From Bryobacterales bacterium KBS 96 (lineage in GTDB: Bacteria; Acidobacteriota; Terriglobia; Bryobacterales; Bryobacteraceae), in assembly GCA_000381625.1 (NCBI GenBank), contig KB906767.1, positions 2,458,629-2,522,628 on the forward strand: a DNA stretch of 64,000 bases, written 5' to 3'. Below are positions 1 to 64,000 of this stretch, one piece after another. The number at the start of each line of letters is the position of its first letter. Position 1 is the stretch's first letter. Made by a program: the position numbers and the translations under genes. A model generated the notes under the pieces. The model made no database searches. It saw only the letters and a program-made list of their open reading frames with translations, and was not told the DNA's origin.

Positions 1-460
1 CGGCAATCCACTTGCCCGTTGTCTGGGGCGCATGGTTCCCTCCCATACGCGCCTGCACGTATTCTTCTGTGGCGTTGAGCGCTGTCCGGACAGCTTTGCG
101 ATGCGCCTCGCGTACCCGCTCATCCGCGCCGACGAGAGCCGTTTGTGAAACCGATTTCGGCGGTGAGAAAGTCAGATCCCATGCTGCGCGATGACCGACT
201 TCTTCGCCGTTCTTTGTTTTGATCGTGTCCCGATGCTCTATGAGCTGTTTGGCGGTGTGCGGGTCCTGTCCTTCGGCGAGCCGTTTAAATTCGGCTTCGC
301 CAACCTCCCCGGTAAGCCCGACCTGGTCCGCAAGCTTCCCGTGCCATTGGCCGACGCGTTCGCCGCTCTGCGAGTAATACCGCTGGCTTGCGGACGTATA
401 CTCCTCTTTGAAGTAGGACGCGACCTTGCCAGAGGAGAGCGGTTTTGAAATCTTGACCAT
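1..460 (-). CDS. MobF-family conjugative relaxase (TrwC/TraI type), N-terminal part only
   Basis: Reading leftward from an ATG at 460 there is an open frame of 153 codons that leaves the window at base 1, so the gene is truncated by the window edge and not by mutation. The protein opens MVKISKPLSSGKVASYF and carries the MobF relaxase motif WDLTFSPPKSVS at about residues 98-109, the region containing structural and metal-site residues of TrwC-type relaxases. In this family the N-terminal domain nicks oriT and attaches covalently to the 5' end, and a C-terminal helicase (not in the window) unwinds the strand. Its ATG overlaps the stop of the upstream 69-residue gene (TGATG), so it is translated as part of the same leftward operon as the coupling protein. 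Confidence 0.88.
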   Translation of the reverse strand, partial: MVKISKPLSSGKVASYFKEEYTSASQRYYSQSGERVGQWHGKLADQVGLTGEVGEAEFKRLAEGQDPHTAKQLIEHRDTIKTKNGEEVGHRAAWDLTFSPPKSVSQTALVGADERVREAHRKAVRTALNATEEYVQARMGGNHAPQTTGKWIA

Positions 461-669
461 CAGTCCTCAGCAAGAAGGTCCAAAGCACGCGCGGCGCTGT
501 GCCAGATGAACAGAGGACAGTTTGCATCGTGTTCGCTGGCTGCTTCCGGCTTTGACGAGCAAGTGCACATCGCGTGCGAACCTATTTCACGGAGCATACG
601 CGCGTCCTGCCGCCGGGTCTGAGCCTGGATTGCGCGAATCAATTCGTCGTTGTTGCGGGTGTGTGGCAT
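460..669 (-). CDS. Small hypothetical protein between zinc-ribbon protein and relaxase
   Basis: A 69-residue protein starting MPHTRNNDELIRAIQ. The start at 669 is chosen because upstream in-frame residues overlap the zinc-ribbon gene and look like out-of-frame translation. It has four cysteines and three histidines (CTCSS, HDANC, HSA), so metal binding is possible, but no family is recognised. The start overlaps the end of the zinc-ribbon gene by 31 nt and the stop overlaps the relaxase ATG, so it sits inside a tightly packed transfer operon. A role in DNA processing is inferred from position only. Confidence 0.55.
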   Translation of the reverse strand: MPHTRNNDELIRAIQAQTRRQDARMLREIGSHAMCTCSSKPEAASEHDANCPLFIWHSAARALDLLAED

Positions 670-845
670 ATCTGTTGTTCTTTCTTTGCGGGACTCGGTA
701 CGGAAACGGGTTCGCGAAGCACGACAACCAAGATTCGACCGCAAGTGGGACACGAAAACGGATCGCCACTCGTTGTGTGGAACACCCGTCCGCATAGGCA
801 TTCGACTTCATACACGGATTCAGAACGCATATCACTTTCCTTCAT
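639..845 (-). CDS. Small zinc-ribbon protein
   Basis: A 68-residue protein with a classic zinc-ribbon arrangement: ECLCG near residue 16 and CPTCG near residue 32, giving two Cys-x-Cys/Cys-x2-Cys knuckles. The ATG at 845 directly follows the TGA of the coupling-protein gene with no gap, which indicates translational coupling. The C-terminal tail is proline- and threonine-rich and looks disordered. The function is unknown. Small zinc-ribbon proteins are common among accessory genes of conjugative operons, but no specific homologue is recognised. The 31-nt overlap with the next gene leaves some doubt about where that gene starts. Confidence 0.6.
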   Translation of the reverse strand: MKESDMRSESVYEVECLCGRVFHTTSGDPFSCPTCGRILVVVLREPVSVPSPAKKEQQICHTPATTTN

Positions 846-2774
846 TCACGTTTTCTGTGGCTGATGTGGCCGGGGCAGTAACTGCGGCCCGGGTTGAGCT
901 AAATCCGATGAGAGTTCACTCCGCTCCGCCTTCTTCCTGGCGCGGAACTCCGCCAGGCTCGGTACCTTGTCTTTGGTGACTGGAGAACTCTGGCGAGGGA
1001 CAAACGTGGGCCGCTTGGGGCGGTCCGGCACGATGGCAATTTTAATCGGGACGACCTCGTTGGCGTACCGAAAATACCCGCAACGGTCGGGCAGTCCGCT
1101 GAATTGGGAGGCTAGCACGAGACGCTCCGTCTTCACTTCGCTCGTGAAGCTGTGGTGATAATGCTTGCCAAAGGCATGCGCCGGCCGGGTCTCTTTGGGT
1201 CGCTCGATTTCGATTTCGCCGACGATTTTGCTGGACCAGTCGGCGGCTTCCGGTTCGCTAGTGCGTAGCAGGATCTTCGTAAACGGAGCCGAGAAGATCG
1301 TCTCCGATTCTTCTCCGTAGAGGGCTTTGATTTGACTGCGGCCCTGGAATCCGATCACGATGGATAAGCCGGTTTTGCGGCTTTCCGTCATTGCCGCCTG
1401 CAATTGCGGCAGCATTTGCAGCGTTGGCAGTTCGTCGAGGACTAGCCGGACCGGTTTCAGGTCCGGGCGCGGTCCTTGAGACAGAATGCGGCGGATGAGC
1501 ATGTCGATCCAAAGGCTTTGTAGAGGCCGCAGCGCGGTGCGAGTGTCCTGCGTGCTCGTGAAGAAGATCCAACTCTGCCGCTTTTCGCACCAGTCTCGCA
1601 CCGTCCATATCTGCCGGCTTGGTTCTTTGTCAGGAATCTGCCGGAGCGCGAACGCTACCTGCGCCAATGTGGAGGTCACCGCCGCCCGCTGCGGCGCGGC
1701 ATTCACTGCAAGCATTTGCTCCAACTCGGTTCCCAGTACGCGCATGTCGATTTGCGGATCGGGATGCTGCATCCAGGTACCCAGTTCGCGCGCCGACTCC
1801 GGCTGGTGATGCACGAGCAGATGTTTATAGATCAACCGTGAGGTATGGATAAAAAACCAGTCTTTCTCTGTGGGCCGCCCTGGATACAGACTTTCGGCTT
1901 GTGCCAGAGCAGTTGCTTCGGCCGTGGCGCTATCAGACAAATCGAGCTCCTCGGTCGGGCACCAGGAGAAGCAACGCTCGTCGAGTGGATTGGCGATGAG
2001 ATCGCCGCGTTCGGGCCGGTAATATCGCGCCGCAAACTCCAAGTGCGGGTCGTAAACGATTGCCGTCTCGTCCTGCGCTTCCGCCTGGTCGAGGATCTGC
2101 ATGATGGCTTGTGTTTTACCTGAACCTGGGTCTCCGATGATCTGGATGTGCTGCGCTTCGTGACGCTTCTCAATACGAAGTTGCTTGCCTCTGATCCGGT
2201 AGAACGAATGACTGCCGCGGCGATTCCGATCAAGCCGGAAGATTAAACCGTCCCCCTGACTGCGGCGGTTGAATTGAACCGTTGAGAGCAGGTCGGGACC
2301 GCGAAGCTTGCGGCCACGGCGAAAGGCTTGCAGCCGTTGTGCGTCGAAGGCGACCCCTGTAAACAGAAAGACAAACAGACAAACTGCCGATCCGATCAGA
2401 GGTATTCGGAGCACCTGTGGAGCGGTGTTTCCGTGATAGATTGCAGCACGAAGCCAAGCCGCAAGTTGCTGCGGTTGAGCGTAAAGGGGCCGTACTGAAA
2501 TGTGGGCTGGATTCGTGGCAAGTGTTTCGTCACTGGCTAAAGCTGCACCATTGTAGACAGCGAAGTATCGCTTTGGCCGGTGAGCCGCTTTCCCGAAGGC
2601 GAGATGCGGGAAGAGACTTTCTCTTGCGTAGACGGGAAGGTAGTACGCCTGAAGCGCCGGCGCCAAGTACCGCCACATTTGCAGCGATGCGAACGCGGCT
2701 ACGGCGGACAGCAACAGCGCACAAAGAATGCCCACAGGGGCGGGCTTGCGGAGTGGAGTGGCAGAAGAGTTCAT
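846..2774 (-). CDS. Type IV coupling protein (VirD4/TraD/TrwB family)
   Basis: A 642-residue inner-membrane ATPase that would carry the relaxase-DNA complex to the type IV secretion channel. Two membrane segments are visible at about residues 16-35 and 124-142. A Walker A motif GDPGSGKT lies at 214-221 and a Walker B motif VLDELP at 445-450, followed by the stretch TESRKTGLSIVIGFQGRSQ typical of TraD/VirD4 proteins. Length and architecture match TraD-like coupling proteins. Its start overlaps the stop of the upstream relaxosome-type gene by 4 nt (ATGA), and its stop abuts the zinc-ribbon gene. Placement next to a MobF relaxase supports a TrwB-like partner role. Confidence 0.9.
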   Translation of the reverse strand: MNSSATPLRKPAPVGILCALLLSAVAAFASLQMWRYLAPALQAYYLPVYARESLFPHLAFGKAAHRPKRYFAVYNGAALASDETLATNPAHISVRPLYAQPQQLAAWLRAAIYHGNTAPQVLRIPLIGSAVCLFVFLFTGVAFDAQRLQAFRRGRKLRGPDLLSTVQFNRRSQGDGLIFRLDRNRRGSHSFYRIRGKQLRIEKRHEAQHIQIIGDPGSGKTQAIMQILDQAEAQDETAIVYDPHLEFAARYYRPERGDLIANPLDERCFSWCPTEELDLSDSATAEATALAQAESLYPGRPTEKDWFFIHTSRLIYKHLLVHHQPESARELGTWMQHPDPQIDMRVLGTELEQMLAVNAAPQRAAVTSTLAQVAFALRQIPDKEPSRQIWTVRDWCEKRQSWIFFTSTQDTRTALRPLQSLWIDMLIRRILSQGPRPDLKPVRLVLDELPTLQMLPQLQAAMTESRKTGLSIVIGFQGRSQIKALYGEESETIFSAPFTKILLRTSEPEAADWSSKIVGEIEIERPKETRPAHAFGKHYHHSFTSEVKTERLVLASQFSGLPDRCGYFRYANEVVPIKIAIVPDRPKRPTFVPRQSSPVTKDKVPSLAEFRARKKAERSELSSDLAQPGPQLLPRPHQPQKT

Positions 2775-3124
2775 ACGTTTCTCGCATTAGAGGACTGAAA
2801 CTGTTCAAGGGCTTGATCCACCAGCGCAGATTTAATTCCGGCGAAGCGGGCGCGAAGTTCGGTGACGCGGTTTTCGCTGAGAGCATCGCCGTTGAGCGAT
2901 GCAAGAATCAGTGCGAGAAACACCTCTTGGAAGGCTAGAAGCTCAGCAGCAAGGAAGCGTGCTTCACAGCCGAGGGACAAGCTTTCGAGAAGCCGGCGGC
3001 GAGTGTATTCACTTACAGAGGCTCCGCGGGATTCAGCCATCTGCGCGAGCTGGATATAGTCCCGTTCGCTAATCCGAGTGCTCACTAGCTTCGTTCTTTC
3101 GTTTTTCAGATTTTGTAACGGCAC
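2771..3124 (-). CDS. Relaxosome-type accessory protein (MobC-like, ribbon-helix-helix N-terminus)
   Basis: A 117-residue protein whose N-terminal half (NERTKLVSTRISERDY... onward, about residues 7-45) has the pattern of a MobC/ribbon-helix-helix DNA-binding domain, followed by a helical C-terminal region. The GTG start at 3124 is preferred because AGGA sits 9 nt upstream and the extra 34 residues of the longer frame are cysteine-rich and run through the repeat-bearing spacer. Such proteins bind near oriT and help the relaxase nick DNA. The gene overlaps the coupling-protein start by 4 nt. The spacer just upstream carries TTGACAAG repeats that are plausible binding sites. The family call rests on the motif pattern only. 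Confidence 0.65.
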   Translation of the reverse strand: MPLQNLKNERTKLVSTRISERDYIQLAQMAESRGASVSEYTRRRLLESLSLGCEARFLAAELLAFQEVFLALILASLNGDALSENRVTELRARFAGIKSALVDQALEQFQSSNARNV

Positions 3125-3151
3125 TTTCTTAAGTCCTTCCTGCTGAGCTTG

Positions 3152-3234
3152 TTGACAAGTGGTGACGAAGCGTTGACAAGTGTCACAATTGCTGAGCCAA
3201 ACCGTTGCAGAACAGCACGTTGACAAGCGTCATC
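3152..3234. repeat. TTGACAAG repeats in the relaxosome-gene spacer (candidate oriT or operator)
   Basis: Three copies of TTGACAAG start at 3152, 3173 and 3220. The second and third continue into GTCA, making near-palindromes TGACAAGTGTCA and TGACAAGCGTCA. The first continues GTGGTGAC. A direct repeat TGCTGAGC occurs at 3141 and 3190, and a short hairpin CCCT-GCA-AGGG follows at 3234. This is the only sizeable gap (about 186 bp) in an operon whose genes otherwise nearly touch, so a cis-acting role (oriT, or operator for the adjacent ribbon-helix-helix proteins) is inferred. No nic site is identified. Confidence 0.45.
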
Positions 3235-3310
3235 CCTGCAAGGGGTGGCGTATCGAAGAATTTCAGCCGCCGCGAATGCGGCGTCAGCCTTTTCTCGCTT
3301 TGGATCATGC

Positions 3311-3577
3311 TTAGGCCGCAGATAAATGCGCTTTCGGCCGGCCCCGGCGCGCGGCCGTATAGGCAGCGGCATCGAGCATCTCCGGCCGCTCGGCGAGCCA
3401 TTTCTGATAATCTTTGTCCGCTTCGAAAATGTCCTTCAACGCGGCGGAAACGACGTAGCTGGGCGATGAGTCATTCAGGAATTTGGCGTAGGCATAAAGC
3501 TTTGCCACAATGTCCTTCCGCATCCGGAACTGGACAGTGTCGAACGGTGTTTTGTCTTGCGGTTGAATACGGGGCAT
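3311..3577 (-). CDS. Small DNA-binding-like protein of the transfer operon
   Basis: An 88-residue protein opening MPRIQPQDKTPFDTVQFRM. The ATG at 3577 has a good ribosome site (AGAGGAG, 5 nt spacing), so it is preferred over the upstream start. The segment FDTVQFRMRKDIVAKLYAYAKFLNDSSPSYVVSAAL looks like a ribbon-helix-helix fold (beta strand followed by two helices with a SPSYVV turn), which suggests a small repressor or relaxosome component. It ends with a basic tail (RRGRPK). It lies between virB8 and the repeat-bearing spacer, so it could bind those repeats. Fold assignment is by eye. Confidence 0.55.
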   Translation of the reverse strand: MPRIQPQDKTPFDTVQFRMRKDIVAKLYAYAKFLNDSSPSYVVSAALKDIFEADKDYQKWLAERPEMLDAAAYTAARRGRPKAHLSAA

Positions 3578-3603
3578 AATTCTCCTCTTCTGCTGGATAA
3601 AAA

Positions 3604-4293
3604 TCAAGAATTTGTGAAAGCTTGGTCTTCACGAAAATACTGAATGGAAAGCCCAAGGGGGTTATACGGAACCATCTCGTTCCGTACGGTCTTCGGGTCG
3701 ACGGTGAAGTTGACCCGAACGATCCATTTTTCACGCCGCGATTCCTGCTGCGGCGAGCTGTAGAAAATCTTGGTCAGGTAGATATCGGCGCTGTATGGCG
3801 ACGTTTGCAAATTCGTGATATGCACGTTATCGATCTGCACCTCGATCTGCTCGCCTGAACCGGAGAAGAACTGAGCAATCGTGCGGCGCTCTTTCTGCAT
3901 CAACTCGGCGGCCAAATGCGATTCAATGAAGTAATAATTCTTCGGGAAATCGGTCTCAATGGTGGCCCCTAGCCTGGCGTAGCGGTCCCGAACCCATTCG
4001 GACAGAAAATAGCGAATTTCCGGCGCTTGGGGTTTGTATTCAGTATTTCCGTAGGCAAAGGCTTCGGCTTTGCCGATATCGTTGATGCGGACGACTTCCA
4101 CGATGCGCTCGGCACTGGCTTTTGCCAGGGTGATTACGGCCAAACCCTGCAGGATGGCGGTAGCTGCAATGGCAGCCACCGTCCAGCGCAAAATCCGGTT
4201 TTGCCGTTCAATCCGGTCATGGTATTCGAGATCGGGGAACAGCGGTATTTCGGCAGCGTCGACCGGCGCGGAAGTAATAGCGGTTTGATTCAT
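3604..4293 (-). CDS. Type IV secretion inner-membrane scaffold protein VirB8/TrbF
   Basis: A 229-residue protein with a short cytoplasmic N-terminus, one membrane segment (WTVAAIAATAILQGLAVITL, about residues 32-51) and a periplasmic NTF2-like domain. Features typical of VirB8/TrbF are NEMVPYNPLGLSIQYFRED near the C-terminus and a conserved mid-domain strand pattern. The ATG at 4293 has AGGAG upstream (CGTAGGAGATCGATTTATG). The longer frame reading back to 4422 overlaps virB6 and was rejected. In this secretion family VirB8 nucleates the inner-membrane complex and contacts VirB10. It sits directly downstream of virB6 with an 11-nt gap. Confidence 0.85.
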   Translation of the reverse strand: MNQTAITSAPVDAAEIPLFPDLEYHDRIERQNRILRWTVAAIAATAILQGLAVITLAKASAERIVEVVRINDIGKAEAFAYGNTEYKPQAPEIRYFLSEWVRDRYARLGATIETDFPKNYYFIESHLAAELMQKERRTIAQFFSGSGEQIEVQIDNVHITNLQTSPYSADIYLTKIFYSSPQQESRREKWIVRVNFTVDPKTVRNEMVPYNPLGLSIQYFREDQAFTNS

Positions 4294-4304
4294 AAATCGA
4301 TCTC

Positions 4305-5267
4305 CTACGTGCAAACAAAACGGGTCGCCGCGCCGCGCACTGCGCTTCCGAGGCTCGTGCCGAAACCGCTCACCCCGCCCAACAATTCGTGAGCCAGATG
4401 CGGAACCTGAAACATGGACCAAATGAATGCGAACTGCAACAGGATCCAGGGCACCAGCAAGGCAAGGAGATGAGGAATGCTGTAGTCTCCGTGGATTGCG
4501 TTTTGCAGAAACCCGACAATTACCCGTACCCAGACGAACACAAACGCTGATGCGATTACTCGATAAAACGCGTAGACGAACATGAAATCAATCCATTTCC
4601 AAAACTTGTTCGCAAGCGAGGAAATCAAAAGGAGCGGAATGAATAGCGGCCCAAGCAATGTTCCGATTCCTGTCGCGATGAAGCCGAGAGTGCTGATGGC
4701 AAATAAAACGGCTTCAACGAGCGCCATAGAACCGATCACGATGTAATAAACGGCCACTTGGAAAATGTTGAGTGGCGAAGGCTGCTGGATGTTCGCAGCC
4801 AGGGAATTCACTTGGTTCGCGAAATCATTTAGAATGCTGAGATCAATCGTGCCGGAAATGGTACGGGCCGTGTACGTGAATACCTGATGAAAACTGAAGC
4901 TCGCTCCGGGCAACGGCTGGTTGTAGTAGTGCAGCAGAATGAGGCATCCGGCAAGCTTGCCCATAAATGCGATCAGTTCCCCTAAATCCACATGCGCGTG
5001 CCACATCGCGTAGGGATGCCACATCCAGCGGATGGCGAAACGAACGAGCTGAAAAGCCGCAATGGCGTTGAGCAGCGTCATCGCATCGCCCACAAATAAA
5101 TCGGTGTGCTGCGTCACGAGTTGATCTATGGACTGGCTGATCGAAGTAACGAAATCGATGGTCTGAGGCGTGATCGGGATCGGCCCCTTCGTCTGCGCAA
5201 GCAGACCCGTGGGAAACGCACCTAAGAATGCGAACAGAAAAGCCGTTTTTGTAATCGTCTGGGGCAT
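4305..5267 (-). CDS. Type IV secretion polytopic membrane protein VirB6/TrbL
   Basis: A 320-residue protein with an N-terminal signal-like segment (AFLFAFLGAFPTGLLAQ) and about six hydrophobic segments, including a large central block typical of the VirB6/TrbL family. These proteins form part of the inner-membrane DNA channel. The family call comes from topology, size and its place between the VirB5/TrbJ-like and VirB8 genes, since primary sequence in this family is poorly conserved. It starts 4 nt after the stop of the upstream gene without a strong ribosome site, so coupling is likely. Confidence 0.75.
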   Translation of the reverse strand: MPQTITKTAFLFAFLGAFPTGLLAQTKGPIPITPQTIDFVTSISQSIDQLVTQHTDLFVGDAMTLLNAIAAFQLVRFAIRWMWHPYAMWHAHVDLGELIAFMGKLAGCLILLHYYNQPLPGASFSFHQVFTYTARTISGTIDLSILNDFANQVNSLAANIQQPSPLNIFQVAVYYIVIGSMALVEAVLFAISTLGFIATGIGTLLGPLFIPLLLISSLANKFWKWIDFMFVYAFYRVIASAFVFVWVRVIVGFLQNAIHGDYSIPHLLALLVPWILLQFAFIWSMFQVPHLAHELLGGVSGFGTSLGSAVRGAATRFVCT

Positions 5268-5271
5268 GGGT

Positions 5272-6102
5272 TTATTGCGGGTCGTAATTGGTTAGCGCCG
5301 CGCCCACATTCGCCGGAGCCGTGGGTTCGCTGAACTGATAAGCGGTAGCCTTGGTCGCGGTATTCAGAGCGTTGGCGTGGAGGTTGCGCTGGTCTAAATT
5401 CGCGGCAAGCAACTGTTCCAGAATTTCCGCCTGCACGGCTTGGGTGCCTTGCTGCATGCGCATGTTCTGAAGCTGCGCTGCGTTCAGCAGATTCAACTGC
5501 TTGATTTCGGTGTTGTCGTCTGGATTTCCGCTCAATGCGGCTTGTTCGAGCTGATTGATCGCCTGGCCGTTCGTCTGTTGCTGTTGACGTACCGCGGCTA
5601 GCGTCGACATGGAGACCTGCCCGGTGGAATCCTGAATTTCCACCGCTGCGAGGCTCGACAAGTGTGAGCTATTTCCTAACGGCTCTCGCGCAAGAAATTC
5701 TCCCGTTTGGACTGGCACCGTGGCGAGCGACCAAGCGGTCGGCACAGCTTGGCCGTAGTTCACCGCCTGATTCCATACTGCCGTCTCGCCGTATCGATTA
5801 CCTACGTTGCTCCGCAACAGGGCAACGCCCCACGTTTTCCAGAACTGCTTATTGGTGTATTGCTCCAGGTTGAACTTGAGCATTTCGTACTGGGTTTTTG
5901 TCGTCTGATAAAGCTGCATTTCGCTCTGGACCATCTGCTCGTATTGACGAATCTGCTGAACGAGCTTTCCGACGGCGGTCGGGTCGAAAACGATATCACC
6001 AAAGCCGAATATCGCTTTAGCGGGCGGCGTGAACAGAAATCCGGTAGTCACCACGATGACTCCGGCGATTGTAAAAACGCGATGGCGCTGGTTTGCCATC
6101 AT
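5272..6102 (-). CDS. Type IV secretion minor pilus protein VirB5/TrbJ-like
   Basis: A 276-residue exported protein. It has a signal peptide (FTIAGVIVVTTGFLFTPPAKA, about residues 9-29) followed by FGFGDIVFDPTAVGKLVQQI, a hallmark of TrbJ-type VirB5 proteins, and then long glutamine-rich helices. VirB5/TrbJ proteins sit at the pilus tip or in the periplasm. The ATG at 6102 has GAGGAGG 8 nt upstream and overlaps the stop of the small membrane protein (TAATG). The 62-codon upstream extension is arginine-rich out-of-frame sequence and was discarded. Confidence 0.8.
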   Translation of the reverse strand: MMANQRHRVFTIAGVIVVTTGFLFTPPAKAIFGFGDIVFDPTAVGKLVQQIRQYEQMVQSEMQLYQTTKTQYEMLKFNLEQYTNKQFWKTWGVALLRSNVGNRYGETAVWNQAVNYGQAVPTAWSLATVPVQTGEFLAREPLGNSSHLSSLAAVEIQDSTGQVSMSTLAAVRQQQQTNGQAINQLEQAALSGNPDDNTEIKQLNLLNAAQLQNMRMQQGTQAVQAEILEQLLAANLDQRNLHANALNTATKATAYQFSEPTAPANVGAALTNYDPQ

Positions 6103-6296
6103 TAATGAATCCTCCTCGAAAGCACTCCTAAAAGCTCGGCGACGATAGCGACACCGGCCAGCAGCAGAACCCATATAAAGACGAATTTCCAGAACCCAAA
6201 CACGATGCGCATATAACGGTTGCGCACGCGCAGAAAGTAGTTCAGCTCGCGCTGCAGCTCTGGGCTGAGATCGGATCTGTAATTCCAAGTCCTCAT
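6102..6296 (-). CDS. Small membrane protein between VirB10 and VirB5
   Basis: A 64-residue protein: a charged N-terminus (about 28 residues) and one strong membrane helix (IVFGFWKFVFIWVLLLAGVAIVAELL, split here into hydrophobic halves around residue 40). Its ATG overlaps the virB10 stop (ATGA) and its stop overlaps the virB5 start (TAATG), so it is embedded in the operon by overlaps on both sides, strong evidence that it is translated. It has no lipobox, so it is not a VirB7-type lipoprotein. No family is recognised. A structural or assembly role in the secretion complex is inferred from context. Confidence 0.65.
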   Translation of the reverse strand: MRTWNYRSDLSPELQRELNYFLRVRNRYMRIVFGFWKFVFIWVLLLAGVAIVAELLGVLSRRIH

Positions 6297-7603
6297 AGGT
6301 CGCCCGGCATCGTATGGTTTTGATAAGCGGGCATCAAAAGATCGCCTGCGAGATAAATCTTGATCCGGGCTCGCTCGCGTACGATGAACGTCGGCAATTG
6401 ATTGAGAAAGTGATCTAGCACACGGGAGGAGTTCTCGGCCATGCTCTGCGAAATGCCCGAGCGCATGACGACCATCGGGTCATAGCCGTAACCGCCATAT
6501 CCATTCCCGATCTGTGCGACTCCGCCAATGGCCGCAAGCGCCAGTGAAGTGCCAAAAATCTGGAGGTAATGATGGTTCACCAGATCTCGAACTCCGGTCT
6601 CGCCGACCTGGTTCAGCCCGGTAAATTGATCGAGCGAAACCGAATACCCATCCGGCATGATGATGCGGTGAAAAGCGACGAACAGCCGTTGCTGGTTGCC
6701 ATTCACCACGGCATTGACTTTGCCCAGAACCCGCGAGCCTTGAGGGATTAAGAGCGTCCGGTTGTCATGGGCATAAACATCGGTTGTGACCATACAGTTC
6801 ACCGGTCCGGCGAAAACGCCGTTGATGCGGTTGGTCAGAACGGTTTCGATGATGTAGCCTTCAAACAACCGGTACGGCTTGCCGGTTGCGGAATTGACAT
6901 CGTAATGGGTGGGTTTCGATTCCGGCGTGTTCGGGACCTGCTGCTGGCCGGAAACGGGCAACTGCTCGGCGGTATTTTTCAATGGCTGGGAAACGCCGGT
7001 TACTGGGGCGGCCGCGGGGGCCTGGTCCGCTACGGAATTGTGCCCCTCACTTCGGAGATCCAGAGCCACATTCGACGCATGGAGGGCCTGCTCCTCTTTC
7101 TTGCGACGCTCGATTGCATCCTGCTCTGCCAGGCTGGAGGCACCCTGTGTAGAAGCCGGTTGATAGTATCCTGCGGCGGCAAGCTGCTGCTGTTGTCTCT
7201 GTAAAGCCGCGAGCGTATTGAGGTCCGTGCTTTGATCCGCGGAGGGATTGGCATTCGTCAAATTTGACACCGGCCCTTGCTGCGCGGCTTCGAGTGTCTT
7301 CTGTAACGCCTCTTTCTGTGCCTGGATACGCGCCATTTCCTGAGCCTCTTGTTGCGTTTGCCGCTCGAAGTTCGTGATATCGACAGTGCTGGCCGGGGCG
7401 CTCTCTGTTTTCGTTCGCGCCGCGCTCTTTTGCTGCAAATTGCGGGGACGGGGCCGCGTGAGCTCGGTAACGCCAATCAGTCCCAACAACGCAACGATCA
7501 CGCCGCCCACAAGTAGCGGTTTGTTCAACGGGCCGGAGGGTGGTTTCGCAGGCTCCTGCGGCGCGGAACTCGAATCGATTTGATGGATCGTTTCGTCGGG
7601 CAT
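6293..7603 (-). CDS. Type IV secretion core-complex protein VirB10/TrbI
   Basis: A 436-residue protein from the ATG at 7603 (a GTG nine bases upstream is also possible). It has a single membrane helix near residues 28-44, a long proline/glutamine/alanine-rich periplasmic linker, and the conserved VirB10 C-terminal domain beginning about residue 240 with FEGYIIETVLTNRINGVFAG and IPQGSRVLGKV. The final part contains the region forming the outer-membrane pore helices. VirB10 spans the envelope and couples cytoplasmic ATPases to channel opening. It follows virB9 with a 9-nt gap. Confidence 0.9.
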   Translation of the reverse strand: MPDETIHQIDSSSAPQEPAKPPSGPLNKPLLVGGVIVALLGLIGVTELTRPRPRNLQQKSAARTKTESAPASTVDITNFERQTQQEAQEMARIQAQKEALQKTLEAAQQGPVSNLTNANPSADQSTDLNTLAALQRQQQQLAAAGYYQPASTQGASSLAEQDAIERRKKEEQALHASNVALDLRSEGHNSVADQAPAAAPVTGVSQPLKNTAEQLPVSGQQQVPNTPESKPTHYDVNSATGKPYRLFEGYIIETVLTNRINGVFAGPVNCMVTTDVYAHDNRTLLIPQGSRVLGKVNAVVNGNQQRLFVAFHRIIMPDGYSVSLDQFTGLNQVGETGVRDLVNHHYLQIFGTSLALAAIGGVAQIGNGYGGYGYDPMVVMRSGISQSMAENSSRVLDHFLNQLPTFIVRERARIKIYLAGDLLMPAYQNHTMPGDL

Positions 7604-7612
7604 GGATTCCAC

Positions 7613-8452
7613 TCAGTTGCCGTTGCGTACTCGTGCGAAATTCATCTTTTGTTTGCCGATCGCCAGATAACCGGCATCGAGAATCTTCGGCACGGTATAA
7701 AGCCCGTTCGCGAACTCGTAGTTGATCAAGCTTGGCTTGCCATCTTTGATTTCGTAGAGCGCTGGTATTTCCTGCGGAGTAGCGCGAATATACGTGAACT
7801 TGTCATCGCGATAGATCGCAGACACTTCGAACGGCCCTTTCGCCGCCGCTCTCTGATCGAACGAATAGTCGAATTGCAGCTTCGCAGGATAGCTTGCGCG
7901 GAACTGTTCGGCTTCCGCTTTGGCCTTCTGCTGCGCTTCTTTCCGGGCGGATTCCGCTTGGCCTTCTGCCGCCGCAGCCTCTTGCTTGTATCTCTCGGCC
8001 ACGGTTGCATCCACAAACACCGGCGCTTTCTGGAGCCGGACCCGATTGCCGTCGTCTGCCGGTTGCAGGAACAGCTTCACATCCGAGACCGCGCCCTGTA
8101 CGTTCGATACCTCGGTGAAGCTCAGCGTGTACACACTTGCATGATCGGTCAGGATGTGAATATCGGTATGTGCGCCTTGCCTGGCGGGCTTCACGGTAAC
8201 AAAGTTCTCTGTGCCGTCGATCACCCAGTTATCCTTGTCGCCGCAATACACAGTCATGACCTTCTCCTGCTGTGGCAGGACAATCAGTGTAGTCTCGTGA
8301 ATCTGCGCGTTCACCGGAATCACGTCTTTGGCGTGCACGGCAATCGTCCGGCTCTCTTGGGCGACGGCGGCTCCGCCCGCCGGAGTAGCACTATCGGCGG
8401 CAAAGAGTTTCGCCGTCCCCAGTAAGCAAACAAGCGCGAATTCTTTTCTCAT
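7613..8452 (-). CDS. Type IV secretion core-complex protein VirB9/TrbG
   Basis: A 279-residue exported protein. It starts MRKEFALVCLLGTAKLFA, a Sec signal peptide, and continues with beta-rich sequence including the VirB9 pattern of an N-terminal domain (LPQQEKVMTVYCGDKDNW) and a C-terminal domain near FDYSFDQRAAAKGPFEV. VirB9 forms the outer layer of the core complex with VirB10 and, usually, a VirB7 lipoprotein, which is not seen here. A methionine five codons upstream is possible, but this start gives the better signal peptide. The gene is 11 nt downstream of virB4. Confidence 0.85.
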   Translation of the reverse strand: MRKEFALVCLLGTAKLFAADSATPAGGAAVAQESRTIAVHAKDVIPVNAQIHETTLIVLPQQEKVMTVYCGDKDNWVIDGTENFVTVKPARQGAHTDIHILTDHASVYTLSFTEVSNVQGAVSDVKLFLQPADDGNRVRLQKAPVFVDATVAERYKQEAAAAEGQAESARKEAQQKAKAEAEQFRASYPAKLQFDYSFDQRAAAKGPFEVSAIYRDDKFTYIRATPQEIPALYEIKDGKPSLINYEFANGLYTVPKILDAGYLAIGKQKMNFARVRNGN

Positions 8453-8463
8453 TCCCTCCCTCC

Positions 8464-10821
8464 TCAAATGGCTCCTGACGCCAACAGTTCGATTGCCTGC
8501 TCGCCGTGTGCTTCGATCGCCTGGCGCCGCTTCACTCGTTCCAGTCCTGAAGTGGTGAACCGCCAGTAACTCTTGGCATCGAGATTTAACTTCAAAACTT
8601 TCGAATAATCCGGCGTTTTCAACAGCACTTCACGCGCCCGCAGGGTGGTCAGCAAGTCGAGCTCTTTCGTATTCAGGTCGAAGAGCCGTGCGTACTGAGC
8701 CCGGTCTACGTTCGGGTTGGCAAGAAACATGGTCATCTTGCAGTTGTCCCGGATGAGCTCGGTCTGCGCTCCGAGGTCGCCCGCCGACTGCGTCATCAAC
8801 AGCACGCCGAGTAAGTGTTTGCGGCCCGTTTTGATTGCGGCATTCACGAAGTCCGCTACTTCGGGGTTCTGTAGGTACTTCCAGAGCTCATCGATGGCGA
8901 TCAGCTTGAACGCGCTGGCCAGCTTCGGATCGGTGATCACGCTCTGAATGCGGTAGAACAGCCAGTACAGCAAAGGCTGCACAACGTCGCCGTGCTCTTC
9001 TACGCCTTGCATGTCGAACACGACGAACTGCGAGAGTGTCAGCGTGTCGGCCGGATGATCGAACAGCGCTCCATACGGGCCGCCTTCCACCCATTTGCTG
9101 AGCCGCGACTTCAAATGCACTGGAAGCAGCGCATGAAGCGTTTGTAGCCGCAGCAAAGGCGTCCCGGCATATTGACGATACAAACCTGCGATGAGTTCAG
9201 CGAGCTGGTTCTCTTCACTGTGCGACCAGGAAGTGCCAGATCCCATCAGAAGTTTTAAGAAATTGAGCAGAAACTTGCGATTGTCCGCCGTATCAGCGAG
9301 CGAAAATGGATTGATCGAAAAGGACTGCTCTTCGAGCGTAAGCCTCAGAACAGAGCCGCCAAAATGTCTTGCGTTTTCCTCGAAGGAACCGCCGATATCG
9401 AAAGCAAAGGTGTAGCCGTTGTACTTCTGCGCATGTGCGCAAAGAAAATTGCCGAGCACCGACTTGCCGGTGCCGCGCGGTCCAAAGATTGAGATCCCGA
9501 ACGAGTGGTTATGGAAAGGATCGAAGAAAAACGGAACGCCCTGACGTGTCTCTAACGCCGCAAGGTACTCGTCGTCGATCTCGCGCGCTTGCAGGCTTCC
9601 GGCGTAAGGCGCATACACAAACGAAAGGTCCGCATAATGCGTGTTCTGTAGCCAAAGCCGACGCACGTTCAGCCGGTGATTGCCCGGCAGCATCGCGAAG
9701 TATGCGGCCAGTGCTCCATAAGTCTCCTCGACTGCCTCTGCTTCGTAAGTGCTCAGAACGCGATGCGCTTCGGCTGCGGCATGTTCAAGTTGCTGAGGAT
9801 CGGTTCCATGCAATAACAGCGAAAAAGAATACTTGCCGAAATAGCCGCCCTCAGCTTCGATCTGGACCAACGCCTTCTTCAGATCGCGAATGATGGTGCG
9901 CGCCGAATCGTCTTCCAGATCGGCATCGATCTCCTGAACCCGGCCGGTGGCTTGTGCCAGCACGGTGCCCGGCGAAAGGCGCTTGAAATTCCATAGAAAT
10001 CGGCGCTTTTCGCTCACCGCCTTACGGAGTTGGGGGTTCTGATTGCGTTTCCATTCGCTCCAGAGCACCAGATCGGCGGGAATCCCCGCCAGGTCGCGAA
10101 ACAGATTGGCTGTGGTAAAGCTCGGAAGTTCTTTCAGACTGAGAAGCTTGAGTTTGCGTTCATCGAGTGTCAGCCGTCCCTGGCGGTCCCAATTGAGTCG
10201 CGAGGCCACGGCCTGATAGTCAACCATCTGCGGAGACTTCAGCGGCACTCGCCCGGCTTTTTGCCAGTCGAGGTTCAACAGAAAACGGAAGAACCGAAAG
10301 ACTTCCTGCTGTTTCAGAATTCGCAGCGCAAATAGGTCTTCAAGGCTTTGCCGGAAGGATCTGGCTGTCACCAGAAGCTTGGTTATATCCTCGGAGCGAT
10401 TTTTATCCGAAGCACCACGCTGCCGTCGAATCACAGGAGGCTCATAGAGGATGACCAGATAAAGGTCTATCCGGCTGAGCCTGCCATTCAGAAATAGGGC
10501 ACGTTCCTGAATGACTTGCTCAACGGTGGCGCTTGTGTAACTCTCCTTGCGCGGGACGTCCGGCAATCCGGTTTTGATCAGGTATTGATAAAGCCGGAAC
10601 CGTTCGTCGAACAAACGGAAAGCCGCAACCAACGCGTGCGAGACCGATTCCAGCCGATCCAAGGTCAAGCACTCGTCGTCAATCCCGGCGAGTGACAGAA
10701 CTACTCCGCAGTCGCCCTGCCTGGTAATGAAGACTTCATCTGTCGCGAAGTACCGGACCGGAACGGTGCGATGGAAAGGCCGCGAGACCTGATAATCGCG
10801 GAGCAGGTTGCGGGCGGTCAT
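8464..10821 (-). CDS. Type IV secretion ATPase VirB4/TrbE
   Basis: A 785-residue ATPase with a CagE/TrbE-type N-terminal domain and a C-terminal P-loop domain: Walker A GPRGTGKS at 447-454 and Walker B FKLIAIDELW in the 600s, followed by AIKTGRKHLLGVLLMTQSAGDL, the signature of VirB4 proteins. It energises pilus assembly and substrate passage at the inner membrane. Its ATG overlaps the virB3 stop by 4 nt. Because VirB11 is missing from the visible cluster, VirB4 and the coupling protein may be the only secretion ATPases here. Confidence 0.93.
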   Translation of the reverse strand: MTARNLLRDYQVSRPFHRTVPVRYFATDEVFITRQGDCGVVLSLAGIDDECLTLDRLESVSHALVAAFRLFDERFRLYQYLIKTGLPDVPRKESYTSATVEQVIQERALFLNGRLSRIDLYLVILYEPPVIRRQRGASDKNRSEDITKLLVTARSFRQSLEDLFALRILKQQEVFRFFRFLLNLDWQKAGRVPLKSPQMVDYQAVASRLNWDRQGRLTLDERKLKLLSLKELPSFTTANLFRDLAGIPADLVLWSEWKRNQNPQLRKAVSEKRRFLWNFKRLSPGTVLAQATGRVQEIDADLEDDSARTIIRDLKKALVQIEAEGGYFGKYSFSLLLHGTDPQQLEHAAAEAHRVLSTYEAEAVEETYGALAAYFAMLPGNHRLNVRRLWLQNTHYADLSFVYAPYAGSLQAREIDDEYLAALETRQGVPFFFDPFHNHSFGISIFGPRGTGKSVLGNFLCAHAQKYNGYTFAFDIGGSFEENARHFGGSVLRLTLEEQSFSINPFSLADTADNRKFLLNFLKLLMGSGTSWSHSEENQLAELIAGLYRQYAGTPLLRLQTLHALLPVHLKSRLSKWVEGGPYGALFDHPADTLTLSQFVVFDMQGVEEHGDVVQPLLYWLFYRIQSVITDPKLASAFKLIAIDELWKYLQNPEVADFVNAAIKTGRKHLLGVLLMTQSAGDLGAQTELIRDNCKMTMFLANPNVDRAQYARLFDLNTKELDLLTTLRAREVLLKTPDYSKVLKLNLDAKSYWRFTTSGLERVKRRQAIEAHGEQAIELLASGAI

Positions 10822-11087
10822 GCGCCGCGTCCTCCCTGATACTTCGCCGGGTCATACGATCCGCCTTGCATGAGCGAAATTACCCAGAGCAGCGCAACCT
10901 GCGGATCGCGCCGCGTGACCGTTCTACCGAAAAGGGACAAGGCAAATAACAGCGCGAACGCCGTGATTTTCGAGATGGTCAGGAAGAACACGGCGGCCAG
11001 AAACAGAATCATCAAATAGATCTTCCAGTCGATCCCGAAGATTAACGGCGAGCGATTTAGCGCTCGAATTACAGTCCTTCTCTGCAT
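10818..11087 (-). CDS. Type IV secretion protein VirB3/TrbD
   Basis: An 89-residue inner-membrane protein with two adjacent hydrophobic helices (about residues 20-53) after the short motif NRSPLIFGIDWK, as in VirB3/TrbD proteins, which begin with a conserved RPxxxxG-like segment. AGGAG lies just ahead of the ATG. It overlaps virB4 by 4 nt, and virB3-virB4 adjacency or fusion is standard for this system. Confidence 0.82.
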   Translation of the reverse strand: MQRRTVIRALNRSPLIFGIDWKIYLMILFLAAVFFLTISKITAFALLFALSLFGRTVTRRDPQVALLWVISLMQGGSYDPAKYQGGRGA

Positions 11088-11104
11088 GGCTCCTGGTGTG
11101 ACGA

Positions 11105-11425
11105 CTACGAGGTAGTGGTAAAAAACGTGTCAACGATGGACTGCGCGTAACCGGCAATAATCAGGCCGACGAGACCGGCGACAACCTTTGCCATGCCGCG
11201 TCCGAGGTCTGAGAAGTACATGTTGATGCCTCCCCAGACAATCGCCGCCACGCCCAATGTCCCGGCGAGAATGCGCAACCAAGTCACAAATGTGCTGACG
11301 GTTGAGCTGATGCCTTGAAGCGACCCGGTCTGTGCGTTTGCAGCAACGGCAAACAGGAGTATCAGGCCGTAAGGCGTGGGTGCTTTGGCAACGCGCGTTG
11401 CCGACCTTTGGATAATGTTCCGCAT
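11105..11425 (-). CDS. Major pilin VirB2/TrbC
   Basis: A 106-residue protein with a signal peptide (LILLFAVAANAQ, cleavage near residue 31) and two hydrophobic helices (LRILAGTLGVAAIVWGG and MAKVVAGLVGLIIAG) separated by a short polar loop, the classic VirB2/TrbC pilin layout. AGGA lies about 13 nt ahead of the ATG. It is the first gene of the leftward transfer operon, so the main promoter should be in the region to its right. Confidence 0.85.
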   Translation of the reverse strand: MRNIIQRSATRVAKAPTPYGLILLFAVAANAQTGSLQGISSTVSTFVTWLRILAGTLGVAAIVWGGINMYFSDLGRGMAKVVAGLVGLIIAGYAQSIVDTFFTTTS

Positions 11426-11883
11426 AAAACGAGAATTCCTTTCTTTGACTTCCTAACTGGACCTCTTCGAGGTGTCCGGGTCGAGGAAAATCCAGGCCCG
11501 GCCCCGTATGGAATCGCTAAAAATCCATGGATTGCGTGCCGAGAAATTCGGGAAGATGCGATGCCCCTCAGCGATAATCTGCTGAACGTCCGCGCACTCC
11601 GTCGTAGCCTCGGGCTCCTGCAAGTGATTGCGAACAAAAAAACGGGCGAAAAATGAACGCGTGACTGTTTTGTTGGACAACGGTGTGTGGTTTGGTCTGG
11701 TTTCGTTCGCGTTTCGCATACATCACCGAAAATCGGAAAATTGGAAACACGAAGGCCGGCATTTACATCAAAATCCTGTTGTGATATAGGATCTTGTAAA
11801 GGTTCATTCGCCGGCCCTCAAATATTAGGTCTTGAGGAAGGCTCGTCTCGACATCCTCGACCAAATTTTTTAGGCGGCTGCAT
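11426..11883. other. Divergent intergenic region upstream of the pilin gene and the cargo
   Basis: About 460 bp between the leftward transfer operon and the rightward sigma-like gene. It should hold the promoters for both, but no convincing -35/-10 pair or operator was picked out. A leftward frame at 11453-11719 is open and could encode a small protein, but it lacks a clear ribosome site and recognisable features. Confidence 0.4.
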
Positions 11884-12471
11884 ATGGCATTTTTAATGAT
11901 TCCGGCGGATTACGAAGAAACGGCAAGCAGAATCGTGCCGATCTGTATTCGCACTGAGGACGATCGCGGGAATCGCATCGCCGACGGCTGGATTCAAGGT
12001 GTGGTGCGGGTGGCCGGCAACATTCGGCAACTTGCGCGAATTGTTCTGTTTGACGAATGGCGCTCGTCCGAATTGGCCGACGAAACGCTTCAAGAATTGT
12101 GGGCGGCACACGGGGAGGATGTAGGGAATCGCCCTCACAGCCGGGTCTACGCACATGCAAAGTGGAAGGCTCTGGACAAGCGCGCCGGAAGTGCGAGAGC
12201 CCGCAAGGGCATGGAATCCGAGTTGCTCGAACATATTCTGGCTTCCCTGCGCGACCCGCACAACTGGGGGAGCGAAGTTGAATGTCGCGAGTTCATAATT
12301 CGCCTTCAAGAACGGCTTTCTGAGCTCGGACTGGAGGATGTGAATCGGGCTTTGCGGTCGGCCATGTTCGATGAAGGCGAATTGAAGATCACCCCACGTC
12401 CTGGAGAATCCCGAAACACAGCCTCTCAGCGTTTCTGGCGCCAGCTTCGCCGCACCGCCCGCCTGCTGTAA
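11884..12471 (+). CDS. Sigma-70 region-2-like protein of the CHAT cargo block
   Basis: A 195-residue protein not matching a named family with certainty. The central part, about residues 56-100, follows the pattern of an ECF sigma factor region 2: SELADETLQELW resembles the acidic 'DLxQExFxxLW' helix, and VYAHAKWKALDKR resembles the 'WLxxIAxNxxLDxxR' helix. No obvious region-4 helix-turn-helix is seen at the C-terminus, which is basic (RFWRQLRRTARLL). The next gene encodes an anti-sigma-type zinc protein, which supports the sigma-like reading. A rightward AGGCGG is near the start. The function is inferred and unproven. Confidence 0.55.
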   Translation: MAFLMIPADYEETASRIVPICIRTEDDRGNRIADGWIQGVVRVAGNIRQLARIVLFDEWRSSELADETLQELWAAHGEDVGNRPHSRVYAHAKWKALDKRAGSARARKGMESELLEHILASLRDPHNWGSEVECREFIIRLQERLSELGLEDVNRALRSAMFDEGELKITPRPGESRNTASQRFWRQLRRTARLL

Positions 12472-12507
12472 ATTGCAATCTGCTGCTGACTATAATGACT
12501 GGGACGA

Positions 12508-13197
12508 ATGGCAGATGAAGAGGCGCGGAGGGCTTTCGATAAAGCGAAGGAAATCGTGCAGGAAGCCATCCTGCGTGGATTTCCAAATCCTGAACGTCGG
12601 GGTTGTCCCGACGCCACCGTACTAAAGCGCCTGGCGTCGTCGGAATTGCCTTCCGAGAATGATCCCGACTGGGATCATGTCACACACTGCTCTCCCTGTT
12701 ACAGCGAATTTCTCGATTTTCGTCAGCAAGTTAAGGCGACACAGCGCCGAGCTCACCGCAACAGGCTGATTACTGTAGCACTTGCAGCCGCGGCGGTAAT
12801 TGTCGTCGTGTGGATCTTTTTGGTGCGGTCCTCGCCTCCGCAGGAAATTTCCGCATATCTCGATCTCTCGCCGGTTGTGATCCTCCGAGGCGAGGAGCAG
12901 CCCACCCGCCCTAACTTCACTTTGCCGATAGGTGATCTGAAGCTAACCATCCGGCTACCGGTCGCGAGCCAGGAGGGCCGCTATCAAGTCGAACTCCTGC
13001 GTGAACTGGCTGCTGCTCCCGTGGCAACGGGCAGCGGTCAAGCTCATCTGTCCAATGGAATAACAACGCTTCAGGTGAGCCTAAGTACGGCGGCCCTTCA
13101 GCCGGGTCGCTACTACTTCGGCTTCCGGTCGGACGATTTGGACTGGACAGTAGTGTCCTGCGACCTGACCGCGAAAACCGCAGCCGGACCGAAATAA
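12508..13197 (+). CDS. Membrane anti-sigma-like protein with ZAS zinc motif
   Basis: A 229-residue protein. Residues 33-64 contain Cys33 and a H-x3-C-x2-C motif (H57, C61, C64), the ZAS zinc-binding signature of anti-sigma factors. A single membrane helix follows at about 89-105 (ITVALAAAAVIVVVWIF), then an extracytoplasmic beta-rich domain of about 120 residues. In the ZAS family the cytoplasmic zinc domain holds an ECF sigma factor and the outer domain senses a signal, often by regulated proteolysis. It lies 36 bp after the sigma-like gene. Two proteases (CHAT, S41) are encoded a little further on, which is suggestive. Confidence 0.72.
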   Translation: MADEEARRAFDKAKEIVQEAILRGFPNPERRGCPDATVLKRLASSELPSENDPDWDHVTHCSPCYSEFLDFRQQVKATQRRAHRNRLITVALAAAAVIVVVWIFLVRSSPPQEISAYLDLSPVVILRGEEQPTRPNFTLPIGDLKLTIRLPVASQEGRYQVELLRELAAAPVATGSGQAHLSNGITTLQVSLSTAALQPGRYYFGFRSDDLDWTVVSCDLTAKTAAGPK

Positions 13198-13261
13198 AGC
13201 ATTCCTTCACCTCGCTTGCTTTTTGAGCAATAATTTGCAAAATATCGAAAGGGAGTCGTTA

Positions 13262-13597
13262 ATGAGCCGATTTCGTTACCTAATTGGTTTCGCCATTGCA
13301 GTGCTTTTGCCCCTTGCGGGTTGCTCCCCTGCTCCCAATTCAGCATCCGGTAGCAAAATTATTCAGCAGATGCAGGCTGCTGGATCGGGTCCGTTAGATC
13401 ATGCTTCCAGCAACACGGTCTTCAATTGGTTTCAGGCCAATCAAGCGAGCCGAAAGACCTTGGCCGCCAGCGTCAACCAGCAGTGCGCTGACCTCAAGAA
13501 AGCTGCGCTGCCGGCAAGTTGGTCTGAAAGCCCCGAAGGACAGGTCTGCGCCGCTGCTCACGAATTCGTGACTGTACATGCGTATTACGGCCGATAG
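13262..13597 (+). CDS. Small hypothetical lipoprotein
   Basis: A 111-residue protein with a type II signal peptide: FRYLIGFAIAVLLPLAGC, lipobox LAGC with the lipidated Cys near residue 20. GGGAG lies just upstream of the ATG at 13262, so this start is preferred over an upstream in-frame codon. The mature part is small and helical with two further cysteines (QQCADL, GQVCAA) that could form a disulfide. No family is recognised. It is the last gene of the rightward sigma-like/anti-sigma group. Confidence 0.65.
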   Translation: MSRFRYLIGFAIAVLLPLAGCSPAPNSASGSKIIQQMQAAGSGPLDHASSNTVFNWFQANQASRKTLAASVNQQCADLKKAALPASWSESPEGQVCAAAHEFVTVHAYYGR

Positions 13598-13700
13598 ATG
13601 CGTCTCGACGCCGGTTTCACCTCTCATCGTCCTGGCTCCGGCCGACTGGGCGTCGGCGCCGCGAGGTTGCGATATGGAATCGTGCCGAAACGCGGATTCG

Positions 13701-14831
13701 TCAACGGTTATTTAACTTCCTATTCAACTCTTCCCTCCAACGCAATTCGACGGCCGGCCCGCCCCGCTTGCCTACTTCACCTAGAACAGCCTCAACGAAT
13801 GCTGGATGGACTTTGAGAGGATACAAATTAAACCACGGATATCTGTCGAGCAAATTCAGCGCCTCTTCAAACGAGCGAACGTACCCGGATTTCGAAGAGA
13901 ATTCTATGCCGTGTCGGTCCTCATCCGAAAGCATGTCATAGAGCGCAGCTTCGTTAGTTTCGATCCCGAACCGCCAATCCTCGTTGGCAGATCGTTGCCG
14001 TACAAGCGTGACCGAACCACCTTCGCCTCCGACTTTGAGCACGACTTCGCAGCGCACAATGTCAGAGGCCCGGATGATCGGCTTGGGATCTTCTTTCGTT
14101 GGCCTTTTTCGTTGGTAAAACCAAATGCCGTAGTCTAACATCGCCGCTGTGAGTCCCGGCGTCTGGGATCTCAGGACTTCATGTGCAGACAGAACCAGTG
14201 TCTCTGCAAAATTCGGGGTCACATCGTTTCTACCGAGCGCATCGGCAACGAAACGCACCACCATGCGGTCCGGTTTAATGGCTCCATCGTACCCAGCCAG
14301 CATCAAGAAATACTTCAGAGATATGCCACTGGACTGGCCAGGAATGGCTGTAATTGCGGAAACAAGGCGGTCAGGCGGATCGAACTTAACCTCTTTCGGA
14401 ATATCGGCACGGCCTTTAATATCACAAGACTGCAATCCTCGGGCGAAACGGTAGACAGCTTCAGCTTTCAGAATGCCCGATCTCGAAGATGTTCGTTGCC
14501 GATTTCGAAACACCTCGGCGGCAAGTCTTTCCCAATCCCCGCAAAAGGGGTCCAAGAGAGCGATGAATTCCTTTACTGTGTACTCTTGTTGATAATTCCA
14601 ATGAGACCATTTGCAAAAATCATCAACCGTTCTTTGGGTCGATTCATACCGCACACCGATCGAATACACCGCGTCGACGATGCACAACGGCAATGATTGA
14701 TATTGATCGTCGGATTCCTGCAAAAGTTTGGTCGGAGTCGGCCAGATTCCGCAAATGTGTGCAATGAGAGCATCTCGTTCTGACCTTAGCGTATCCATTT
14801 TTTGCTTTGAGGTGATCAACTCGCTCGCCAT
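13701..14831 (-). CDS. Hypothetical protein with helix-hairpin-helix/GPD-like segment
   Basis: A 376-residue protein from the ATG at 14831; a later ATG at 14798 is also possible. About residues 150-200 read AITAIPGQSSGISLKYFLML then IKPDRMVVRFV, which resembles the hairpin plus catalytic-Asp strand of HhH-GPD DNA glycosylases (IxVDTHVxRV), with the Asp of KPDR in the catalytic position. GLTAAMLDYGIWFYQ follows. The N-terminal ~100 and C-terminal ~110 residues are not recognised. The gene is divergent from the CHAT gene with about 70 bp between starts, so they may share control. A nucleic-acid role is inferred from the motif only. Confidence 0.55.
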   Translation of the reverse strand: MASELITSKQKMDTLRSERDALIAHICGIWPTPTKLLQESDDQYQSLPLCIVDAVYSIGVRYESTQRTVDDFCKWSHWNYQQEYTVKEFIALLDPFCGDWERLAAEVFRNRQRTSSRSGILKAEAVYRFARGLQSCDIKGRADIPKEVKFDPPDRLVSAITAIPGQSSGISLKYFLMLAGYDGAIKPDRMVVRFVADALGRNDVTPNFAETLVLSAHEVLRSQTPGLTAAMLDYGIWFYQRKRPTKEDPKPIIRASDIVRCEVVLKVGGEGGSVTLVRQRSANEDWRFGIETNEAALYDMLSDEDRHGIEFSSKSGYVRSFEEALNLLDRYPWFNLYPLKVHPAFVEAVLGEVGKRGGPAVELRWREELNRKLNNR

Positions 14832-14902
14832 TATATCCGGATGTACACGCACCTCGAGTGGAAATTCTGAAATAATTATGAACAATACGCGTCTGGAATT
14901 CG

Positions 14903-17503
14903 ATGGGGTTCCGCTGGGCTGGCAAGAAATGCGTTTTGCTTTTGTCCGCGATATGCCTTTTCTTCTCCTCTTCCTTGCTAAGTGCCGGAACAACTGAAGC
15001 GGCAGCTGCACTCAAGCAAGCCGAGCGTCTCGCGCTTCTCCGAAACTGGACGGCGGCGGCACCGTTCTACGCGACGGCGGAACGGGAGTTCAGCGCGGCC
15101 GGAGATGAGCAGGATGCCATGTTCGCACGAATCAGCCGACTGCGTGGTCAGTTGCCTCAAACGCCACTACTCAAGGCATCCCGCCGGCTTGCAGCGCTAT
15201 TGGACGATCCAATAGTCCAGCGTAACCCTCGGGTTCGCCTTCGTTGCCTGGCGGTTAAAGGTGACGTTGATCTCGACCTGGACCCCGAGTTTGCTTTGCG
15301 CGATTGGACCGAAGCTCAGTCGATTGCGAACCAGTTCGACAATAAAATTTGGGCAAATCGCGCCAAAGGCGAACTGGCAATCATTGCGTTTCTTTCCGGA
15401 AATCCGTTCAAAGCTGCGCAAAACATGTCTGACGCTCTGAAGGTGGCCGGAAGGCTCGGAGACACGGGTTCGGTCGTCCGGTATGAAGCACTCATGGGCG
15501 ATGGCATGGTCGAGTGGAAGAAATACGCACAGGCTCTGACGTACTTCAATGAAGCGCTGAGCGTAGCCCAACGAAATCCGGACATGCAAGATCCAATGCT
15601 GGTCTATTCAGGCAAGGTAGACGCCTTAATCGGTCTCGGTCGGATTGACGATGCGACGAATTTGCTCGATACAGCTCTTCACATTGCTCAAGCCAAGTCT
15701 GCCGTCGGATACCAGGCAGAGTTGCGGCTCAAATACGCAAGCGTCGATATCGACAGAGGATCTCGACAGGACGCTTTTCATCAACTAGAGCAGGCTCTCG
15801 CCCTGGCGAAGCAGGCGCAAGCGAGTAGGATCGAGGCTGAAGCTACATTTATGCTGGCCCAACTTCAGCTTGCGGAGGGGCATTTGAAGTTAGCGAGTGC
15901 GGCAATTACACAGAGCATCGACCGGAGCCGTGACATGGATGATCGCGAGCTCTTGCCTGCTTCTCTTGCAGAGGCCGGGCGGATTCAAGCGGCGCGAGGC
16001 AACTTTCGAACAGCTGACGCGTTCTTTGAGCAGGGGAGTGAAATTGCGGATGGTGTGATCGCGCATGTGCGCAGCTTAATGGGAACGGCTGAATTCATCG
16101 CGTCGATAGATGATCTGTATGCCGATCATATTCGACTTCACGCCGATCATTTTAAAAATTCGGCCGGCACCTTTGCGGCGATGGAATCTATCAGAGCGCG
16201 GTCCATAACCGATTCACTCACGGCAATTCCTCTCTCTGGAGTTCCCCGACCAGCTCGACCGACGGATGTAGAAAAGCACATTGCCGAGTTGCAACTCGCT
16301 CTTCTGCAAACTCGCTCCCCCAAAATACGCCGACGCCTTCTATCGGACTTGGACGAAGCAGAGGCAGAGCGCGGACCAGAAGTGGACATTCGAGGGCGGA
16401 TACTGCTACACGCAAATCCAGTCAGACTGGCAGAACTGCAGCGTATTTTGAAGCCAAACGAAGCCGTACTCGAATACTTTACGTCCGCCTCTTCGGCATA
16501 TTGCCTGGTTATTTCGCGACGAAAGGCCACACTCACCCGGCTGCCCGAACAAGACTTATCAAAGTTGATCCAGCGCCACCTTGCTTCAATAGCAAGTAAT
16601 GCCAATACCACCCCAACCGGCAGGGACCTCTATCATGCACTTCTGCCGCAGGCCGCGCGATCATTTTCAAACCTGATCATCGTCCCGGACCGGCTACTTT
16701 ATCGAGTTCCCTTTGAAACTCTTGCGGACGATCAGGGTCAAATGCTAATTACGAGCCGAACGATCTGGTATGCGCCATCGGCAACCGTGTTGTATTTGAT
16801 TAGAACTCGACCGCAAGGCCAAAATTTGCGGCCTTTGCTGGCGGTGGCATCGGGTCCGGCGGATACGGACAGCCCAGTGCCGGCGTTGCGCGGTGACCTG
16901 TCTCATGTTGAAGCCAAACCATTTCCTGAATTGAAAGCGGCAACCTGGGAGGTTCGGTCAATCGGGAAAATTGCTGGCAACAGAGCGGAAATCCTTACGG
17001 GTGCAAACGCAAGCGAAACGGCGTTAAAGAATGAGCCGCTGGATCAATATCGTATTCTGCACTTTGCCGTGCACGCGCTCAGCGATCCAAAATTTCCGTC
17101 GCGCTCTGGGCTTGTATTTGCGTCCGACAAAAAGGCCGGCGAAGACGGCATATGGCAACCTCGAGAAATACTGCAACGTCACTTCAATGCTCAGTTAATC
17201 ACGCTCTCGGCGTGCGATACGGCGAAGGGCAAGAACTTGGGAGTCGGCGGAAACATGAGCTTGGTGAATCCGTTTTTGGCGGCGGGAGGCAGGGCGGTAC
17301 TGGCAAGCTTATGGGACTCCAATGACCTCTTCACTCGTGCCCTGATGCAAGAGTTTTACGCGAAACTCTATGCGGGCGCCCTCGCCGCCTATGCGCTTCG
17401 TCAGGCAAAGCTTCGCTTGATTGAGCGTTACGGCGATCAGGCGGCTCCGGCACTCTGGGCCGGATTTGTTTTGACTGGAGAAAACGTTCAAATCAACCGA
17501 TGA
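14903..17503 (+). CDS. Secreted TPR-CHAT caspase-like protease
   Basis: An 866-residue protein. Residues 9-28 form a Sec-type signal sequence (CVLLLSAICLFFSSSLLSAG). Residues ~35-400 are helical tetratricopeptide-type repeats. A linker follows, and the C-terminal CHAT (caspase-HetF associated with TPRs) domain covers about 515-866. The catalytic dyad is intact: His724 in ILHFAVHA and Cys771 in TLSACDTA. CHAT proteins are clan CD cysteine peptidases; in some immune systems (for example type III-E Csx29) a TPR-CHAT protein cleaves a partner linked to a sigma factor. A sigma-like/anti-sigma pair lies nearby here, but the signal peptide points to the periplasm, so a direct parallel is uncertain. 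Its stop overlaps the S41 start. Confidence 0.85.
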   Translation: MGFRWAGKKCVLLLSAICLFFSSSLLSAGTTEAAAALKQAERLALLRNWTAAAPFYATAEREFSAAGDEQDAMFARISRLRGQLPQTPLLKASRRLAALLDDPIVQRNPRVRLRCLAVKGDVDLDLDPEFALRDWTEAQSIANQFDNKIWANRAKGELAIIAFLSGNPFKAAQNMSDALKVAGRLGDTGSVVRYEALMGDGMVEWKKYAQALTYFNEALSVAQRNPDMQDPMLVYSGKVDALIGLGRIDDATNLLDTALHIAQAKSAVGYQAELRLKYASVDIDRGSRQDAFHQLEQALALAKQAQASRIEAEATFMLAQLQLAEGHLKLASAAITQSIDRSRDMDDRELLPASLAEAGRIQAARGNFRTADAFFEQGSEIADGVIAHVRSLMGTAEFIASIDDLYADHIRLHADHFKNSAGTFAAMESIRARSITDSLTAIPLSGVPRPARPTDVEKHIAELQLALLQTRSPKIRRRLLSDLDEAEAERGPEVDIRGRILLHANPVRLAELQRILKPNEAVLEYFTSASSAYCLVISRRKATLTRLPEQDLSKLIQRHLASIASNANTTPTGRDLYHALLPQAARSFSNLIIVPDRLLYRVPFETLADDQGQMLITSRTIWYAPSATVLYLIRTRPQGQNLRPLLAVASGPADTDSPVPALRGDLSHVEAKPFPELKAATWEVRSIGKIAGNRAEILTGANASETALKNEPLDQYRILHFAVHALSDPKFPSRSGLVFASDKKAGEDGIWQPREILQRHFNAQLITLSACDTAKGKNLGVGGNMSLVNPFLAAGGRAVLASLWDSNDLFTRALMQEFYAKLYAGALAAYALRQAKLRLIERYGDQAAPALWAGFVLTGENVQINR

Positions 17504-18753
17504 GCCACGACGACCTGAATCGAAAAATTCGCGAACAGATCATTCGCCGAACCGTTCACACCGTACGACGCAAGCTGTACGATCCGGGGATGAATGGCGT
17601 GGACTGGGAGCAGGTCACCAATTCGCATCGTGCCCGTATTCTTGACGCCGAAACGCGCGACGAATTCGAAGCACAAATGAATGAAATGATTCGTGAGCTT
17701 CGCGTGAGCCATTCCGGTTTCTTTTCGGAATCATCTCCGCGCGCTTCGGCGAAGATCGCGATTGGGGCAACATTCTTTGCCGAGGGAAATCGATGGGTGT
17801 TTCAGGATGTTCATGGAGGCGGTCCGGCACACAAGGCCGGCATAGAGCCTGGCGATACGCTGCTCACGATTCAAGGCAGGACGTGGACAACGCCGGAAAT
17901 GCCCACATTCGCGCTCGGGAAGGACCTCGCTGTCGAGATTGAGCGGCGGAGCGGTGCACCGGATACTGTGAGAATTTGTGTTCCCGTTTCGAAGAAGAAG
18001 AATCGACCCTTGGTCGAAGTGAAACCGGCGAGCTGGACCGTCATGCCCGGCGGAATTGGCTACTTGAAGATTGCCATGTTCCCTGGCGTAGTTGGTGTGG
18101 ACCTCGCGCGGGACATTGATCGAGCGCTGCGCGAGATGGATTGCGACCGGCTTGTCATCGACTTGCGCGGAAATTCCGGTGGAGGCATGGGATGTTTGCG
18201 CGTCATGAGTTATTTAACGCCAGACCGGCTTGGAGTTGGGTATAGCGTGACCCGAAAGGACATCGAACGAACGGATTTCGAAAAACACTGTCTGCCGGTC
18301 TTCGACCGCATTCCCGATTCTAAGTTGGGTCTTATCCCCCTCGTGCTGCGATTTGCATCGCGCGGCCGGTCGGTTGCAGTATTCACCGAAAGAAAAGGAC
18401 CGCAACGATTCCACGGCAACGTTACCTTACTTGTGAACGAACACAGTGCGAGCTCAGCCGAGATGGTCGCCGCATTTGCCAAGGAGTACGGACTAGCGAC
18501 TATTGTGGGAACAAAAAGCTCTGGCCGCTTACTCGGCGGTGGCTCTTTCCGCGTAGGGCACGGTTACCGCGTTGCTTTGCCCGTTGTTGAATACAAGACT
18601 TGGCGCGACGTTCGGCTGGAGGGTGAAGGCGTCGAGCCAGATATTGCGGTGCCATTCGACCCGGCGGCGCTTCGAAACGGCAGGGATACGCAGCTGAATG
18701 CCGCAGCGGATGCTGTTGGTTGTCGCTCGGATCAGCGCGCCACGACAGGATAA
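17500..18753 (+). CDS. S41-family PDZ serine protease coupled to the CHAT gene
   Basis: A 417-residue C-terminal-processing-type protease. The PDZ domain is at about 90-165 (GGGPAHKAGIEPGDTLLTI), followed by the S41 catalytic domain with LVIDLRGNSGGGMG at 218-231, the nucleophile Ser318 in EHSASSAEM and the general-base Lys339 in VGTKSSG. All key residues are present. No signal peptide is visible, so it may be cytoplasmic, which contrasts with its exported-looking partner. The ATG overlaps the CHAT stop by 4 nt, so the two proteases are made together. It may process the CHAT protein or share its substrate (inference). The gene ends 23 bp from the convergent retron-associated gene. Confidence 0.85.
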   Translation: MSHDDLNRKIREQIIRRTVHTVRRKLYDPGMNGVDWEQVTNSHRARILDAETRDEFEAQMNEMIRELRVSHSGFFSESSPRASAKIAIGATFFAEGNRWVFQDVHGGGPAHKAGIEPGDTLLTIQGRTWTTPEMPTFALGKDLAVEIERRSGAPDTVRICVPVSKKKNRPLVEVKPASWTVMPGGIGYLKIAMFPGVVGVDLARDIDRALREMDCDRLVIDLRGNSGGGMGCLRVMSYLTPDRLGVGYSVTRKDIERTDFEKHCLPVFDRIPDSKLGLIPLVLRFASRGRSVAVFTERKGPQRFHGNVTLLVNEHSASSAEMVAAFAKEYGLATIVGTKSSGRLLGGGSFRVGHGYRVALPVVEYKTWRDVRLEGEGVEPDIAVPFDPAALRNGRDTQLNAAADAVGCRSDQRATTG

Positions 18754-18776
18754 CGGCACTGCAACAGCGATTAGGC

Positions 18777-20591
18777 TCATGGCTGACATACAAGGTACGG
18801 GAAAGCACCTATCTCAGAACACGCCGAGAAGTACGACATCAGGAGCCAATAGAGCTGTACGAAATGCGGGCTTGGTGCTTTGCCGCTGCCGAGGGCAGCA
18901 AAACTTTGCTCAAGTTGATCTCGACTCAATGAGGATGTGACTATAAACACACGACGAATTGTATCCGGCGATGAAAGTGCGCTACGAATCTGTTCGGAAA
19001 TATTTTTTGCGGCACCTCGAAGTACGCGATTGATCAGAGTCTCGATGTGATCGTTTGTGTAGGTACGTTCCCATTTGGGCAACTTCGACGCAATTTCATT
19101 GGATGATAGCTTTATGCGGCCTAGATTTTTGATTGCTTGACTTACAACGATATGCATCGCCGAAGCGCCAAGGGTCAGCTGACCATGTTTTGCGTGATAA
19201 AAGCTGATTGTTTTTGGCTGCGAATACCCATCCAGGCCGATGAAGTCTGCCCACTCGTCGCCGAGATCATCACAGATTAGCAGTTCATCTCGGGCGGCGA
19301 TGTTGTCTACAATAACGCGGAAGATCGATTCTCCATCAAAAACGTCGTGGCTCGGCGAAAACATTCCCTTCTCACTTGTCGCGGCTTTTAACCGAGGGTC
19401 CGTTCGTATGTATGACAGGAACTGCTGCCCGTCAGCGATTGAGTCATCCCTGTATAGCGCGCCATCCAGGTAAGCGATCGCAACGTCGCTAAATAAAATT
19501 GTATAGAGGTTGTTTTGGTCAATATACCGCTTTAAGGGGACACCGGGTTTCTCTTCGCCGGCAACACGATTTATTGGTTCGATGCGAAGGTTTTCGATGT
19601 CCGGGATTGCGAATCTGCGCAGAGAAATCCTTGTCTTTCCGATGGAGAGTGTGCCAATCTGCAGATTAGTATCTGGCTGGATAATTCTGAGTTCACCTTT
19701 GACCCTCTTCACGGGAAATGCTGTATTGAGCGCCGACAAAACGGCGTTAATTTGACCCTGATTCAGGAGCACCGCATTCCCGCCACTATAGTGAAGGAGT
19801 TGCATTGGCTCGGATTCAAATAGGGCTTCTGTCAGCCTGGGCACGTCCACAGCCATGTACGTGGGCAAGACATTTGGTGAGATGGAATCTAAACTTACGG
19901 ATCGGGCAAATGCCCGGATGAATGTAGATGCCGGAGCGTGCCCATCATTCAACATGTCGATGACAAGCACCGCCCAGTGCACTAGCTGCTCGCAGTTAGC
20001 ACGATCTGATCGCAAAGAGATCCGGCCCGAACTGGGCGTGGCGCTGTAGTGGGCTTCGCCTCGGCGAACGCGATATCCGCGCGGCACAAAGCGGCTGGCT
20101 CCAGACGGGCCAACAACCGATTCGAGATTGTCAGCCTCCAATGTCTTCGAGCGGAGCGCATATTTCGATGTAGCCATATTTCGCAATTGAATCTGCTCGA
20201 AGGTCGCATCAGCACTTGCGATGGCGGCCTCTATTTTGTCGTTGCCAACACGCTGAAAATATTCAGCCTTGAAGTCAGATGGTACATCCAGGTTCGACTT
20301 AAAAAGCGCAACGTGATCTCGATACTCTACGAGAACTACAAAGCCACAAATGCGTTCTTTACTGTGGGCTGGCGGTAGATCAAGGAATGCTGGTTCTCGC
20401 TCGTAGAAGAATGATATGCCTGACCAAGCTGCGCCCCCTACGGGTTCCTTTATATGATGGAAGAGATTGTTCGATGGTGAGTCCGAATTTTGGCGTATGT
20501 CGCGAAATAATTCGACAATGAAGGCTTTTGATAGCCGTTTGTGTTTCTTGTAAAAGTTGGCCGACCTCGCGGCGCGCAGCCAAGCAATCAT
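18777..20591 (-). CDS. Retron-associated 604-residue protein with PD-(D/E)XK-like C-terminal motif (putative effector)
   Basis: The start overlaps the reverse-transcriptase stop by 4 nt (ATGA), so the two proteins are produced together. No named family is assigned. The N-terminal ~400 residues look like mixed alpha/beta domains. The C-terminal part carries a nuclease-like pattern: Glu421 in a helix (DGESIFRVI), Asp441/Asp442, Asp449 in EWADFIGLD, then TISFYHAKHG with Lys468, and a helix ending SQAIKNL with Gln485. This order (E helix, D strand, x-K strand, Q helix) fits a PD-(D/E)XK fold, although the usual acidic residue before Lys is His466. In retrons the gene next to the RT usually encodes the toxic effector, so a nuclease effector is inferred. 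DUF6119-like proteins were considered but not supported. Confidence 0.6.
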   Translation of the reverse strand: MIAWLRAARSANFYKKHKRLSKAFIVELFRDIRQNSDSPSNNLFHHIKEPVGGAAWSGISFFYEREPAFLDLPPAHSKERICGFVVLVEYRDHVALFKSNLDVPSDFKAEYFQRVGNDKIEAAIASADATFEQIQLRNMATSKYALRSKTLEADNLESVVGPSGASRFVPRGYRVRRGEAHYSATPSSGRISLRSDRANCEQLVHWAVLVIDMLNDGHAPASTFIRAFARSVSLDSISPNVLPTYMAVDVPRLTEALFESEPMQLLHYSGGNAVLLNQGQINAVLSALNTAFPVKRVKGELRIIQPDTNLQIGTLSIGKTRISLRRFAIPDIENLRIEPINRVAGEEKPGVPLKRYIDQNNLYTILFSDVAIAYLDGALYRDDSIADGQQFLSYIRTDPRLKAATSEKGMFSPSHDVFDGESIFRVIVDNIAARDELLICDDLGDEWADFIGLDGYSQPKTISFYHAKHGQLTLGASAMHIVVSQAIKNLGRIKLSSNEIASKLPKWERTYTNDHIETLINRVLRGAAKNISEQIRSALSSPDTIRRVFIVTSSLSRDQLEQSFAALGSGKAPSPHFVQLYWLLMSYFSACSEIGAFPYLVCQP

Positions 20592-21598
20592 TTCATCCTT
20601 CCCTCATCGAAACGATGCCTGCCAATAGAGCCTCCGTTAGCATTTGTCGTTTGGCCCTTAAGGGAAGGCAGTCTGAGAAGTCGCTCGACGAGGCGAATAT
20701 AACTTCCGGTCCGATCTCGGCATTTCTTCTCGATATTTGCTGCTTCGTGGATTTGTCCGACGAGAATTGACGATAGCCGTAGGCGCTCTTTCTCGTCGGG
20801 CTCATCAGCCATCCTCCGCAAGCCATCCCCAATCCGCTGGTGCCTTCGGTTAGGCAGCAGAAGATTAGGCCCCCAGACGATGGTTCCTGTAACAGAGGCG
20901 GGACGCGTCGAAAAAAATCTCGTCTTATGTATTCGAAGGCCGATGTGGCTGAATGACTTTTTGATCGGGCAAAGATTCAGCCGAATCAGCTCATGGCCGG
21001 AAAGCGTAATATCATCAACGTATACGGTAAGCTTAATATTCCGACGCGACATCTGGACATACATTGCGTCAAAAATATGCTTGTGGGCAAAGAATGCTGC
21101 TGGCATGCTTATGGGGCTACCCGTAGGCACGTGGCCCTCGAATGTGCAAAGATCAGCGAGCAATTTGGCGACGTCGCCTGAGCAACATAGTTCCCTCAAA
21201 AATCCGGTGAATACCTGACGGTGCGTTGTCGATGGAAAAAATTTGGATATATCCGTTTTCAAAATGCGGCCGCGTCCAGTATGCTCGCTCGCATTCGATA
21301 CATACGAGCGGCCCTTTACACCTGAATGCAGATAAGGCGGTGGCTCTATTCGAGATAAGAGGGACAGCAATCTTGCATGGATCGCCTTTAGTGCCGGCTT
21401 TGGCTCCTCAATAACACGACTCTTGCCGTTCTCCCGAATGGCGAAGACCCTATAGGCTTCGGCTTCTTGCGACAGGGCCGTTAGCTCTTGGAGAGACGTG
21501 CCCAACAGATCTGCCAACTTCTTTCTGCTTCGAAGCCTATACAGACGTGACTGCTTAATTGGATAAATCTTTTTTTTCTTCAAGCATTTCTCTTTCAT
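20588..21598 (-). CDS. Retron-type reverse transcriptase
   Basis: About 336 residues from the ATG at 21598 (a GTG two codons earlier, at 21604, is possible; motif numbers here count from that GTG). Retron signatures are present: NASEH at 104-108 (the NAxxH region X), TDISKFFPS with catalytic Asp118, PTGSP at 160-164, catalytic YVDD at 195-198 and VTG at 238-240 (region Y). The order and spacing match Ec86-like retron RTs, but the box is YVDD and not YADD, and PTGSP replaces PQGAP, so it belongs to a less familiar branch. Retron RTs copy part of a structured RNA into msDNA linked 2'-5' to that RNA. The gene overlaps the XRE gene upstream and the 604-residue gene downstream, consistent with one leftward operon. 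Confidence 0.88.
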   Translation of the reverse strand: MKEKCLKKKKIYPIKQSRLYRLRSRKKLADLLGTSLQELTALSQEAEAYRVFAIRENGKSRVIEEPKPALKAIHARLLSLLSRIEPPPYLHSGVKGRSYVSNASEHTGRGRILKTDISKFFPSTTHRQVFTGFLRELCCSGDVAKLLADLCTFEGHVPTGSPISMPAAFFAHKHIFDAMYVQMSRRNIKLTVYVDDITLSGHELIRLNLCPIKKSFSHIGLRIHKTRFFSTRPASVTGTIVWGPNLLLPNRRHQRIGDGLRRMADEPDEKERLRLSSILVGQIHEAANIEKKCRDRTGSYIRLVERLLRLPSLKGQTTNANGGSIGRHRFDEGRMK

Positions 21599-21887
21599 AG
21601 GCACCCGCGATTTTGTGAAGTAGGTGAAGCGCGGTCATAGCTACCTTGCCGCGCGCTCGATCGGTAGCTTTGTTTGAATCAAGCTCTTCAACAAAAAAAA
21701 ACAGTGATGATAAAGGAACGCGCAGCACTGAGGAGTATCTTTCCAGCAGGTCGATACTGGCTTTCTTTTTTCCGCTCTCAACTTCCGACAAATATGACTT
21801 TGATACCTTAAGGCGCGAGGCAAGATCTGACTGCGTCAGGTTATTGTAAACACGGAGAAGTCTGAGCGCTTCCGATAGCATGATCAT
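21555..21887 (-). CDS. XRE-family regulator in the retron operon
   Basis: A 110-residue protein with a helix-turn-helix at about residues 8-62 (NNLTQSDLASRLKVSKSYL is the recognition region), then VPLSSLFFFVEEL and a helical tail. It is a clear paralogue of the divergent XRE gene at 22436: both share LRxLRV, VSKSxLSExESGKK and VPLSSLxFF. It overlaps the RT start by about 44 nt, so it is transcribed with the RT. Candidate binding sites are the AGTTCGC half-sites around 22328-22373. It could be a repressor of the retron or, as in retrons with an HTH accessory, part of the toxin-control machinery. Confidence 0.82.
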   Translation of the reverse strand: MIMLSEALRLLRVYNNLTQSDLASRLKVSKSYLSEVESGKKKASIDLLERYSSVLRVPLSSLFFFVEELDSNKATDRARGKVAMTALHLLHKIAGAYEREMLEEKKDLSN

Positions 21888-21927
21888 GCAAGTAGTTAAT
21901 TACCAATAAAGTTCAGGGGCCCGCCGC

Positions 21928-22062
21928 TCAAAAAAACCGCCGGAAGATTTCAATAATCTCCGCTATCGCCTTTGCGACTAAGACAAGGAATTTCCAAGTC
22001 TCTGGCCGCACAAGTAACTTGCGCAATCTTCTGCGCTTCGGTCGCTGCTTCAGGTTCTGCAT
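21928..22062 (-). CDS. 44-residue basic/hydrophobic peptide at the head of the retron operon
   Basis: A very short frame with a good ribosome site: AAGGAG 10 nt before the ATG at 22062, stop at 21928. The peptide has a strongly basic N-terminus (MQNLKQRPKRRRLRKLL) and a hydrophobic/amphipathic helix (ETWKFLVLVAKAIAEIIEIF) ending RRFF. Such a layout is typical of small membrane-active or membrane-anchored peptides. It lies 40 bp upstream of the XRE gene in the same orientation. No family is recognised. It could be a toxin-like component, a leader peptide, or an artefact of a structured RNA leader; the ribosome site favours real translation. Confidence 0.5.
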   Translation of the reverse strand: MQNLKQRPKRRRLRKLLVRPETWKFLVLVAKAIAEIIEIFRRFF

Positions 22063-22103
22063 TTAATCATTTCTCCTTAGCCGCCAGTAGGCGGGTGCGC
22101 TAT

Positions 22104-22302
22104 CGGAGAAATCGGGATAGAAGCAACGGTTTAAACCCCTGAACTAATTGTTGGCTCCAGTGCGAGGAGCCAACTGAAGACGGTATTACAGAAGATCTAT
22201 TTCTAGAATTCTTGCTGAACCATGCCGCCCAGCGAGAGGGGACCTCATGATCCCCCACGGGCAGTAAAACGCCCAGAACTACATGCGCAATATCCCATCT
22301 CG
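22104..22302 (-). ncRNA. Candidate retron msr-msd RNA
   Basis: Retrons carry their RNA template upstream of the RT operon. This strand holds, between two complementary ends, strong hairpins: a perfect 9-bp stem GTTGGCTCC/GGAGCCAAC with 7-nt loop (22150-22174), and a larger stem near 22215-22275 built on GGGGA/TCCCC inside GCCC/GGGC. The ends pair over GGGATA (22291-22296) with TATCCC (22114-22119), extended imperfectly on the outside, as a1/a2 repeats would. A further CCGCC/GGCGG hairpin lies at 22081-22094. No branching guanosine is identified with confidence, and boundaries are guesses from base pairing by eye. Confidence 0.35.
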
Positions 22303-22344
22303 GAACCTGAATCGAGTTTGCCATATCAAGTTCGCCAAGTCAAG

Positions 22345-22373
22345 AACAAAGTTCGCTGATAGCGAACTTTGTT
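22345..22373. promoter_or_regulatory. Perfect 13-bp inverted repeat, candidate XRE operator
   Basis: AACAAAGTTCGCT (22345-22357) and its exact reverse complement (22361-22373) are separated by GAT. A third half-site AAGTTCGC occurs at 22328-22335. The palindrome lies 62 bp before the start of the rightward XRE gene and about 43 bp before the proposed leftward retron RNA, in the divergent control region. Two paralogous XRE proteins encoded on either side are natural binders. An RNA hairpin is an alternative, but there is no flanking T-run, so an intrinsic terminator is unlikely. Confidence 0.65.
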
Positions 22374-22435
22374 TGCAGGCGATCCAGTTTTGGATGCGTG
22401 ATTTTTAGTAGAATACCTAAGTGGGGAGGACGACG

Positions 22436-22810
22436 ATGGAACAATTGGGAGCAGCATTACGGTCACTGCGAGTGTTCCACGATCTCTCGCAAACTGAGGC
22501 GGCCGACAAGTTGAACGTCTCGAAATCTTTTCTCTCTGAGATCGAGTCTGGAAAAAAAGAACCTACCTTGCCTTTGCTTTCTCGATACGCCGAAGTTTTC
22601 TCAGTTCCGCTTTCCTCTTTGCTTTTCTTTGCAGAACAGATGGGAACCCGTTCTGCTACCGCTTTGACGTCGGGTATCGCACCCAAAGTGCTACGTTTAC
22701 TTGATTGGATTGCAGAGGTGAAACCCCAGTCTGAAGACATTCGGCGAAAACCGCCGCAAAAAGAGCGTAGTCAAAGTAAAGTGCGTGGTGCTGCTGGCCG
22801 GCGCCGTTAA
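22436..22810 (+). CDS. XRE-family regulator divergent from the retron operon
   Basis: A 124-residue protein from the ATG at 22436, which has GGGGAGG 6 nt upstream. The helix-turn-helix covers about residues 9-57 (HDLSQTEAADKLNVSKSFL), followed by VPLSSLLFFAEQM and a basic C-terminal tail (RRKPPQKERSQSKVRGAAGRRR). It is paralogous to the XRE gene inside the retron operon. Divergent paralogous repressors flanking a palindrome resemble a cI/cro-like switch. The protein could control excision genes downstream as well as the retron. The basic tail is not shared with its paralogue. Confidence 0.82.
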   Translation: MEQLGAALRSLRVFHDLSQTEAADKLNVSKSFLSEIESGKKEPTLPLLSRYAEVFSVPLSSLLFFAEQMGTRSATALTSGIAPKVLRLLDWIAEVKPQSEDIRRKPPQKERSQSKVRGAAGRRR

Positions 22811-23176
22811 TCTCAGTGGTCATTTTTGGTTCACACTGACCGCGTTACCTCTGATAAAGAGTTCATTGCGGAGCAATCGCCTGAGCGTGTGACTATGAAA
22901 ACGGCAAGTGAACTAGGCTTGTGCGGGCACGTGTGGGAGCAAGAGGCCCACGAGATAGCCTGGAAACGGTGCGGACCCACTAATACGAAGGATGTGGTTG
23001 ACGCGCCAATATAGTATCTTGCGACCATTAGGCCGAACGACGCATGGATCTGAGCAGCCCGCGAATGTCTTACCTTTGGGATTTTTGCCAAGCTAATCGG
23101 ATACGCCGCTGGCGAGAAAATTCGCTCACTTCTGTCGAGAGCCGGCTCTGCCAATCCCTTATATACAGAGGGACAC
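22811..23176. other. Gap between XRE regulator and excisionase gene
   Basis: About 365 bp without a convincing gene. A 40-codon frame starting MKTASELGLCGHVWEQEA near 22894 is open but lacks a ribosome site. The region presumably carries the promoter for the excisionase and integrase genes and possibly recombinase arm sites, but no repeat was recognised. Confidence 0.35.
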
Positions 23177-23494
23177 ATGCAGAATCTCCCAGCAATTACC
23201 GCAACCCTGAACACCACCGCGACTCAGAATGATCGATTTCGAACGCCCGCTCGAACCCGCGAGCGGCGGACTCGCACGTCATTGCCGCCGCCCGATCAGC
23301 GCTCATGGCTCCTGCTGACCGAGGCCGCCGGCCTCATCGGCTGTAGCAAAGCCACCGCACATCGCCTCCGCCGCGGCGAAATCGACGGCGTGCCTCGCCT
23401 GCCGACCGTGCAGGTCGCCAAACGCAAATGGGTTGTGCTGAAGGCATCCTTGGAGCAATGGCAGCGGGAAAATGAACGACTCTCCGCCTCCTGA
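23177..23494 (+). CDS. Excisionase-like helix-turn-helix protein
   Basis: A 105-residue protein. About residues 43-100 form a MerR/excisionase-type winged helix: WLLLTEAAGLIGCSKATAHR then the wing VPRLPTVQVAKRKWVVLKASLEQW. The N-terminal ~40 residues are polar and threonine/arginine-rich. Its 3' end overlaps the integrase reading frame by 23 nt. Position directly before a tyrosine recombinase supports a recombination directionality factor role in excision of the element, although such proteins can also be plain transcription regulators. Confidence 0.72.
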   Translation: MQNLPAITATLNTTATQNDRFRTPARTRERRTRTSLPPPDQRSWLLLTEAAGLIGCSKATAHRLRRGEIDGVPRLPTVQVAKRKWVVLKASLEQWQRENERLSAS

Positions 23495-24689
23495 TATCGT
23501 CAAATCGAGTCCGCAAAGCGCTTCAGAGACGCACGGAAAGAGTGCGTTGATGAGCAAAAGACGAAAAACGAGGAGATATCAGCATGGTTCACTTTGTGAA
23601 TCGCCCGACAAGAAGCGATGGATCGTAAAGTTCTACTACGCTCCCGGCAAGCAAACTTCAAGAACGCTGGGGCCGAAAACCAAAATTAGCCGCAGACAGG
23701 CTGAAATGATGCGGGACGACCTGGTTCGCCCACTGAATCAAAGCCCGTTTCGCAGTCTCGGCAAAGAAACGTTCGAGCGATTTGTCGAGGATGTTTTCTT
23801 CCCGATCAAACTCGACACGGGAGAGTGGCGCGAGAACACCGCGAAGGAGAGTATGCGCGAGATTCGCAAACACATCGTCGCTGATGTCGGCGAAGTTCGC
23901 TTCGAAGAGCTCACCGCTGCCCTTCTGCGCGCTCTCTTAAAGAAGAAGGCGGAGCAGGGGCTTGGCCGCCAAACGCTGAATCATCTGCGGTTCTATCTCA
24001 CCGACATCTGTAAGTCCGCAATAGCCGAAGGCTATCTGACGAACAACGTCAGTGAAGGGCTGAAACCGCCGGCGAAGGTGTTAAAGCCGAGTGCTCCCAA
24101 ACGGGTCGCCACTTTAGAACACTACGCCGAAGCCTGGTCGTTGCTGGACGAACGTGAGCGATTGTGTTTCGATCTGGTGATGTTCGCGGGAATGCGGGAA
24201 TCGGAGGCGTTCGCGATCTGGTGTGGCGACGTGGCGGAAGACGGTATCCATATCGAACGGAGTTTTTACAAGGGTTCCTATGGACCGCCGAAGACACCCA
24301 AGAGCGACCGGATTGTCGGGGTTCCCGATGAAATCATGGAACGCTTGCAATCCTGGATCTCGCGCCTACCGGTAAACGATCCAGCGGCGTGCGTGTTTCC
24401 ATCTTCGAAATTGATAAAGCCGATTTGGCCAGAAAGCCTGCTGGGCAAATACGTGCGTCCGCGGCTGCGGCCGGCAGGTCTCGGTTGGATCAATTTCGAG
24501 GTACTGCGCCGGTCGCACTCGACGCTACACAAGCGCCGGAAATCAGACCCCAAGATCATTGCCGACCAGCAAGGTCATGGGATGCGAACCCACTTCGAGG
24601 AGTACATCCAGAGTGAGGTCGCGGAACGGAAGGCGGAAGCCGCGAAGCTTTACGCCGATTTTATGGGTGTGTTTCGCAAACGAGGTTAA
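23472..24689 (+). CDS. Tyrosine recombinase (element integrase)
   Basis: A 405-residue integrase, or 379 residues if the ATG at 23550 is used. It has a basic N-terminal arm-binding region, a SAM-like core-binding domain (about 95-205) and a catalytic domain (about 210-395) with the expected residues: Arg242 (AGMRESEAF), Arg346 and His349 (LRRSHS), His369 (QQGHG) and nucleophile Tyr378 (FEEYI). Every catalytic position is present, so it should be active. It faces the tRNA-Gly 3' end 45 bp downstream, the usual arrangement for an integrase that uses a tRNA gene as its target. Confidence 0.92.
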   Translation: MNDSPPPDIVKSSPQSASETHGKSALMSKRRKTRRYQHGSLCESPDKKRWIVKFYYAPGKQTSRTLGPKTKISRRQAEMMRDDLVRPLNQSPFRSLGKETFERFVEDVFFPIKLDTGEWRENTAKESMREIRKHIVADVGEVRFEELTAALLRALLKKKAEQGLGRQTLNHLRFYLTDICKSAIAEGYLTNNVSEGLKPPAKVLKPSAPKRVATLEHYAEAWSLLDERERLCFDLVMFAGMRESEAFAIWCGDVAEDGIHIERSFYKGSYGPPKTPKSDRIVGVPDEIMERLQSWISRLPVNDPAACVFPSSKLIKPIWPESLLGKYVRPRLRPAGLGWINFEVLRRSHSTLHKRRKSDPKIIADQQGHGMRTHFEEYIQSEVAERKAEAAKLYADFMGVFRKRG

Positions 24690-24734
24690 TCGAGGTAGGG
24701 CATTTTGGCCGAGGCTTGTAAACTACTGAAACTA

Positions 24735-24809
<75 letters not shown>

Positions 24810-25226
24810 ATCGCTCCGGTTCAGCTACTTAACTCATTCCAGGGCACTTGCCGGTTTCCCAACCCCGTCTATACGTCCCTGGTGTCGATTGAATCTCCCT
24901 GTTCCGATCGCAAAAGGACACCAAAACAGACACCCAATCCAGCCTGAGAATCCTGGAAGACTGAATCTGGGTGATGCCTGCCCTGATATCCACCGTAATG
25001 TCCAACCGTTTTCAGGCACACTATAGCACGGAACCCGGTCGCGTTGGAAACGGTAGCAAGCAGTTAGCCGGGTCGGCTGTACGCGGGGTCCGGATTCTCC
25101 CCCTGAGGCCGGTCTGGACACGGCCGTTGCTTTTGCCGGAATCGTCGAGACGCCCCTATAAACCCTATAAATAGGAAGGACCTGCGCCCGCTCGGGTGCA
25201 GGCGAAATCGAAGACCAGAGAAACCT
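24810..25226. other. Gene-free stretch right of the tRNA, with one hairpin
   Basis: About 415 bp with no supported gene. At 25181-25202 CCTGC/GCAGG with inner CCCG/CGGG forms a compact palindrome 25 bp before the next gene, preceded by the near-repeat CCCTATAAACCCTATAAATAGG (given here in two parts: CCCTATAAA, CCCTATAAATAGG). It may be an operator for the small helix-turn-helix gene that follows. Nothing else is seen. Confidence 0.4.
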
Positions 25227-25505
25227 ATGTCCACCGCACGCATGGCTCTTTCCCCAGTGGAAACCGCAGATGTTTTCGAGCAGCTACTGCACGCGAGCGG
25301 GCTCCTCACCGCGCAGGAATTTTCGCGCATTCCGCGGCTCAGCCCGAAAACGCTGTACAGCTATGCGGAACGCGACCTGATCCCGCATTTCAAAATCGAG
25401 ACCAGCATTCGGTTCTCCGGGATGGAAGTAGCGGAATGGCTGCGCAGCCGGCGCCGCTGCGTACACCAGCAACTCCACAGGCTATCTGCGCGCCCGCATG
25501 GCTGA
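25227..25505 (+). CDS. Small helix-turn-helix (AlpA/excisionase-like) protein
   Basis: A 92-residue protein with a MerR-like DNA-binding segment at about residues 25-75 (LLTAQEFSRIPRLSPKTLYSY then HFKIETSIRFSGMEVAEWL). The last ~18 residues (RRRCVHQQLHRLSARPHG) do not look like part of the fold and may result from a frameshift. It sits in a decayed flank and may be a leftover excisionase of an older element at the same tRNA. Its target is unknown; the palindrome just upstream is a candidate site. Confidence 0.6.
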   Translation: MSTARMALSPVETADVFEQLLHASGLLTAQEFSRIPRLSPKTLYSYAERDLIPHFKIETSIRFSGMEVAEWLRSRRRCVHQQLHRLSARPHG

Positions 25506-25919
25506 GATCGACGCGGGCTCGCATTCGATCAAACTGCCGAGACCTTTGAATGGGCTGCGCATGATCGTCACAGCGACAGATGCCATTGACCTGTTGAGCA
25601 CGCGACTTGCGAGTGAGCAATTCGCGAACGGCTTTTGCGGCTATACGACGCCGCAATTCGCGACCGAACCAACCTGCTTTGCTTCACTCGCATTACGTGA
25701 CAAAGTGGAGAAGACGATCACGAGCGACTCTTTCGTGCGCTCATGAGCTATCAGCGCTCGGATGGTTTCTGGCCGGCGGTCGATCAGGAGAGCGGCCCCG
25801 GTGTATGGGCAACCGCGGTTGCTGTGAACACGCTGATCGAGTTGTCGCCCGGCAATCGCGCCCTGCGCTCGGGAATTCATGTTTGGCATCGTGCCGGGAG
25901 CAGCGTACGGCTGGCCTAA
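25498..25919 (+). pseudogene. Remnant of a prenyltransferase/squalene-cyclase-repeat protein
   Basis: Two reading frames continue one protein pattern. Frame one, ending at 25746, has FCGYTTPQFATEPTCFASLAL; frame two, from 25743, has YQRSDGFWPAVDQESGPGVW then ATAVAVNTLIEL. Together they resemble alpha/alpha-barrel repeats of prenyltransferase/squalene-hopene-cyclase-like proteins (GGF...TEPT...ALLAL...Q..DG.WP....W.TA.A). A frameshift near 25740 splits them and stops follow. The upstream boundary is uncertain. Confidence 0.5.
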
Positions 25920-26250
25920 GAACGTCCTGCACTGGAGAGGCATCGATGGCAGCATCCTCGATATCAACGCTCTCTTCCGGTCCAGTTCGTGATTGCGGAC
26001 GGGATCATCGCGATGGAAGGCAATGGCCCGCTGCACGGATCTGCGCGCAATTTCGGACGCATCGTTCTGTCCGATGATCCAGTTGCTGCCGATTTCACGT
26101 GCATGCGGTTAATGGGATTGATCCCGAGCGTGTCTGCTATCTGGCCCAAGCCGCCGAGTTCCTCGGAAATGGCGCCACGGAACGGATTCAGCAGTTGGCG
26201 AGATCCTGCCACGAAGCGTTCGGCCATTCGCAATCTTGCCCGAGTTTGCA
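25879..26250 (+). pseudogene. DUF362-family protein remnant with two frameshifts
   Basis: Three frames join into one DUF362-like sequence: FGIVPGAAYGWPKNVLHW in frame one (25879-25992), FVIADGIIAMEGNGPLHG and IVLSDDPVAADFTCMRLMGL in frame two, and RVCYLAQAAEFLGNGA in frame three. The pattern 'xxDGIxGMEGNGP..G..R..G.x.xSxDPVAxD...xRLMG' is typical of DUF362. Single-base indels near 25985 and 26125 break the gene. It follows the squalene-cyclase-like remnant directly, so both may have been one operon that decayed together. Confidence 0.65.
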
Positions 26251-26342
26251 CACCTGCGCGTGGCTTCGGTGTAGGAGCGATGAGGGTGGAACATTTCTGG
26301 CATTGCTGCCATGCTGAAAGAGACCGAAGAATCGCAGCCGCC

Positions 26343-26574
26343 ATGACTGCCCATGCACATTTCGATGACAAGGTCATAGTGCCGGACGAGCCGCTAGACC
26401 TCGCCCGAATCAGGCCTCAGGATTCACATCGAGCCGCTTGAGGGTGACGCGGAGCAATCGGCACTGGCTTGGATCGCTGCCAACACGGTCGAAAACGATA
26501 CGCTTCCCACCGATTTGGCCGATCAGCACGATCATTACCTCTACGGCCGCTCCAAGAAGGACAGACCGAGGTAG
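26343..26574 (+). pseudogene. Antitoxin gene with a frameshift, upstream of the PIN toxin
   Basis: The first frame reads MTAHAHFDDKVIVPDEPLDL; then a one-base shift near 26413 is needed to continue LRIHIEPLEGDAEQSALAW to the end RSKKDRPR at 26574. The start pattern (hhAHFDGKVhVPDEPLDL) is that of short DUF104-type/SpoVT-like antitoxins paired with VapC toxins. Its TAG overlaps the GTG of the toxin (TAGTG), the usual coupling. As it stands the intact antitoxin is not made unless the frameshift is a sequencing error. Confidence 0.6.
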
Positions 26575-26999
26575 TGGCCACGTACTTCGCCGATATCTCG
26601 TTTTGGATCGGGCTATCAAGGAAACGGGACCAGCACCATCGCGATGCCATCGCGTGGCATCAGTTTGTGATCCGAACCAGGAGCACGATCCTGACAACGG
26701 GGGCTGTTCTCTTGGAATGGCTCAACGCCATGTCGGACGTGAGCACGCCGCAAATTGCCGCAGCGAGCTGTCTGCGTATCCGTGCAGATGCGCGTATCGA
26801 AATAGTGCCATTCCAAGGCGAGTTGATGGTCACTGCTATCGAGCTTTATCGCGACAGACCCGACAAGAACTGGAGCCTGACCGACTGTCTGTCGTTCGTC
26901 GTTATGGAGCGCCGCGGCTTGACGGAGGAGTTGACGACGGATCATGATTTTAAGCAAGCCAGCCTGAAGACGTTGATGCTCGACAGGCCAAGCTTTTGA
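26574..26999 (+). CDS. VapC-type PIN-domain toxin
   Basis: A 141-residue protein from GTG at 26574. PIN-domain acidic residues are visible: Asp near residue 6 (YFADISFWIGL), Glu in LLEWLNAM near 46, Asp in SLTDCLSFVVME near 105, and Asp in TTDHDF near 124. PIN toxins cut RNA in a metal-dependent way. The order antitoxin-toxin with overlapping stop and start fits a VapBC pair, but the antitoxin frame is broken while the toxin looks complete, so the toxin may be weak, silent or controlled elsewhere. Confidence 0.75.
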   Translation: MATYFADISFWIGLSRKRDQHHRDAIAWHQFVIRTRSTILTTGAVLLEWLNAMSDVSTPQIAAASCLRIRADARIEIVPFQGELMVTAIELYRDRPDKNWSLTDCLSFVVMERRGLTEELTTDHDFKQASLKTLMLDRPSF

Positions 27000-27116
27000 T
27001 TCGCGGGCGATCTACTGGAATCCGCTGAACAGGATGATGCGGAAAATCCGAGAATATTTGCCTCCACCGGAATCCGTGGGTGCCCTTATACTTCTCGCGA
27101 AGGTGCTATCCCCGGC

Positions 27117-27741
27117 TCAATGAATCGTCGGCCTGGCTCCTTGGCCGGTCTCATCCTTTAGCAAGTCCCCGGTTGCGGCAAGCACGTCAGCGATCGCACC
27201 AAACAACGCCAGCAGCGCATCGAGCTTGGGGATCAACCTCAGCACATTAGATCTGCGAAGCCGTTCGGGAATACCCTGGCGCCGCCTGCGCTCGTCAGAA
27301 TGAATCGCGCAGGAAACCGGTCCAACGCGTCAAATTCAGCAATAAACGCTCTGAACTCCGCCAGGTTGGAAATCCCTTCGCGTTTGAATTCGCCCTGCCA
27401 TTCAACGCCCCCTCGATGATCTGATACACGATCTGTGCCAGCCAGCGTAGCGACCGCGTTTTGTATACCGTGAGGTGATCTGTCGGCGTTTTGAGGAAGG
27501 CCGCTCCTTCGCCCACGAGAGCTTTCAAACCAAGTTCAACCGCTTGCCGATAAAGCAAAATATTTGGCGCAGTGTCCCAGGCGGCCTTTCTGTCCTCTCT
27601 CGGGTCGAGCCGTTCAAGGAGACACTTCGCGGCCCGTTGCAGGGAATCGGCGTAGAGATGAATCTCGACATCGGCTCCGTTGGGCCATTCTGCCGTAGCG
27701 TGTTCTGGCCGTGATAAGCGAGCTTGAACTACCTTTTTCAA
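27117..27741 (-). pseudogene. HEPN-like hypothetical protein split by frameshifts
   Basis: The 5' part (27741 leftward) encodes an alpha-helical region, NILLYRQAVELGLKALVGEG and HLTVYKTRSLRWLAQIVYQI, that looks HEPN-like. The natural continuation lies in a second frame (FKREGISNLAEFRAFIAEF, DALDRFPARFILT) and a third (LRLIPKLDALLALFGAI, ADVLAATGDLL) that ends at 27117. Shifts fall near the GGGGG run at about 27410 and near 27290. The intact ancestor would be about 200 residues. Its function is unknown. Confidence 0.55.
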
Positions 27742-27783
27742 TGAATCGATCTGACCGTATCACAAGAAGAACGTCGAGTGGGT

Positions 27784-28005
27784 TCAAGCTTGCGGCGCTT
27801 GACGTTTTGGGTTAAGCCAATAAGCCCACACAATAACGAGCGTGAAGAATACCAGACTTGTGATGCCTGCGACATGCGCATTAGGAGGAGGCGGGCCTGC
27901 GATATTGTTCCACCATGCTAATGTCAGCACCGTGGCGCCGAACCAGAAGCTGTAGACCCATATTCGCCCCTTTAGCCCCTTAACATCAGAGGCTGCCACG
28001 TACAA
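27784..28005 (-). CDS. Small two-helix membrane protein
   Basis: A 73-residue protein with two hydrophobic segments (IWVYSFWFGATVLTLAWW at about 15-32 and ITSLVFFTLVIVWAYWL at about 48-64) separated by a proline-rich loop (GPPPPNAH). No ribosome site is obvious. It is an uncharacterised small membrane protein with no recognised family. It is flanked by a pseudogene and an AraC regulator, with no evident functional link. Confidence 0.55.
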   Translation of the reverse strand: MYVAASDVKGLKGRIWVYSFWFGATVLTLAWWNNIAGPPPPNAHVAGITSLVFFTLVIVWAYWLNPKRQAPQA

Positions 28006-28159
28006 GGGCTATTGCAGCCGCCGAGAGACACTCTTGGTGTGGCACGCTTTCCCAGCAGGCCTAACGCCACGTGTCCGACAAGCATTGGTCACCACTCGTT
28101 ACGTTTTGCGGAACCAGACCTCGCGCGCGCAAAGACCCGGATCTCGATCAGCGGGACTG

Positions 28160-29167
28160 CTAAACGTGTGCCGATTTGCCAGTCTGGGCCGAGTGGGTGT
28201 GAGGCTTGCGGCGGAATTGCGCTGGGGGACAACCGAACTCACGCTTAAACGCCCGGTTGAATGCCGCTTCCGAGCCATAGCCGACAGCCCCCGCTACCGC
28301 TGCAACGGCCTCATCGCCGGACCGCAGCATGTCCGCTCCGAGTTTCAGGCGCCACTGCGCCAGGTAGGCCATCGGCGACTCTCCGAGAAAATGCCGGAAA
28401 CGTTCCGCAAGCCGCGTGCGCGACAATCCTGCACCCTGCGCCAGATCCGCGATGTTCCAGGGATGTGCGGGCTCCCGATGCAGGAGTCCAAGCGCTTTGC
28501 CAACAGCACGGTCGCGCGTGCCTGCCAGCCAGCCGGTCTGACCAGGGGGAAGCGCATTGACATAGCACCGTAGCGCTTCCACGAACAGGACCTCGGAGAG
28601 CTTCGACACGACCAGACTGCTGCCCGCCGACGATCCGCTCGCTTGGTCCACCGAGAACCGAATGGAGTGTTCCAGCCACGCCCCTGATGGTTCACTCCCG
28701 ACACGGACTTTCAACAGGCGCGGCAAGCCAGCAAGAAAGACCTCACTGAGCCGCGGCTCGCAGGCCATGAACCCGCAAACGAACCGGGTGATTTCGCCGC
28801 CGCCGCCAAAGCGCACCGCTTTGAGCCCCTCACTCAGGTGCTTGGCAAATATCCGGAAGGAATCGACAGGTTTTTCCGGCGAGCCATTGCCGATGAAGTG
28901 AGCGTCGCCGTGCGGAATGATCACGATGTCTCCCGAGACAAACTCTTCGCGGCGGCCGTTGGGCAATCTCGCATAGGCGCGGCCCTCGGTCAGGAAATGG
29001 AAGATGATCAGCCGTTCCGGCGGGGAGGGCCCCACGAGAGAGGAAAGCTGCGGTGCGGCGGTGGAAGCCCGTGCCGAGAGGAAGCACCACGGTGCAGAGA
29101 ACTCTCCGTGGAAGAACAACGCACCCTGCAGGCTGACGGTTCGCAAGACCCCCGAGAGCACATCCAT
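28160..29167 (-). CDS. AraC-family regulator with cupin-type N-terminal domain
   Basis: A 335-residue protein. The N-terminal ~200 residues form a cupin-like sensor (VSGDIVIIPHGDAHFIGNG is the metal/ligand strand region). The C-terminal ~100 residues are two AraC helix-turn-helix motifs: IADLAQGAGLSRTRLAERF and VAAVAGAVGYGSEAAFNRAF followed by FKREFGCPPAQFRR. AraC_binding_2/RclR-type proteins often control nearby oxidoreductases. It is divergent from the AhpD-like gene, with a methyltransferase remnant between them, so that gene is a likely target. The ATG at 29167 was chosen as the first in frame. Confidence 0.82.
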   Translation of the reverse strand: MDVLSGVLRTVSLQGALFFHGEFSAPWCFLSARASTAAPQLSSLVGPSPPERLIIFHFLTEGRAYARLPNGRREEFVSGDIVIIPHGDAHFIGNGSPEKPVDSFRIFAKHLSEGLKAVRFGGGGEITRFVCGFMACEPRLSEVFLAGLPRLLKVRVGSEPSGAWLEHSIRFSVDQASGSSAGSSLVVSKLSEVLFVEALRCYVNALPPGQTGWLAGTRDRAVGKALGLLHREPAHPWNIADLAQGAGLSRTRLAERFRHFLGESPMAYLAQWRLKLGADMLRSGDEAVAAVAGAVGYGSEAAFNRAFKREFGCPPAQFRRKPHTHSAQTGKSAHV

Positions 29168-29272
29168 CCAATATAGTTTCGCTGAAATCGGGCGTTTGTG
29201 ACAAGAACCCGGGATTCGCGATCAAATTGCGGGCCAGCCCGGCTGCATCTAGGAAGCAGAAGGAGAAACGGG

Positions 29273-29497
29273 ATGAGCCCTGTATCGCTTAAATTATCCG
29301 TTCCCGCCGGATGCGGTCGTGGAATCTTTCCGCGTCAATTACGGTCTGATGGCGCTCGCTTCGCCTCTCTTGACGCCAACGCGCAGGCAAAACTGCGGAG
29401 CGACCTTGTCCGCTTGTGGTCCAGGCACAATCGGGCCGTCGGGAACAGCACTGAGGTATCCGCCGAATACCTCGAGATCATAGCGGCTCGTGGCTGA
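29273..29497 (+). pseudogene. C-terminal remnant of a SAM-dependent methyltransferase
   Basis: A 74-codon frame with a good ribosome site (AGGAGAAACGGG before ATG). The first ~25 residues are not recognisable, but from residue 32 the sequence FASLDANAQAKLRSDLVRLW, then RHNRAVGNSTEV and AEYLEIIAARG match the C-terminal end of class I methyltransferases ('LxxDLxxLWxxHNxAxxxTTxVxAEYLEVxAxR'). The N-terminal catalytic domain is missing, so this is most likely a deletion remnant. Confidence 0.5.
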
Positions 29498-29535
29498 GTC
29501 AAAACGAAACCCAACAAATTGAAAGGAACCAAACA

Positions 29536-29853
29536 ATGCATTCCATGGACAATTTAAAGAAACTGCCCCTTTTCGCCAAGCACTCGCCGGAGGCCACCAA
29601 CGCTTTCTGGGCCTACGACAAAGCCGCGCTTGCCGAGGGAGCAATTCCCAAAAAATATAAGGAACTCATGGCGATCGCCGTCGCCCTCACTACGCAATGT
29701 GTGTACTGCATCGAATTGCATCGGCAGAGCGCCCTCAAGGCGGGCGCTACCGAACAGGAACTTGTCGAAACCGTCCACGTGGCGAGTGCTCTTCGTGCCG
29801 GAGGTGCTATCACTCATGGCACTCACCTGATGCAGATCGACGGTGCGTCGTGA
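29536..29853 (+). CDS. AhpD-like carboxymuconolactone decarboxylase family protein
   Basis: A 105-residue all-helical protein with the AhpD/CMD core: KKYKELMAIAVALTTQCVYC, IELHRQSALKAGAT and ELVETVHVASALRAGGA. The CVYC pair (about residues 53-56) plus His of ELHR is the redox site of AhpD-type peroxidase partners. GAAAGGAACC precedes the ATG. It probably works in peroxide or aldehyde detoxification and may be regulated by the divergent AraC protein. Confidence 0.85.
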   Translation: MHSMDNLKKLPLFAKHSPEATNAFWAYDKAALAEGAIPKKYKELMAIAVALTTQCVYCIELHRQSALKAGATEQELVETVHVASALRAGGAITHGTHLMQIDGAS

Positions 29854-30311
29854 TCTCAGCGAGGAATTCAGGTGAATCTTGGACGACTAAACATATGACG
29901 AAACAAATCAGAATTCTCACGCAATAAGCACACATCAGCATCTTGACTCTGGCGTTGCTGAACGCTGCTCCTGGCCCTCCGGAGACCACAAAGAGGTTGG
30001 GATTGATCAGATGCATGGGCGGCTTCTCAAGTCCATTCTCCGAATTGATCGCGGAAAGACTGTGTAGTCGCCCGGTTGGACATTTGCCCTGCGATGGGCA
30101 CAGGTCGAATGAATGAGACGCTCGCGGAACTCCCCTGAGCCGCCGAGCTTGCGGCCTTCGAGTTCGTGCTTTTTCCGGCGCAGCGCTCTGGGCGCCAACA
30201 CCGTCATTCACAACGCAATCATCATTGCCCAGTCGAGTCGTAATTGCCTTTCACGGTGCGCGGAACAGATGACAGCCGAAGATAGCGCCGGAACGTGGCG
30301 CTTTGTTCTAT
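29854..30311. other. Gene-free region before the TolC operon end
   Basis: About 458 bp lying between the AhpD-like gene and the 3' end of the leftward efflux operon. Only unsupported short frames are present; a leftward stretch near 29935-30015 (HLINPNLFVVSGGPGAAFSN) reads like protein but has no start or family. No terminator hairpin with T-run was found. Confidence 0.35.
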
Positions 30312-31868
30312 TCATTGCAAGTTGAGAAATTGAGCAAAATCCTCCGCTGCGCGCCCAGTTGCACGAGCCAAACTGAGTTTCGCGACGTTATGCGCAAACA
30401 CACTATTGATGTAATCCAGTTCAGCACTGGCGACAGACTCCTGCGACTGCACCACGTCCAAATTGTCGGAAACTCCGGCGTCGAAACGCTGCCGGGTCAA
30501 GTCGAGGTTTTGCCGCGACACCTGGAGATTCTCACGCGCCACGTCCACCTGGCTCGCCGCCGCCTGGATATCGAGATACGCATCCCGGACATCTGCCTCC
30601 ACGCGGCTACGAAGATCGTCAAGTTCCGCCTGCCGCTGAGTCAGCGCTGCATCCGCTTGTTCAATATCGCCGCCAACGCGGCCGCCTTGCCAGATGGGAA
30701 CCCGCAGACTGCCGACAACCGAAAACGTCCCATGAGATTGCGCCGGATTCGTTCCGATCGCACCGTAATCGGCGCTCACTGAGAGCGAAGGAAGGCGTTC
30801 GGCGCGCGCGGCAGAACGCGCTCGCTCAGCGGCTCGCACCTGTGCCTCTGCCGCTTTGATATCCGCCCGTTGCTCAAGAGCCTGCTTTACCGCGTCGCCC
30901 ACACTGGCCACGGGCGCAGCCGCAAACGGAACGTCGTTGGCGATTTCATACCGGTCATTGGGCGGCAGCCCGGTTATTCGCGCGAGGTTGATTTTCTGCT
31001 TGGCGAAATCATTTTCGAGCGACAGGAGGCGTTGCCGTTGCGTCAGCATCTGAACACGGCTCCGGTTCACATCGATCTGGGCCACTAATCCAACACTGTG
31101 CTGCTGAGAGGTCTGCTGGTACAGTGCGTCGGCGGTTTTAAGTTGAGCAAGGCCGGATTGTACTCTCGCCTCGGCCGCAACCACCTGCAGGTATGCGCCT
31201 CCGACTGCAAGGACGACGAGATCTCGCGCGTCCTGCGCGGAGAATTCGTTCGCGTGTACAGTTTCTACGGCCGAACGGTAATTGTTCCAAGCCGTGATAT
31301 CCGCCACCTTTTGCGAAAGTGTCGCGCGCAGGTCGAAATAGTTGAAAGGACCTACAACGGTGGGAATGGCAAATCCGGGCAGCGGCGACCGAAACCGGAG
31401 TCCGAAGGCTTCCAAATTCGTCTGTTGGACCGTTTCGGAGAGAATCCCATTCAAATTAGGAAGTAAGTCGCTTCGAGAGATTCTGCGCTGACCACGGGCT
31501 GCACGGATAGTTTGCGCGAGGCCTACCGCGCCCAGGTTATATTGCAGACCTCGCTCGATTGCATCGTTAAGTGAAAGCTTGCCGGAAAATGGAAGCTTTG
31601 CGCCGCTCGGCACACTGCCCGCGTAAGGGCCCTGTACTTGAATCGAAGGGTTGATTGTGTCCACACTGGTTGTCGTGCCCGGAACCGGCGATTCCGTCGC
31701 CGTGACGGAGCCGCCCTGTCCCATCCGTCCGGAGAGCGGCAACTGATTCACCTGGCTGCTCTGCGATTGACTACCGCCGGGCGGGAATTGAGCAAACGCA
31801 CAGCTCGTGACGCAAAGGGCAACAATAAACCTACCCACATGAGTTACTGATCGTCTTGCTAATTTCAT
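30312..31868 (-). CDS. TolC-family outer-membrane efflux protein
   Basis: A 518-residue exported protein (signal peptide VGRFIVALCVTSCAFA) with the duplicated OEP structure: long coiled-coil helices such as LVVLAVGGAYLQVVAAEARV and VDVARENLQVSRQNLDLTRQ, and the repeat feature 'RFDAGVSDNLDVVQSQ' near residue 470. It provides the outer-membrane exit duct. It is the last gene of the leftward cecR-ybhGFSR-like operon, 18 bp after the second permease gene. This differs from E. coli, where TolC is unlinked. Confidence 0.88.
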   Translation of the reverse strand: MKLARRSVTHVGRFIVALCVTSCAFAQFPPGGSQSQSSQVNQLPLSGRMGQGGSVTATESPVPGTTTSVDTINPSIQVQGPYAGSVPSGAKLPFSGKLSLNDAIERGLQYNLGAVGLAQTIRAARGQRRISRSDLLPNLNGILSETVQQTNLEAFGLRFRSPLPGFAIPTVVGPFNYFDLRATLSQKVADITAWNNYRSAVETVHANEFSAQDARDLVVLAVGGAYLQVVAAEARVQSGLAQLKTADALYQQTSQQHSVGLVAQIDVNRSRVQMLTQRQRLLSLENDFAKQKINLARITGLPPNDRYEIANDVPFAAAPVASVGDAVKQALEQRADIKAAEAQVRAAERARSAARAERLPSLSVSADYGAIGTNPAQSHGTFSVVGSLRVPIWQGGRVGGDIEQADAALTQRQAELDDLRSRVEADVRDAYLDIQAAASQVDVARENLQVSRQNLDLTRQRFDAGVSDNLDVVQSQESVASAELDYINSVFAHNVAKLSLARATGRAAEDFAQFLNLQ

Positions 31869-31886
31869 TTCGTCTAAAGTTGCTAA

Positions 31887-33056
31887 CTAACTCAATTGTT
31901 TTCGAAAACGCCACACACTCAGCAGAACGAGAACGAGTGTGAAGATCAGCAGGCCGGCAAAATTGGGCCAGAGATCCGCAATCCCGCTCCCCTTCAGCAG
32001 GCTCGATCGGGCAATAGCTGCAAAATGGTGAATCGGATTCAAAACCGTAAGGGTCTGCATCCATGCGGGCATCGCCTCGACGGGATTCAAAGCCCCCGAT
32101 AAAGCGGAGAGCGGCGGATTGATAAAGAAGGCCATCAGTTGTGCCTGCTGTGCCGTCTTGCTGAAAGTGGCGTTTACCGTTCCGAGGCCAATGCCCGACA
32201 AGATGCATAAACCCGCCCCGCAGAGCACCAACGGCAACTTTCCATGAAAAGGAACGTGGAAGGCGAGTTTCATGATTCCAACGGCCAGGAGCGACATCAG
32301 GAACAAGAGGAAAAACAGCGGCGCAATCTTGGCAATGATAATTTCCGAAGCCCCGGCCGGCGACATCAACAATTGTTCGATCGTCCCGGCTTCGCGCTCC
32401 CGGACCATGGCTCCGGCCGCGACCAGCGAACTGTTCAAGATCAACAAGAGCCCGAAAACGCCGGTCACAATAAACCAGGAATCTTCGAGGCCCGGGTTAT
32501 AAAGAAATGCGGGGAACAATTGCACCTGGCCTTGGTTGTTCATGGACGACGATACGATCCGCTCAAAACTCGTGTGAAGTCCCTGGTTTCTAAGCCCGTT
32601 ATTATAGGTTTGAATCACGCCCTCCGCGTAGCCCTGGCTAATGGCCGCAGTATTGGCATTCATTGCATTCAACAAAAACTGAATTGTTGTCGACCGCCCT
32701 CGTTGCAAATTTCGCGCGTAATCGTACGGAATCACGACGCCGGCATCGATTTTGCCCTGGCTGATCGCATCGCCAAGTTGATTGACGGAAGCGTAGTAGC
32801 TGACCAGACGGAAACTTCTGCTCTCGCTCAGTACGGCAATCAGTTCACGGCTTGCAGACGTTCTGTTGTCGTCGACCGCGCCGAGCTTGACGTTGGACAC
32901 GGATGCACTCAGGGCGAAACCGAGGAGCAAGAGTTGCAGTGTGGGAGGAACAATCAGAGACAGCGCCAGGCGGCGATCGCGGCGGATCTGGCCGAACTCC
33001 TTTCGGATGAGCGCTCGAAGCCGGTGGTTGACAATTCCTTCCATGATTGCCGGCAT
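31887..33056 (-). CDS. ABC-2 type export permease (YbhR-like)
   Basis: A 389-residue permease with one N-terminal membrane helix, a large extracytoplasmic domain (about 50-180) and five C-terminal helices, including VREREAGTIEQLLMSPAGASEIIIAK, the conserved ABC-2 loop (given in two parts: VREREAGTIEQLLMSP and AGASEIIIAK). It starts 3 nt after the stop of the paired permease. With the dual ATPase it forms a YbhFSR-type exporter. Confidence 0.87.
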   Translation of the reverse strand: MPAIMEGIVNHRLRALIRKEFGQIRRDRRLALSLIVPPTLQLLLLGFALSASVSNVKLGAVDDNRTSASRELIAVLSESRSFRLVSYYASVNQLGDAISQGKIDAGVVIPYDYARNLQRGRSTTIQFLLNAMNANTAAISQGYAEGVIQTYNNGLRNQGLHTSFERIVSSSMNNQGQVQLFPAFLYNPGLEDSWFIVTGVFGLLLILNSSLVAAGAMVREREAGTIEQLLMSPAGASEIIIAKIAPLFFLLFLMSLLAVGIMKLAFHVPFHGKLPLVLCGAGLCILSGIGLGTVNATFSKTAQQAQLMAFFINPPLSALSGALNPVEAMPAWMQTLTVLNPIHHFAAIARSSLLKGSGIADLWPNFAGLLIFTLVLVLLSVWRFRKQLS

Positions 33057-33059
33057 TGA

Positions 33060-34166
33060 CTACGCCTCAACTTGCATGCGGCGCATCTTGCGCCATCCAA
33101 TGATGTAAAAAACGCCCCCAATCAGGCCGATAATCGCGACTTTGTACCAGGTCGCGGGCCAACCGCCGCCTTGCAGCAACGCGTCGCGCACCACTTCGAT
33201 GTAGTACCTGCCCCAAATGAAATCGGAGATCCAGCGCAAACCCACGGGGATATTTTCGATCGGAAACATCAAACCTGAAAGGAGAAACACGAGCAGGAAG
33301 CCCCCAAAAGCAACGGCTTGCATGGCTACTGCCTGGCTCGGAACGGCCGCTCCCACCATGGTTCCGAACGCGGCCACGCAAAACGCGTACAGGATTGTGG
33401 CTACGATGAACGGAGTTGGATCGCCCACCAGGTTCAGCCCAAAGTACGTGAACAGCAGGATGAGCATAAGCAGACATTCCAATAGAGCCACTACCATGAA
33501 CGCGAAAATCTTTCCAAGCAGGAATTCGTGCGCCGAGATGCTGGAAACAAAGACCTGGAGAATGGTTTTCTGCTCTCCTTCTTTTGCCATCGCAAGCGCG
33601 GCTAGCATGGGCGGAAACATGGACAGACCCAAAACAAAAATGCCCGGCCCATAGAACTTTTTGGACGAGCGGCCGGGGTTGTACCACAGCCGTATCGCTG
33701 TCTGGACTAGTTGAATCTGCTGCGAACCCGCCGCGCGCTTGTTGTACGCCCTCGTAATTTGGCCCGCATAGCCCGAAACCAGCTTCGCGGTATTGGCATC
33801 CGAGGCGTCGATGAGTAACTGAACCGGCGAGTTGATTCCGCGCGCCATGTCGCGTCCGAAATGCGCGGGTATTATCAGAGCGGCATGCGCCTCGTTCGAA
33901 GTGAGCGCCTCTTCAGGACGGATATCCACCGGGAAAGACGCTACATAGAACGTGCCGGAGGCGCGGAACGCGTCCAGAAAATCGCGGGAAGCCGGCGAGC
34001 TGTCAAGATCTTGCACCACAATCGGCAAGCGGTTCACGGTGAGCGAAATCGCCGTTGACATCAGAAGCAACAACACGAGCGGAAGGACAAGCGCTAATCC
34101 AAGGGTGCGCCAGTCGCGAATAGTTTGTGTCAGCTCTTTACGTGTTTGCGCGAAAATGCGTCTCAT
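33060..34166 (-). CDS. ABC-2 type export permease (YbhS-like)
   Basis: A 368-residue permease opening MRRIFAQTRKELTQTIRDW. It has the same plan as its partner: first helix at about 20-42, periplasmic domain, then five helices, with EGEQKTILQVFVSSISAHEF as the ABC-2 loop. The ATG at 34166 is chosen because the longer frame reading back over the ATPase gene is out-of-frame sequence. It is 11 nt downstream of the ATPase gene. Confidence 0.87.
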   Translation of the reverse strand: MRRIFAQTRKELTQTIRDWRTLGLALVLPLVLLLLMSTAISLTVNRLPIVVQDLDSSPASRDFLDAFRASGTFYVASFPVDIRPEEALTSNEAHAALIIPAHFGRDMARGINSPVQLLIDASDANTAKLVSGYAGQITRAYNKRAAGSQQIQLVQTAIRLWYNPGRSSKKFYGPGIFVLGLSMFPPMLAALAMAKEGEQKTILQVFVSSISAHEFLLGKIFAFMVVALLECLLMLILLFTYFGLNLVGDPTPFIVATILYAFCVAAFGTMVGAAVPSQAVAMQAVAFGGFLLVFLLSGLMFPIENIPVGLRWISDFIWGRYYIEVVRDALLQGGGWPATWYKVAIIGLIGGVFYIIGWRKMRRMQVEA

Positions 34167-34177
34167 CGATCCTGCCT

Positions 34178-36160
34178 TTACTCCTCGGCTGCCACTTTGC
34201 CGTGCTGCTTTGCCTTTTCCACAATGCTGATGAACACATCCTCCATCGAAAAACGCTCTTGCCTTGCGCTCACGACTCGAATGCCGCTGGCTTCCAGAGT
34301 TTCGGTTGTCGATCGCAGACCGCTTTCGGCGCCATCTTCCGTGATCACGTGGAGCCGATCGCCAAATAGCGAAACACGCCAGCGTTCGGCGCTCGCCTTG
34401 AGCAGATCCGCCGCACGCTGAGGCTGGTCGACCACAAATTCGAGCAGATGTCCGGTTTGTTCGTTTTTCACGTCGCTCGGACTGCCCTCCGCGACCAGTT
34501 CGCCCGCAACCATCAGACCCAGACGATTGCATTGTTCGGACTCTTCGAGGTAGTGGGTAGTCACCAGGATGGCTGTGCCGGCATCCGCCAGCCGGTTAAT
34601 CATGGTCCAGAAGGCGCGGCGCGCCAAGGGATCGACACCCGAAGTGGGTTCGTCGAGAAACAGGACATGCGGCTCGTGCATAATGGCGGCGCCGAAGGCT
34701 ACGCGCTGCTTCCAACCGCCCGGCAGGCTGCCGGTGATTTGGTTCTGCTTGCCCTCAAGACCGGAGAACGCCAGCACCCAACGCCTTTTCTCATCCCGCT
34801 CGCGCTCAGGCACGCCGTAGACGCCGGCGAAGAAGTTGAGATTCTCTTCAATGGAAAGGTCGTCGTAGAGGGAAAACTTCTGCGACATGTACCCAATCCG
34901 CCGGCGCACTTCCGGAGAGCGTAAGGTGCGTTCGCCGGCGAGTTGAACATCTCCCTGCGTGGGCTCCAGCAGGCCGCACAGCATCTTTATAGTGGTTGTC
35001 TTGCCTGCGCCGTTCGCTCCCAACAAACCATATACTTCCCCATAGCGCACTCGGAGGTCGACATTCTTTACGGCGGGAAATGCGCCAAATTTTTTTGTGA
35101 GATTGCTCGCCCCAATTGCTATATGGCCGCGCAATTGCCCGTGCGGATGGCGGCCCGGGAATGGTGTATCAGGAACGTCTTGGCCCAGACTCCGCAATTT
35201 TGCGACGAAGGTGTTCTCGAGGGTTGGTTCGCCCACGCTCACCTCCGCAATCGGAAGTCCCGCCGAGTTCATTTCCTTTTGAAGAAGCTGCTCCGCTCGA
35301 TCGGGCCGGTCGGCAAGGATGTCGAGCCTGTCGCCGAAGCGTTGCACATCGAGGATCTCTTTGTTTGGTCCGCTGATTTCAGAAATGACCCGCTCGGCTT
35401 TGCCTAAATCCGCTGTGCGGAGTTCCAGTCGCTTGGCGCCCAGGCTGGCCCTCAGTTCCGCCGGCGTACCAATTTGCTGAATGACGCCCTGGTGCATCAG
35501 AGCTACACGATGGCATCTCTCGGCTTCGTCCAAGTAAGGAGTGGCCACAACGATCGTCAAGCCGGCCGACGCCAGGTGCGCAAGAGTGTCCCAGAATTCC
35601 CTACGCGAAACGGGATCGACGCCGGTGGTGGGCTCATCGAGCAAAAGAACGCGAGGTTCAGGCACTAGTGCGCAGGCGAGCGCCAGTTTCTGCTTCATTC
35701 CGCCGCTAAGCCGACCGGCCAGGCGGCCCGCAAAGCGGTCCATGTCGAACATCTGCAAATAGCGGCGGCCTCGTTCGACGATCTCGTTCGGAGGAACGCG
35801 GCGCAGATCGCCAATGTACCGGATGTTCTCGGAGACGCTCAGATCCGGGTACAAGCTGAACGTCTGCGTGAGATAACCGGTTTGAAAGCGCGCCTCACGC
35901 GCAGGGCGGCCAAAGATCGTCGCCGAACCGGCGCTTGCTTCCATGACGCCGGCGAGGACCTGGAACGTGGACGTCTTACCAGCGCCGTCGGGACCAATCA
36001 GCCCGAAGATCTCGCCGTCAGCGATATCCAGATTGATACCGCGTACAGCTTTAAGAGCGCCATAGTGTTTCGAAAGATCGCTGACGCGGATAGCAGGGAA
36101 TTCCGATCCCTTGCCGCGACATTCTTCGGATGTCGCGCGACCTTGATTTGCTTCGTGCAT
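34178..36160 (-). CDS. Dual ABC-transporter ATPase (YbhF-like)
   Basis: A 660-residue protein with two nucleotide-binding domains. NBD1 has Walker A GPDGAGKT, signature LSGGMKQ and Walker B VLLLDEPTTGVDP. NBD2 has Walker A GANGAGKT, signature LPGGWKQ (Pro in place of the usual Ser, so possibly altered) and Walker B VLFLDEPTSGVDP. This tandem layout is that of YbhF. It probably uses ATP to drive drug or lipid-like export through the two permeases. The start ATG overlaps the HlyD-type gene stop. Confidence 0.9.
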   Translation of the reverse strand: MHEANQGRATSEECRGKGSEFPAIRVSDLSKHYGALKAVRGINLDIADGEIFGLIGPDGAGKTSTFQVLAGVMEASAGSATIFGRPAREARFQTGYLTQTFSLYPDLSVSENIRYIGDLRRVPPNEIVERGRRYLQMFDMDRFAGRLAGRLSGGMKQKLALACALVPEPRVLLLDEPTTGVDPVSRREFWDTLAHLASAGLTIVVATPYLDEAERCHRVALMHQGVIQQIGTPAELRASLGAKRLELRTADLGKAERVISEISGPNKEILDVQRFGDRLDILADRPDRAEQLLQKEMNSAGLPIAEVSVGEPTLENTFVAKLRSLGQDVPDTPFPGRHPHGQLRGHIAIGASNLTKKFGAFPAVKNVDLRVRYGEVYGLLGANGAGKTTTIKMLCGLLEPTQGDVQLAGERTLRSPEVRRRIGYMSQKFSLYDDLSIEENLNFFAGVYGVPERERDEKRRWVLAFSGLEGKQNQITGSLPGGWKQRVAFGAAIMHEPHVLFLDEPTSGVDPLARRAFWTMINRLADAGTAILVTTHYLEESEQCNRLGLMVAGELVAEGSPSDVKNEQTGHLLEFVVDQPQRAADLLKASAERWRVSLFGDRLHVITEDGAESGLRSTTETLEASGIRVVSARQERFSMEDVFISIVEKAKQHGKVAAEE

Positions 36161-37431
36161 CACTTGCGACGGCCTTCGGGCCACGTGTCGCCGTGGACGA
36201 GAATTTCTCCGTCAGCCGGCATACCGGGTTTCGCAAATCCGAGCGCGGCCTTCAACTGGAGCTTGACGCCAACCACCTGTTTGACTCGTTCGTCGCGGAA
36301 ATATGTGTTTTCCGGCGTGAACGTCGCCGTTGGATCGATGCGGGACACATAAGCATCGATTGCCTGATTGGGACTGGAATCAAGATAGATACGCGCGGGT
36401 TGCCCGACTTTGACTTTGCCTATCTGTCCTTCAGGCACAAACCCTCGTAAGTAAACCTTGCTCAAGTCGACAAGAGTGACAATTGCCGTGCCGGCCGTTA
36501 CGACTTCTCCCGGTTCGGCCGCGCGAGTCGCCACGGTGCCGCTGAACGGGGCTACTACCGTGAGATCCTGGCGATTTGCTTCCGCTTCCCGCAATTGCGC
36601 GCGAGCTTCTTCCGTATTGGAATGAGCACTGGCGATTTCCGCCTCCTGCTGCGCAATCTGCTTTCGCACGATGGAAACCTGGGCCTCGCGGATACTCGGG
36701 TTCTGCAGATTGGCTTTAGCCATGGTCAAGGCGCCCCGCGCCGCATCTACCCGGCGTTTTGCCGCGGCCACTGCGGCCGCCTCCTGGTCGGCCGTGGCGG
36801 CGGCTTGCTTTCCCTGGCGTTCGGATACAGCGCCCGTTTGTGCGAGGCGTGTGTATGCTTCTTTATCGAAAGAGGCAATCTGATAAGAAGCCTCACGTTG
36901 CGCAATGTCCGCCTCCGCGGCCGCAAGATCCGCTTGTGCCTGGCTGACACGGCCTTCCGCGTCAATTTCAGATTGCGCTGCCTGTAGCTGATTCTGCTGA
37001 AGCTGCTCTTGCAACACAGCGATCTGGTCGCGCGCCGATTTGGCTCGAGCTTCCGCTCCCACGACTGCGGCGCGGGCTTGCTCCTCGCGCGCGCGTACCT
37101 GCTCATCACTAAGAACGGCTATAATCTCGCCGGCCTTGACGCTGTCGCCTTCTCGCACACGGACTTCAAGAATGTGCCCGCTCGTTTTGGCGGCAAGCGC
37201 CGAAACATCTCCTTCAATCCGGCCGCTGAGGGCCACAAGACTGTCCGGCAGCAACGGCTGCGCAAACCATGTCCTCCAAATCCAATAAGCGCCGACTGCA
37301 AGCGCGAAAACAGCCGCTATCAGAACCAATCGGCGGCGAAAACGAGCTGCGGGCGGCGCCAGGGCCGAGGGGGCAGACGGCCTCTCTGAGTTGTTTGTGC
37401 GGGGGCTGCTCGCCGTAACCTGCTCCTTCAT
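36160..37431 (-). CDS. HlyD-family membrane-fusion protein (YbhG-like)
   Basis: A 423-residue periplasmic adaptor with one N-terminal membrane helix (LVLIAAVFALAVGAYWIW, about 35-52), a lipoyl/barrel-sandwich half (GRIEGDVSALAAKTSGHILEV in parts), a long coiled coil (about 110-280) and the second half with VVAPFSGTVATRAAEPGEVV. It links the inner-membrane ABC exporter to the TolC protein. Its start overlaps the regulator's stop by 4 nt, so repressor and exporter are co-transcribed. Confidence 0.88.
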   Translation of the reverse strand: MKEQVTASSPRTNNSERPSAPSALAPPAARFRRRLVLIAAVFALAVGAYWIWRTWFAQPLLPDSLVALSGRIEGDVSALAAKTSGHILEVRVREGDSVKAGEIIAVLSDEQVRAREEQARAAVVGAEARAKSARDQIAVLQEQLQQNQLQAAQSEIDAEGRVSQAQADLAAAEADIAQREASYQIASFDKEAYTRLAQTGAVSERQGKQAAATADQEAAAVAAAKRRVDAARGALTMAKANLQNPSIREAQVSIVRKQIAQQEAEIASAHSNTEEARAQLREAEANRQDLTVVAPFSGTVATRAAEPGEVVTAGTAIVTLVDLSKVYLRGFVPEGQIGKVKVGQPARIYLDSSPNQAIDAYVSRIDPTATFTPENTYFRDERVKQVVGVKLQLKAALGFAKPGMPADGEILVHGDTWPEGRRK

Positions 37432-38144
37432 GTCCGTTTGCTCCGGTGTCGTGACGCGGCGGCCTTCGTGCGCGCGCCCCCTAGGTCGCGAAGATAGGCG
37501 AGAGAAAAGTCCGCTATGTGATCGGCGATCCGGTCTACTTGTTCAGGATTCATCTTCAGGCCCGGCCAAAGCCGCACGAGCAGCGGCCCCTCCAGCAAAT
37601 AAAATATGATTTGCCCCATTACGCTGTGCGCGCACAAATGGGTTTTCTCGTCGCCGGGAGGCAAGCCGCTTATTCTTCCAACCAGTTCACACAAGCGCTC
37701 GTAGAGCGGCCGCGACACCTCGTTGATGATCTTTGCCAAAGCGGGAGTCGGCCGCGTGAGCTCGTGAACCATAATTTGGAAGCGCCAATCTGCCAGATCT
37801 CTGCCGCAGATCGTACGCAGCCGCGTTCGAATAACCGTTCGCAAGATATCTTCCGGAGGAATGTCTTGATCGAGAGCGTGATGTAACGCCTCGACCTCGG
37901 TGGTTTGCGGCAGCAATTGTTGCAGCACTTCCGTGTAGAGTCCCAGCTTGTCGCCGAAATGGTAATTCACAAGCGCGACGTTCGCGTGGGCGCGCATACA
38001 AATCTGGCGAATGGTCGCGCCGTGATAACCGGCTTCGGCAAAGACCTCTCCGGCCGCCTGCAGCAGCCGGGCGCGAGTATCGTCGCCGGCCGGCTCTTCC
38101 GCGTGTGCCGCTTTGCGCTTCGTTTTGAGACTTTCCGCCAACAT
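37428..38144 (-). CDS. TetR/CecR-family repressor of the efflux operon
   Basis: A 238-residue regulator. The TetR helix-turn-helix is at about residues 24-70 (AAGEVFAEAGYHGATIRQI and ANVALVNYHFGDKLGLY). The C-terminal ligand-binding domain is of the CecR/DUF1956 type (MVHELTRPTPALAKIINEV). In E. coli CecR (YbiH) controls the ybhGFSR operon, and gene order here is the same. An inverted repeat covering the start codon is the likely self-operator. Confidence 0.88.
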   Translation of the reverse strand: MLAESLKTKRKAAHAEEPAGDDTRARLLQAAGEVFAEAGYHGATIRQICMRAHANVALVNYHFGDKLGLYTEVLQQLLPQTTEVEALHHALDQDIPPEDILRTVIRTRLRTICGRDLADWRFQIMVHELTRPTPALAKIINEVSRPLYERLCELVGRISGLPPGDEKTHLCAHSVMGQIIFYLLEGPLLVRLWPGLKMNPEQVDRIADHIADFSLAYLRDLGGARTKAAASRHRSKRT

Positions 38145-38174
38145 TAAACAGCAGTTTAAAATAGTTGTTTAATG
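38142..38174. promoter_or_regulatory. Inverted repeat overlapping the cecR-like start (operator)
   Basis: CATTAAACA (38142-38150) and TGTTTAATG (38166-38174) are perfect 9-bp inverted arms with a 15-bp spacer, AT-rich and covering the start codon of the repressor gene. Position and symmetry fit a TetR-type autoregulatory operator. The internal TTTAAA adds symmetry. Confidence 0.65.
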
Positions 38175-38552
38175 CTGTCAACCGAAAAATGGGTATCGAC
38201 CATGGACGAGCCTCATTTGGCTGCGCACTTCCGAACCGCAAGCTCGAAACGGAGTCGCCTCGCGGCAGCAAGCGGGCTTTTCGCAGTCCTGGAACAGTAG
38301 TGTCGGCGCGAGTACGGCAATCTAGTCGAACATAGAGCCGTGACTGGAATGGGGCGACCTGCCGGTGCGTCGCTTTGCTCCATTTTCCGGAGCAGACGCT
38401 GACGGCAACTTAGGATGGGTGGTTTTCGAGCTGAACTCCGAGCCCTTGTGGACGTGCCGCTGGAATCGACAGCACGCGTTTAACGCCTACGAACAGCACC
38501 TTGCGAGCCAAGCCGGAGTTTAAGGACTTAAGATCGGACCAAAGGGCAGGAA
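38175..38552. other. Gene-free region between cecR-like and DUF948-like genes
   Basis: About 378 bp without a supported gene. It should carry the promoter of the leftward efflux operon close to the inverted repeat. No terminator or repeat was recognised in the rest. Confidence 0.35.
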
Positions 38553-39056
38553 TCAGATGAACATCTCTTCGTCTGAAGTTGCGTGATCGACGGTCGGGCG
38601 ATTCGCCCGGCCAAGGGCAGTTATGCCGGCGCGAAGGCCGGAAAGAACGCCATGGACCTCGCGAATGGGCGAAAGCACGCCGCGCTGAACGGCATGAACA
38701 GTCTGTTGTGTCCGGCTCATGGCGTCGTCCAGAACCATCTCGGCCCGTTCAATCTGAACCCGAGCCCGAGTGGTCGCGTCGCTTACCAAGCCCTCAATTT
38801 TCGCAAGCTGATCCTTGCTCATATCGAGCATCACGATGGCCCGATTGCTGATTTCGGCGGCATGCTGTTTTGTCTCGGAAACAGTTTGCTTTGCCAGTTC
38901 CACCAGCTTGGTAGTCTCCGGCAGGAAGCCGTTCACCTTCTCCTCCAGGCGTTTGACGGCAAAAAGTACGCCGACCAGCGCACACGCCTGAGCAATCATC
39001 GCGATCGCCGTCAAAATAACGAAGACCGTCAGAATAAGAAGCAGAGTCGGATCCAT
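38553..39056 (-). CDS. DUF948-like membrane-anchored coiled-coil protein
   Basis: A 167-residue protein: an N-terminal membrane helix (LLLILTVFVILTAIAMIAQ, about 4-22) followed by a long helical region with many Ala/Gln/Glu (VELAKQTVSETKQHAAEI and onward), as in DUF948 general-stress-type proteins. The C-terminus ends in an acidic tail (TSDEEMFI). It lies just downstream of a YtxH-like gene, a pairing seen in stress-related envelope loci. Function unknown. Confidence 0.65.
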   Translation of the reverse strand: MDPTLLLILTVFVILTAIAMIAQACALVGVLFAVKRLEEKVNGFLPETTKLVELAKQTVSETKQHAAEISNRAIVMLDMSKDQLAKIEGLVSDATTRARVQIERAEMVLDDAMSRTQQTVHAVQRGVLSPIREVHGVLSGLRAGITALGRANRPTVDHATSDEEMFI

Positions 39057-39109
39057 GGGCTCCTATGACCTCATTTCACTCGCCCAACAGAGGCGGAGCG
39101 GGCGTCTAG

Positions 39110-39454
39110 TTAGACGCCCTCACCGCTCGGTGACTTTTCAAAACTGGAGACCGCATCCCGGTAAGCTTGCTTGCCGGCTTCCACCGCTGAACTCAAGTTG
39201 TCCTTGCGGCGGTTAACTTCCTGCTTGCCGCGCTCCAACACGTCGCCGGCGGCATTGCGAACCTCTTCCGTGCGCCGCTTCACGTAATCCGTACTCTCGT
39301 TGGCGCGGGACTTGAGGTAATCTCCACTCTCCCCGGCTTTCGATTTCAAAAATTCGCGGGTCTCGGCGCCGGATTTCGGAGCGATCAGAACGCCCGCTGC
39401 AACGCCCAACCCGAGGCCCAGCAGAAAATAGCCAAACCCATTTTTCTCTTCCAT
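39110..39454 (-). CDS. YtxH-domain protein
   Basis: A 114-residue protein with the YtxH hallmark: a glycine-rich membrane helix (GYFLLGLGLGVAAGVLIAPKSG) that ends in APKSGxETR, followed by an amphipathic charged helix with repeated SKAGESGDYLKSRANES-type motifs. YtxH/LEA-like proteins are linked to general stress. It precedes the DUF948-like gene on the same strand with a 53-bp gap. Confidence 0.85.
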   Translation of the reverse strand: MEEKNGFGYFLLGLGLGVAAGVLIAPKSGAETREFLKSKAGESGDYLKSRANESTDYVKRRTEEVRNAAGDVLERGKQEVNRRKDNLSSAVEAGKQAYRDAVSSFEKSPSGEGV

Positions 39455-39637
39455 TGAATTACCTCCAACTATGCCTTATTTGAAGTGTACCCGAAGCGTG
39501 GGCGGCCACCGTAGCAGATTCCCAAAGCAGAACGGCAAAGAAGCGAGTCCAGCTTCCGTCCGACGGGATCCCTTTCGAGCACGCTTGCTCTCTACGCCTG
39601 TAAGAGCGTGTTAGACTCGCAAACGTTTCTGGAAACC

Positions 39638-40192
39638 ATGAGGCTGCCGGGCAAACCAAAGAAGAAGCTAGGTGAAGACCAACTCTGGGAATTGGCCTTG
39701 CGGTCGCTTGGCGGACGGGCTTATGCGGCCGCGGAACTGCGGAGAAAGCTGGCGCTCAGAGCGGAGACTCCCGCCGCTCTCGATCGAACCATGAAGAAAT
39801 TGCAGGATTATGGCCTGCTGAACGACATCCGGTTTGCCGAATCGTATGCGACTGCCCGGCTTGAGGGCCAGGGGCTGGGAGCGCGGCGGGTGCTGGCGGA
39901 TCTACGGGCAAAGCGCGTCTCACCGGGTATCGCCGAAAATGCAGTCCGCCAGACATACGCCGAGACCGACGAACTCGACCTGATTGAGAAGTATCTACAG
40001 CGAAAATTCCGAGGGAAGAACGTTCGGGAATATCTTTCGGAAGACAAACATTTGGCCTCCGCTTTCCGGCGTTTGCGTACCGCAGGTTTCAGCGCGGGAG
40101 GCTCAATCCGGGTCCTGAAGCGTTATACAGGACGCGCGGAAGAGTTGGAGTCGATGGACGAGCCGGAGGGAGAGGACGAGACAATTCGCTGA
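39638..40192 (+). CDS. recX: Regulatory protein RecX
   Basis: A 184-residue RecX-family protein built of three-helix repeats: ALRSLGGRAYAAAELRRKL, LNDIRFAESYATARLEGQGL then GARRVLADLRAKRVSPGIAE, and KNVREYLSEDKHLASAFRRL. RecX caps and inhibits RecA filaments. The ATG at 39638 is preferred; an upstream GTG adds ten residues. recA is not adjacent. The acidic C-terminal tail (DEPEGEDETIR) is not part of the fold. Confidence 0.85.
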   Translation: MRLPGKPKKKLGEDQLWELALRSLGGRAYAAAELRRKLALRAETPAALDRTMKKLQDYGLLNDIRFAESYATARLEGQGLGARRVLADLRAKRVSPGIAENAVRQTYAETDELDLIEKYLQRKFRGKNVREYLSEDKHLASAFRRLRTAGFSAGGSIRVLKRYTGRAEELESMDEPEGEDETIR

Positions 40193-40229
40193 TCGAACTC
40201 AGGCGCCGGCCACCGGCGCGATCTTAAGA

Positions 40230-40284
40230 TAGGAGAATGTTTTTCTTGCGGGCGTCCCGCGCCCGCAAGAAAAACATTCTCCTA
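40230..40284. repeat. Perfect 25-bp inverted repeat (REP-like palindrome)
   Basis: The left arm at 40230-40254 starts TAGGAGAATGTTTTTC and ends TTGCGGGCG; the right arm at 40260-40284 is its exact reverse complement; the loop is TCCCG. It lies between recX and the convergent permease gene. The T-run is on the 5' side and the A-run on the 3' side of the GC stem on both strands, opposite to an intrinsic terminator, so a dispersed palindromic element is the better reading. Only one copy was seen here. Confidence 0.75.
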
Positions 40285-40464
40285 CGCGTGCTCTCCAAGC
40301 TGCGGAGGCAACCATTTGTTGTGCGTCACAGCGTCCGGATCATACTCGTACGCGGGCTCAAAAAGCGCGCCAGAGTGAGTCGTTCTCTCTCGCCACACGG
40401 CTCATCCAATCTATTCCAGTTCAATCCTCTTTTCATCCTTCGTTGTGGCCCGAAGGACCATGAG

Positions 40465-42891
40465 CTACTCGTACCGCAACGCCTCAACCGGATCGATGGA
40501 AGCGGCGCGGCGTGCTGGCACGTAGCACGCCGCCAGCCCCGCAGCCAGAAGAACGGCGGCGGTCAGTATGAACGTGAGTGGGTCCGTTGACGCCACGCCG
40601 AAGAGCAGACTCCGGAATACTCGTTGCAGCAGAAATGCGCAAATCAGACCTCCAGCCAAACCCATGCCAACCAGTTGCAAGCCATCGCGTAGCAGCGTCC
40701 GGAGCACCTGCCGTTTTTGGGCTCCTAGCGCCATCCGAATGCCGATCTCTCGAGTTCGTTGAGCAACCGTATACGCCAAAAGGCCATACAACCCAATGGA
40801 GGCGAGCAGCAGCGCCATCGCCGCAAAAGCCCCCAATAGTTTGACCTGCATGTCCCGCGCGGCAAGCCGGTTGCTTACGAGTTGGCTCATCGACTGGATG
40901 TCGGATATCGGCTGATTACGGTCAACAGACCAGATTGCGTGTTTCACCGCGGACGCAAATCGCAAAGGATCGCCTTCAACGCGAACGGCAAGATCTCGCG
41001 GCGTAAAATACCCCGCCGACGCCACGGGCTGCGTACAAGGGAAATACATCTCGGGGCGAGGCTGGCGTTCAATACCCTGATTCCGAACGTTTTGCACGAC
41101 TCCGATCGTCGTGATCCACGGACCGTTCTCATCCAGCTTGAAGCGATGGTCGAGCGGATTTTCGCCTGTCCAATACTGATTCGCCATCGCCTCGTTGATG
41201 ATGGCGACGGGGCGCGTTCCAGGACCATCCAAGCGGCTGAAAAAGCGGCCTGCAACAAGCTTTACGCTCATGGTCTGGAAATAACGATCGCTAATGACAC
41301 GGTGGTTGGCGTCGTTCACTTGGCCGGGTTGCAACGGCGGCCGCCCCTCAACCGTGAATCCACTGGTCCCACCGTCGTTCGTTAACGGAAGAAACGTCGT
41401 GTAGCCCGCGGACATCACCCCCGAAATGGCTTCCACTTTTTGCAACACGTCCTGGTAAAAGCCGGCACGCGCCTCAAACTTCCCGTAGGGCGTTCCCGGC
41501 GACACCGGAAGGTTGGTTCGCAGCGTTAAAACATGATCCGGTCGGAAACCAAGGTCGACATGGGAAAGCCCCCACAACGTGCGGATAAACAATCCGGCGC
41601 CCGCCACCAGCGCCGTGGCAAGCGCAACTTCACCGACGACCAGATATCGCCGTGCGCCTTGATGACCGCCGGCAATCGACCGGCCTTCCTGGCGCAGCGC
41701 GCTATTCAGGTCGACACGCGAGGCTTTCGCCGCGGGAAACACACCAAACAGGACCGCCGCGACCGTCGATATCCCGAATGTAAACAGCCCTAGCCGCCAA
41801 TCCAGATGAGGAGTTGCCCAACCCTCTAGCGCCAGAGGAATCAGCCGGTGTAGCGCTGGCAAAGCCCATACGGCTAGCAGCAGACCCAAGGCCCCACCCG
41901 TAAAAGCGAGCAGAAGACTCTCCAATACGGCGCTCATGATGAGGCGGACGCGCCCGGCGCCGAGCGCCGACCGCACGGCCAGTTCACGCCGGCGCTCCAG
42001 GCCGCGCGCGAGCAGAAGACCGGCGAGATTAGCGCAAGCAATCAGCAGCACGCAACCGACGCCGCCCAAAAGAACCAGCAAGCCCAGCCGCATATCGCCC
42101 ACCATTTGGTCGCGCAAGCCGACCGCAAGGGCGCCGATATTAGTGTCCTCATTAGGATGCTCGTGAGCTAGTTGAGCTGCCAGCGCGGACATCTCCCGCG
42201 ACGCGGCAGCTACGGTAACGCTTGGCTTTAGTCGCGCGAAAACACGAAGGTAATGTCCGCCAAAGTTTTGAAGATCCCGCGATGATAGAGCCAACGGCGT
42301 CCAAATATCCGAGCGTTCCGGAAATGCAAACCCCTCCGGCATCACGCCCACCACCTGATAGGGCGCGCTATTCAGCCGGATCGTGCGGCCGACAATAGAT
42401 GGATCGGAGCCATATCGCTGCCGCCAGAGCGACGCGCTGATGATCGCCACCAGGGCGCCGCCTGGCCGGTCCTCCTCGGGCAGGAAATTGCGGCCGAGAG
42501 CCGGTCGAACGCCTAACAACGGAAACAGGTTATAGGTAATTGGGCTGCCTTCGAGTTCCTCCGGCGGCCCGTCTCCCGTCAGCGCGAAGATGTCGCCCTT
42601 GAGCGCGGCCATATCCGTGAAAACATGATTGCGTTTCTTCCATTCCGCGAAATTACCGGGCGAAGGCGTGTTTTCGGGAAAGCCGATGAACGACGCATCT
42701 TCCCAGACCTCGACGAGCCGCGCCGAATCCCGAAACTGCAAAGGCTGGAGCAGAACGGCATCGACTAGCCCGAAAATCGCGGTATTCGCGCCGATTCCCA
42801 AAGCCAGCGCGAGCACGGTAAATATCAGAAAGGACGGCGTCCTCAACAACGCACGGCAGCTTTGGCGAAGATCGGCGGCAAGTCCTTGCAT
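40465..42891 (-). CDS. ADOP-type FtsX/MacB-like permease
   Basis: An 808-residue protein of the ADOP group (acidobacterial duplicated orphan permease). It opens with LRTPSFLIFTVLALALGIGANTAIF (given as motif LRTPSFxxFTVLALALGIG), has a first MacB periplasmic domain (about 55-240), three membrane helices, a second MacB domain and a final FtsX-like bundle with AQRTREIGIRMALGAQKRQV. No ATPase gene is next to it, typical of these orphan permeases, which are very numerous in Acidobacteria. Substrate unknown. Confidence 0.88.
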   Translation of the reverse strand: MQGLAADLRQSCRALLRTPSFLIFTVLALALGIGANTAIFGLVDAVLLQPLQFRDSARLVEVWEDASFIGFPENTPSPGNFAEWKKRNHVFTDMAALKGDIFALTGDGPPEELEGSPITYNLFPLLGVRPALGRNFLPEEDRPGGALVAIISASLWRQRYGSDPSIVGRTIRLNSAPYQVVGVMPEGFAFPERSDIWTPLALSSRDLQNFGGHYLRVFARLKPSVTVAAASREMSALAAQLAHEHPNEDTNIGALAVGLRDQMVGDMRLGLLVLLGGVGCVLLIACANLAGLLLARGLERRRELAVRSALGAGRVRLIMSAVLESLLLAFTGGALGLLLAVWALPALHRLIPLALEGWATPHLDWRLGLFTFGISTVAAVLFGVFPAAKASRVDLNSALRQEGRSIAGGHQGARRYLVVGEVALATALVAGAGLFIRTLWGLSHVDLGFRPDHVLTLRTNLPVSPGTPYGKFEARAGFYQDVLQKVEAISGVMSAGYTTFLPLTNDGGTSGFTVEGRPPLQPGQVNDANHRVISDRYFQTMSVKLVAGRFFSRLDGPGTRPVAIINEAMANQYWTGENPLDHRFKLDENGPWITTIGVVQNVRNQGIERQPRPEMYFPCTQPVASAGYFTPRDLAVRVEGDPLRFASAVKHAIWSVDRNQPISDIQSMSQLVSNRLAARDMQVKLLGAFAAMALLLASIGLYGLLAYTVAQRTREIGIRMALGAQKRQVLRTLLRDGLQLVGMGLAGGLICAFLLQRVFRSLLFGVASTDPLTFILTAAVLLAAGLAACYVPARRAASIDPVEALRYE

Positions 42892-43125
42892 ATGACATGA
42901 TTTGTGAACACGTTGAGCGCCATAAACGCGGGGTCGCCCGGGTCATAAGAGTCATTCACTTAGCGGCATGGCGTTGCCGGAGTGCCGTGTGAATGGTGTC
43001 CATCCGCGAAGATAACTGTCCCGAAGCGGACACCTCCCGCACCGCAAATATCTGGTTCAGTTCCAGCCGGAGATTGGCTCGCTTCAGGGTACGATTGAAA
43101 GAAGCGCCGTTCGGACGCTCCTCCG

Positions 43126-44553
43126 ATGTCCACAGCAATGACCTCCCCGTCCAGTGTGAGAACGCCTCTTTCCGAGATTCTTCCAAACTTTGAGTTGTTC
43201 ACCGGTCTCACTTCCGAGGAGCTTCGCTGGTTCGTTGAGCACGTCTCCGATCTGGAGTTCGAGGAAGGCACGTTGCTCGCGCGAGAGGGCGAGGAAGTCG
43301 TGTCCATGAACTTCATCGTGGAAGGCGAGCTTCGATACCAGAGCAGCCAGCCGGGATGGCCTGTGTTCATGGCCCGGGCGGGACAGGCAACCGGAGTACT
43401 TCCATTCTCGCGGTTGCGCCGGTATACAGGTAACGCCTATGCGACAACGAGACTGCGCGTTGCTCAGTTTCACCGGGACTTGTTTCCCGACCTGCTGCGA
43501 GAGATTCCTCGACTCGTGCCACGGCTTGTTGCCATCATGTCGGACCGCATCCGCGAAAACACGCGCATGGTCGAACAGCGGGAAAAGCTCACAGCATTGG
43601 GTAAACTCGCGGCCGGTCTGGCGCATGAGCTGAACAATCCGGCCTCGGCCACGCAGAGATCCGCCTACGACCTTCGGCAATGGACGATCCGCTTGCGGGA
43701 TTCGAATCAGGCTTTGGCCGACCATGGCTTTGACGCCAATCAGTTTCGTTGTCTGCTCGAACTCGAGCGCATCATGCTTCGCCTCGGCCATGAGACTCCC
43801 GCTCTTGGCAGCCTGGAGCGCAGTGATCGCGTGGAAACGCTCTCCGTCTGGCTGAAGCAGATGGACATCGCGCGGCCGTGGGAACTGGCGCCGGTATTTG
43901 TCGATGCCGGAGTCGATGCGAACCGACTTGCCGATGTAGCCGCCTGCTTTTTACCGGAGTCGGTGGAAGCGGTGTTCACGCGGCTTGCGGCGGCGCTGAC
44001 AATTGAATCGCTTATCGATGGCATCGGGACCAGCGCCGCGCAAATCAGCGATCTCGTGAGCGCGGTGAAGGGATATTCTTTCGTCGACCAGGCGCCCGCT
44101 CAAGAGATAGACGTCCAAAGCGGCCTTGAAGACACCATCTCGATTCTCGGGCACCGGCTGCATCAGGGCATTACAGTCATCCGCGAGTATGACGAATCCC
44201 TGCCACGCATCCAGGCGCATGGCAGCGAGTTGAATCAGGTTTGGACAAATCTAATTGAAAATGCGGTAGATGCCATGAACGGCAGTGGCGAATTGCGCAT
44301 ACGCGCAACGCAGGAAGCAGGGATGGCGCTGGTTGAAATTCGCGATAGCGGGACTGGAATCCCGCCCGAAATCAAGGACCGTGTATTCGATCCTTTCTTC
44401 ACAACGAAGGACGTCGGCGCGGGACGTGGTCTCGGACTGGACACAGCCTTCCGCATTGTCCAAAAGCATCGCGGCGATGTGCAGTTTACGTCGCGTCCAG
44501 GCGATACGTGTTTCCAGGTACGCCTGCCTCTGCACGCCGCGAACGCGTTCTGA
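43126..44553 (+). CDS. Cyclic-nucleotide-domain sensor histidine kinase
   Basis: A 475-residue protein. Residues ~18-130 form a cNMP-binding-type beta barrel (LTSEELRWFVEHVSDLEFEE onward). A HisKA helix follows with H-box GLAHELNNP, phosphoacceptor His167, then a long helical insert and a HATPase domain: N-box NQVWTNLIENAVDAM, G1 DSGTGIPPE, F/G2 FDPFFTTKDVGAGRGLGL. There is no membrane helix, so it is cytosolic. No response regulator is adjacent, so the partner is unknown. The large insert between H-box and ATPase domain (about 150 residues) is unusual. Confidence 0.87.
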   Translation: MSTAMTSPSSVRTPLSEILPNFELFTGLTSEELRWFVEHVSDLEFEEGTLLAREGEEVVSMNFIVEGELRYQSSQPGWPVFMARAGQATGVLPFSRLRRYTGNAYATTRLRVAQFHRDLFPDLLREIPRLVPRLVAIMSDRIRENTRMVEQREKLTALGKLAAGLAHELNNPASATQRSAYDLRQWTIRLRDSNQALADHGFDANQFRCLLELERIMLRLGHETPALGSLERSDRVETLSVWLKQMDIARPWELAPVFVDAGVDANRLADVAACFLPESVEAVFTRLAAALTIESLIDGIGTSAAQISDLVSAVKGYSFVDQAPAQEIDVQSGLEDTISILGHRLHQGITVIREYDESLPRIQAHGSELNQVWTNLIENAVDAMNGSGELRIRATQEAGMALVEIRDSGTGIPPEIKDRVFDPFFTTKDVGAGRGLGLDTAFRIVQKHRGDVQFTSRPGDTCFQVRLPLHAANAF

Positions 44554-44747
44554 AAAGGTCTGGAAGCGCAACCGCGGCACGTGAGGGCCCGGTCGCGGAT
44601 GCTCAAAAATCCGCTTGCTTACGCAATGCGGCTTCGCGTCAAATATGTCTCCTCCACGCTGATCTCGCACTCCGATTTGACTCACTCGGCACGCTAACCT
44701 ACAATCCGGGTTTGCTCTTATCCGCAACTTCAGCTTCGCCGCTTCGA

Positions 44748-45704
44748 TTGAAAACGAATCTCGGCCTATGGCGTATTCCGAATTTCGCCCATGCTGTTTG
44801 GGTTGATACTCCGTCGCACGGCGTAAGCGTAGCGTGTCAAAAACATTACCGCCGGTTGACGCAGGGCGACGCCGCGCGACGCCTGCCGTCCGTGCATGCT
44901 CGCACCGGCCAGCTTCTGTATGTGCATTTGTTGAGCGGCCGCGATCACTGGCCCATGACGGCGTTTTGCGTGTTCTCGCTTCTGCGATGTACTTCGGCCA
45001 ATATTGTTCCGATGATTGTGGATGATGGCACTCTCTCAGAGCGCGAACGCGATGCGATGCGCGAAATCTCGCCGGCTCTGCAGTTTTCGAGCGTCCAGGA
45101 ATGTCGCGAGCAAGTCGAACGTTGTCTGCCTCCCTCGCGTTTTCCGGCACTGCGAAAACTGCACAGCTCGCTACCGCTGATGCGCAAGCTCTTGGATGTT
45201 CACGCGGGGCGGAAGGGCTGGCGGCTATTCCTCGATTCCGACATCCTCTTCTATCGCGAGCCGGTATGGCTGCTCGACTGGCTGCGTTCTCCGGAGCGGC
45301 CGGTCTATATGCTGGATTATCAGAATAGTTACGGGTATTCCGATTCGCTGCTGTGCGCCACAATGGGCGCGCCAACGCCCGCGAATGTAAATACCGGGTT
45401 GTGCGGATTGCGTTCGGACGAAATCGATTGGGAATTACTTGAATGCTGGGCCTCCCGCCTGTATTCAGAAGGCGTCAACCACTATTCCGAGCAATGTTTG
45501 ACTGCCATGTTGATGGGCATGAACGGAAGCCGGCCGGCGCCCTGGGAGGATTACCGGATCTTGCCCGATCGCGCGGAAGTTCGACATCCAACCGCCGCGA
45601 TGCACCACTATGTCGCCGAAAGCCGCGTCTGGTATTACGTCGACGGCTGGCCGCGAATAGCAAGGGATGCGCGCAGACGCCGTGAAAGTCCGGTCGATGA
45701 ATAG
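44748..45704 (+). CDS. Glycosyltransferase-like protein (first of a tandem pair)
   Basis: About 318 residues from a TTG at 44748; the exact start is uncertain, because the frame is open further upstream into the kinase gene but only resembles its paralogue from about here. Key features are a GT-A-like strand LFLDSDILFYREPVW with a D-x-D, DYQNSYGYS, EQCLTAMLM, and a C-terminal MHHYVAESRVWYY. It is homologous to the next gene (both have RLFLDSDILF/TLFLDSDILF and MHHYV motifs). Donor and acceptor are unknown. Confidence 0.6.
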   Translation: MKTNLGLWRIPNFAHAVWVDTPSHGVSVACQKHYRRLTQGDAARRLPSVHARTGQLLYVHLLSGRDHWPMTAFCVFSLLRCTSANIVPMIVDDGTLSERERDAMREISPALQFSSVQECREQVERCLPPSRFPALRKLHSSLPLMRKLLDVHAGRKGWRLFLDSDILFYREPVWLLDWLRSPERPVYMLDYQNSYGYSDSLLCATMGAPTPANVNTGLCGLRSDEIDWELLECWASRLYSEGVNHYSEQCLTAMLMGMNGSRPAPWEDYRILPDRAEVRHPTAAMHHYVAESRVWYYVDGWPRIARDARRRRESPVDE

Positions 45705-46647
45705 GCTGCGGCCAGACGGGCTCGGCTTATGGAAACTGGGGCATGTTGCTCAGGCGTTGCGTGCGGACGTTCCGAAGTTCGGATTGACGACAGCTCTGCA
45801 CCAGCAATTGGGATGGCTGCGCTATTGGGGAGTTCCGGATCGTCTGCCGGCGTATTCCGGCAACGGTTCGGGCAAATCGCTGGCCATTTATTGGATGACT
45901 GGGCAATATCACTGGCCCATGACCTGTTGCTGCGTGTATTCTCTGCTCAACTCGACCTCGGCCAACATCCGGCCTGTGGTGCTTGATGACGGCACGTTGG
46001 ACCGGCGGACGCGGGAACGGATGATGCGCGTACTGCCGCAACTTCAGTTTGCCGGAACCGCGGAGACGGAGGCGCGGCTAAGAGCATTTCTTCCGGAGAA
46101 CCGCTATCCAACGCTGCACGCATTACGCCGAACGACGCTCGGCCGAAAGCTGATCGATACATTCGCCGGACGAGCGGGGCCGACTCTGTTTCTCGATTCC
46201 GACATCCTGTTTTTCCGCGAGCCGGTTTTTCTAATTGAATGGCTGCACAACGGCCGCTGTCCGATTTATATGACCGACTATCAGGATTCCTACGGCTATT
46301 CGCCCGAGTTGCTGGCGTCCATTCTGGGTAGACCCATGCCTTCCCGCGTAAATGCCGGAATACTGGGATATCTTAATGGCTCGATCGATTGGGAGGAATT
46401 CGAGTATTGGGCCAGACGCTTGTGCGATGCCGAAGGGCTCATCTATTTCGTGGAACAGACATTGAGCGCAATGTATATGGCCAAGCATGGCGGCCAGGCG
46501 GCGCCGGCCGAAGATTATCTGATCGCTCCGGAACTTCCCGAAATCCACGCGCCCACGGCTGTGATGCACCACTACGTCACGCCCAGCCGCGCTTGGTATT
46601 ACAGCGACGCGCTACCGCGTTTCGTGCGCCAAATGAAATTGCCTTGA
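45697..46647 (+). CDS. Glycosyltransferase-like protein (second of a tandem pair)
   Basis: A 316-residue protein from the ATG at 45697, overlapping the previous stop by 8 nt. It shares the layout of its neighbour: PTLFLDSDILFFREPVFLIE with D-x-D, DYQDSYGYSPELLASILG, VEQTLSAMYMA, AVMHHYVTPSRAWYY. The two genes are a tandem duplication with diverged sequence. It may act on cell-surface sugars; there is no direct evidence for substrate. No membrane helix is present. Confidence 0.7.
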   Translation: MNRLRPDGLGLWKLGHVAQALRADVPKFGLTTALHQQLGWLRYWGVPDRLPAYSGNGSGKSLAIYWMTGQYHWPMTCCCVYSLLNSTSANIRPVVLDDGTLDRRTRERMMRVLPQLQFAGTAETEARLRAFLPENRYPTLHALRRTTLGRKLIDTFAGRAGPTLFLDSDILFFREPVFLIEWLHNGRCPIYMTDYQDSYGYSPELLASILGRPMPSRVNAGILGYLNGSIDWEEFEYWARRLCDAEGLIYFVEQTLSAMYMAKHGGQAAPAEDYLIAPELPEIHAPTAVMHHYVTPSRAWYYSDALPRFVRQMKLP

Positions 46648-46648
46648 C

Positions 46649-46910
46649 TCAGTGCCGGTCCGGACACCCACTCAACCAACAGTCGTCCAGCGCGCTTTCC
46701 CAAATGTGATCTTCTTTTAGCGGTCTTTGGTTGCCATGATCGTTGAGATCTTCGTAGCCCAGCGCCAAACCGTAGATCCGTTGGGAGAGCATTTCCAGTC
46801 CGGAGTGCCCCACTTGGTCCTGGTTCCTCCCATCGAGAAAACAAGACGCCAGCCACGGCAGCAGATTCAGACGCTTGTGCGTCTGTCGAGGTAACGAGGC
46901 CCCCTATCCG
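46649..46910 (-). pseudogene. IS1380-family transposase fragment
   Basis: On the leftward strand the sequence ASCFLDGRNQDQVGHSGLEM then LSQRIYGLALGYEDLNDHG is the N-terminal signature of IS1380 transposases ('hxQRVYGLALGYEDLNDHxxLR'). A preceding GGLVTSTDAQ segment lies in another frame, so the remnant is frameshifted, and most of the transposase (over 350 residues) is missing. No inverted repeats were found. The remaining gap to 47096 holds nothing else recognised. Confidence 0.65.
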
Positions 46911-47096
46911 AACTGATCGTTGCGCCGTCAAGTCGGGCGACAATTTCCCGCCTCCCGCAGGCTTCAAATCCGAAGCTGGATTGGCCACACTCTGGCATAG
47001 CGCGAAGGCAGTCCTCTCTTTGGCTCTAACTGCTGTATGGAAACTCAGCTATGCCATAAGGACGGCCTTTTGCGAATCGCCGGTGAGAAATCCTGG

Positions 47097-47489
47097 CTAA
47101 ATCTCAGGCTCCACGGGAAGGCCGGCGGTCAGAATAGCGCGCCAGCCCCCGTCGAGCGAAAGAACATTTGTATAGCCCATGCGCTGGATGTTGTCGGCCG
47201 CGAGCGCCGAACGGAACCCGCCTCCACAATAAAGCACAAGCTTCGCGCTTTTGTCAGGGATTGCGTGCTCAATATCGCGCTCGATCACGCCTCTTCCGAG
47301 ATGCACTGCTCCCCTGGCGTGGCCGGCAGCGTATTCGCTGTCTTCGCGGACATCGACAAGCTGGCCCGCGGCGCCGGATTCGAGCATCTCACAATACTGA
47401 TCGACTGTAATTTCCGTAATTCGCGTTTTCGCGTCTTCCACGATTTTCAGAAAGGCGTCCGTGTGGTGCTTCGGCGGCGGAATTTCCAT
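47097..47489 (-). CDS. Rhodanese-like sulfurtransferase
   Basis: A 130-residue single-domain rhodanese: QLVDVREDSEYAAGHARGAV and the active-site loop LVLYCGGGFRS with catalytic Cys near residue 88, followed by DNIQRMGYTNVLSLDGGWRA. It transfers sulfane sulfur to thiophilic acceptors. All expected residues are present. It is just downstream of murA on the same strand. Confidence 0.87.
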   Translation of the reverse strand: MEIPPPKHHTDAFLKIVEDAKTRITEITVDQYCEMLESGAAGQLVDVREDSEYAAGHARGAVHLGRGVIERDIEHAIPDKSAKLVLYCGGGFRSALAADNIQRMGYTNVLSLDGGWRAILTAGLPVEPEI

Positions 47490-47522
47490 AGACCCTCACA
47501 AGAATGTTTGGCGCGATAACGG

Positions 47523-48782
47523 CTACTCAACCACTCGTTCGATTCCGGCGCCGGCGGCGTTCAGCTTCTCCTCCAGCCGTTCATAACCCCGGTCCATATG
47601 ATATACGCGGTCGATGTACGAATCGCCCTCGGCCACCATGGCCGCCAGCACCAGGGCGGCGCTCGCGCGCAAATCGGACCCCATTACCTGTGCACCCGTA
47701 AGATGGCGTTCGCCCGCGACAATCGCCTGCCGGCCCTCGATACGAATGTTCGCCCCCATGCGCGCCAGTTCGGATGCATGCATGAAACGGTTCTCAAATA
47801 TTGTTTCGGTAACGAAGCTGATACCTTCGGCGACCGTCATCCACGCCATGTATTGCGCTTGCAGGTCCGTCGCGAAGCCTGGGTATTCCTCCGTCGCGAT
47901 GTCCACGGCTCGGGGGCGGCGCGAGCAACGGACGCGCAGCGATGTCGCTGATTCTTCGGCAATTTCGGCGCCGGCAAGCCGCATTTTCACGACCAGCGCG
48001 CCCAAATGCTCCGGCATACAGGCCGTGACAAGCACATCGCCGCGCGTGATCGCCGCGGCCAGAAGGAACGTGCCAGCTTCGATGCGATCCGCAATGATGG
48101 TGTGCTCCGCGCCAAATAGACGATCGACGCCCTGTATGGTGACGATGGGTGTTCCAGCGCCCTCGATCCGGGCGCCCATTTTGGTCAGCAGGGCCGCGAG
48201 GTCCATGACCTCCGGCTCGCGCGCGGCGTTGCGGATGATAGTTTCACCACGCGCCAGGACCGCAGCCATCATCACGTCTTCCGTGCCGGTGACAGTGATG
48301 CGATCGAAGTGGATTTCGCCACCGCGTAACCCATTCGGCGCCGTAGCCTCGAAATAGCCGTGCGTCTGCTCAACCTGGGCGCCAAGCTGCTCCAGCGCGG
48401 AGACATGCAGGTTGATGGGCCGCGCGCCGATGGCGCAGCCCCCGGGCATGGAAACACGCGCGCGCCCGCAGCGTCCCAGCAGGGGGCCCATCGCGAGGCT
48501 CGACGCCCGCATCGTTTTCACGATCTCGTAGGGCGCCTCGGCGTTTTGAATGCCGTCGGCCTGAACGGTGACGGTCCCGGCTTCGTCTTCAACCGAAGCA
48601 CCGGTATAACTCAGGAGTTTCTCCATTGTGCGGATATCGCGCACCTGGGGAATTCGACGGAGAGTCACCTTTTCCTCAGTCAGGAGACATGCCGCCAGAG
48701 CGGGAAGCGCTGAGTTTTTTGCGCCGCTAACCGGGAGCTCGCCCTCAAGCCGGGCGCCTCCTCGAATCCGAAACTTGTCCAT
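47523..48782 (-). CDS. murA: UDP-N-acetylglucosamine 1-carboxyvinyltransferase MurA
   Basis: A 419-residue enzyme that transfers enolpyruvate from PEP to UDP-GlcNAc, the first committed step of peptidoglycan synthesis. Signature regions are LPVSGAKNSALPALAACLL, the active-site loop MPGGCAIGARPINLH with the catalytic Cys near residue 115 (fosfomycin target), GTEDVMMAAVLARGET, and LQAQYMAWMTVAEG. Length matches MurA. murQ is adjacent, so cell-wall sugar genes are grouped. Confidence 0.95.
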   Translation of the reverse strand: MDKFRIRGGARLEGELPVSGAKNSALPALAACLLTEEKVTLRRIPQVRDIRTMEKLLSYTGASVEDEAGTVTVQADGIQNAEAPYEIVKTMRASSLAMGPLLGRCGRARVSMPGGCAIGARPINLHVSALEQLGAQVEQTHGYFEATAPNGLRGGEIHFDRITVTGTEDVMMAAVLARGETIIRNAAREPEVMDLAALLTKMGARIEGAGTPIVTIQGVDRLFGAEHTIIADRIEAGTFLLAAAITRGDVLVTACMPEHLGALVVKMRLAGAEIAEESATSLRVRCSRRPRAVDIATEEYPGFATDLQAQYMAWMTVAEGISFVTETIFENRFMHASELARMGANIRIEGRQAIVAGERHLTGAQVMGSDLRASAALVLAAMVAEGDSYIDRVYHMDRGYERLEEKLNAAGAGIERVVE

Positions 48783-48832
48783 AGATGGTTTATGACTGCG
48801 CTGTACGAAACATTCGTCGAAACATCCGCAGT

Positions 48833-49726
48833 TTATTCATTCTCGCCCAGCGCCGCGCGCAGACGCCCTTGAGCGGCATTCAAGCGCGCTTCGGCATCGG
48901 AACGCCCTATTCCGAACTTGTGCATCACAATCGCCACACGCACCGAACCGGCTTTGTCCAGAAGATGGCCAGCATCTTCGGTCGAAATGCCGGCAATTAC
49001 CGCAATGATGCGGCGCGCCCGATCGGCCAGCTTGCCATTGGTAGGTTGCACGTTCACCATCAGGTTCCCGTATACATAACCCAGGCGGATCATGACGCCG
49101 GTGCTGATCATGTTCAAAACGAGCTTAGTGGCTGTCCCGGCGCGCATACGGGTGGAGCCGGTGATGATCTCGGGGCCAGGCACGGGTGTGATTGCGATTT
49201 CAGCGGCACGAGCCAGTTCCGAATCGGGCGTGCAACTCAATGCGACGGTCAAAGCGCCGAGCGAATGGGCATAGGCCACGGCGCCAAGCACGTACGGGGT
49301 CCGACCACTGGCAGCAATGCCCACGAGCACATCGCCGGCTCCGAAGCCGCGCGCTTGCAAGTCGTTCCGGCCTTGCTCTGGATCGTCCTCGGCGCGTTCC
49401 ACCGAGTTTCGCAGGGCCCGGTCGCCGCCGGCGATGATGCCTTGCACCAAATCGGGAGGAACGTTAAACGTCGGCGGGCATTCGGATGCGTCCAGCACGC
49501 CGAGGCGCCCTGAGGTTCCAGCGCCCATGTAAAAGAGCCGGCCTTGATTCCGCATTCGTTCGACAATCGCATCAACGGCTCGCGTAATTTCCGGAATCAC
49601 CTTCGCTACCGCATCCGGCACGTCGCGGTCGGCTTGATTGATGACCTCCAGCATTTCGGCGGTCGGCAGCCTGTCGATGGCATTCGAAGCTGAATTACGG
49701 GTCTCTGTCAGTAAATCTTGAAGCAT
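48833..49726 (-). CDS. murQ: N-acetylmuramic acid 6-phosphate etherase MurQ
   Basis: A 297-residue SIS-domain enzyme that removes lactate from MurNAc-6-phosphate to give GlcNAc-6-phosphate in cell-wall recycling. It shows FYMGAGTSGRLGVLDASECP, LVGIAASGRTPYVLGA (a conserved SIS loop), PEIITGSTRMRAGTATKLVL and a C-terminal UBA-like helical region. Length and motifs match MurQ. It is next to murA on the same strand. Confidence 0.94.
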   Translation of the reverse strand: MLQDLLTETRNSASNAIDRLPTAEMLEVINQADRDVPDAVAKVIPEITRAVDAIVERMRNQGRLFYMGAGTSGRLGVLDASECPPTFNVPPDLVQGIIAGGDRALRNSVERAEDDPEQGRNDLQARGFGAGDVLVGIAASGRTPYVLGAVAYAHSLGALTVALSCTPDSELARAAEIAITPVPGPEIITGSTRMRAGTATKLVLNMISTGVMIRLGYVYGNLMVNVQPTNGKLADRARRIIAVIAGISTEDAGHLLDKAGSVRVAIVMHKFGIGRSDAEARLNAAQGRLRAALGENE

Positions 49727-49733
49727 CCTGCCC

Positions 49734-50765
49734 TTATTCTTTCGCAGAATAGTAGCCCGATTTTTTCATAAAGGCGCGCAGATCCTCATACTGATCGGTC
49801 GCAATCATGTCCACTCCGTCCTGAAGCGCAGCCTTCCAACGAAGCTGAACAGCCTGAAGCGAGCCGAAATTGTAGCCGGCGCCCCAACCGCGATCCTGAG
49901 CCGGCGCGAATCCGTCCAGCGTATAGAAGCGAATCCAATAATCCAGGCGGTGCGCGTGATCGGCCAGAGCCTTCAGACGCTGATCGTCGGCGGCCGTCCA
50001 ATCGCCCGCCGCCCTCTGCCCGCCCTCTTCCACTACCGACCATGGATTGTTCCACCATCGACGGTAGTTCGTTGCGGGTTTCGGCAGCAGCAGATCCGGC
50101 GCCGCATGCGCCATCGCGTGCTGTTTCTGCCGCTCATTCAGGCCCTGGAAAATTTTGTCGTTGGTGTGCGCCGATCCGAAGAGCCGCATTTTATCGCCCG
50201 GCGCCAGCTTCCGGTAAAACACCTGTTCCTGATTGTCGTTATCTTCCGTGAGAACCAGAATCGGTTTCCAATCGAGGTGGCTGAGGTCGCTGTCGTTTTC
50301 CGTTTTCGTGCCTGTCGTGATCCAATCCGGATATTCGCCGAGCACTTGCCAGACTGCCTCAAGCGTGGGCGTAGCGTTGTCCTTAAAATCGAAATGCAGA
50401 ACGATGAGGGGCCATTTGCCCTTATCGCCGTCTTTCAAGGCGCGCTCGACAATTGGCTGCACGCGGTCGAAGAAATGGTGTTTCAGAGTCGGGTCCGCCG
50501 CATCCGCTTTGTTGCGATGAGTGACTTTCGCGATCACTTTCCCGGTGGCCGGATCGACATAAGGAGCAATGTCCTGTTCGATGGCTACAGGAAAGCCCGT
50601 CGAGAGAGCACGATCGATCCGATCGGCCCATTTGCCGTCGTACGGATAGCAATTGTGCGCATCCAGCAACGACTTGCCATGGTTCACCTGAAATAAATCG
50701 TTTCTGGGCTGAAAAAACTGGGGCGCCAGCAGAAAGGCGGAAAGAGCAAGTAATATCTTGAGCAT
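49734..50765 (-). CDS. Exported PLC-like phosphodiesterase
   Basis: A 343-residue protein from the ATG at 50765 (signal peptide LKILLALSAFLLAPQ); an earlier ATG adds sixteen residues. The fold looks like a PLC-like TIM barrel: LLDAHNCYPYDGKWADRI with the first His, FPVAIEQDI with Glu and Asp, PLIVLHFDFKDN, and VDMIATDQYEDL near the end. Substrate is unknown. It lies 7 bp after murQ, so a role in envelope turnover is possible. Confidence 0.7.
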   Translation of the reverse strand: MLKILLALSAFLLAPQFFQPRNDLFQVNHGKSLLDAHNCYPYDGKWADRIDRALSTGFPVAIEQDIAPYVDPATGKVIAKVTHRNKADAADPTLKHHFFDRVQPIVERALKDGDKGKWPLIVLHFDFKDNATPTLEAVWQVLGEYPDWITTGTKTENDSDLSHLDWKPILVLTEDNDNQEQVFYRKLAPGDKMRLFGSAHTNDKIFQGLNERQKQHAMAHAAPDLLLPKPATNYRRWWNNPWSVVEEGGQRAAGDWTAADDQRLKALADHAHRLDYWIRFYTLDGFAPAQDRGWGAGYNFGSLQAVQLRWKAALQDGVDMIATDQYEDLRAFMKKSGYYSAKE

Positions 50766-50952
50766 TCTCTCTTCAACTAATTGAGCATATTGCGGTCCTG
50801 GCAAATACCGCATATGCCGCCGCCGCTAGGCGTTGCAGTTGTCGGAACCCGCTCGCTAGCGAGGCGGCTCTGAGTGGAAGCAACCGGAACGGAGCGGCCG
50901 CACGTCAGTGCGCAGATTGTGCGGCTGTCCGAACTCGCCCCGGTAAAAACGT

Positions 50953-50984
50953 CCGCTCCTTTGACAGTCGCGGTTCGGTGCAGA
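50953..50984. repeat. Dispersed intergenic repeat, copy A
   Basis: CCGCTCCTTTGACAGTCG followed by CGGTTCGGTGCAGA. Similar segments occur at 56279-56311 (GCCCGCTCCCTCACGATCG, CGGTTCAGTGCTGG) and 56356-56380 (CACTCCTTTACAGTCGCCG, TTCACT). All three are in intergenic DNA, which suggests a family of short dispersed elements. Function unknown. Confidence 0.5.
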
Positions 50985-51040
50985 AAGCTGGTGTCTTGAT
51001 CCGATTCCGCTGGCCGCCGGGGCCAACCTCTGGAGGAGTA

Positions 51041-51679
51041 TTACTTCTTCGCCTGGAAGCGCACACCAAGCATGCCGCCAAGCATTGATGGAAACGTGAA
51101 CAGACAGAAATACACGAGCAGTTGCCCCATCAAGAGCAGAATGAATTTGCGCGGATCGTTCAGCAGCTTGGCAAGCTCCTGGGTGGCGGGGTTGCTATTG
51201 GCCGAGGCAATTGACAGAAGTTCGCCGCGAAGCCCGGGATTTGAGACAAGCACGGCAAGCAGCACCGACAACAGAACTACGACAAGGAACGCCCAGAGCG
51301 CGGTCATGAATCCCAGGCGCGCTCCGCCCTGGGGCGATATTTTCTCGCCGGTCTGGCGGATGTAGAAATAAGCGGCGCCGAACCCGGCCAGACAGAACAA
51401 TGGGAGCAATAATATTCCCGCGGCAAACGGAATCGTTACCGCGCACATGGTGAACAGCAGTAACGTGAGCATCGCAATGACAATGGACACCATCACAGCC
51501 CGGCGGTTGCCAAAATCGATTCGGGCCTGAACGGCCGGAGGGGGCTGCGGTATGGGCGGAGGCTCCACAGCGACCGGCTCCTCATGGAACCGGGCGAGGT
51601 CTTCCTCAAATTGTGGTTTGCCACATCGATGGCAGAACCGGGCGTCTTCGGGGAGCGTTGCTCCACAGGTACACTGCAT
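51041..51679 (-). CDS. Zinc-ribbon membrane protein
   Basis: A 212-residue protein with an N-terminal zinc ribbon (CTCGATLPEDARFCHRCGKP, residues 3-22) and four hydrophobic segments (about 58-80, 82-100, 122-145 and 182-205). The ribbon-plus-membrane layout is common in uncharacterised proteins of the DUF4870/zinc_ribbon type. Role unknown. It is divergent from the hydroxyacid dehydrogenase gene. Confidence 0.7.
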   Translation of the reverse strand: MQCTCGATLPEDARFCHRCGKPQFEEDLARFHEEPVAVEPPPIPQPPPAVQARIDFGNRRAVMVSIVIAMLTLLLFTMCAVTIPFAAGILLLPLFCLAGFGAAYFYIRQTGEKISPQGGARLGFMTALWAFLVVVLLSVLLAVLVSNPGLRGELLSIASANSNPATQELAKLLNDPRKFILLLMGQLLVYFCLFTFPSMLGGMLGVRFQAKK

Positions 51680-51752
51680 GGGGGTTACTTATAGTGTCGC
51701 TTGCCCGGAGTTGAGCGGCAAGCACGTTCGCTTCGAACGGCCTGCCGGTAAG

Positions 51753-52742
51753 ATGGCAATTGATCCCATGTCAAAGCCTATCGTTTTAGTGGAGTGCGAT
51801 CCCGGTGAGTATTATTTACGCAATCTGGAGCCAATTCGCGATCAGGCGGATTTCCGGATCGGCGCCGACCCCGAATTTCTCAGAAAGAACGCGCCCGAAG
51901 CCGATATTGTTCTCGCCATGGGCATGAAGCCGAATTCATTGCGTGAACTGTGGCCGCTGGCGCGCAAAGTCCGTTGGATTCATTCGTTATCGGCGGGAGT
52001 GGAAAAGATGCTATTTCCCGAACTTGCCGAGAGCCCCGTGCCGATGACGAACGCCAAAGGAGTTTTCAAGCGTTCTCTCGCCGAATTTGCCGTGCTGGGA
52101 ATGTTGTATTTTTCGAAACGTGTGCAGCGCCTGCTCGCCCAGCAGCGGGAGCGCAAATGGGAGCAGTTCAACGTCGACTGGCTGCCCGGCCGCAAGGTGT
52201 CGATTATCGGCTACGGGGAAATTGGGCGCGAGTGCGCGATCCTTGCGAAGGCGCTGGAATTGAAGATCCTGGCGACTCGACGGCGGCCGGAGCTCCTGGC
52301 GAACGATCCGATTGTAGACAAGGCTTTCGCGACCTCGGAACTGCACCAGATGCTCAGCGAATCGGATTATGTGATCGCGGCGGCGCCGCTGACGCCCGAG
52401 ACACGGCACATGCTGTCCGATGCCGAGTTTCAGGCCATGAAATCGTCGGCAATCGTTATCAACGTAGGCCGCGGCCCCGTTATCGACGAGGCGGCGCTCA
52501 TTCGCGCATTACAACAGAAGCGGATCGCGGGAGCCGCGCTCGATGTCTTCGAGCACGAGCCGCTCGCTTCGGATTCGCCGCTATGGAGCATGACGAACGT
52601 CCTAATCTCGCCGCATTGCACGGACCGGACCGCCGACCCCGACTGGCTGGATCTCGCGATGCAGCGCTTTGTCGACAACTTTCACCGGTTTGTGGCGGGA
52701 CAGCCGCTTCAATACGTGGTGGATAAGAAGGCGGGTTATTAG
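51753..52742 (+). CDS. D-2-hydroxyacid dehydrogenase
   Basis: A 329-residue enzyme from the ATG at 51753; the ATG at 51768 is also possible. It has the NAD-binding motif IIGYGEIGRECAILAKAL (GxGxxG) and catalytic residues Arg in INVGRGPVIDE, Glu in ALDVFEHEPL and His in LISPHCTDRT. The family reduces 2-oxoacids to D-2-hydroxyacids with NAD(P)H. Specific substrate unknown. The next gene starts 3 bp after its stop, so the two are co-transcribed. Confidence 0.87.
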   Translation: MAIDPMSKPIVLVECDPGEYYLRNLEPIRDQADFRIGADPEFLRKNAPEADIVLAMGMKPNSLRELWPLARKVRWIHSLSAGVEKMLFPELAESPVPMTNAKGVFKRSLAEFAVLGMLYFSKRVQRLLAQQRERKWEQFNVDWLPGRKVSIIGYGEIGRECAILAKALELKILATRRRPELLANDPIVDKAFATSELHQMLSESDYVIAAAPLTPETRHMLSDAEFQAMKSSAIVINVGRGPVIDEAALIRALQQKRIAGAALDVFEHEPLASDSPLWSMTNVLISPHCTDRTADPDWLDLAMQRFVDNFHRFVAGQPLQYVVDKKAGY

Positions 52743-52745
52743 CCG

Positions 52746-53711
52746 ATGGCCGAGATCAGCCTGGCTGACGTTCGCGACGCGGCAGAGCGAATCGCGAATA
52801 TCGTCCACCGTACGCCGGTGTTCTCGTCGCGGCGTTTCAATGAGGCCGCCGGAGCCGCATGCTTTTTTAAAGGCGAGAATTTTCAACGAGGCGGCGCATT
52901 CAAATTGCGGGGCGCCGCGAACTTTCTGCTCTCGATGACCCAGGAGCAGCGGAGCCGAGGCGTCGTGACGTTTTCGTCGGGCAACCACGCGCAGGCTGTT
53001 GCGATTGTTGCTCGTGAACTGGATGTACGGGCGACCATTGTCATGCCGGCCGACGCGCCGAAGACCAAGCTCGAAGCAACCCGGTCGTATGGCGCCCGAA
53101 TTGTGCCGTATGACCGCTTGCACGAGAACCGCGAGGCCATCGGACGGCGGATCGCTTCCGAATCCGGGGCCACTCTCGTACCGCCCTTCGATCATCCGTG
53201 GATCGTCGCAGGCCAGGGGACAGCCACCCTGGAATTGCTGGACCATGTCTCCGGGTTGGATGCGCTGGCTGTCCCGCTCGGGGGCGGAGGGCTGTTGTCA
53301 GGAACACTCATTGCCGCAAAATCATTGAATCCGTCGACGAAAGTGTTTGGCGTTGAGCCTGAGGTCGCAAACGACTGGGCGCTTTCGCTCGCCGCCAATG
53401 AGCGGATAGCGATTCCCGTCCCAGAAACGATCGCAGACGGCTTGCGGACGGTGCAGCCGGGAGCGGTCACGTTTCCTATTGTCAAAAGTCTTGTAGACGA
53501 TGTTTTGCTGATCACGGAAGAGGAAATGAAGCAGACAATCCGGTTTCTTCTGACTCGTCTCAAAATCCTGGCCGAACCGAGCGGAGCGGCAGGCGCCGCT
53601 GCGGTTCTTCATCGAAAACTACCGCGCGGGCTGAAGCGCGTGGGCATCATTATTTCGGGCGGAAATATCGACCTGGACGTGCTGGCAGGGATCTGCGGCG
53701 GAACGGGGTGA
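52746..53711 (+). CDS. PLP-dependent threonine/serine dehydratase-like enzyme
   Basis: A 321-residue fold-type II enzyme. PLP Lys lies in FQRGGAFKLRGA, FSSGNHAQAVA binds the substrate carboxylate, and VPLGGGGLLSGTL is the phosphate-binding glycine loop. There is no C-terminal ACT regulatory domain, so it resembles the short catabolic threonine dehydratase or serine racemase and not the biosynthetic IlvA. It is likely to deaminate L-Thr/L-Ser to 2-oxoacids, which the coupled dehydrogenase could reduce (inference). Confidence 0.85.
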   Translation: MAEISLADVRDAAERIANIVHRTPVFSSRRFNEAAGAACFFKGENFQRGGAFKLRGAANFLLSMTQEQRSRGVVTFSSGNHAQAVAIVARELDVRATIVMPADAPKTKLEATRSYGARIVPYDRLHENREAIGRRIASESGATLVPPFDHPWIVAGQGTATLELLDHVSGLDALAVPLGGGGLLSGTLIAAKSLNPSTKVFGVEPEVANDWALSLAANERIAIPVPETIADGLRTVQPGAVTFPIVKSLVDDVLLITEEEMKQTIRFLLTRLKILAEPSGAAGAAAVLHRKLPRGLKRVGIIISGGNIDLDVLAGICGGTG

Positions 53712-53808
53712 AGCAAGACGCCGAAACTTCGCTTTCCAAAGCGCTACTGGCGCGCCCCGCGGAACCCAGGCCACATCCGGCGGCAAACCTGTCTGTAAAT
53801 CTATAGAA

Positions 53809-55185
53809 ATGCGGAGAATCGCGACCCTAGCAGCCGCTCCCTTGATCGTCGGTATCCTGCTTGGACAGGACCTGTCCTTTTCATCTCGCAAAGCCAGACC
53901 CGTTCCCGAATGGATGGGTAAGACGGTGATCTATGAACTCTGGCTAAATGCCTTCAGTAAAGAGGGCACACTCCGAGGCGCGATACCCGGTCTGCAGCGC
54001 ATTGCGAATCTCAAAGCTACGGTCGTGTATCTTGGCCCGATTGCGAAACGCTCCGGCACACCTCATGCATCGCCATATAATATCGCCGACTACAACGCCA
54101 TCGATCCGCAGTACGGCAATGAACAGGACCTGCACGATTTCATATCAGCGGCTCACAAGCTCGGTCTGAAGGTAATGCTCGATATCGTGTATTACCACTC
54201 AGCCCCAGACAGCGCCATGATGAAGATTCCCGGATTTTTCGTTAAAACTGACAACGGCAAAATCGCACGTGGATTCTGGCCTCAACCGTTGCCGGATTTC
54301 CGTAATCCGGAAGTCCGCAAATACCTCATCAATAGCCTTGTGCATTGGGTTCGCGATTTCGGCGTCGATGGATATCGGTGCGATGTGGGAGCCGGCGTGC
54401 CTCTCTCGTTTTGGGAGCAAGCGCGAATGGCGTTGGATCGAGTCAATCCGGATGTGATTCTGCTCTCTGAATCCGATCGTCCCGACGATCAGCTTGAAGC
54501 ATTCGACATCAACTACAATTTTCAGTACTACTTAACCCTCCGGTCCGTGTTCCGGGATGGCAAGCCGGCAATTCGCTTGCGCGAGAACTGGGAACAAGCA
54601 AAGCGAACCATGCCGCAAGGCGCCCGCCTATTGCACTACAGCGACAACCACGATTGGCGGAGAGCAGTCCTTGAATTCGGCGAAAATGGCGCGCTTGCCG
54701 CTTCGACCCTGAATTTCATGCTGGACGGCATTCCGTTTCTGTATAACGGCCAGGAGGTAGCCGACTACACGCCGACACATTGGATTACGCGAGCTCCCAT
54801 TCACTGGTCGGAACCAGGGAATGGCACAGACGAGAAAGCCTTGAAAGAAACACTGACCAAATACGAGAAACTGCTCCAGGCACGGCAAACTTATCCTGCC
54901 CTCACTTCGGGCGTCGTGATCTGGATTAACAACACAGAACCCGATAACGTATTAAGCTTTCTTCGAAGAAAAGGCCCTGAGGAGATTCTGGTAATCCTAA
55001 ACGTCTCGAATCGGGAGACACATGTCACAATCGATCTTCCCGTAATGGATTACTATGTAATTCAAAATATCCTTACGGAAGGAAAGACTTGGTTTCAATT
55101 GTATTCCGGCAGGGTATCGGCAACCCTTGGAGCGTACGAAGCGATTGTAGGCGAGAGGATTCCTCCGGCCCCGCTGGAACAATAG
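53809..55185 (+). CDS. Exported GH13 alpha-amylase-family glycosidase
   Basis: A 458-residue protein with an N-terminal hydrophobic signal (IATLAAAPLIVGILLG). The GH13 catalytic residues are present: nucleophile Asp192 in GVDGYRCDVG, acid/base Glu221 in LLSESDRP, and the HD pair 281-282 in YSDNHDWRR. A C-terminal beta domain follows at about 370-450. The expected Asn-His of region I is represented by DIVYYHS. It may act on maltooligosaccharides or trehalose-type sugars; substrate not determined. Confidence 0.87.
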   Translation: MRRIATLAAAPLIVGILLGQDLSFSSRKARPVPEWMGKTVIYELWLNAFSKEGTLRGAIPGLQRIANLKATVVYLGPIAKRSGTPHASPYNIADYNAIDPQYGNEQDLHDFISAAHKLGLKVMLDIVYYHSAPDSAMMKIPGFFVKTDNGKIARGFWPQPLPDFRNPEVRKYLINSLVHWVRDFGVDGYRCDVGAGVPLSFWEQARMALDRVNPDVILLSESDRPDDQLEAFDINYNFQYYLTLRSVFRDGKPAIRLRENWEQAKRTMPQGARLLHYSDNHDWRRAVLEFGENGALAASTLNFMLDGIPFLYNGQEVADYTPTHWITRAPIHWSEPGNGTDEKALKETLTKYEKLLQARQTYPALTSGVVIWINNTEPDNVLSFLRRKGPEEILVILNVSNRETHVTIDLPVMDYYVIQNILTEGKTWFQLYSGRVSATLGAYEAIVGERIPPAPLEQ

Positions 55186-55248
55186 CCAACATCATCCGCC
55201 TAAGTCGTGGAAGAACAGTTCCGGTTGGGCGACGGAATATAAGTGAAC

Positions 55249-56160
55249 TCAACGTTCCATTTTTCGGTAAGTTCCGGTTTGCACGGCGCCGGCGGAATCC
55301 TCCTCTTCCTCTCCGCCCTGGCGAATCGCATCGGCCACCTCGAAGACCGGTCGCATCGCTTTTACGTTGTGGACACGGACGATGTGGGCGCCATTGAGGA
55401 TACACGCCGCAACGGCGCTGGCGGTCGCGAATTCCATGCTGGCTTCGTCTTCCTGTTTCAGGAACGATTTGCGCGAAGGGGCCACCATGACCGGCAGGTC
55501 GAACGAACGCAGTGCCCCGAGTTTGGCGATAATCTCGGAATTCTGCTCTTTGCGCTTCCCGAAGCCGATTCCCGGATCGATAACGATCCGATGATGCTGA
55601 ACCCCTTGCTGCTGCGTGCGATGTAGAGACGCCTCGAGATCACCCACAATCGAACGCATCAGATTCTTTAACGGCGGCAGCTTGGTCCATGTCTCCGGCA
55701 TCCCGCGCATGTGGTTGATAACGAGGCCGGCGTCCCACTTTGCAACTACTTTAGGCAGATTCGGATCGAGAATAGTGCCTGTGGGATCGTTAACGATTTC
55801 CGCGCCATGTTCCAACGCCTTCTCCGCAACGGCCGATTTATATGTGTCGACGGAGATGGGTATGCCGAGTTTATCCCGCAGGCGCTTTAGTACCGGAATG
55901 AGCCGGCGGAGTTCTTCGGCTTCGCCGATCAGCTTGGCGCCTGGGCGCATCGACTCGGCGCCGATGTCGAGAATGTCCGCGCCTTCGTCCTCTAGTTCCA
56001 GAGCACGGACAAAGGCACGGTCGGGATCGGCGTACTGTCCGCCGTCTGAAAAGGAATCGGGCGTCACGTTGAGAACGCCCATGATGAGCGTGCGCTCACC
56101 GAGCACGATTTCGCGGTGTTTGAGTTTCCACTGGTAGCGTTTAACCATGAGTTGCGCCAT
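55249..56160 (-). CDS. folP: Dihydropteroate synthase
   Basis: A 303-residue enzyme that joins 6-hydroxymethyl-dihydropterin pyrophosphate to p-aminobenzoate in folate synthesis. Signatures are LIMGVLNVTPDSFSDGG, ALELEDEGADILDIGAESMRPGA, ISVDTYKSAVAEKAL, VVAKWDAGLVINHMRGMP and IDPGIGFGKRKEQN. The C-terminal tail is acidic (EEEEDSAG) and unusual. An ATG five codons later is also possible. It does not sit in an obvious folate operon. Confidence 0.94.
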   Translation of the reverse strand: MAQLMVKRYQWKLKHREIVLGERTLIMGVLNVTPDSFSDGGQYADPDRAFVRALELEDEGADILDIGAESMRPGAKLIGEAEELRRLIPVLKRLRDKLGIPISVDTYKSAVAEKALEHGAEIVNDPTGTILDPNLPKVVAKWDAGLVINHMRGMPETWTKLPPLKNLMRSIVGDLEASLHRTQQQGVQHHRIVIDPGIGFGKRKEQNSEIIAKLGALRSFDLPVMVAPSRKSFLKQEDEASMEFATASAVAACILNGAHIVRVHNVKAMRPVFEVADAIRQGGEEEEDSAGAVQTGTYRKMER

Positions 56161-56467
56161 TGCGGCTGGAGAAGACCTTCACACATAAAGTGTGACATTG
56201 TGGGCGGTGAGAGAGAGCGCGTGGGGCGGTGCGGGGTGATTCTACCTCTCCTATTTAGGACGGCCCTCTATTGAAGACGCCCGCTCCCTCACGATCGCGG
56301 TTCAGTGCTGGTAACCGAGCGTCTTCATCACTTTTGGTGGCCGCAGGCCCATGGGCACTCCTTTACAGTCGCCGTTCACTCTCGAAAATTCGGGCCTAAC
56401 ATACCCGGCCCTACACGGAACTCGTAGTCTGTTGCAGGGATCGAGGCATGCGTCGACTGTTTTGAAT
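56161..56467. repeat. Intergenic region with two dispersed-repeat copies
   Basis: About 307 bp with no gene. It holds repeat copies B (56279-56311) and C (56356-56380), related to the copy at 50953. The spacing of 77 bp between them and their imperfect match suggest repeated insertion or decay. It separates folP from the DUF2520 gene. No transcription terminator was seen. Confidence 0.5.
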
Positions 56468-57316
56468 TCAATGATTCTCATCACTTTCGGAGTGCGGGAC
56501 CGGAGGAGTCTTCGACTTACGCGTCGCACGCTGTGGCGCGAATGGCTCCGCAAGACGCAGTTGCTCCGACAGGAAGACCGCCAGAGCCGGTTCGGCCGTC
56601 CGAAGGCGAATTTCATATTCTTCGGCAAGCGGCTCCGGACAGTCGAGCATCGGTCCGCTCCAACCGGCCCGCGATCCCTGAGACATATCACGAAACATGC
56701 CTTGAGCCAGTTCTTCAATCACGGTTTGCAGCGGCCGGCCATTCACTCCAGCCATTCTCAACGCCCGTTGTGCGGCGACGAAGAGCGCACGCGGCAACGT
56801 TTGAGCGAAGGCGGTCGCGGCGAAATACAGGTATTTTGAGCCGGGGCGCAATTCGATTGCGTGGGCGCCCGCTTCGACCAGCAATCGTTTAACCCGCTTT
56901 GCCGCCGCGAAATCTCCTTCGATGGCAAACCAGTTACGGGCGCTTGCCGGAACAGAAACAACCGTGGCGACTGCGGCGCCTCGATCCGAGAGGGGTTTCA
57001 GAACCTCGCTTGAGAGCCAACTCTCGCACAAGACGAAGGCGATTTGCGAAACTCCGAGCTGGGATGCGGATATCTCGCCGATAATTCTCGCCACACTTTC
57101 GTCCGGAACGCGCAACAGCACGAGGTCGCAATTCTCAAGATCCTCATAGTTCTCGACTACGTTCCCGGCACGAAAGAAATTCGATACCCGGCGGGCGACA
57201 CGCGTTGTGGCCGACTTGATGGGCCCAATTTCTTCAGCAATACCGGGTAGCCGCAGAATGACCGATCGGGTTGAATTACCCTCGACGATGAGACCGGCCT
57301 GTCGAAGCGTCTTCAT
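56468..57316 (-). CDS. Rossmann-like DUF2520 protein
   Basis: A 282-residue protein with an N-terminal Rossmann-like domain ([19 protein letters not shown] and onward) and a helical C-terminal domain with [19 protein letters not shown], the DUF2520 pattern (ProC-like dehydrogenase). It overlaps the uvrB 3' end by about 41 nt, so both are likely co-transcribed. NAD(P)-dependent activity is assumed from the fold; the glycine-rich loop near the N-terminus (LPGIAEEIG) is atypical. Confidence 0.72.
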
Positions 57317-59297
57317 AAACCTCATTCGCCTTAAGCGCTTTTACGCGATCGCGAAACTGAGCTGCCTTTTCAAATTCGAAGGCCTTGGCCGCATTCCGCA
57401 TCTTGATTTCGAGTTCTGAAATAAGGGCATCGCGCTGCTCAGGCGTGAGAGATAGTGTATCGTCTTCTTCGTCATCAATGGAGATCGTGACGTAATCGCC
57501 TTCCGCTACCGCCACAAGACTCATATCGATCGGTTTGACGATAGTTTGAGGAGTAATGCCGTTCGCTTCGTTGTACGCCCGCTGAATCTGACGGCGGCGC
57601 TCCGTCTCTCCAATTGCTCTCTTCATGCTGTCGGTGATGACATCCGCGTACAGAATGGCGCGGCCATTGACGTTTCGAGCGGCGCGCCCCATGGTTTGAA
57701 TGAGCGAGCCACTCGACCGCAAAAATCCTTCTTTATCGGCGTCGAGGATCGCTACGAGCGAAACCTCGGGAAGGTCCAGACCTTCACGAAGCAGATTCAC
57801 GCCAATGAGGGCGTCGTAATTGCCGCGGCGCAGGTCGCGAAGAATACGAATGCGATCGAGCGTGCTGACCTCCGAATGCAGGTACGCACACTTTACGCCG
57901 ACTTCCGTGTAATACTCGGCGAGATCTTCGGCCATTCGCTTCGTCAACGTCGTCACCAGCACGCGCTCATTTCGCTCCACGCGCAACCGAATTTGGTGAA
58001 GCAAATCGTCGACCTGCCCCTTAATGGGACGGATCTCCACTTCGGGATCGATAAGCCCGGTCGGGCGAATGATTTGTTCGACCACGACTCCGGACGATTT
58101 CGTGAGTTCGTACGGCCCGGGCGTCGCGGACACATAGACGAGCTGATTGACGCGATTTTCGAATTCTTCGAATGTCAGCGGGCGGTTGTCGCGCGCGCTT
58201 GGCAGCCGGAATCCATAATCGACGAGCACATTCTTTCGCGAGCGGTCGCCGTGATACATGCCCTGCAGTTGCGGAACCGTCTGATGGCTCTCGTCGATAA
58301 AGAGCAACGCGTCGTTTGGCAGGTAGTCGAGCAGCGTCGGCGGCGCCTCGCCCGGCAGCCGTCCGGAGAAATGCCGCGAATAGTTTTCAATTCCATGGCA
58401 GTAGCCGATCTGCTTAATCATTTCGAGGTCGAACATCGTGCGCTGCCAGAGGCGCTGCGCTTCAATCAGCTTTCCCTGCGATTCGAGCTCTTTATGCCAC
58501 CACTGCAATTCGTTTTCGATGCTCTTCATCGCCTGTTCGCGCGTGGGCGCATCCATCACATAGTGAGTTTTGGGATAGATCGGCAGCCTCACATATGTTT
58601 GGCGGACCTGCCCTAAAAGCGGATCGATCTGACTGAGCGATTCAATCTCATCGCCCCATAGCTCGATGCGGTAAGCATTGTCGTCGTATGTGGGAAAGAG
58701 CTCGATGACGTCGCCGCGCACGCGGAACGTGCCGCGGCGGAAGTCGTTGTCGTTGCGCTCGTAGAGTATCTCAACCAGCCGCTGGACAATTTCCTTCCGG
58801 CTCATGCGCTGCCCCTTTTCTAGCATCAGCAACATGCCGTAATAGGCTTCCGGCGATCCAAGACCGTAAATGCAACTGACGCTCGCCACGATGACGCAAT
58901 CGCGCCGCTCAAAAAGAGAGCGCGTGGCCGAGAGCCGCAGCTTGTCCAGCTCGTCGTTGATCGTCGCCTCTTTTTCAATGTAGATATCGCCGGAGGGGAT
59001 GTAGGCTTCGGGCTGGTAGTAATCGTAATAGCTGACGAAATATTCGACGGCGTTATTGGGGAAAAACGTTCTGAATTCGTGATAGAGCTGGGCAGCCAGC
59101 GTCTTATTGTGCGCGAGGACGAGCGCCGGCCGGTTGGCCGCCTCGATCAGCTTCGCCATCGTGAATGTCTTGCCGGAGCCGGTTACGCCGAGCAGTACCT
59201 GATGCGACTCGCCGTCGAATATGCCGCGCGATAACTGATCGATAGCCGCGGCCTGATCGCCTCGAGGCTGATAGGTGACGCCGAGTTGGTACTGCAC
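57276..59297 (-). CDS. uvrB: Excinuclease ABC subunit B
   Basis: A 673-residue protein from GTG at 59297 (same length as E. coli UvrB); a longer frame exists upstream but overlaps the YihY gene. Motifs are Walker [29 protein letters not shown] (beta hairpin that locks onto damage), [27 protein letters not shown], and a C-terminal UVR motif ([20 protein letters not shown]) that binds UvrC. It verifies damage in nucleotide-excision repair. The ribosome site at this start is weak. Confidence 0.94.
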
Positions 59298-59301
59298 GCC
59301 C

Positions 59302-60270
59302 TCAGTATAAAGAAAGCACCGAATACATTCGCTCGCGCTCGGCGTTATATTCACAGCCAACCAGCGTAATGACGGACATCAGATACATCCAGATCAGGAG
59401 AGCGATAACGGTCCAGATGCTTCCGTAGAAGATGTTGTAGTGCGCGACGTGGTCAACATACCAACCGAAGAGCGCGGTAGTCAGCAGCCAAAGCGTAGTG
59501 GAGAGAATCGCGCCTGGCCAGACACGCATGAACCGCGAGGGCATTTTGCCGCCTTTCCGCTCGTCTTCGGCGCGGTGATTCGGGCCGAAATAATAAAGCA
59601 GCCCGGTGACGAATACGACCGTGGAGAAGCCAATCGCGTATCGCAGTATCACGCCAAAGATGGCGATGGGCGTGCGTATGGTCTGTTCGCCCTTCGCGAT
59701 TCCCATGCCGTGTAGGAGCGCCGCCTCGGTGCGACTGCCGAAGAGGATGAGCGCGGAAGCGGCGAGCGCCGGAATCGCCACGATGAGCACCAGAAATATC
59801 GCCATCGCGCGCTGCTTCAGCAGCGGCCGGGGCGCCGGAATGCGGTACGCGGCCTGAAATCCTTCCATCAGGCTGGCCATGGCGCCCGAAGCCGCCCAAA
59901 GCGATACGATTATGGCGCTAATCAGGAGCAGAACCGGGCGGCTCCCATGTTCCCGAAAGCGCGAGAGAATCAGTTCTCCGGTTCCCGGCGGAACGATACG
60001 TAAAAGAAAATTCGAAATTAAACGGGCAATGGACTCCGCACGCATCTGGACTAAAATCGCGGCGAGCGTGGTAAGAACCGGAAACATGGAAAGCAGTGTG
60101 GAATAGGCGGCGCCTTTCGCGATGCCATAGCAGTTGTCCTCCAGGGCGGCAATGAAGGCGCGGCGAATGAGCCACAGCGTCCGCGCAACGACACCCGGCT
60201 CGATGATAATCGGCGCCAGTTCGGCAGGCTCGGCGCGACCAACGGCTTTCGTCTCGATTTCGTTCCCCAT
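59302..60270 (-). CDS. YihY/virulence factor BrkB family membrane protein
   Basis: A 322-residue inner-membrane protein with about six helices. It carries the YihY signatures [22 protein letters not shown] near residue 48 (with A-Y-S-x-L-x-S-x-F-P) and [20 protein letters not shown] near residue 270. The exact function is unknown; it was once annotated as RNase BN. It ends 4 nt before the uvrB start. Confidence 0.88.
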
Positions 60271-60394
60271 CCGCTAGCGACATCATATCGACGTTTTCGT
60301 TTGTAGGTTTGGGTTGTTGAGCAACCGGCGCACTTGCGTGCGGCGGCTATGATTATTCGGGTTTCGATAGAGACATCTGCTATTCTGTCGTTTT

Positions 60395-60556
60395 CGGTAG
60401 AGGTGCGACAGTCAAGAGTAGCCGCAGCCGCGACGGGAGCAGATTCCTGGCTGTTGTGAAAGGGGCTGACGGCCGGCAACCGCCGGTTTTCGCCGAAATC
60501 GCCGGGCAGATCTGCTTCCCGCGCGGTTGGTGGTGAGGGAGAATACCCCGCTACTG
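60395..60556 (+). promoter_or_regulatory. Lysine riboswitch aptamer (L-box)
   Basis: The segment has the L-box landmarks: AGAGGTGCGA near the 5' end with AGTAG following, GTGAAAGGGG and TCGCCGAAAT in the core, then GGTGAGG with ACTGTCAC at the 3' end. P1 pairs CGGTAG (60395-60400) with CTACTG (60551-60556). Downstream, CACTCGC (60558-60564) can pair with GCGAGTG (60593-60599) or with CGAGTG at 60654-60659, next to the ribosome site of the first gene, which suggests translational or mixed control. Lysine binding should turn the operon off. Confidence 0.85.
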
Positions 60557-60666
60557 TCACTCGCTTTTGCGTGTTGCGCACTGTTTCCGCGGGCGAGTGG
60601 AGCGCTATCGCGGCACTACGCCTGCCTTCCGCGTCTCCTTTCCCTCCGCCGAACGAGTGAGTTTTT

Positions 60667-61680
60667 ATGCACGTATTCGAATTGACGCGCCAGCTTATCG
60701 ATATTGAATCCATTACTTCGAACGAGCGGGAAATGGGCGATGTCCTGTTCGGCTACCTTGCCGAAATGGCGCGCCGGCATGGCGGGCAGATAGAGCGCAT
60801 GCCGGTCGAGGCCGGTCGAGATAACGTGTTCGTTCGCTTTGGCGACCCGATCGTCACGCTCTCAACGCACATGGACACGGTGCCGCCATTTATTCCGTCG
60901 CACGAGGATGAAGATCGGATCTGGGGCCGCGGCGCATGCGACACCAAAGGCATCATCGCGGCGATGATTACCGCCGCCGAAGCGCTTCTCGCAGCCGGCG
61001 TGCGCAATTTCGGCCTGCTATTCGTGGTCGGCGAGGAACGCAACAGCGCCGGCGCCTATGTGGCCGCGCAAAACCCACGTGGCAGCCGGTTCCTGATCAA
61101 TGGCGAGCCAACCGAAAACCAGCTCGCGCTCGGCTCGAAAGGCGCCCTGCGCCACGAAATTATCGCCGAGGGTCGCATGGCCCATTCCGCCTATCCGGAA
61201 CTAGGCGATTCGGCAATCCTCAAGCTGCTGAACAGCCTGGAGCGGATACGCCAAATTGAATTGCCCGTGGACGAAATGTTAGGCCCGAGCACGCTCAATA
61301 TCGGCACGATCTGCGGCGGACGCGCTCCGAATGTGATCCCAGATCAGGCGAGAGCTGAAACGTTTATTCGCGTCGTAGGCGATGTCACCGAAGTGCGTGA
61401 ACAGATGGCACGCGCCGCTCAGCCGGATTGCGAAGCAAAAGAGATTCTCTTTATTCCGGCGGTGCGCCTTGGTTCCCTTAGCGGATTTGCAACAACCGTG
61501 GTGGCGTTCACGACGGATATTCCAGCTTTCAATGAGACATGGGGGCAGCCATTCCTGATTGGGCCGGGCAGCATCCACGTGGCGCATACGAGCGGCGAAT
61601 TCATTCCCAAACGGCAGCTTCTTGAAGCTGTGAATCTTTATCAACAGATGGTGCGCCGTCTTTCGGCAGGGCAACTATGA
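60667..61680 (+). CDS. M20-family peptidase (DapE/LysK-like) in the lysine operon
   Basis: A 337-residue dizinc amidohydrolase. Metal ligands and catalytic residues are visible: STHMDTVPP, RGACDTKG, VVGEERNSAG (catalytic Glu), LINGEPTE and HVAHTSGEF at the C-terminus. In lysine pathways this family acts as DapE (succinyl-diaminopimelate desuccinylase) or as LysK (deacylation of LysW-bound lysine); sequence alone does not decide. A lysine riboswitch upstream and asd and lysC downstream, with a 4-nt overlap to asd, confirm a role in lysine or DAP synthesis. Confidence 0.8.
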   Translation: MHVFELTRQLIDIESITSNEREMGDVLFGYLAEMARRHGGQIERMPVEAGRDNVFVRFGDPIVTLSTHMDTVPPFIPSHEDEDRIWGRGACDTKGIIAAMITAAEALLAAGVRNFGLLFVVGEERNSAGAYVAAQNPRGSRFLINGEPTENQLALGSKGALRHEIIAEGRMAHSAYPELGDSAILKLLNSLERIRQIELPVDEMLGPSTLNIGTICGGRAPNVIPDQARAETFIRVVGDVTEVREQMARAAQPDCEAKEILFIPAVRLGSLSGFATTVVAFTTDIPAFNETWGQPFLIGPGSIHVAHTSGEFIPKRQLLEAVNLYQQMVRRLSAGQL

Positions 61681-62723
61681 AGCAGATCGAAGTAGGCATT
61701 CTCGGCGGAACTGGCATGGTGGGCCAGCATTTCATCCGCTTTCTTGAAGGGCATCCGTGGTTCAAACTGACGTGGCTGGGCGCAAGCGACCGCTCAGCCG
61801 GCAAAAAACTGCGGGAGGCGACCTCCTGGCGGCTCGAAGGTGAAATGCCGGCGGCAGCCGCCGAAACCGTCGTATCGGATTCAAAACCGGGAAACGCGCC
61901 GCGTCTTCTCTTTTCGGCAATGGATGCGTCCGTGGCGACGGAAATTGAGCGAGCGTTTGCGGAGGCGGGGCACATCGTCGTCTCGAATTCCCGGAACCAC
62001 CGCATGGAGCCGGACATTCCGCTGCTGGTGCCTGAAGTGAACGCGGACCATCTTTCCATTTTGAAGGCGCAGCAGCAGAACCGCGGCTGGAAGGGTACGA
62101 TCGTAACCAACCCGAACTGTTCGACGGTTGTACTGACCATGGCGCTTGCGCCGATGACGCAGTTTGGCATCAACCTCGTGATTGCGTCCACGATGCAGGC
62201 CGTTTCGGGCGCTGGCTATCCCGGAGTGCCTTCGATGGACATTCTTGGGAATGTGATACCGCACATCGGCGGCGAAGAAGAGAAGATGCAGCAGGAAACG
62301 CAGAAGATCCTCGGCGCCGTAAAAAACGGACGGTTCTTGCCGCTCGGGGCGCGCGTGAGCGCTCATTGCAACCGAGTTGCGGTGGTGGACGGCCACCTCG
62401 TAGCGGCCTCCGTCGAGCTTGTGGAGAAGCCCTTGCTGGCCGATGTCATCAACGCGATCCAACAGTTTCGGGGCGTGCCCCAGGAACGGAAACTACCCAG
62501 CGCTCCGTGCCGTCCCGTGATCTACATGCCGGAGCAGGATCGTCCGCAGCCGCGCCGCGACGCCCCGCGAGAGAACGGCATGAGCGTGTTTGTGGGGCGT
62601 TTGCGCGAGTGTCCGGCGCTCGATTACAAGTTTGTCGCTTGTGGCCATAACACGATCCGCGGCGCGGCCGGGGCGGCCGTGCTGAACGCCGAACTCATGG
62701 TTTCAGAAGGCCTGATCGATTGA
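61677..62723 (+). CDS. asd: Aspartate-semialdehyde dehydrogenase
   Basis: A 348-residue enzyme of the archaeal/fungal-type Asd branch: GILGGTGMVGQHFIRFLEGH (NADP-binding), VTNPNCSTVVLTMAL with catalytic Cys of PNCS near residue 145, QAVSGAGYPGVPSMDILGNV, and SAHCNRVAVVDGH with catalytic His. It makes aspartate semialdehyde, the branch-point for lysine, DAP, threonine and methionine. It overlaps the M20 gene by 4 nt. Confidence 0.93.
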   Translation: MKQIEVGILGGTGMVGQHFIRFLEGHPWFKLTWLGASDRSAGKKLREATSWRLEGEMPAAAAETVVSDSKPGNAPRLLFSAMDASVATEIERAFAEAGHIVVSNSRNHRMEPDIPLLVPEVNADHLSILKAQQQNRGWKGTIVTNPNCSTVVLTMALAPMTQFGINLVIASTMQAVSGAGYPGVPSMDILGNVIPHIGGEEEKMQQETQKILGAVKNGRFLPLGARVSAHCNRVAVVDGHLVAASVELVEKPLLADVINAIQQFRGVPQERKLPSAPCRPVIYMPEQDRPQPRRDAPRENGMSVFVGRLRECPALDYKFVACGHNTIRGAAGAAVLNAELMVSEGLID

Positions 62724-62733
62724 GAGGCCGCCG

Positions 62734-64000
62734 ATGATTGTGATGAAGTTCGGCGGGACTTCCGTCGAGTCGAGCGAGGCCATCGAGCGTGTTACCTGCA
62801 TTGTCCAACGCGAGCGGCGGCGGCATCCGGTCGTTGTGGTATCCGCGATGGGCAAGACGACCAACAAACTGCTGCTAGCCGCAAGAGAAGCAGCAGCGGG
62901 ACGGCGCGATCAGGCTCTGAGCATCGTCGACGAGCTGCGCACGCATCACCTGATCGAAGGACTCGCGCTGGCCGGACCCGCAGCCGCGGAATTGGACAGA
63001 TACATTCGCACGCATTTCGAATGGCTGGACGAACTAGTGAAAGGGATTTCGATTGTCGGCGAATTGTCGCCGCGGTCGACGGATGCCATCGCGAGCGTGG
63101 GCGAGCGGCTGTCGAGCCTGATTGTGGGCTATGCGTTTCGAGCCGCCGGAATTCCCGCGCAACAAATGGATTCACGCCAGTTCATCATCACCGACGACAG
63201 CTTCACGCAGGCTCAGCCGATATTCGAAGAGATCTATCCGCGATTGCGGGACCGCATTGCGCCGGCAGCGGAGGAATCGGTCGTTGTAATGGGCGGTTAT
63301 ATCGGATCGACGCGCGATGGGCAGACGACGACTCTGGGACGCGGCGGCTCCGACTATTCCGCCTCAATTATCGGCGCCGGCATCGGCGCGGAAGAGATTC
63401 AAATCTGGACCGACGTCGATGGAATGCTGACGACCGATCCACGAATTGTTCCCGGCGGCCGCCGCGTCAAGCAGATCACCTTTGCCGAAGCGGCCGAGCT
63501 TGCTTATTTCGGCGCGAAGGTTCTACATCCAGCCACGGTTGCGCCGGCTGTCGAGAAGAACATTCCGGTGCTGATTCTGAATTCGCAGAGGCCGGATGTG
63601 ACGGGCACCCGCATCACCGCCGAGCCGGCGCCGTCCACGAATCCGGTGAAATCCATCTCATGCAAGCGGGATATCACGGTGCTGAATATCCGGTCGACGC
63701 GGATGCTTCTGGCCCACGGATTTCTGCATCGCATATTCGAGATCTTCGATCGCTTTCACACGAGCGTCGATATGGTCTCCACTTCCGAGGTCAGTGTGTC
63801 GCTCACGATCGACCATACGGAACATCTCCGTGAGATTTGCGGCGAGCTTCGGCAATTTTCCGACGTCAGCGTGGAAACGGGGCAGGCCATTGTATGCCTT
63901 GTCGGTGAAAACATTCGCCACACGCCCGGTATTGCCGGCCGCGCGTTTCAGGTGCTTCACGACAAGAATATTCGTATGATTTCCCAAGGAGCGTCGCTGC
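62734..64000 (+). CDS. lysC: Aspartate kinase, C-terminally cut by the window end
   Basis: An open frame of 422 codons that leaves the window, so the gene is incomplete only because of the window edge. It opens MIVMKFGGTSVESSEAIERV, the KFGGTS signature of aspartokinase, and has SVGERLSS, TLGRGGSDYSASIIGAGIGA and WTDVDGMLTTDPRIVPGG. The ACT regulatory region begins near VKSISCKRDITVLNIRS (about residue 305). It phosphorylates aspartate at the first step of the lysine/threonine pathway. The start is 10 bp after the asd stop. Confidence 0.94.
   Translation, partial: MIVMKFGGTSVESSEAIERVTCIVQRERRRHPVVVVSAMGKTTNKLLLAAREAAAGRRDQALSIVDELRTHHLIEGLALAGPAAAELDRYIRTHFEWLDELVKGISIVGELSPRSTDAIASVGERLSSLIVGYAFRAAGIPAQQMDSRQFIITDDSFTQAQPIFEEIYPRLRDRIAPAAEESVVVMGGYIGSTRDGQTTTLGRGGSDYSASIIGAGIGAEEIQIWTDVDGMLTTDPRIVPGGRRVKQITFAEAAELAYFGAKVLHPATVAPAVEKNIPVLILNSQRPDVTGTRITAEPAPSTNPVKSISCKRDITVLNIRSTRMLLAHGFLHRIFEIFDRFHTSVDMVSTSEVSVSLTIDHTEHLREICGELRQFSDVSVETGQAIVCLVGENIRHTPGIAGRAFQVLHDKNIRMISQGASL

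Follow-up and report, generated by a model that had tools for sequence, protein, structure and literature searches.

A TPR-CHAT protease, an S41 protease, a ZAS-type anti-sigma protein and a sigma-like protein are associated across Acidobacteriota in a real and conserved module. The example described here lies in the window, a stretch of 64,000 nucleotides of Bryobacterales bacterium KBS 96 (positions 2458629-2522628 in the 6.69-Mb genome), where the genes occupy a block at positions 11884-18753. Its sequences tentatively suggest, with somewhat less than an even chance, that a sigma factor, its anti-sigma protein and two dedicated proteases form a switch carried by an integrative conjugative element; proteolysis of the anti-sigma protein on both sides of the membrane would free the sigma factor. 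TPR-CHAT proteases are found in many bacteria, and few of their substrates are known. The module names a conserved candidate CHAT substrate, the membrane anti-sigma protein, together with a partner protease, and does so in cultured carriers. No title or abstract opening matching the four-gene unit was found in the literature covered, to which most subscription journals do not belong.

The ORF listing contains five plus-strand genes within the block: orf1, an anti-sigma-like gene, a lipoprotein gene, a TPR-CHAT gene and an S41 gene (Table 1). The initial annotation had read them as one block in this order. The five genes are there, but the CHAT-S41 pair is not directly continuous with the sigma/anti-sigma genes: a minus-strand ORF of 436 aa, absent from the initial annotation and with its likely true start set by eye, separates the lipoprotein gene from the CHAT gene and splits the plus-strand genes into two or more units. 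The intervening minus-strand gene has no matches in Pfam (E≤1), NCBIfam (E≤0.1) or PADLOC (E≤0.01). The coupling of the two protease genes by overlap was found as described, the CHAT gene ending at 17503 and the S41 gene starting at 17500, an overlap of 4 bases.

Table 1. Features in and around the block, in positions of the window.
Feature	Position	Strand	Basis
Conjugative T4SS genes: VirD4/TrwB, VirB8, TrbL/VirB6, TrbI/VirB10, CagX/VirB9, VirB4, VirB3; divergent from orf1	849..11087	-	Pfam
Two further ORFs by the T4SS genes, outside the Pfam scan	5272-6288, 11105-11425		ORF listing
orf1, likely divergent ECF-sigma-like protein, F7 family, 195 aa	11884..12471	+	hhalign to F4
Predicted ZAS-type membrane anti-sigma protein, 229 aa: cytosolic zinc domain, one TM helix, Ig-like beta domain (predicted topology)	12508..13197	+	
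Small lipoprotein, LAGC lipobox by eye	13262..13597 (formal ORF start 13223)	+	
Hypothetical gene, cargo, between the two plus-strand units	13701..14831 (by eye; formal ORF to 15011)	-	ORF listing
TPR-CHAT protease, 866 aa, predicted exported	14903..17503	+	Pfam
Tricorn_C1-PDZ-S41 protease, 417 aa, predicted cytosolic	17500..18753	+	Pfam
Tyrosine integrase, 45 bp from the tRNA-Gly gene	23472..24689	+	Pfam Phage_integrase
tRNA-Gly(CCC), probable integration site	24735..24809	-	ARAGORN

Co-conservation of these genes across genomes, which the initial annotation had proposed as a check of its reading, was borne out. S41 genes identical over their last 150 residues were collapsed, which left 100, and loci with short flanks were kept outside the denominators. 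Of the 83 S41 relatives flanked by 1 kb or more on each side, 80 are accompanied by a CHAT gene on the same strand no more than 600 bp away; the exceptions are L137, where the CHAT gene is on the other strand, and L087 and L094, where it is further off. With at least 7 kb required on both flanks, an anti-sigma gene was present within 8 kb at 38 of 44 loci, and 33 of these 38 anti-sigma genes have a sigma-like gene beside them, belonging to family F4 (26), F18 (5) or F7 (2). At one of the other six loci (L079) the anti-sigma gene lies about 13 kb off. The genes come in several orders: sigma-anti-sigma-CHAT-S41, sigma-anti-sigma-S41-CHAT, and CHAT-S41 facing sigma-anti-sigma. The genome of the window itself has three CHAT and six S41 genes, and the pair in the window is the only adjacent one. 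Protease-controlled transcription, as originally proposed for the block, stands as a sound hypothesis with this co-conservation in several gene orders behind it; the parallel drawn at the same time with Craspase is taken up below.

A survey of 150 genomes of the family, including that of the window, revealed relatives of orf1 in 8, of the S41 protease in 28 and of the anti-sigma protein in 32. The S41 and anti-sigma genes occur together in 25 of the 150 genomes, with a Fisher p of 5e-19 that is a guide only, since the genomes are related. Seven genomes have an anti-sigma gene and no S41 gene; three of these have matches to the zinc domain only, and in two more (G071 and G121) a CHAT gene, fragmented or at the end of a contig, adjoins the anti-sigma gene. 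These counts also bear on the main rival arrangement, in which sigma and anti-sigma sense the envelope, unaided or helped by host proteases, and the sigma factor turns on CHAT and S41 as outputs whose role is envelope quality control or killing. We regard this as somewhat unlikely. The CHAT-S41 pair often forms a unit of its own that faces the sigma unit, an arrangement compatible with a target operon, and it has no anti-sigma gene within 8 kb at 6 of the 44 well-covered loci. On the other hand, 25 of the 28 genomes with the S41 gene also have the anti-sigma gene, five of the seven anti-sigma genomes lacking S41 are the zinc-only or CHAT-bearing cases just described, and the two units share no consistent promoter motif.

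The last point comes from motif discovery by gapped EM on 52 CHAT-first and 44 sigma upstream regions, across which no consistent ECF promoter motif was obtained. The log-likelihoods were 61.2 vs. 28.5-35.9 and 54.9 vs. 30.1-35.3 for shuffled sequences, although these controls are lenient (base composition only, 15 restarts vs. 50), and the sites lie at scattered positions, partly within signal-peptide codons. An alignment of the regions upstream of F7 sigma genes, the family of orf1, shows GTGNTATATT exactly in six of nine (L035, L036, L037, L039, L041 and L043), with a near match in L038 and a poor fit in the window and in L040. A TGTGNTATATT-like element is located upstream of most F7 sigma genes, with TTGAC ahead of it in L037 and L039. 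By its sequence, the F7 upstream element looks like a housekeeping extended -10 promoter, which leaves sigma autoregulation unsupported there.

The distribution of the module across the phylum is patchy. In a wider draw from the phylum, the S41 gene was detected in 12 of 297 genomes at E≤1e-40, and a plasmid collection yielded no relatives of the S41 protease (E≤1e-15) or of the anti-sigma protein (E≤1e-3). Close S41 relatives come from contigs labelled Bryobacterales, Bryobacteraceae and other Acidobacteriota. Among the best 80 of 121 confirmed loci in the genome collection, 79 are labelled Acidobacteriota and one (L143) Chloroflexi. All four parts are present in the cultured Acidipila rosea, Silvibacterium bohemicum and Edaphobacter lichenicola, while cultured E. 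aggregans has sigma, anti-sigma and S41 on a contig that breaks off at that point. Such a narrow range (79 of 80 loci in one phylum, many of them mobile), together with shared descent, by which the relatives are not independent and the co-occurrence counts are inflated, is what one would see if the genes were unrelated island cargo inherited together. Hitch-hiking of this kind is nevertheless highly improbable, for the association is still seen where S41 identity to the protein of the window has fallen to 35%, in several orders, with three sigma families and with differing genes between the units.

The presumed latch of the switch is the anti-sigma protein. Residues were compared in alignments of 33 S41, 30 CHAT, 28 anti-sigma and 11 F7 proteins, picked from the retrieved loci with most partial genes excluded. 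The anti-sigma protein has the motif HX3CX2C with an upstream Cys, which we take to be the ZAS zinc signature, and its zinc residues C33, H57, C61 and C64 are invariant in 28 of 28 aligned relatives, in agreement with the ZAS anti-sigma gene annotated at the outset. Its AF2 model (pLDDT 92.9) consists of helices at residues 2-108 and strands at 113-221 that form a beta sandwich. From this model and a hydrophobic stretch seen by eye in the alignment, a single TM segment and an extracytoplasmic domain are predicted, so that the product is best described as a predicted membrane ZAS-type anti-sigma protein crossing the membrane once. Such a topology is not required of all ZAS proteins. The outer domain is Ig-like and has many equal structural matches. 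None of the anti-sigma zinc-finger families in Pfam or NCBIfam matched the 28 members at E≤0.1; the Pfam scan of the window protein yielded nothing useful, and the NCBIfam antisigma model gave it E 0.0063 and 16.5 bits, below the cut-off of 100.

Versions of the anti-sigma protein that consist of the zinc domain only were found at four loci (L039, L040, L155 and L157), with no CHAT or S41 gene in view at any of them, although the contigs L039 and L040 span 4-5 kb, a contig end truncates one of the two copies in L039, and the L157 match includes a stop codon. Three of the four genomes concerned (G034, G066 and G089) lack a close S41 gene, and the fourth (G050) has a CHAT-S41 pair elsewhere. Membrane-type anti-sigma genes with no CHAT or S41 gene in view are also present, in L164 and L166. 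The zinc-only versions thus give weak and thin backing to a link between the proteases and the membrane-type anti-sigma protein.

The sigma-like character of orf1 is likely and is reached through one intermediate family. The protein had no sigma match in Pfam (E≤1) or NCBIfam (E≤0.1). However, the alignment of its family F7 (11 genes) matches that of the sigma-like family F4, found beside the anti-sigma gene at other loci, with an hhalign probability of 98.7 and E 2.4e-16 over 173 columns. F4 in turn matches F18 with a probability of 97.1, whereas F7 aligned directly to F18 scores poorly (probability 10). An F18 member exceeds the cut-off of the ECF sigma model TIGR02937 (58.4 bits vs. 42.9), and 8 of 13 F4 members match this model at E≤0.01, the best at 9.9e-8, while the first F4 member stays below the cut-off with 18.4 bits. 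For the AF2 model of orf1 (pLDDT 76), the six best rows of a VIA comparison are all ECF sigma factors (sigma2) with Z of 5.0-6.2, values near the noise of helical bundles, and Foldseek returned no matches under E 1. The protein had been called sigma-region-2-like; this is supported through its homologues in F4 and F18, but not by a direct match to a sigma model. Taken together, orf1 is likely a divergent ECF-like sigma factor.

The CHAT protease matches Pfam CHAT (PF12770) at 2.1e-56 and has TPRs in addition. Its residues H724 and C771 were both kept in 30 of 30 aligned relatives, consistent with the active-looking protease annotated before. Its N-terminus resembles a Sec signal by eye. By a hydropathy heuristic, used here for signal peptides in place of SignalP, 49 of 70 CHAT relatives pass a strict cut for an N-terminal hydrophobic segment, and the remaining ones among the 40 rows listed for each protein seem by eye to have weaker signal peptides; an N-terminal segment of strong hydrophobicity occurs in 0 of 100 S41 relatives. 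The CHAT protease is therefore predicted to be exported and the S41 protease to be cytosolic, which would put the two enzymes on opposite sides of the membrane predicted to be crossed by the anti-sigma protein. The earlier remark that a Sec signal on CHAT changes the compartment logic appears to be right as a prediction.

The second protease matches Pfam Peptidase_S41 at 5.7e-27 and, above the cut-off, Tricorn_C1 (PF14684) at 1.4e-9. Among its 33 aligned relatives, S318 is conserved in 31, H71 in 28 and E374 in all 33; thus H71 is lacking in 5 and S318 in 2. The initial annotation had assigned catalysis to S318 and K339. The serine is confirmed, but K339 is a lysine in only 13 of 33 relatives. 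Position 343, which we take from Prc to be the site of the catalytic Lys in Ser-Lys enzymes, is R in the window protein and K in 4 of 33. Catalysis of the Ser-Lys (S41A) type, as in C-terminal processing peptidases, was rejected on these two positions. The conserved residues and the profile match to tricorn suggest a Tricorn/CPAF-like enzyme with Ser-His-Glu catalysis, the equivalence of residues presumably being as given by the profile ranges and by the residue numbers of tricorn. The likeness to tricorn/CPAF-type S41 enzymes consists in Tricorn_C1, PDZ-like and S41 regions with Ser and Glu at matching profile positions; unlike tricorn, the window protein is short (417 aa vs. matched chains of 1045-1071 residues) and some family members are without the His or the Ser.

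We assume that these parts could work together as follows. The cytosolic zinc domain of the anti-sigma protein would hold orf1, a single membrane crossing would connect it to the Ig-like domain outside, and the whole would act as a latch. The exported TPR-CHAT protease may sense a partner or a signal via its TPRs and cleave the anti-sigma protein in its outer part, after which the remnant inside would be removed by the cytosolic tricorn-like S41-PDZ protease. The released sigma factor would transcribe genes of the element, the divergent conjugation operon being the first candidate. Cleavage of the anti-sigma protein by the proteases, the order of the cuts, the sigma activity of orf1 and its targets are all inferred.

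Several known systems resemble the proposed switch in part. In the DegS/RseP-RseA-sigma E pathway, successive proteases free the sigma factor from a membrane anti-sigma protein. The likeness lies in a membrane anti-sigma protein with a cytosolic sigma-binding part and in successive proteases, as also described in PMC10028731; unlike there, the candidate proteases here are CHAT outside and a tricorn-like S41 inside, encoded near the sigma gene and often on mobile elements. In the type III-E Craspase/CASP system (Csx29, Csx30 and CASP-sigma), CHAT cleavage relieves sigma inhibition, according to PMC10028731, and there too a TPR-CHAT protein occurs near an ECF-like sigma factor and its inhibitor. 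The window CHAT differs by its predicted signal peptide, by a membrane ZAS protein as the inhibitor and by a second, S41 protease fixed beside it. As a Csx29 candidate it was rejected, with 12.4 bits on NF041237 vs. a cut-off of 300. The parallel with Craspase drawn in the initial annotation holds in the functional sense only, the CHAT protein failing the Csx29 model and the presumed substrate being a membrane ZAS protein. The review PMC8999054 describes for ECF54 a conserved context of carboxypeptidase, subtilase and CHAT genes, with proteolytic control proposed and no anti-sigma factor. The module is set apart from ECF54, as the review describes it, by a conserved ZAS anti-sigma gene beside the sigma gene. 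Membership of the sigma-like protein in ECF54 was rejected on this ground.

Anti-phage or anti-element defence is decidedly unlikely; on that view CHAT would be triggered by infection or by incoming DNA, as in Craspase, and the cell would be protected or killed by the proteases or by the sigma regulon. Genes of defence type do lie near or within the block at some loci: in L036 an NB-ARC-TPR gene separates anti-sigma from sigma, the window has type VI retron genes and PDC-S71, and L169 has DISARM-type genes. Defence cargo is, however, common on mobile elements. A type III-E TPR-CHAT protein works with a CRISPR effector, as described in PMC10028731. Against a role in defence are the predicted export of CHAT and the PADLOC search (E≤0.01), in which CHAT alone among the four switch proteins has a match, to a generic TPR model.

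The setting of the block on a mobile element proved to be more than incidental. VirB11 and a TrwC-type relaxase are encoded just left of the window, and a partial copy of the 3' half of the tRNA-Gly gene lies 172 kb away next to an integrase-like sequence, at a place where ARAGORN finds no tRNA. Judged by these sequences and by the genes in Table 1, the block belongs to one integrative conjugative element, or to several in tandem, at tRNA-Gly. The 150 family genomes contain 43 VirB4 places, 16 of which are within 40 kb of an anti-sigma gene vs. 0.70 expected, and 10 within 5 kb vs. 0.09 expected; the VirB4 model was built from nine rows, all from loci near the module, so that those places were found by construction. 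At 26 of the 43 places there is no anti-sigma gene on the contig.

Conjugation genes are also frequent beside the sigma genes. After collapsing sigma genes that share an identical 200-base stretch, 74 sigma/anti-sigma pairs were left; in 20 of them a T4SS gene lies no more than 3.5 kb upstream of the sigma gene, divergent in 19. Among the F7 sigma genes the share is 7 of 11, all divergent. Counting only the 51 pairs with at least 3.5 kb visible upstream, 15 have a T4SS gene (14 of them divergent) and 36 lack one, which rules out conjugation as the sole target. That conjugative elements of Acidobacteriota time their own transfer in this way, an envelope or mating signal leading through proteolysis by a caspase-like TPR-CHAT enzyme outside and a tricorn-like S41 enzyme inside to transcription of the divergent conjugation operon, seems unlikely. 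If the switch did govern conjugation, it would be a control of mobile-element transfer of a kind not found in the literature searched.

Four relatives of the lipoprotein were found (L035, L036, L038 and L049). All are in loci with T4SS genes, and for this reason the lipoprotein probably belongs to the conjugation machinery. The gene is present in the block as annotated; as a component of the switch, the lipoprotein was set aside as unsupported. Other genes are found between the units at single loci: by sequence impression, an SbcC/SbcD-like pair lies between the S41 and anti-sigma genes in L107, and an XRE and metallopeptidase pair in the same position in L109.

The genome that holds the window carries a second S41 gene (L072), of the same family as the S41 gene of the module but shorter. 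It lies between the two tRNA-Gly end copies, and no CHAT gene was found in the 19.5 kb surrounding it. The NCBIfam models NF058625 and NF058627 are called GFO_1088 (ECF sigma) and GFO_1087 (S41 peptidase); going by these names alone, a sigma gene and an S41 gene may be neighbours in some other organism.

Among loci with relatives of the module genes, a related element (L036) has an NB-ARC-TPR protein flanked by the anti-sigma gene on one side and the sigma gene on the other. A family of proteins of ~1050 aa recurs near the module (L050, L062, L067, L071, and L073); the representative in L050 is a beta barrel of the outer membrane and carries CarboxypepD_reg. The ECF54 review names carboxypeptidase neighbours in the context of that sigma group (PMC8999054). 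Upstream of the sigma genes of family F7, to which the divergent ECF-sigma-like protein of the window belongs, an extended -10-like element, TGTGNTATATT, is kept, for example, in L035 and L037. A leader stretch around CTCTGTAGGCCGCC, likewise upstream of F7 sigma genes, is common to L035, L037, L038, and L043.

The window also contains a type VI retron-like gene set, as identified by PADLOC models. To the left of the window, in L169, defence genes of DISARM type (top PADLOC matches DrmD, 3e-142, and DrmMI, 6e-121) and a large helicase-like ORF adjoin the relaxase region.

Coordinates of the features discussed
Feature	Location	Detail
RT	within window 18777-22810	PADLOC RT_VI 4e-91
Two HTH_VI proteins	within window 18777-22810	PADLOC 5e-32 and 1e-30
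604-aa protein	within window 18777-22810	match to phage defence candidate PDC-S71, 1e-118
DISARM-type genes	L169 61-13339	
Second S41 gene	L072 (G000:C1:2364155-2364916)	
NB-ARC-TPR protein	L036 8552-12715	1388 aa
Extended -10-like element	within the upstream region L035 8640-8772	
Extended -10-like element	within the upstream region L037 8650-8836
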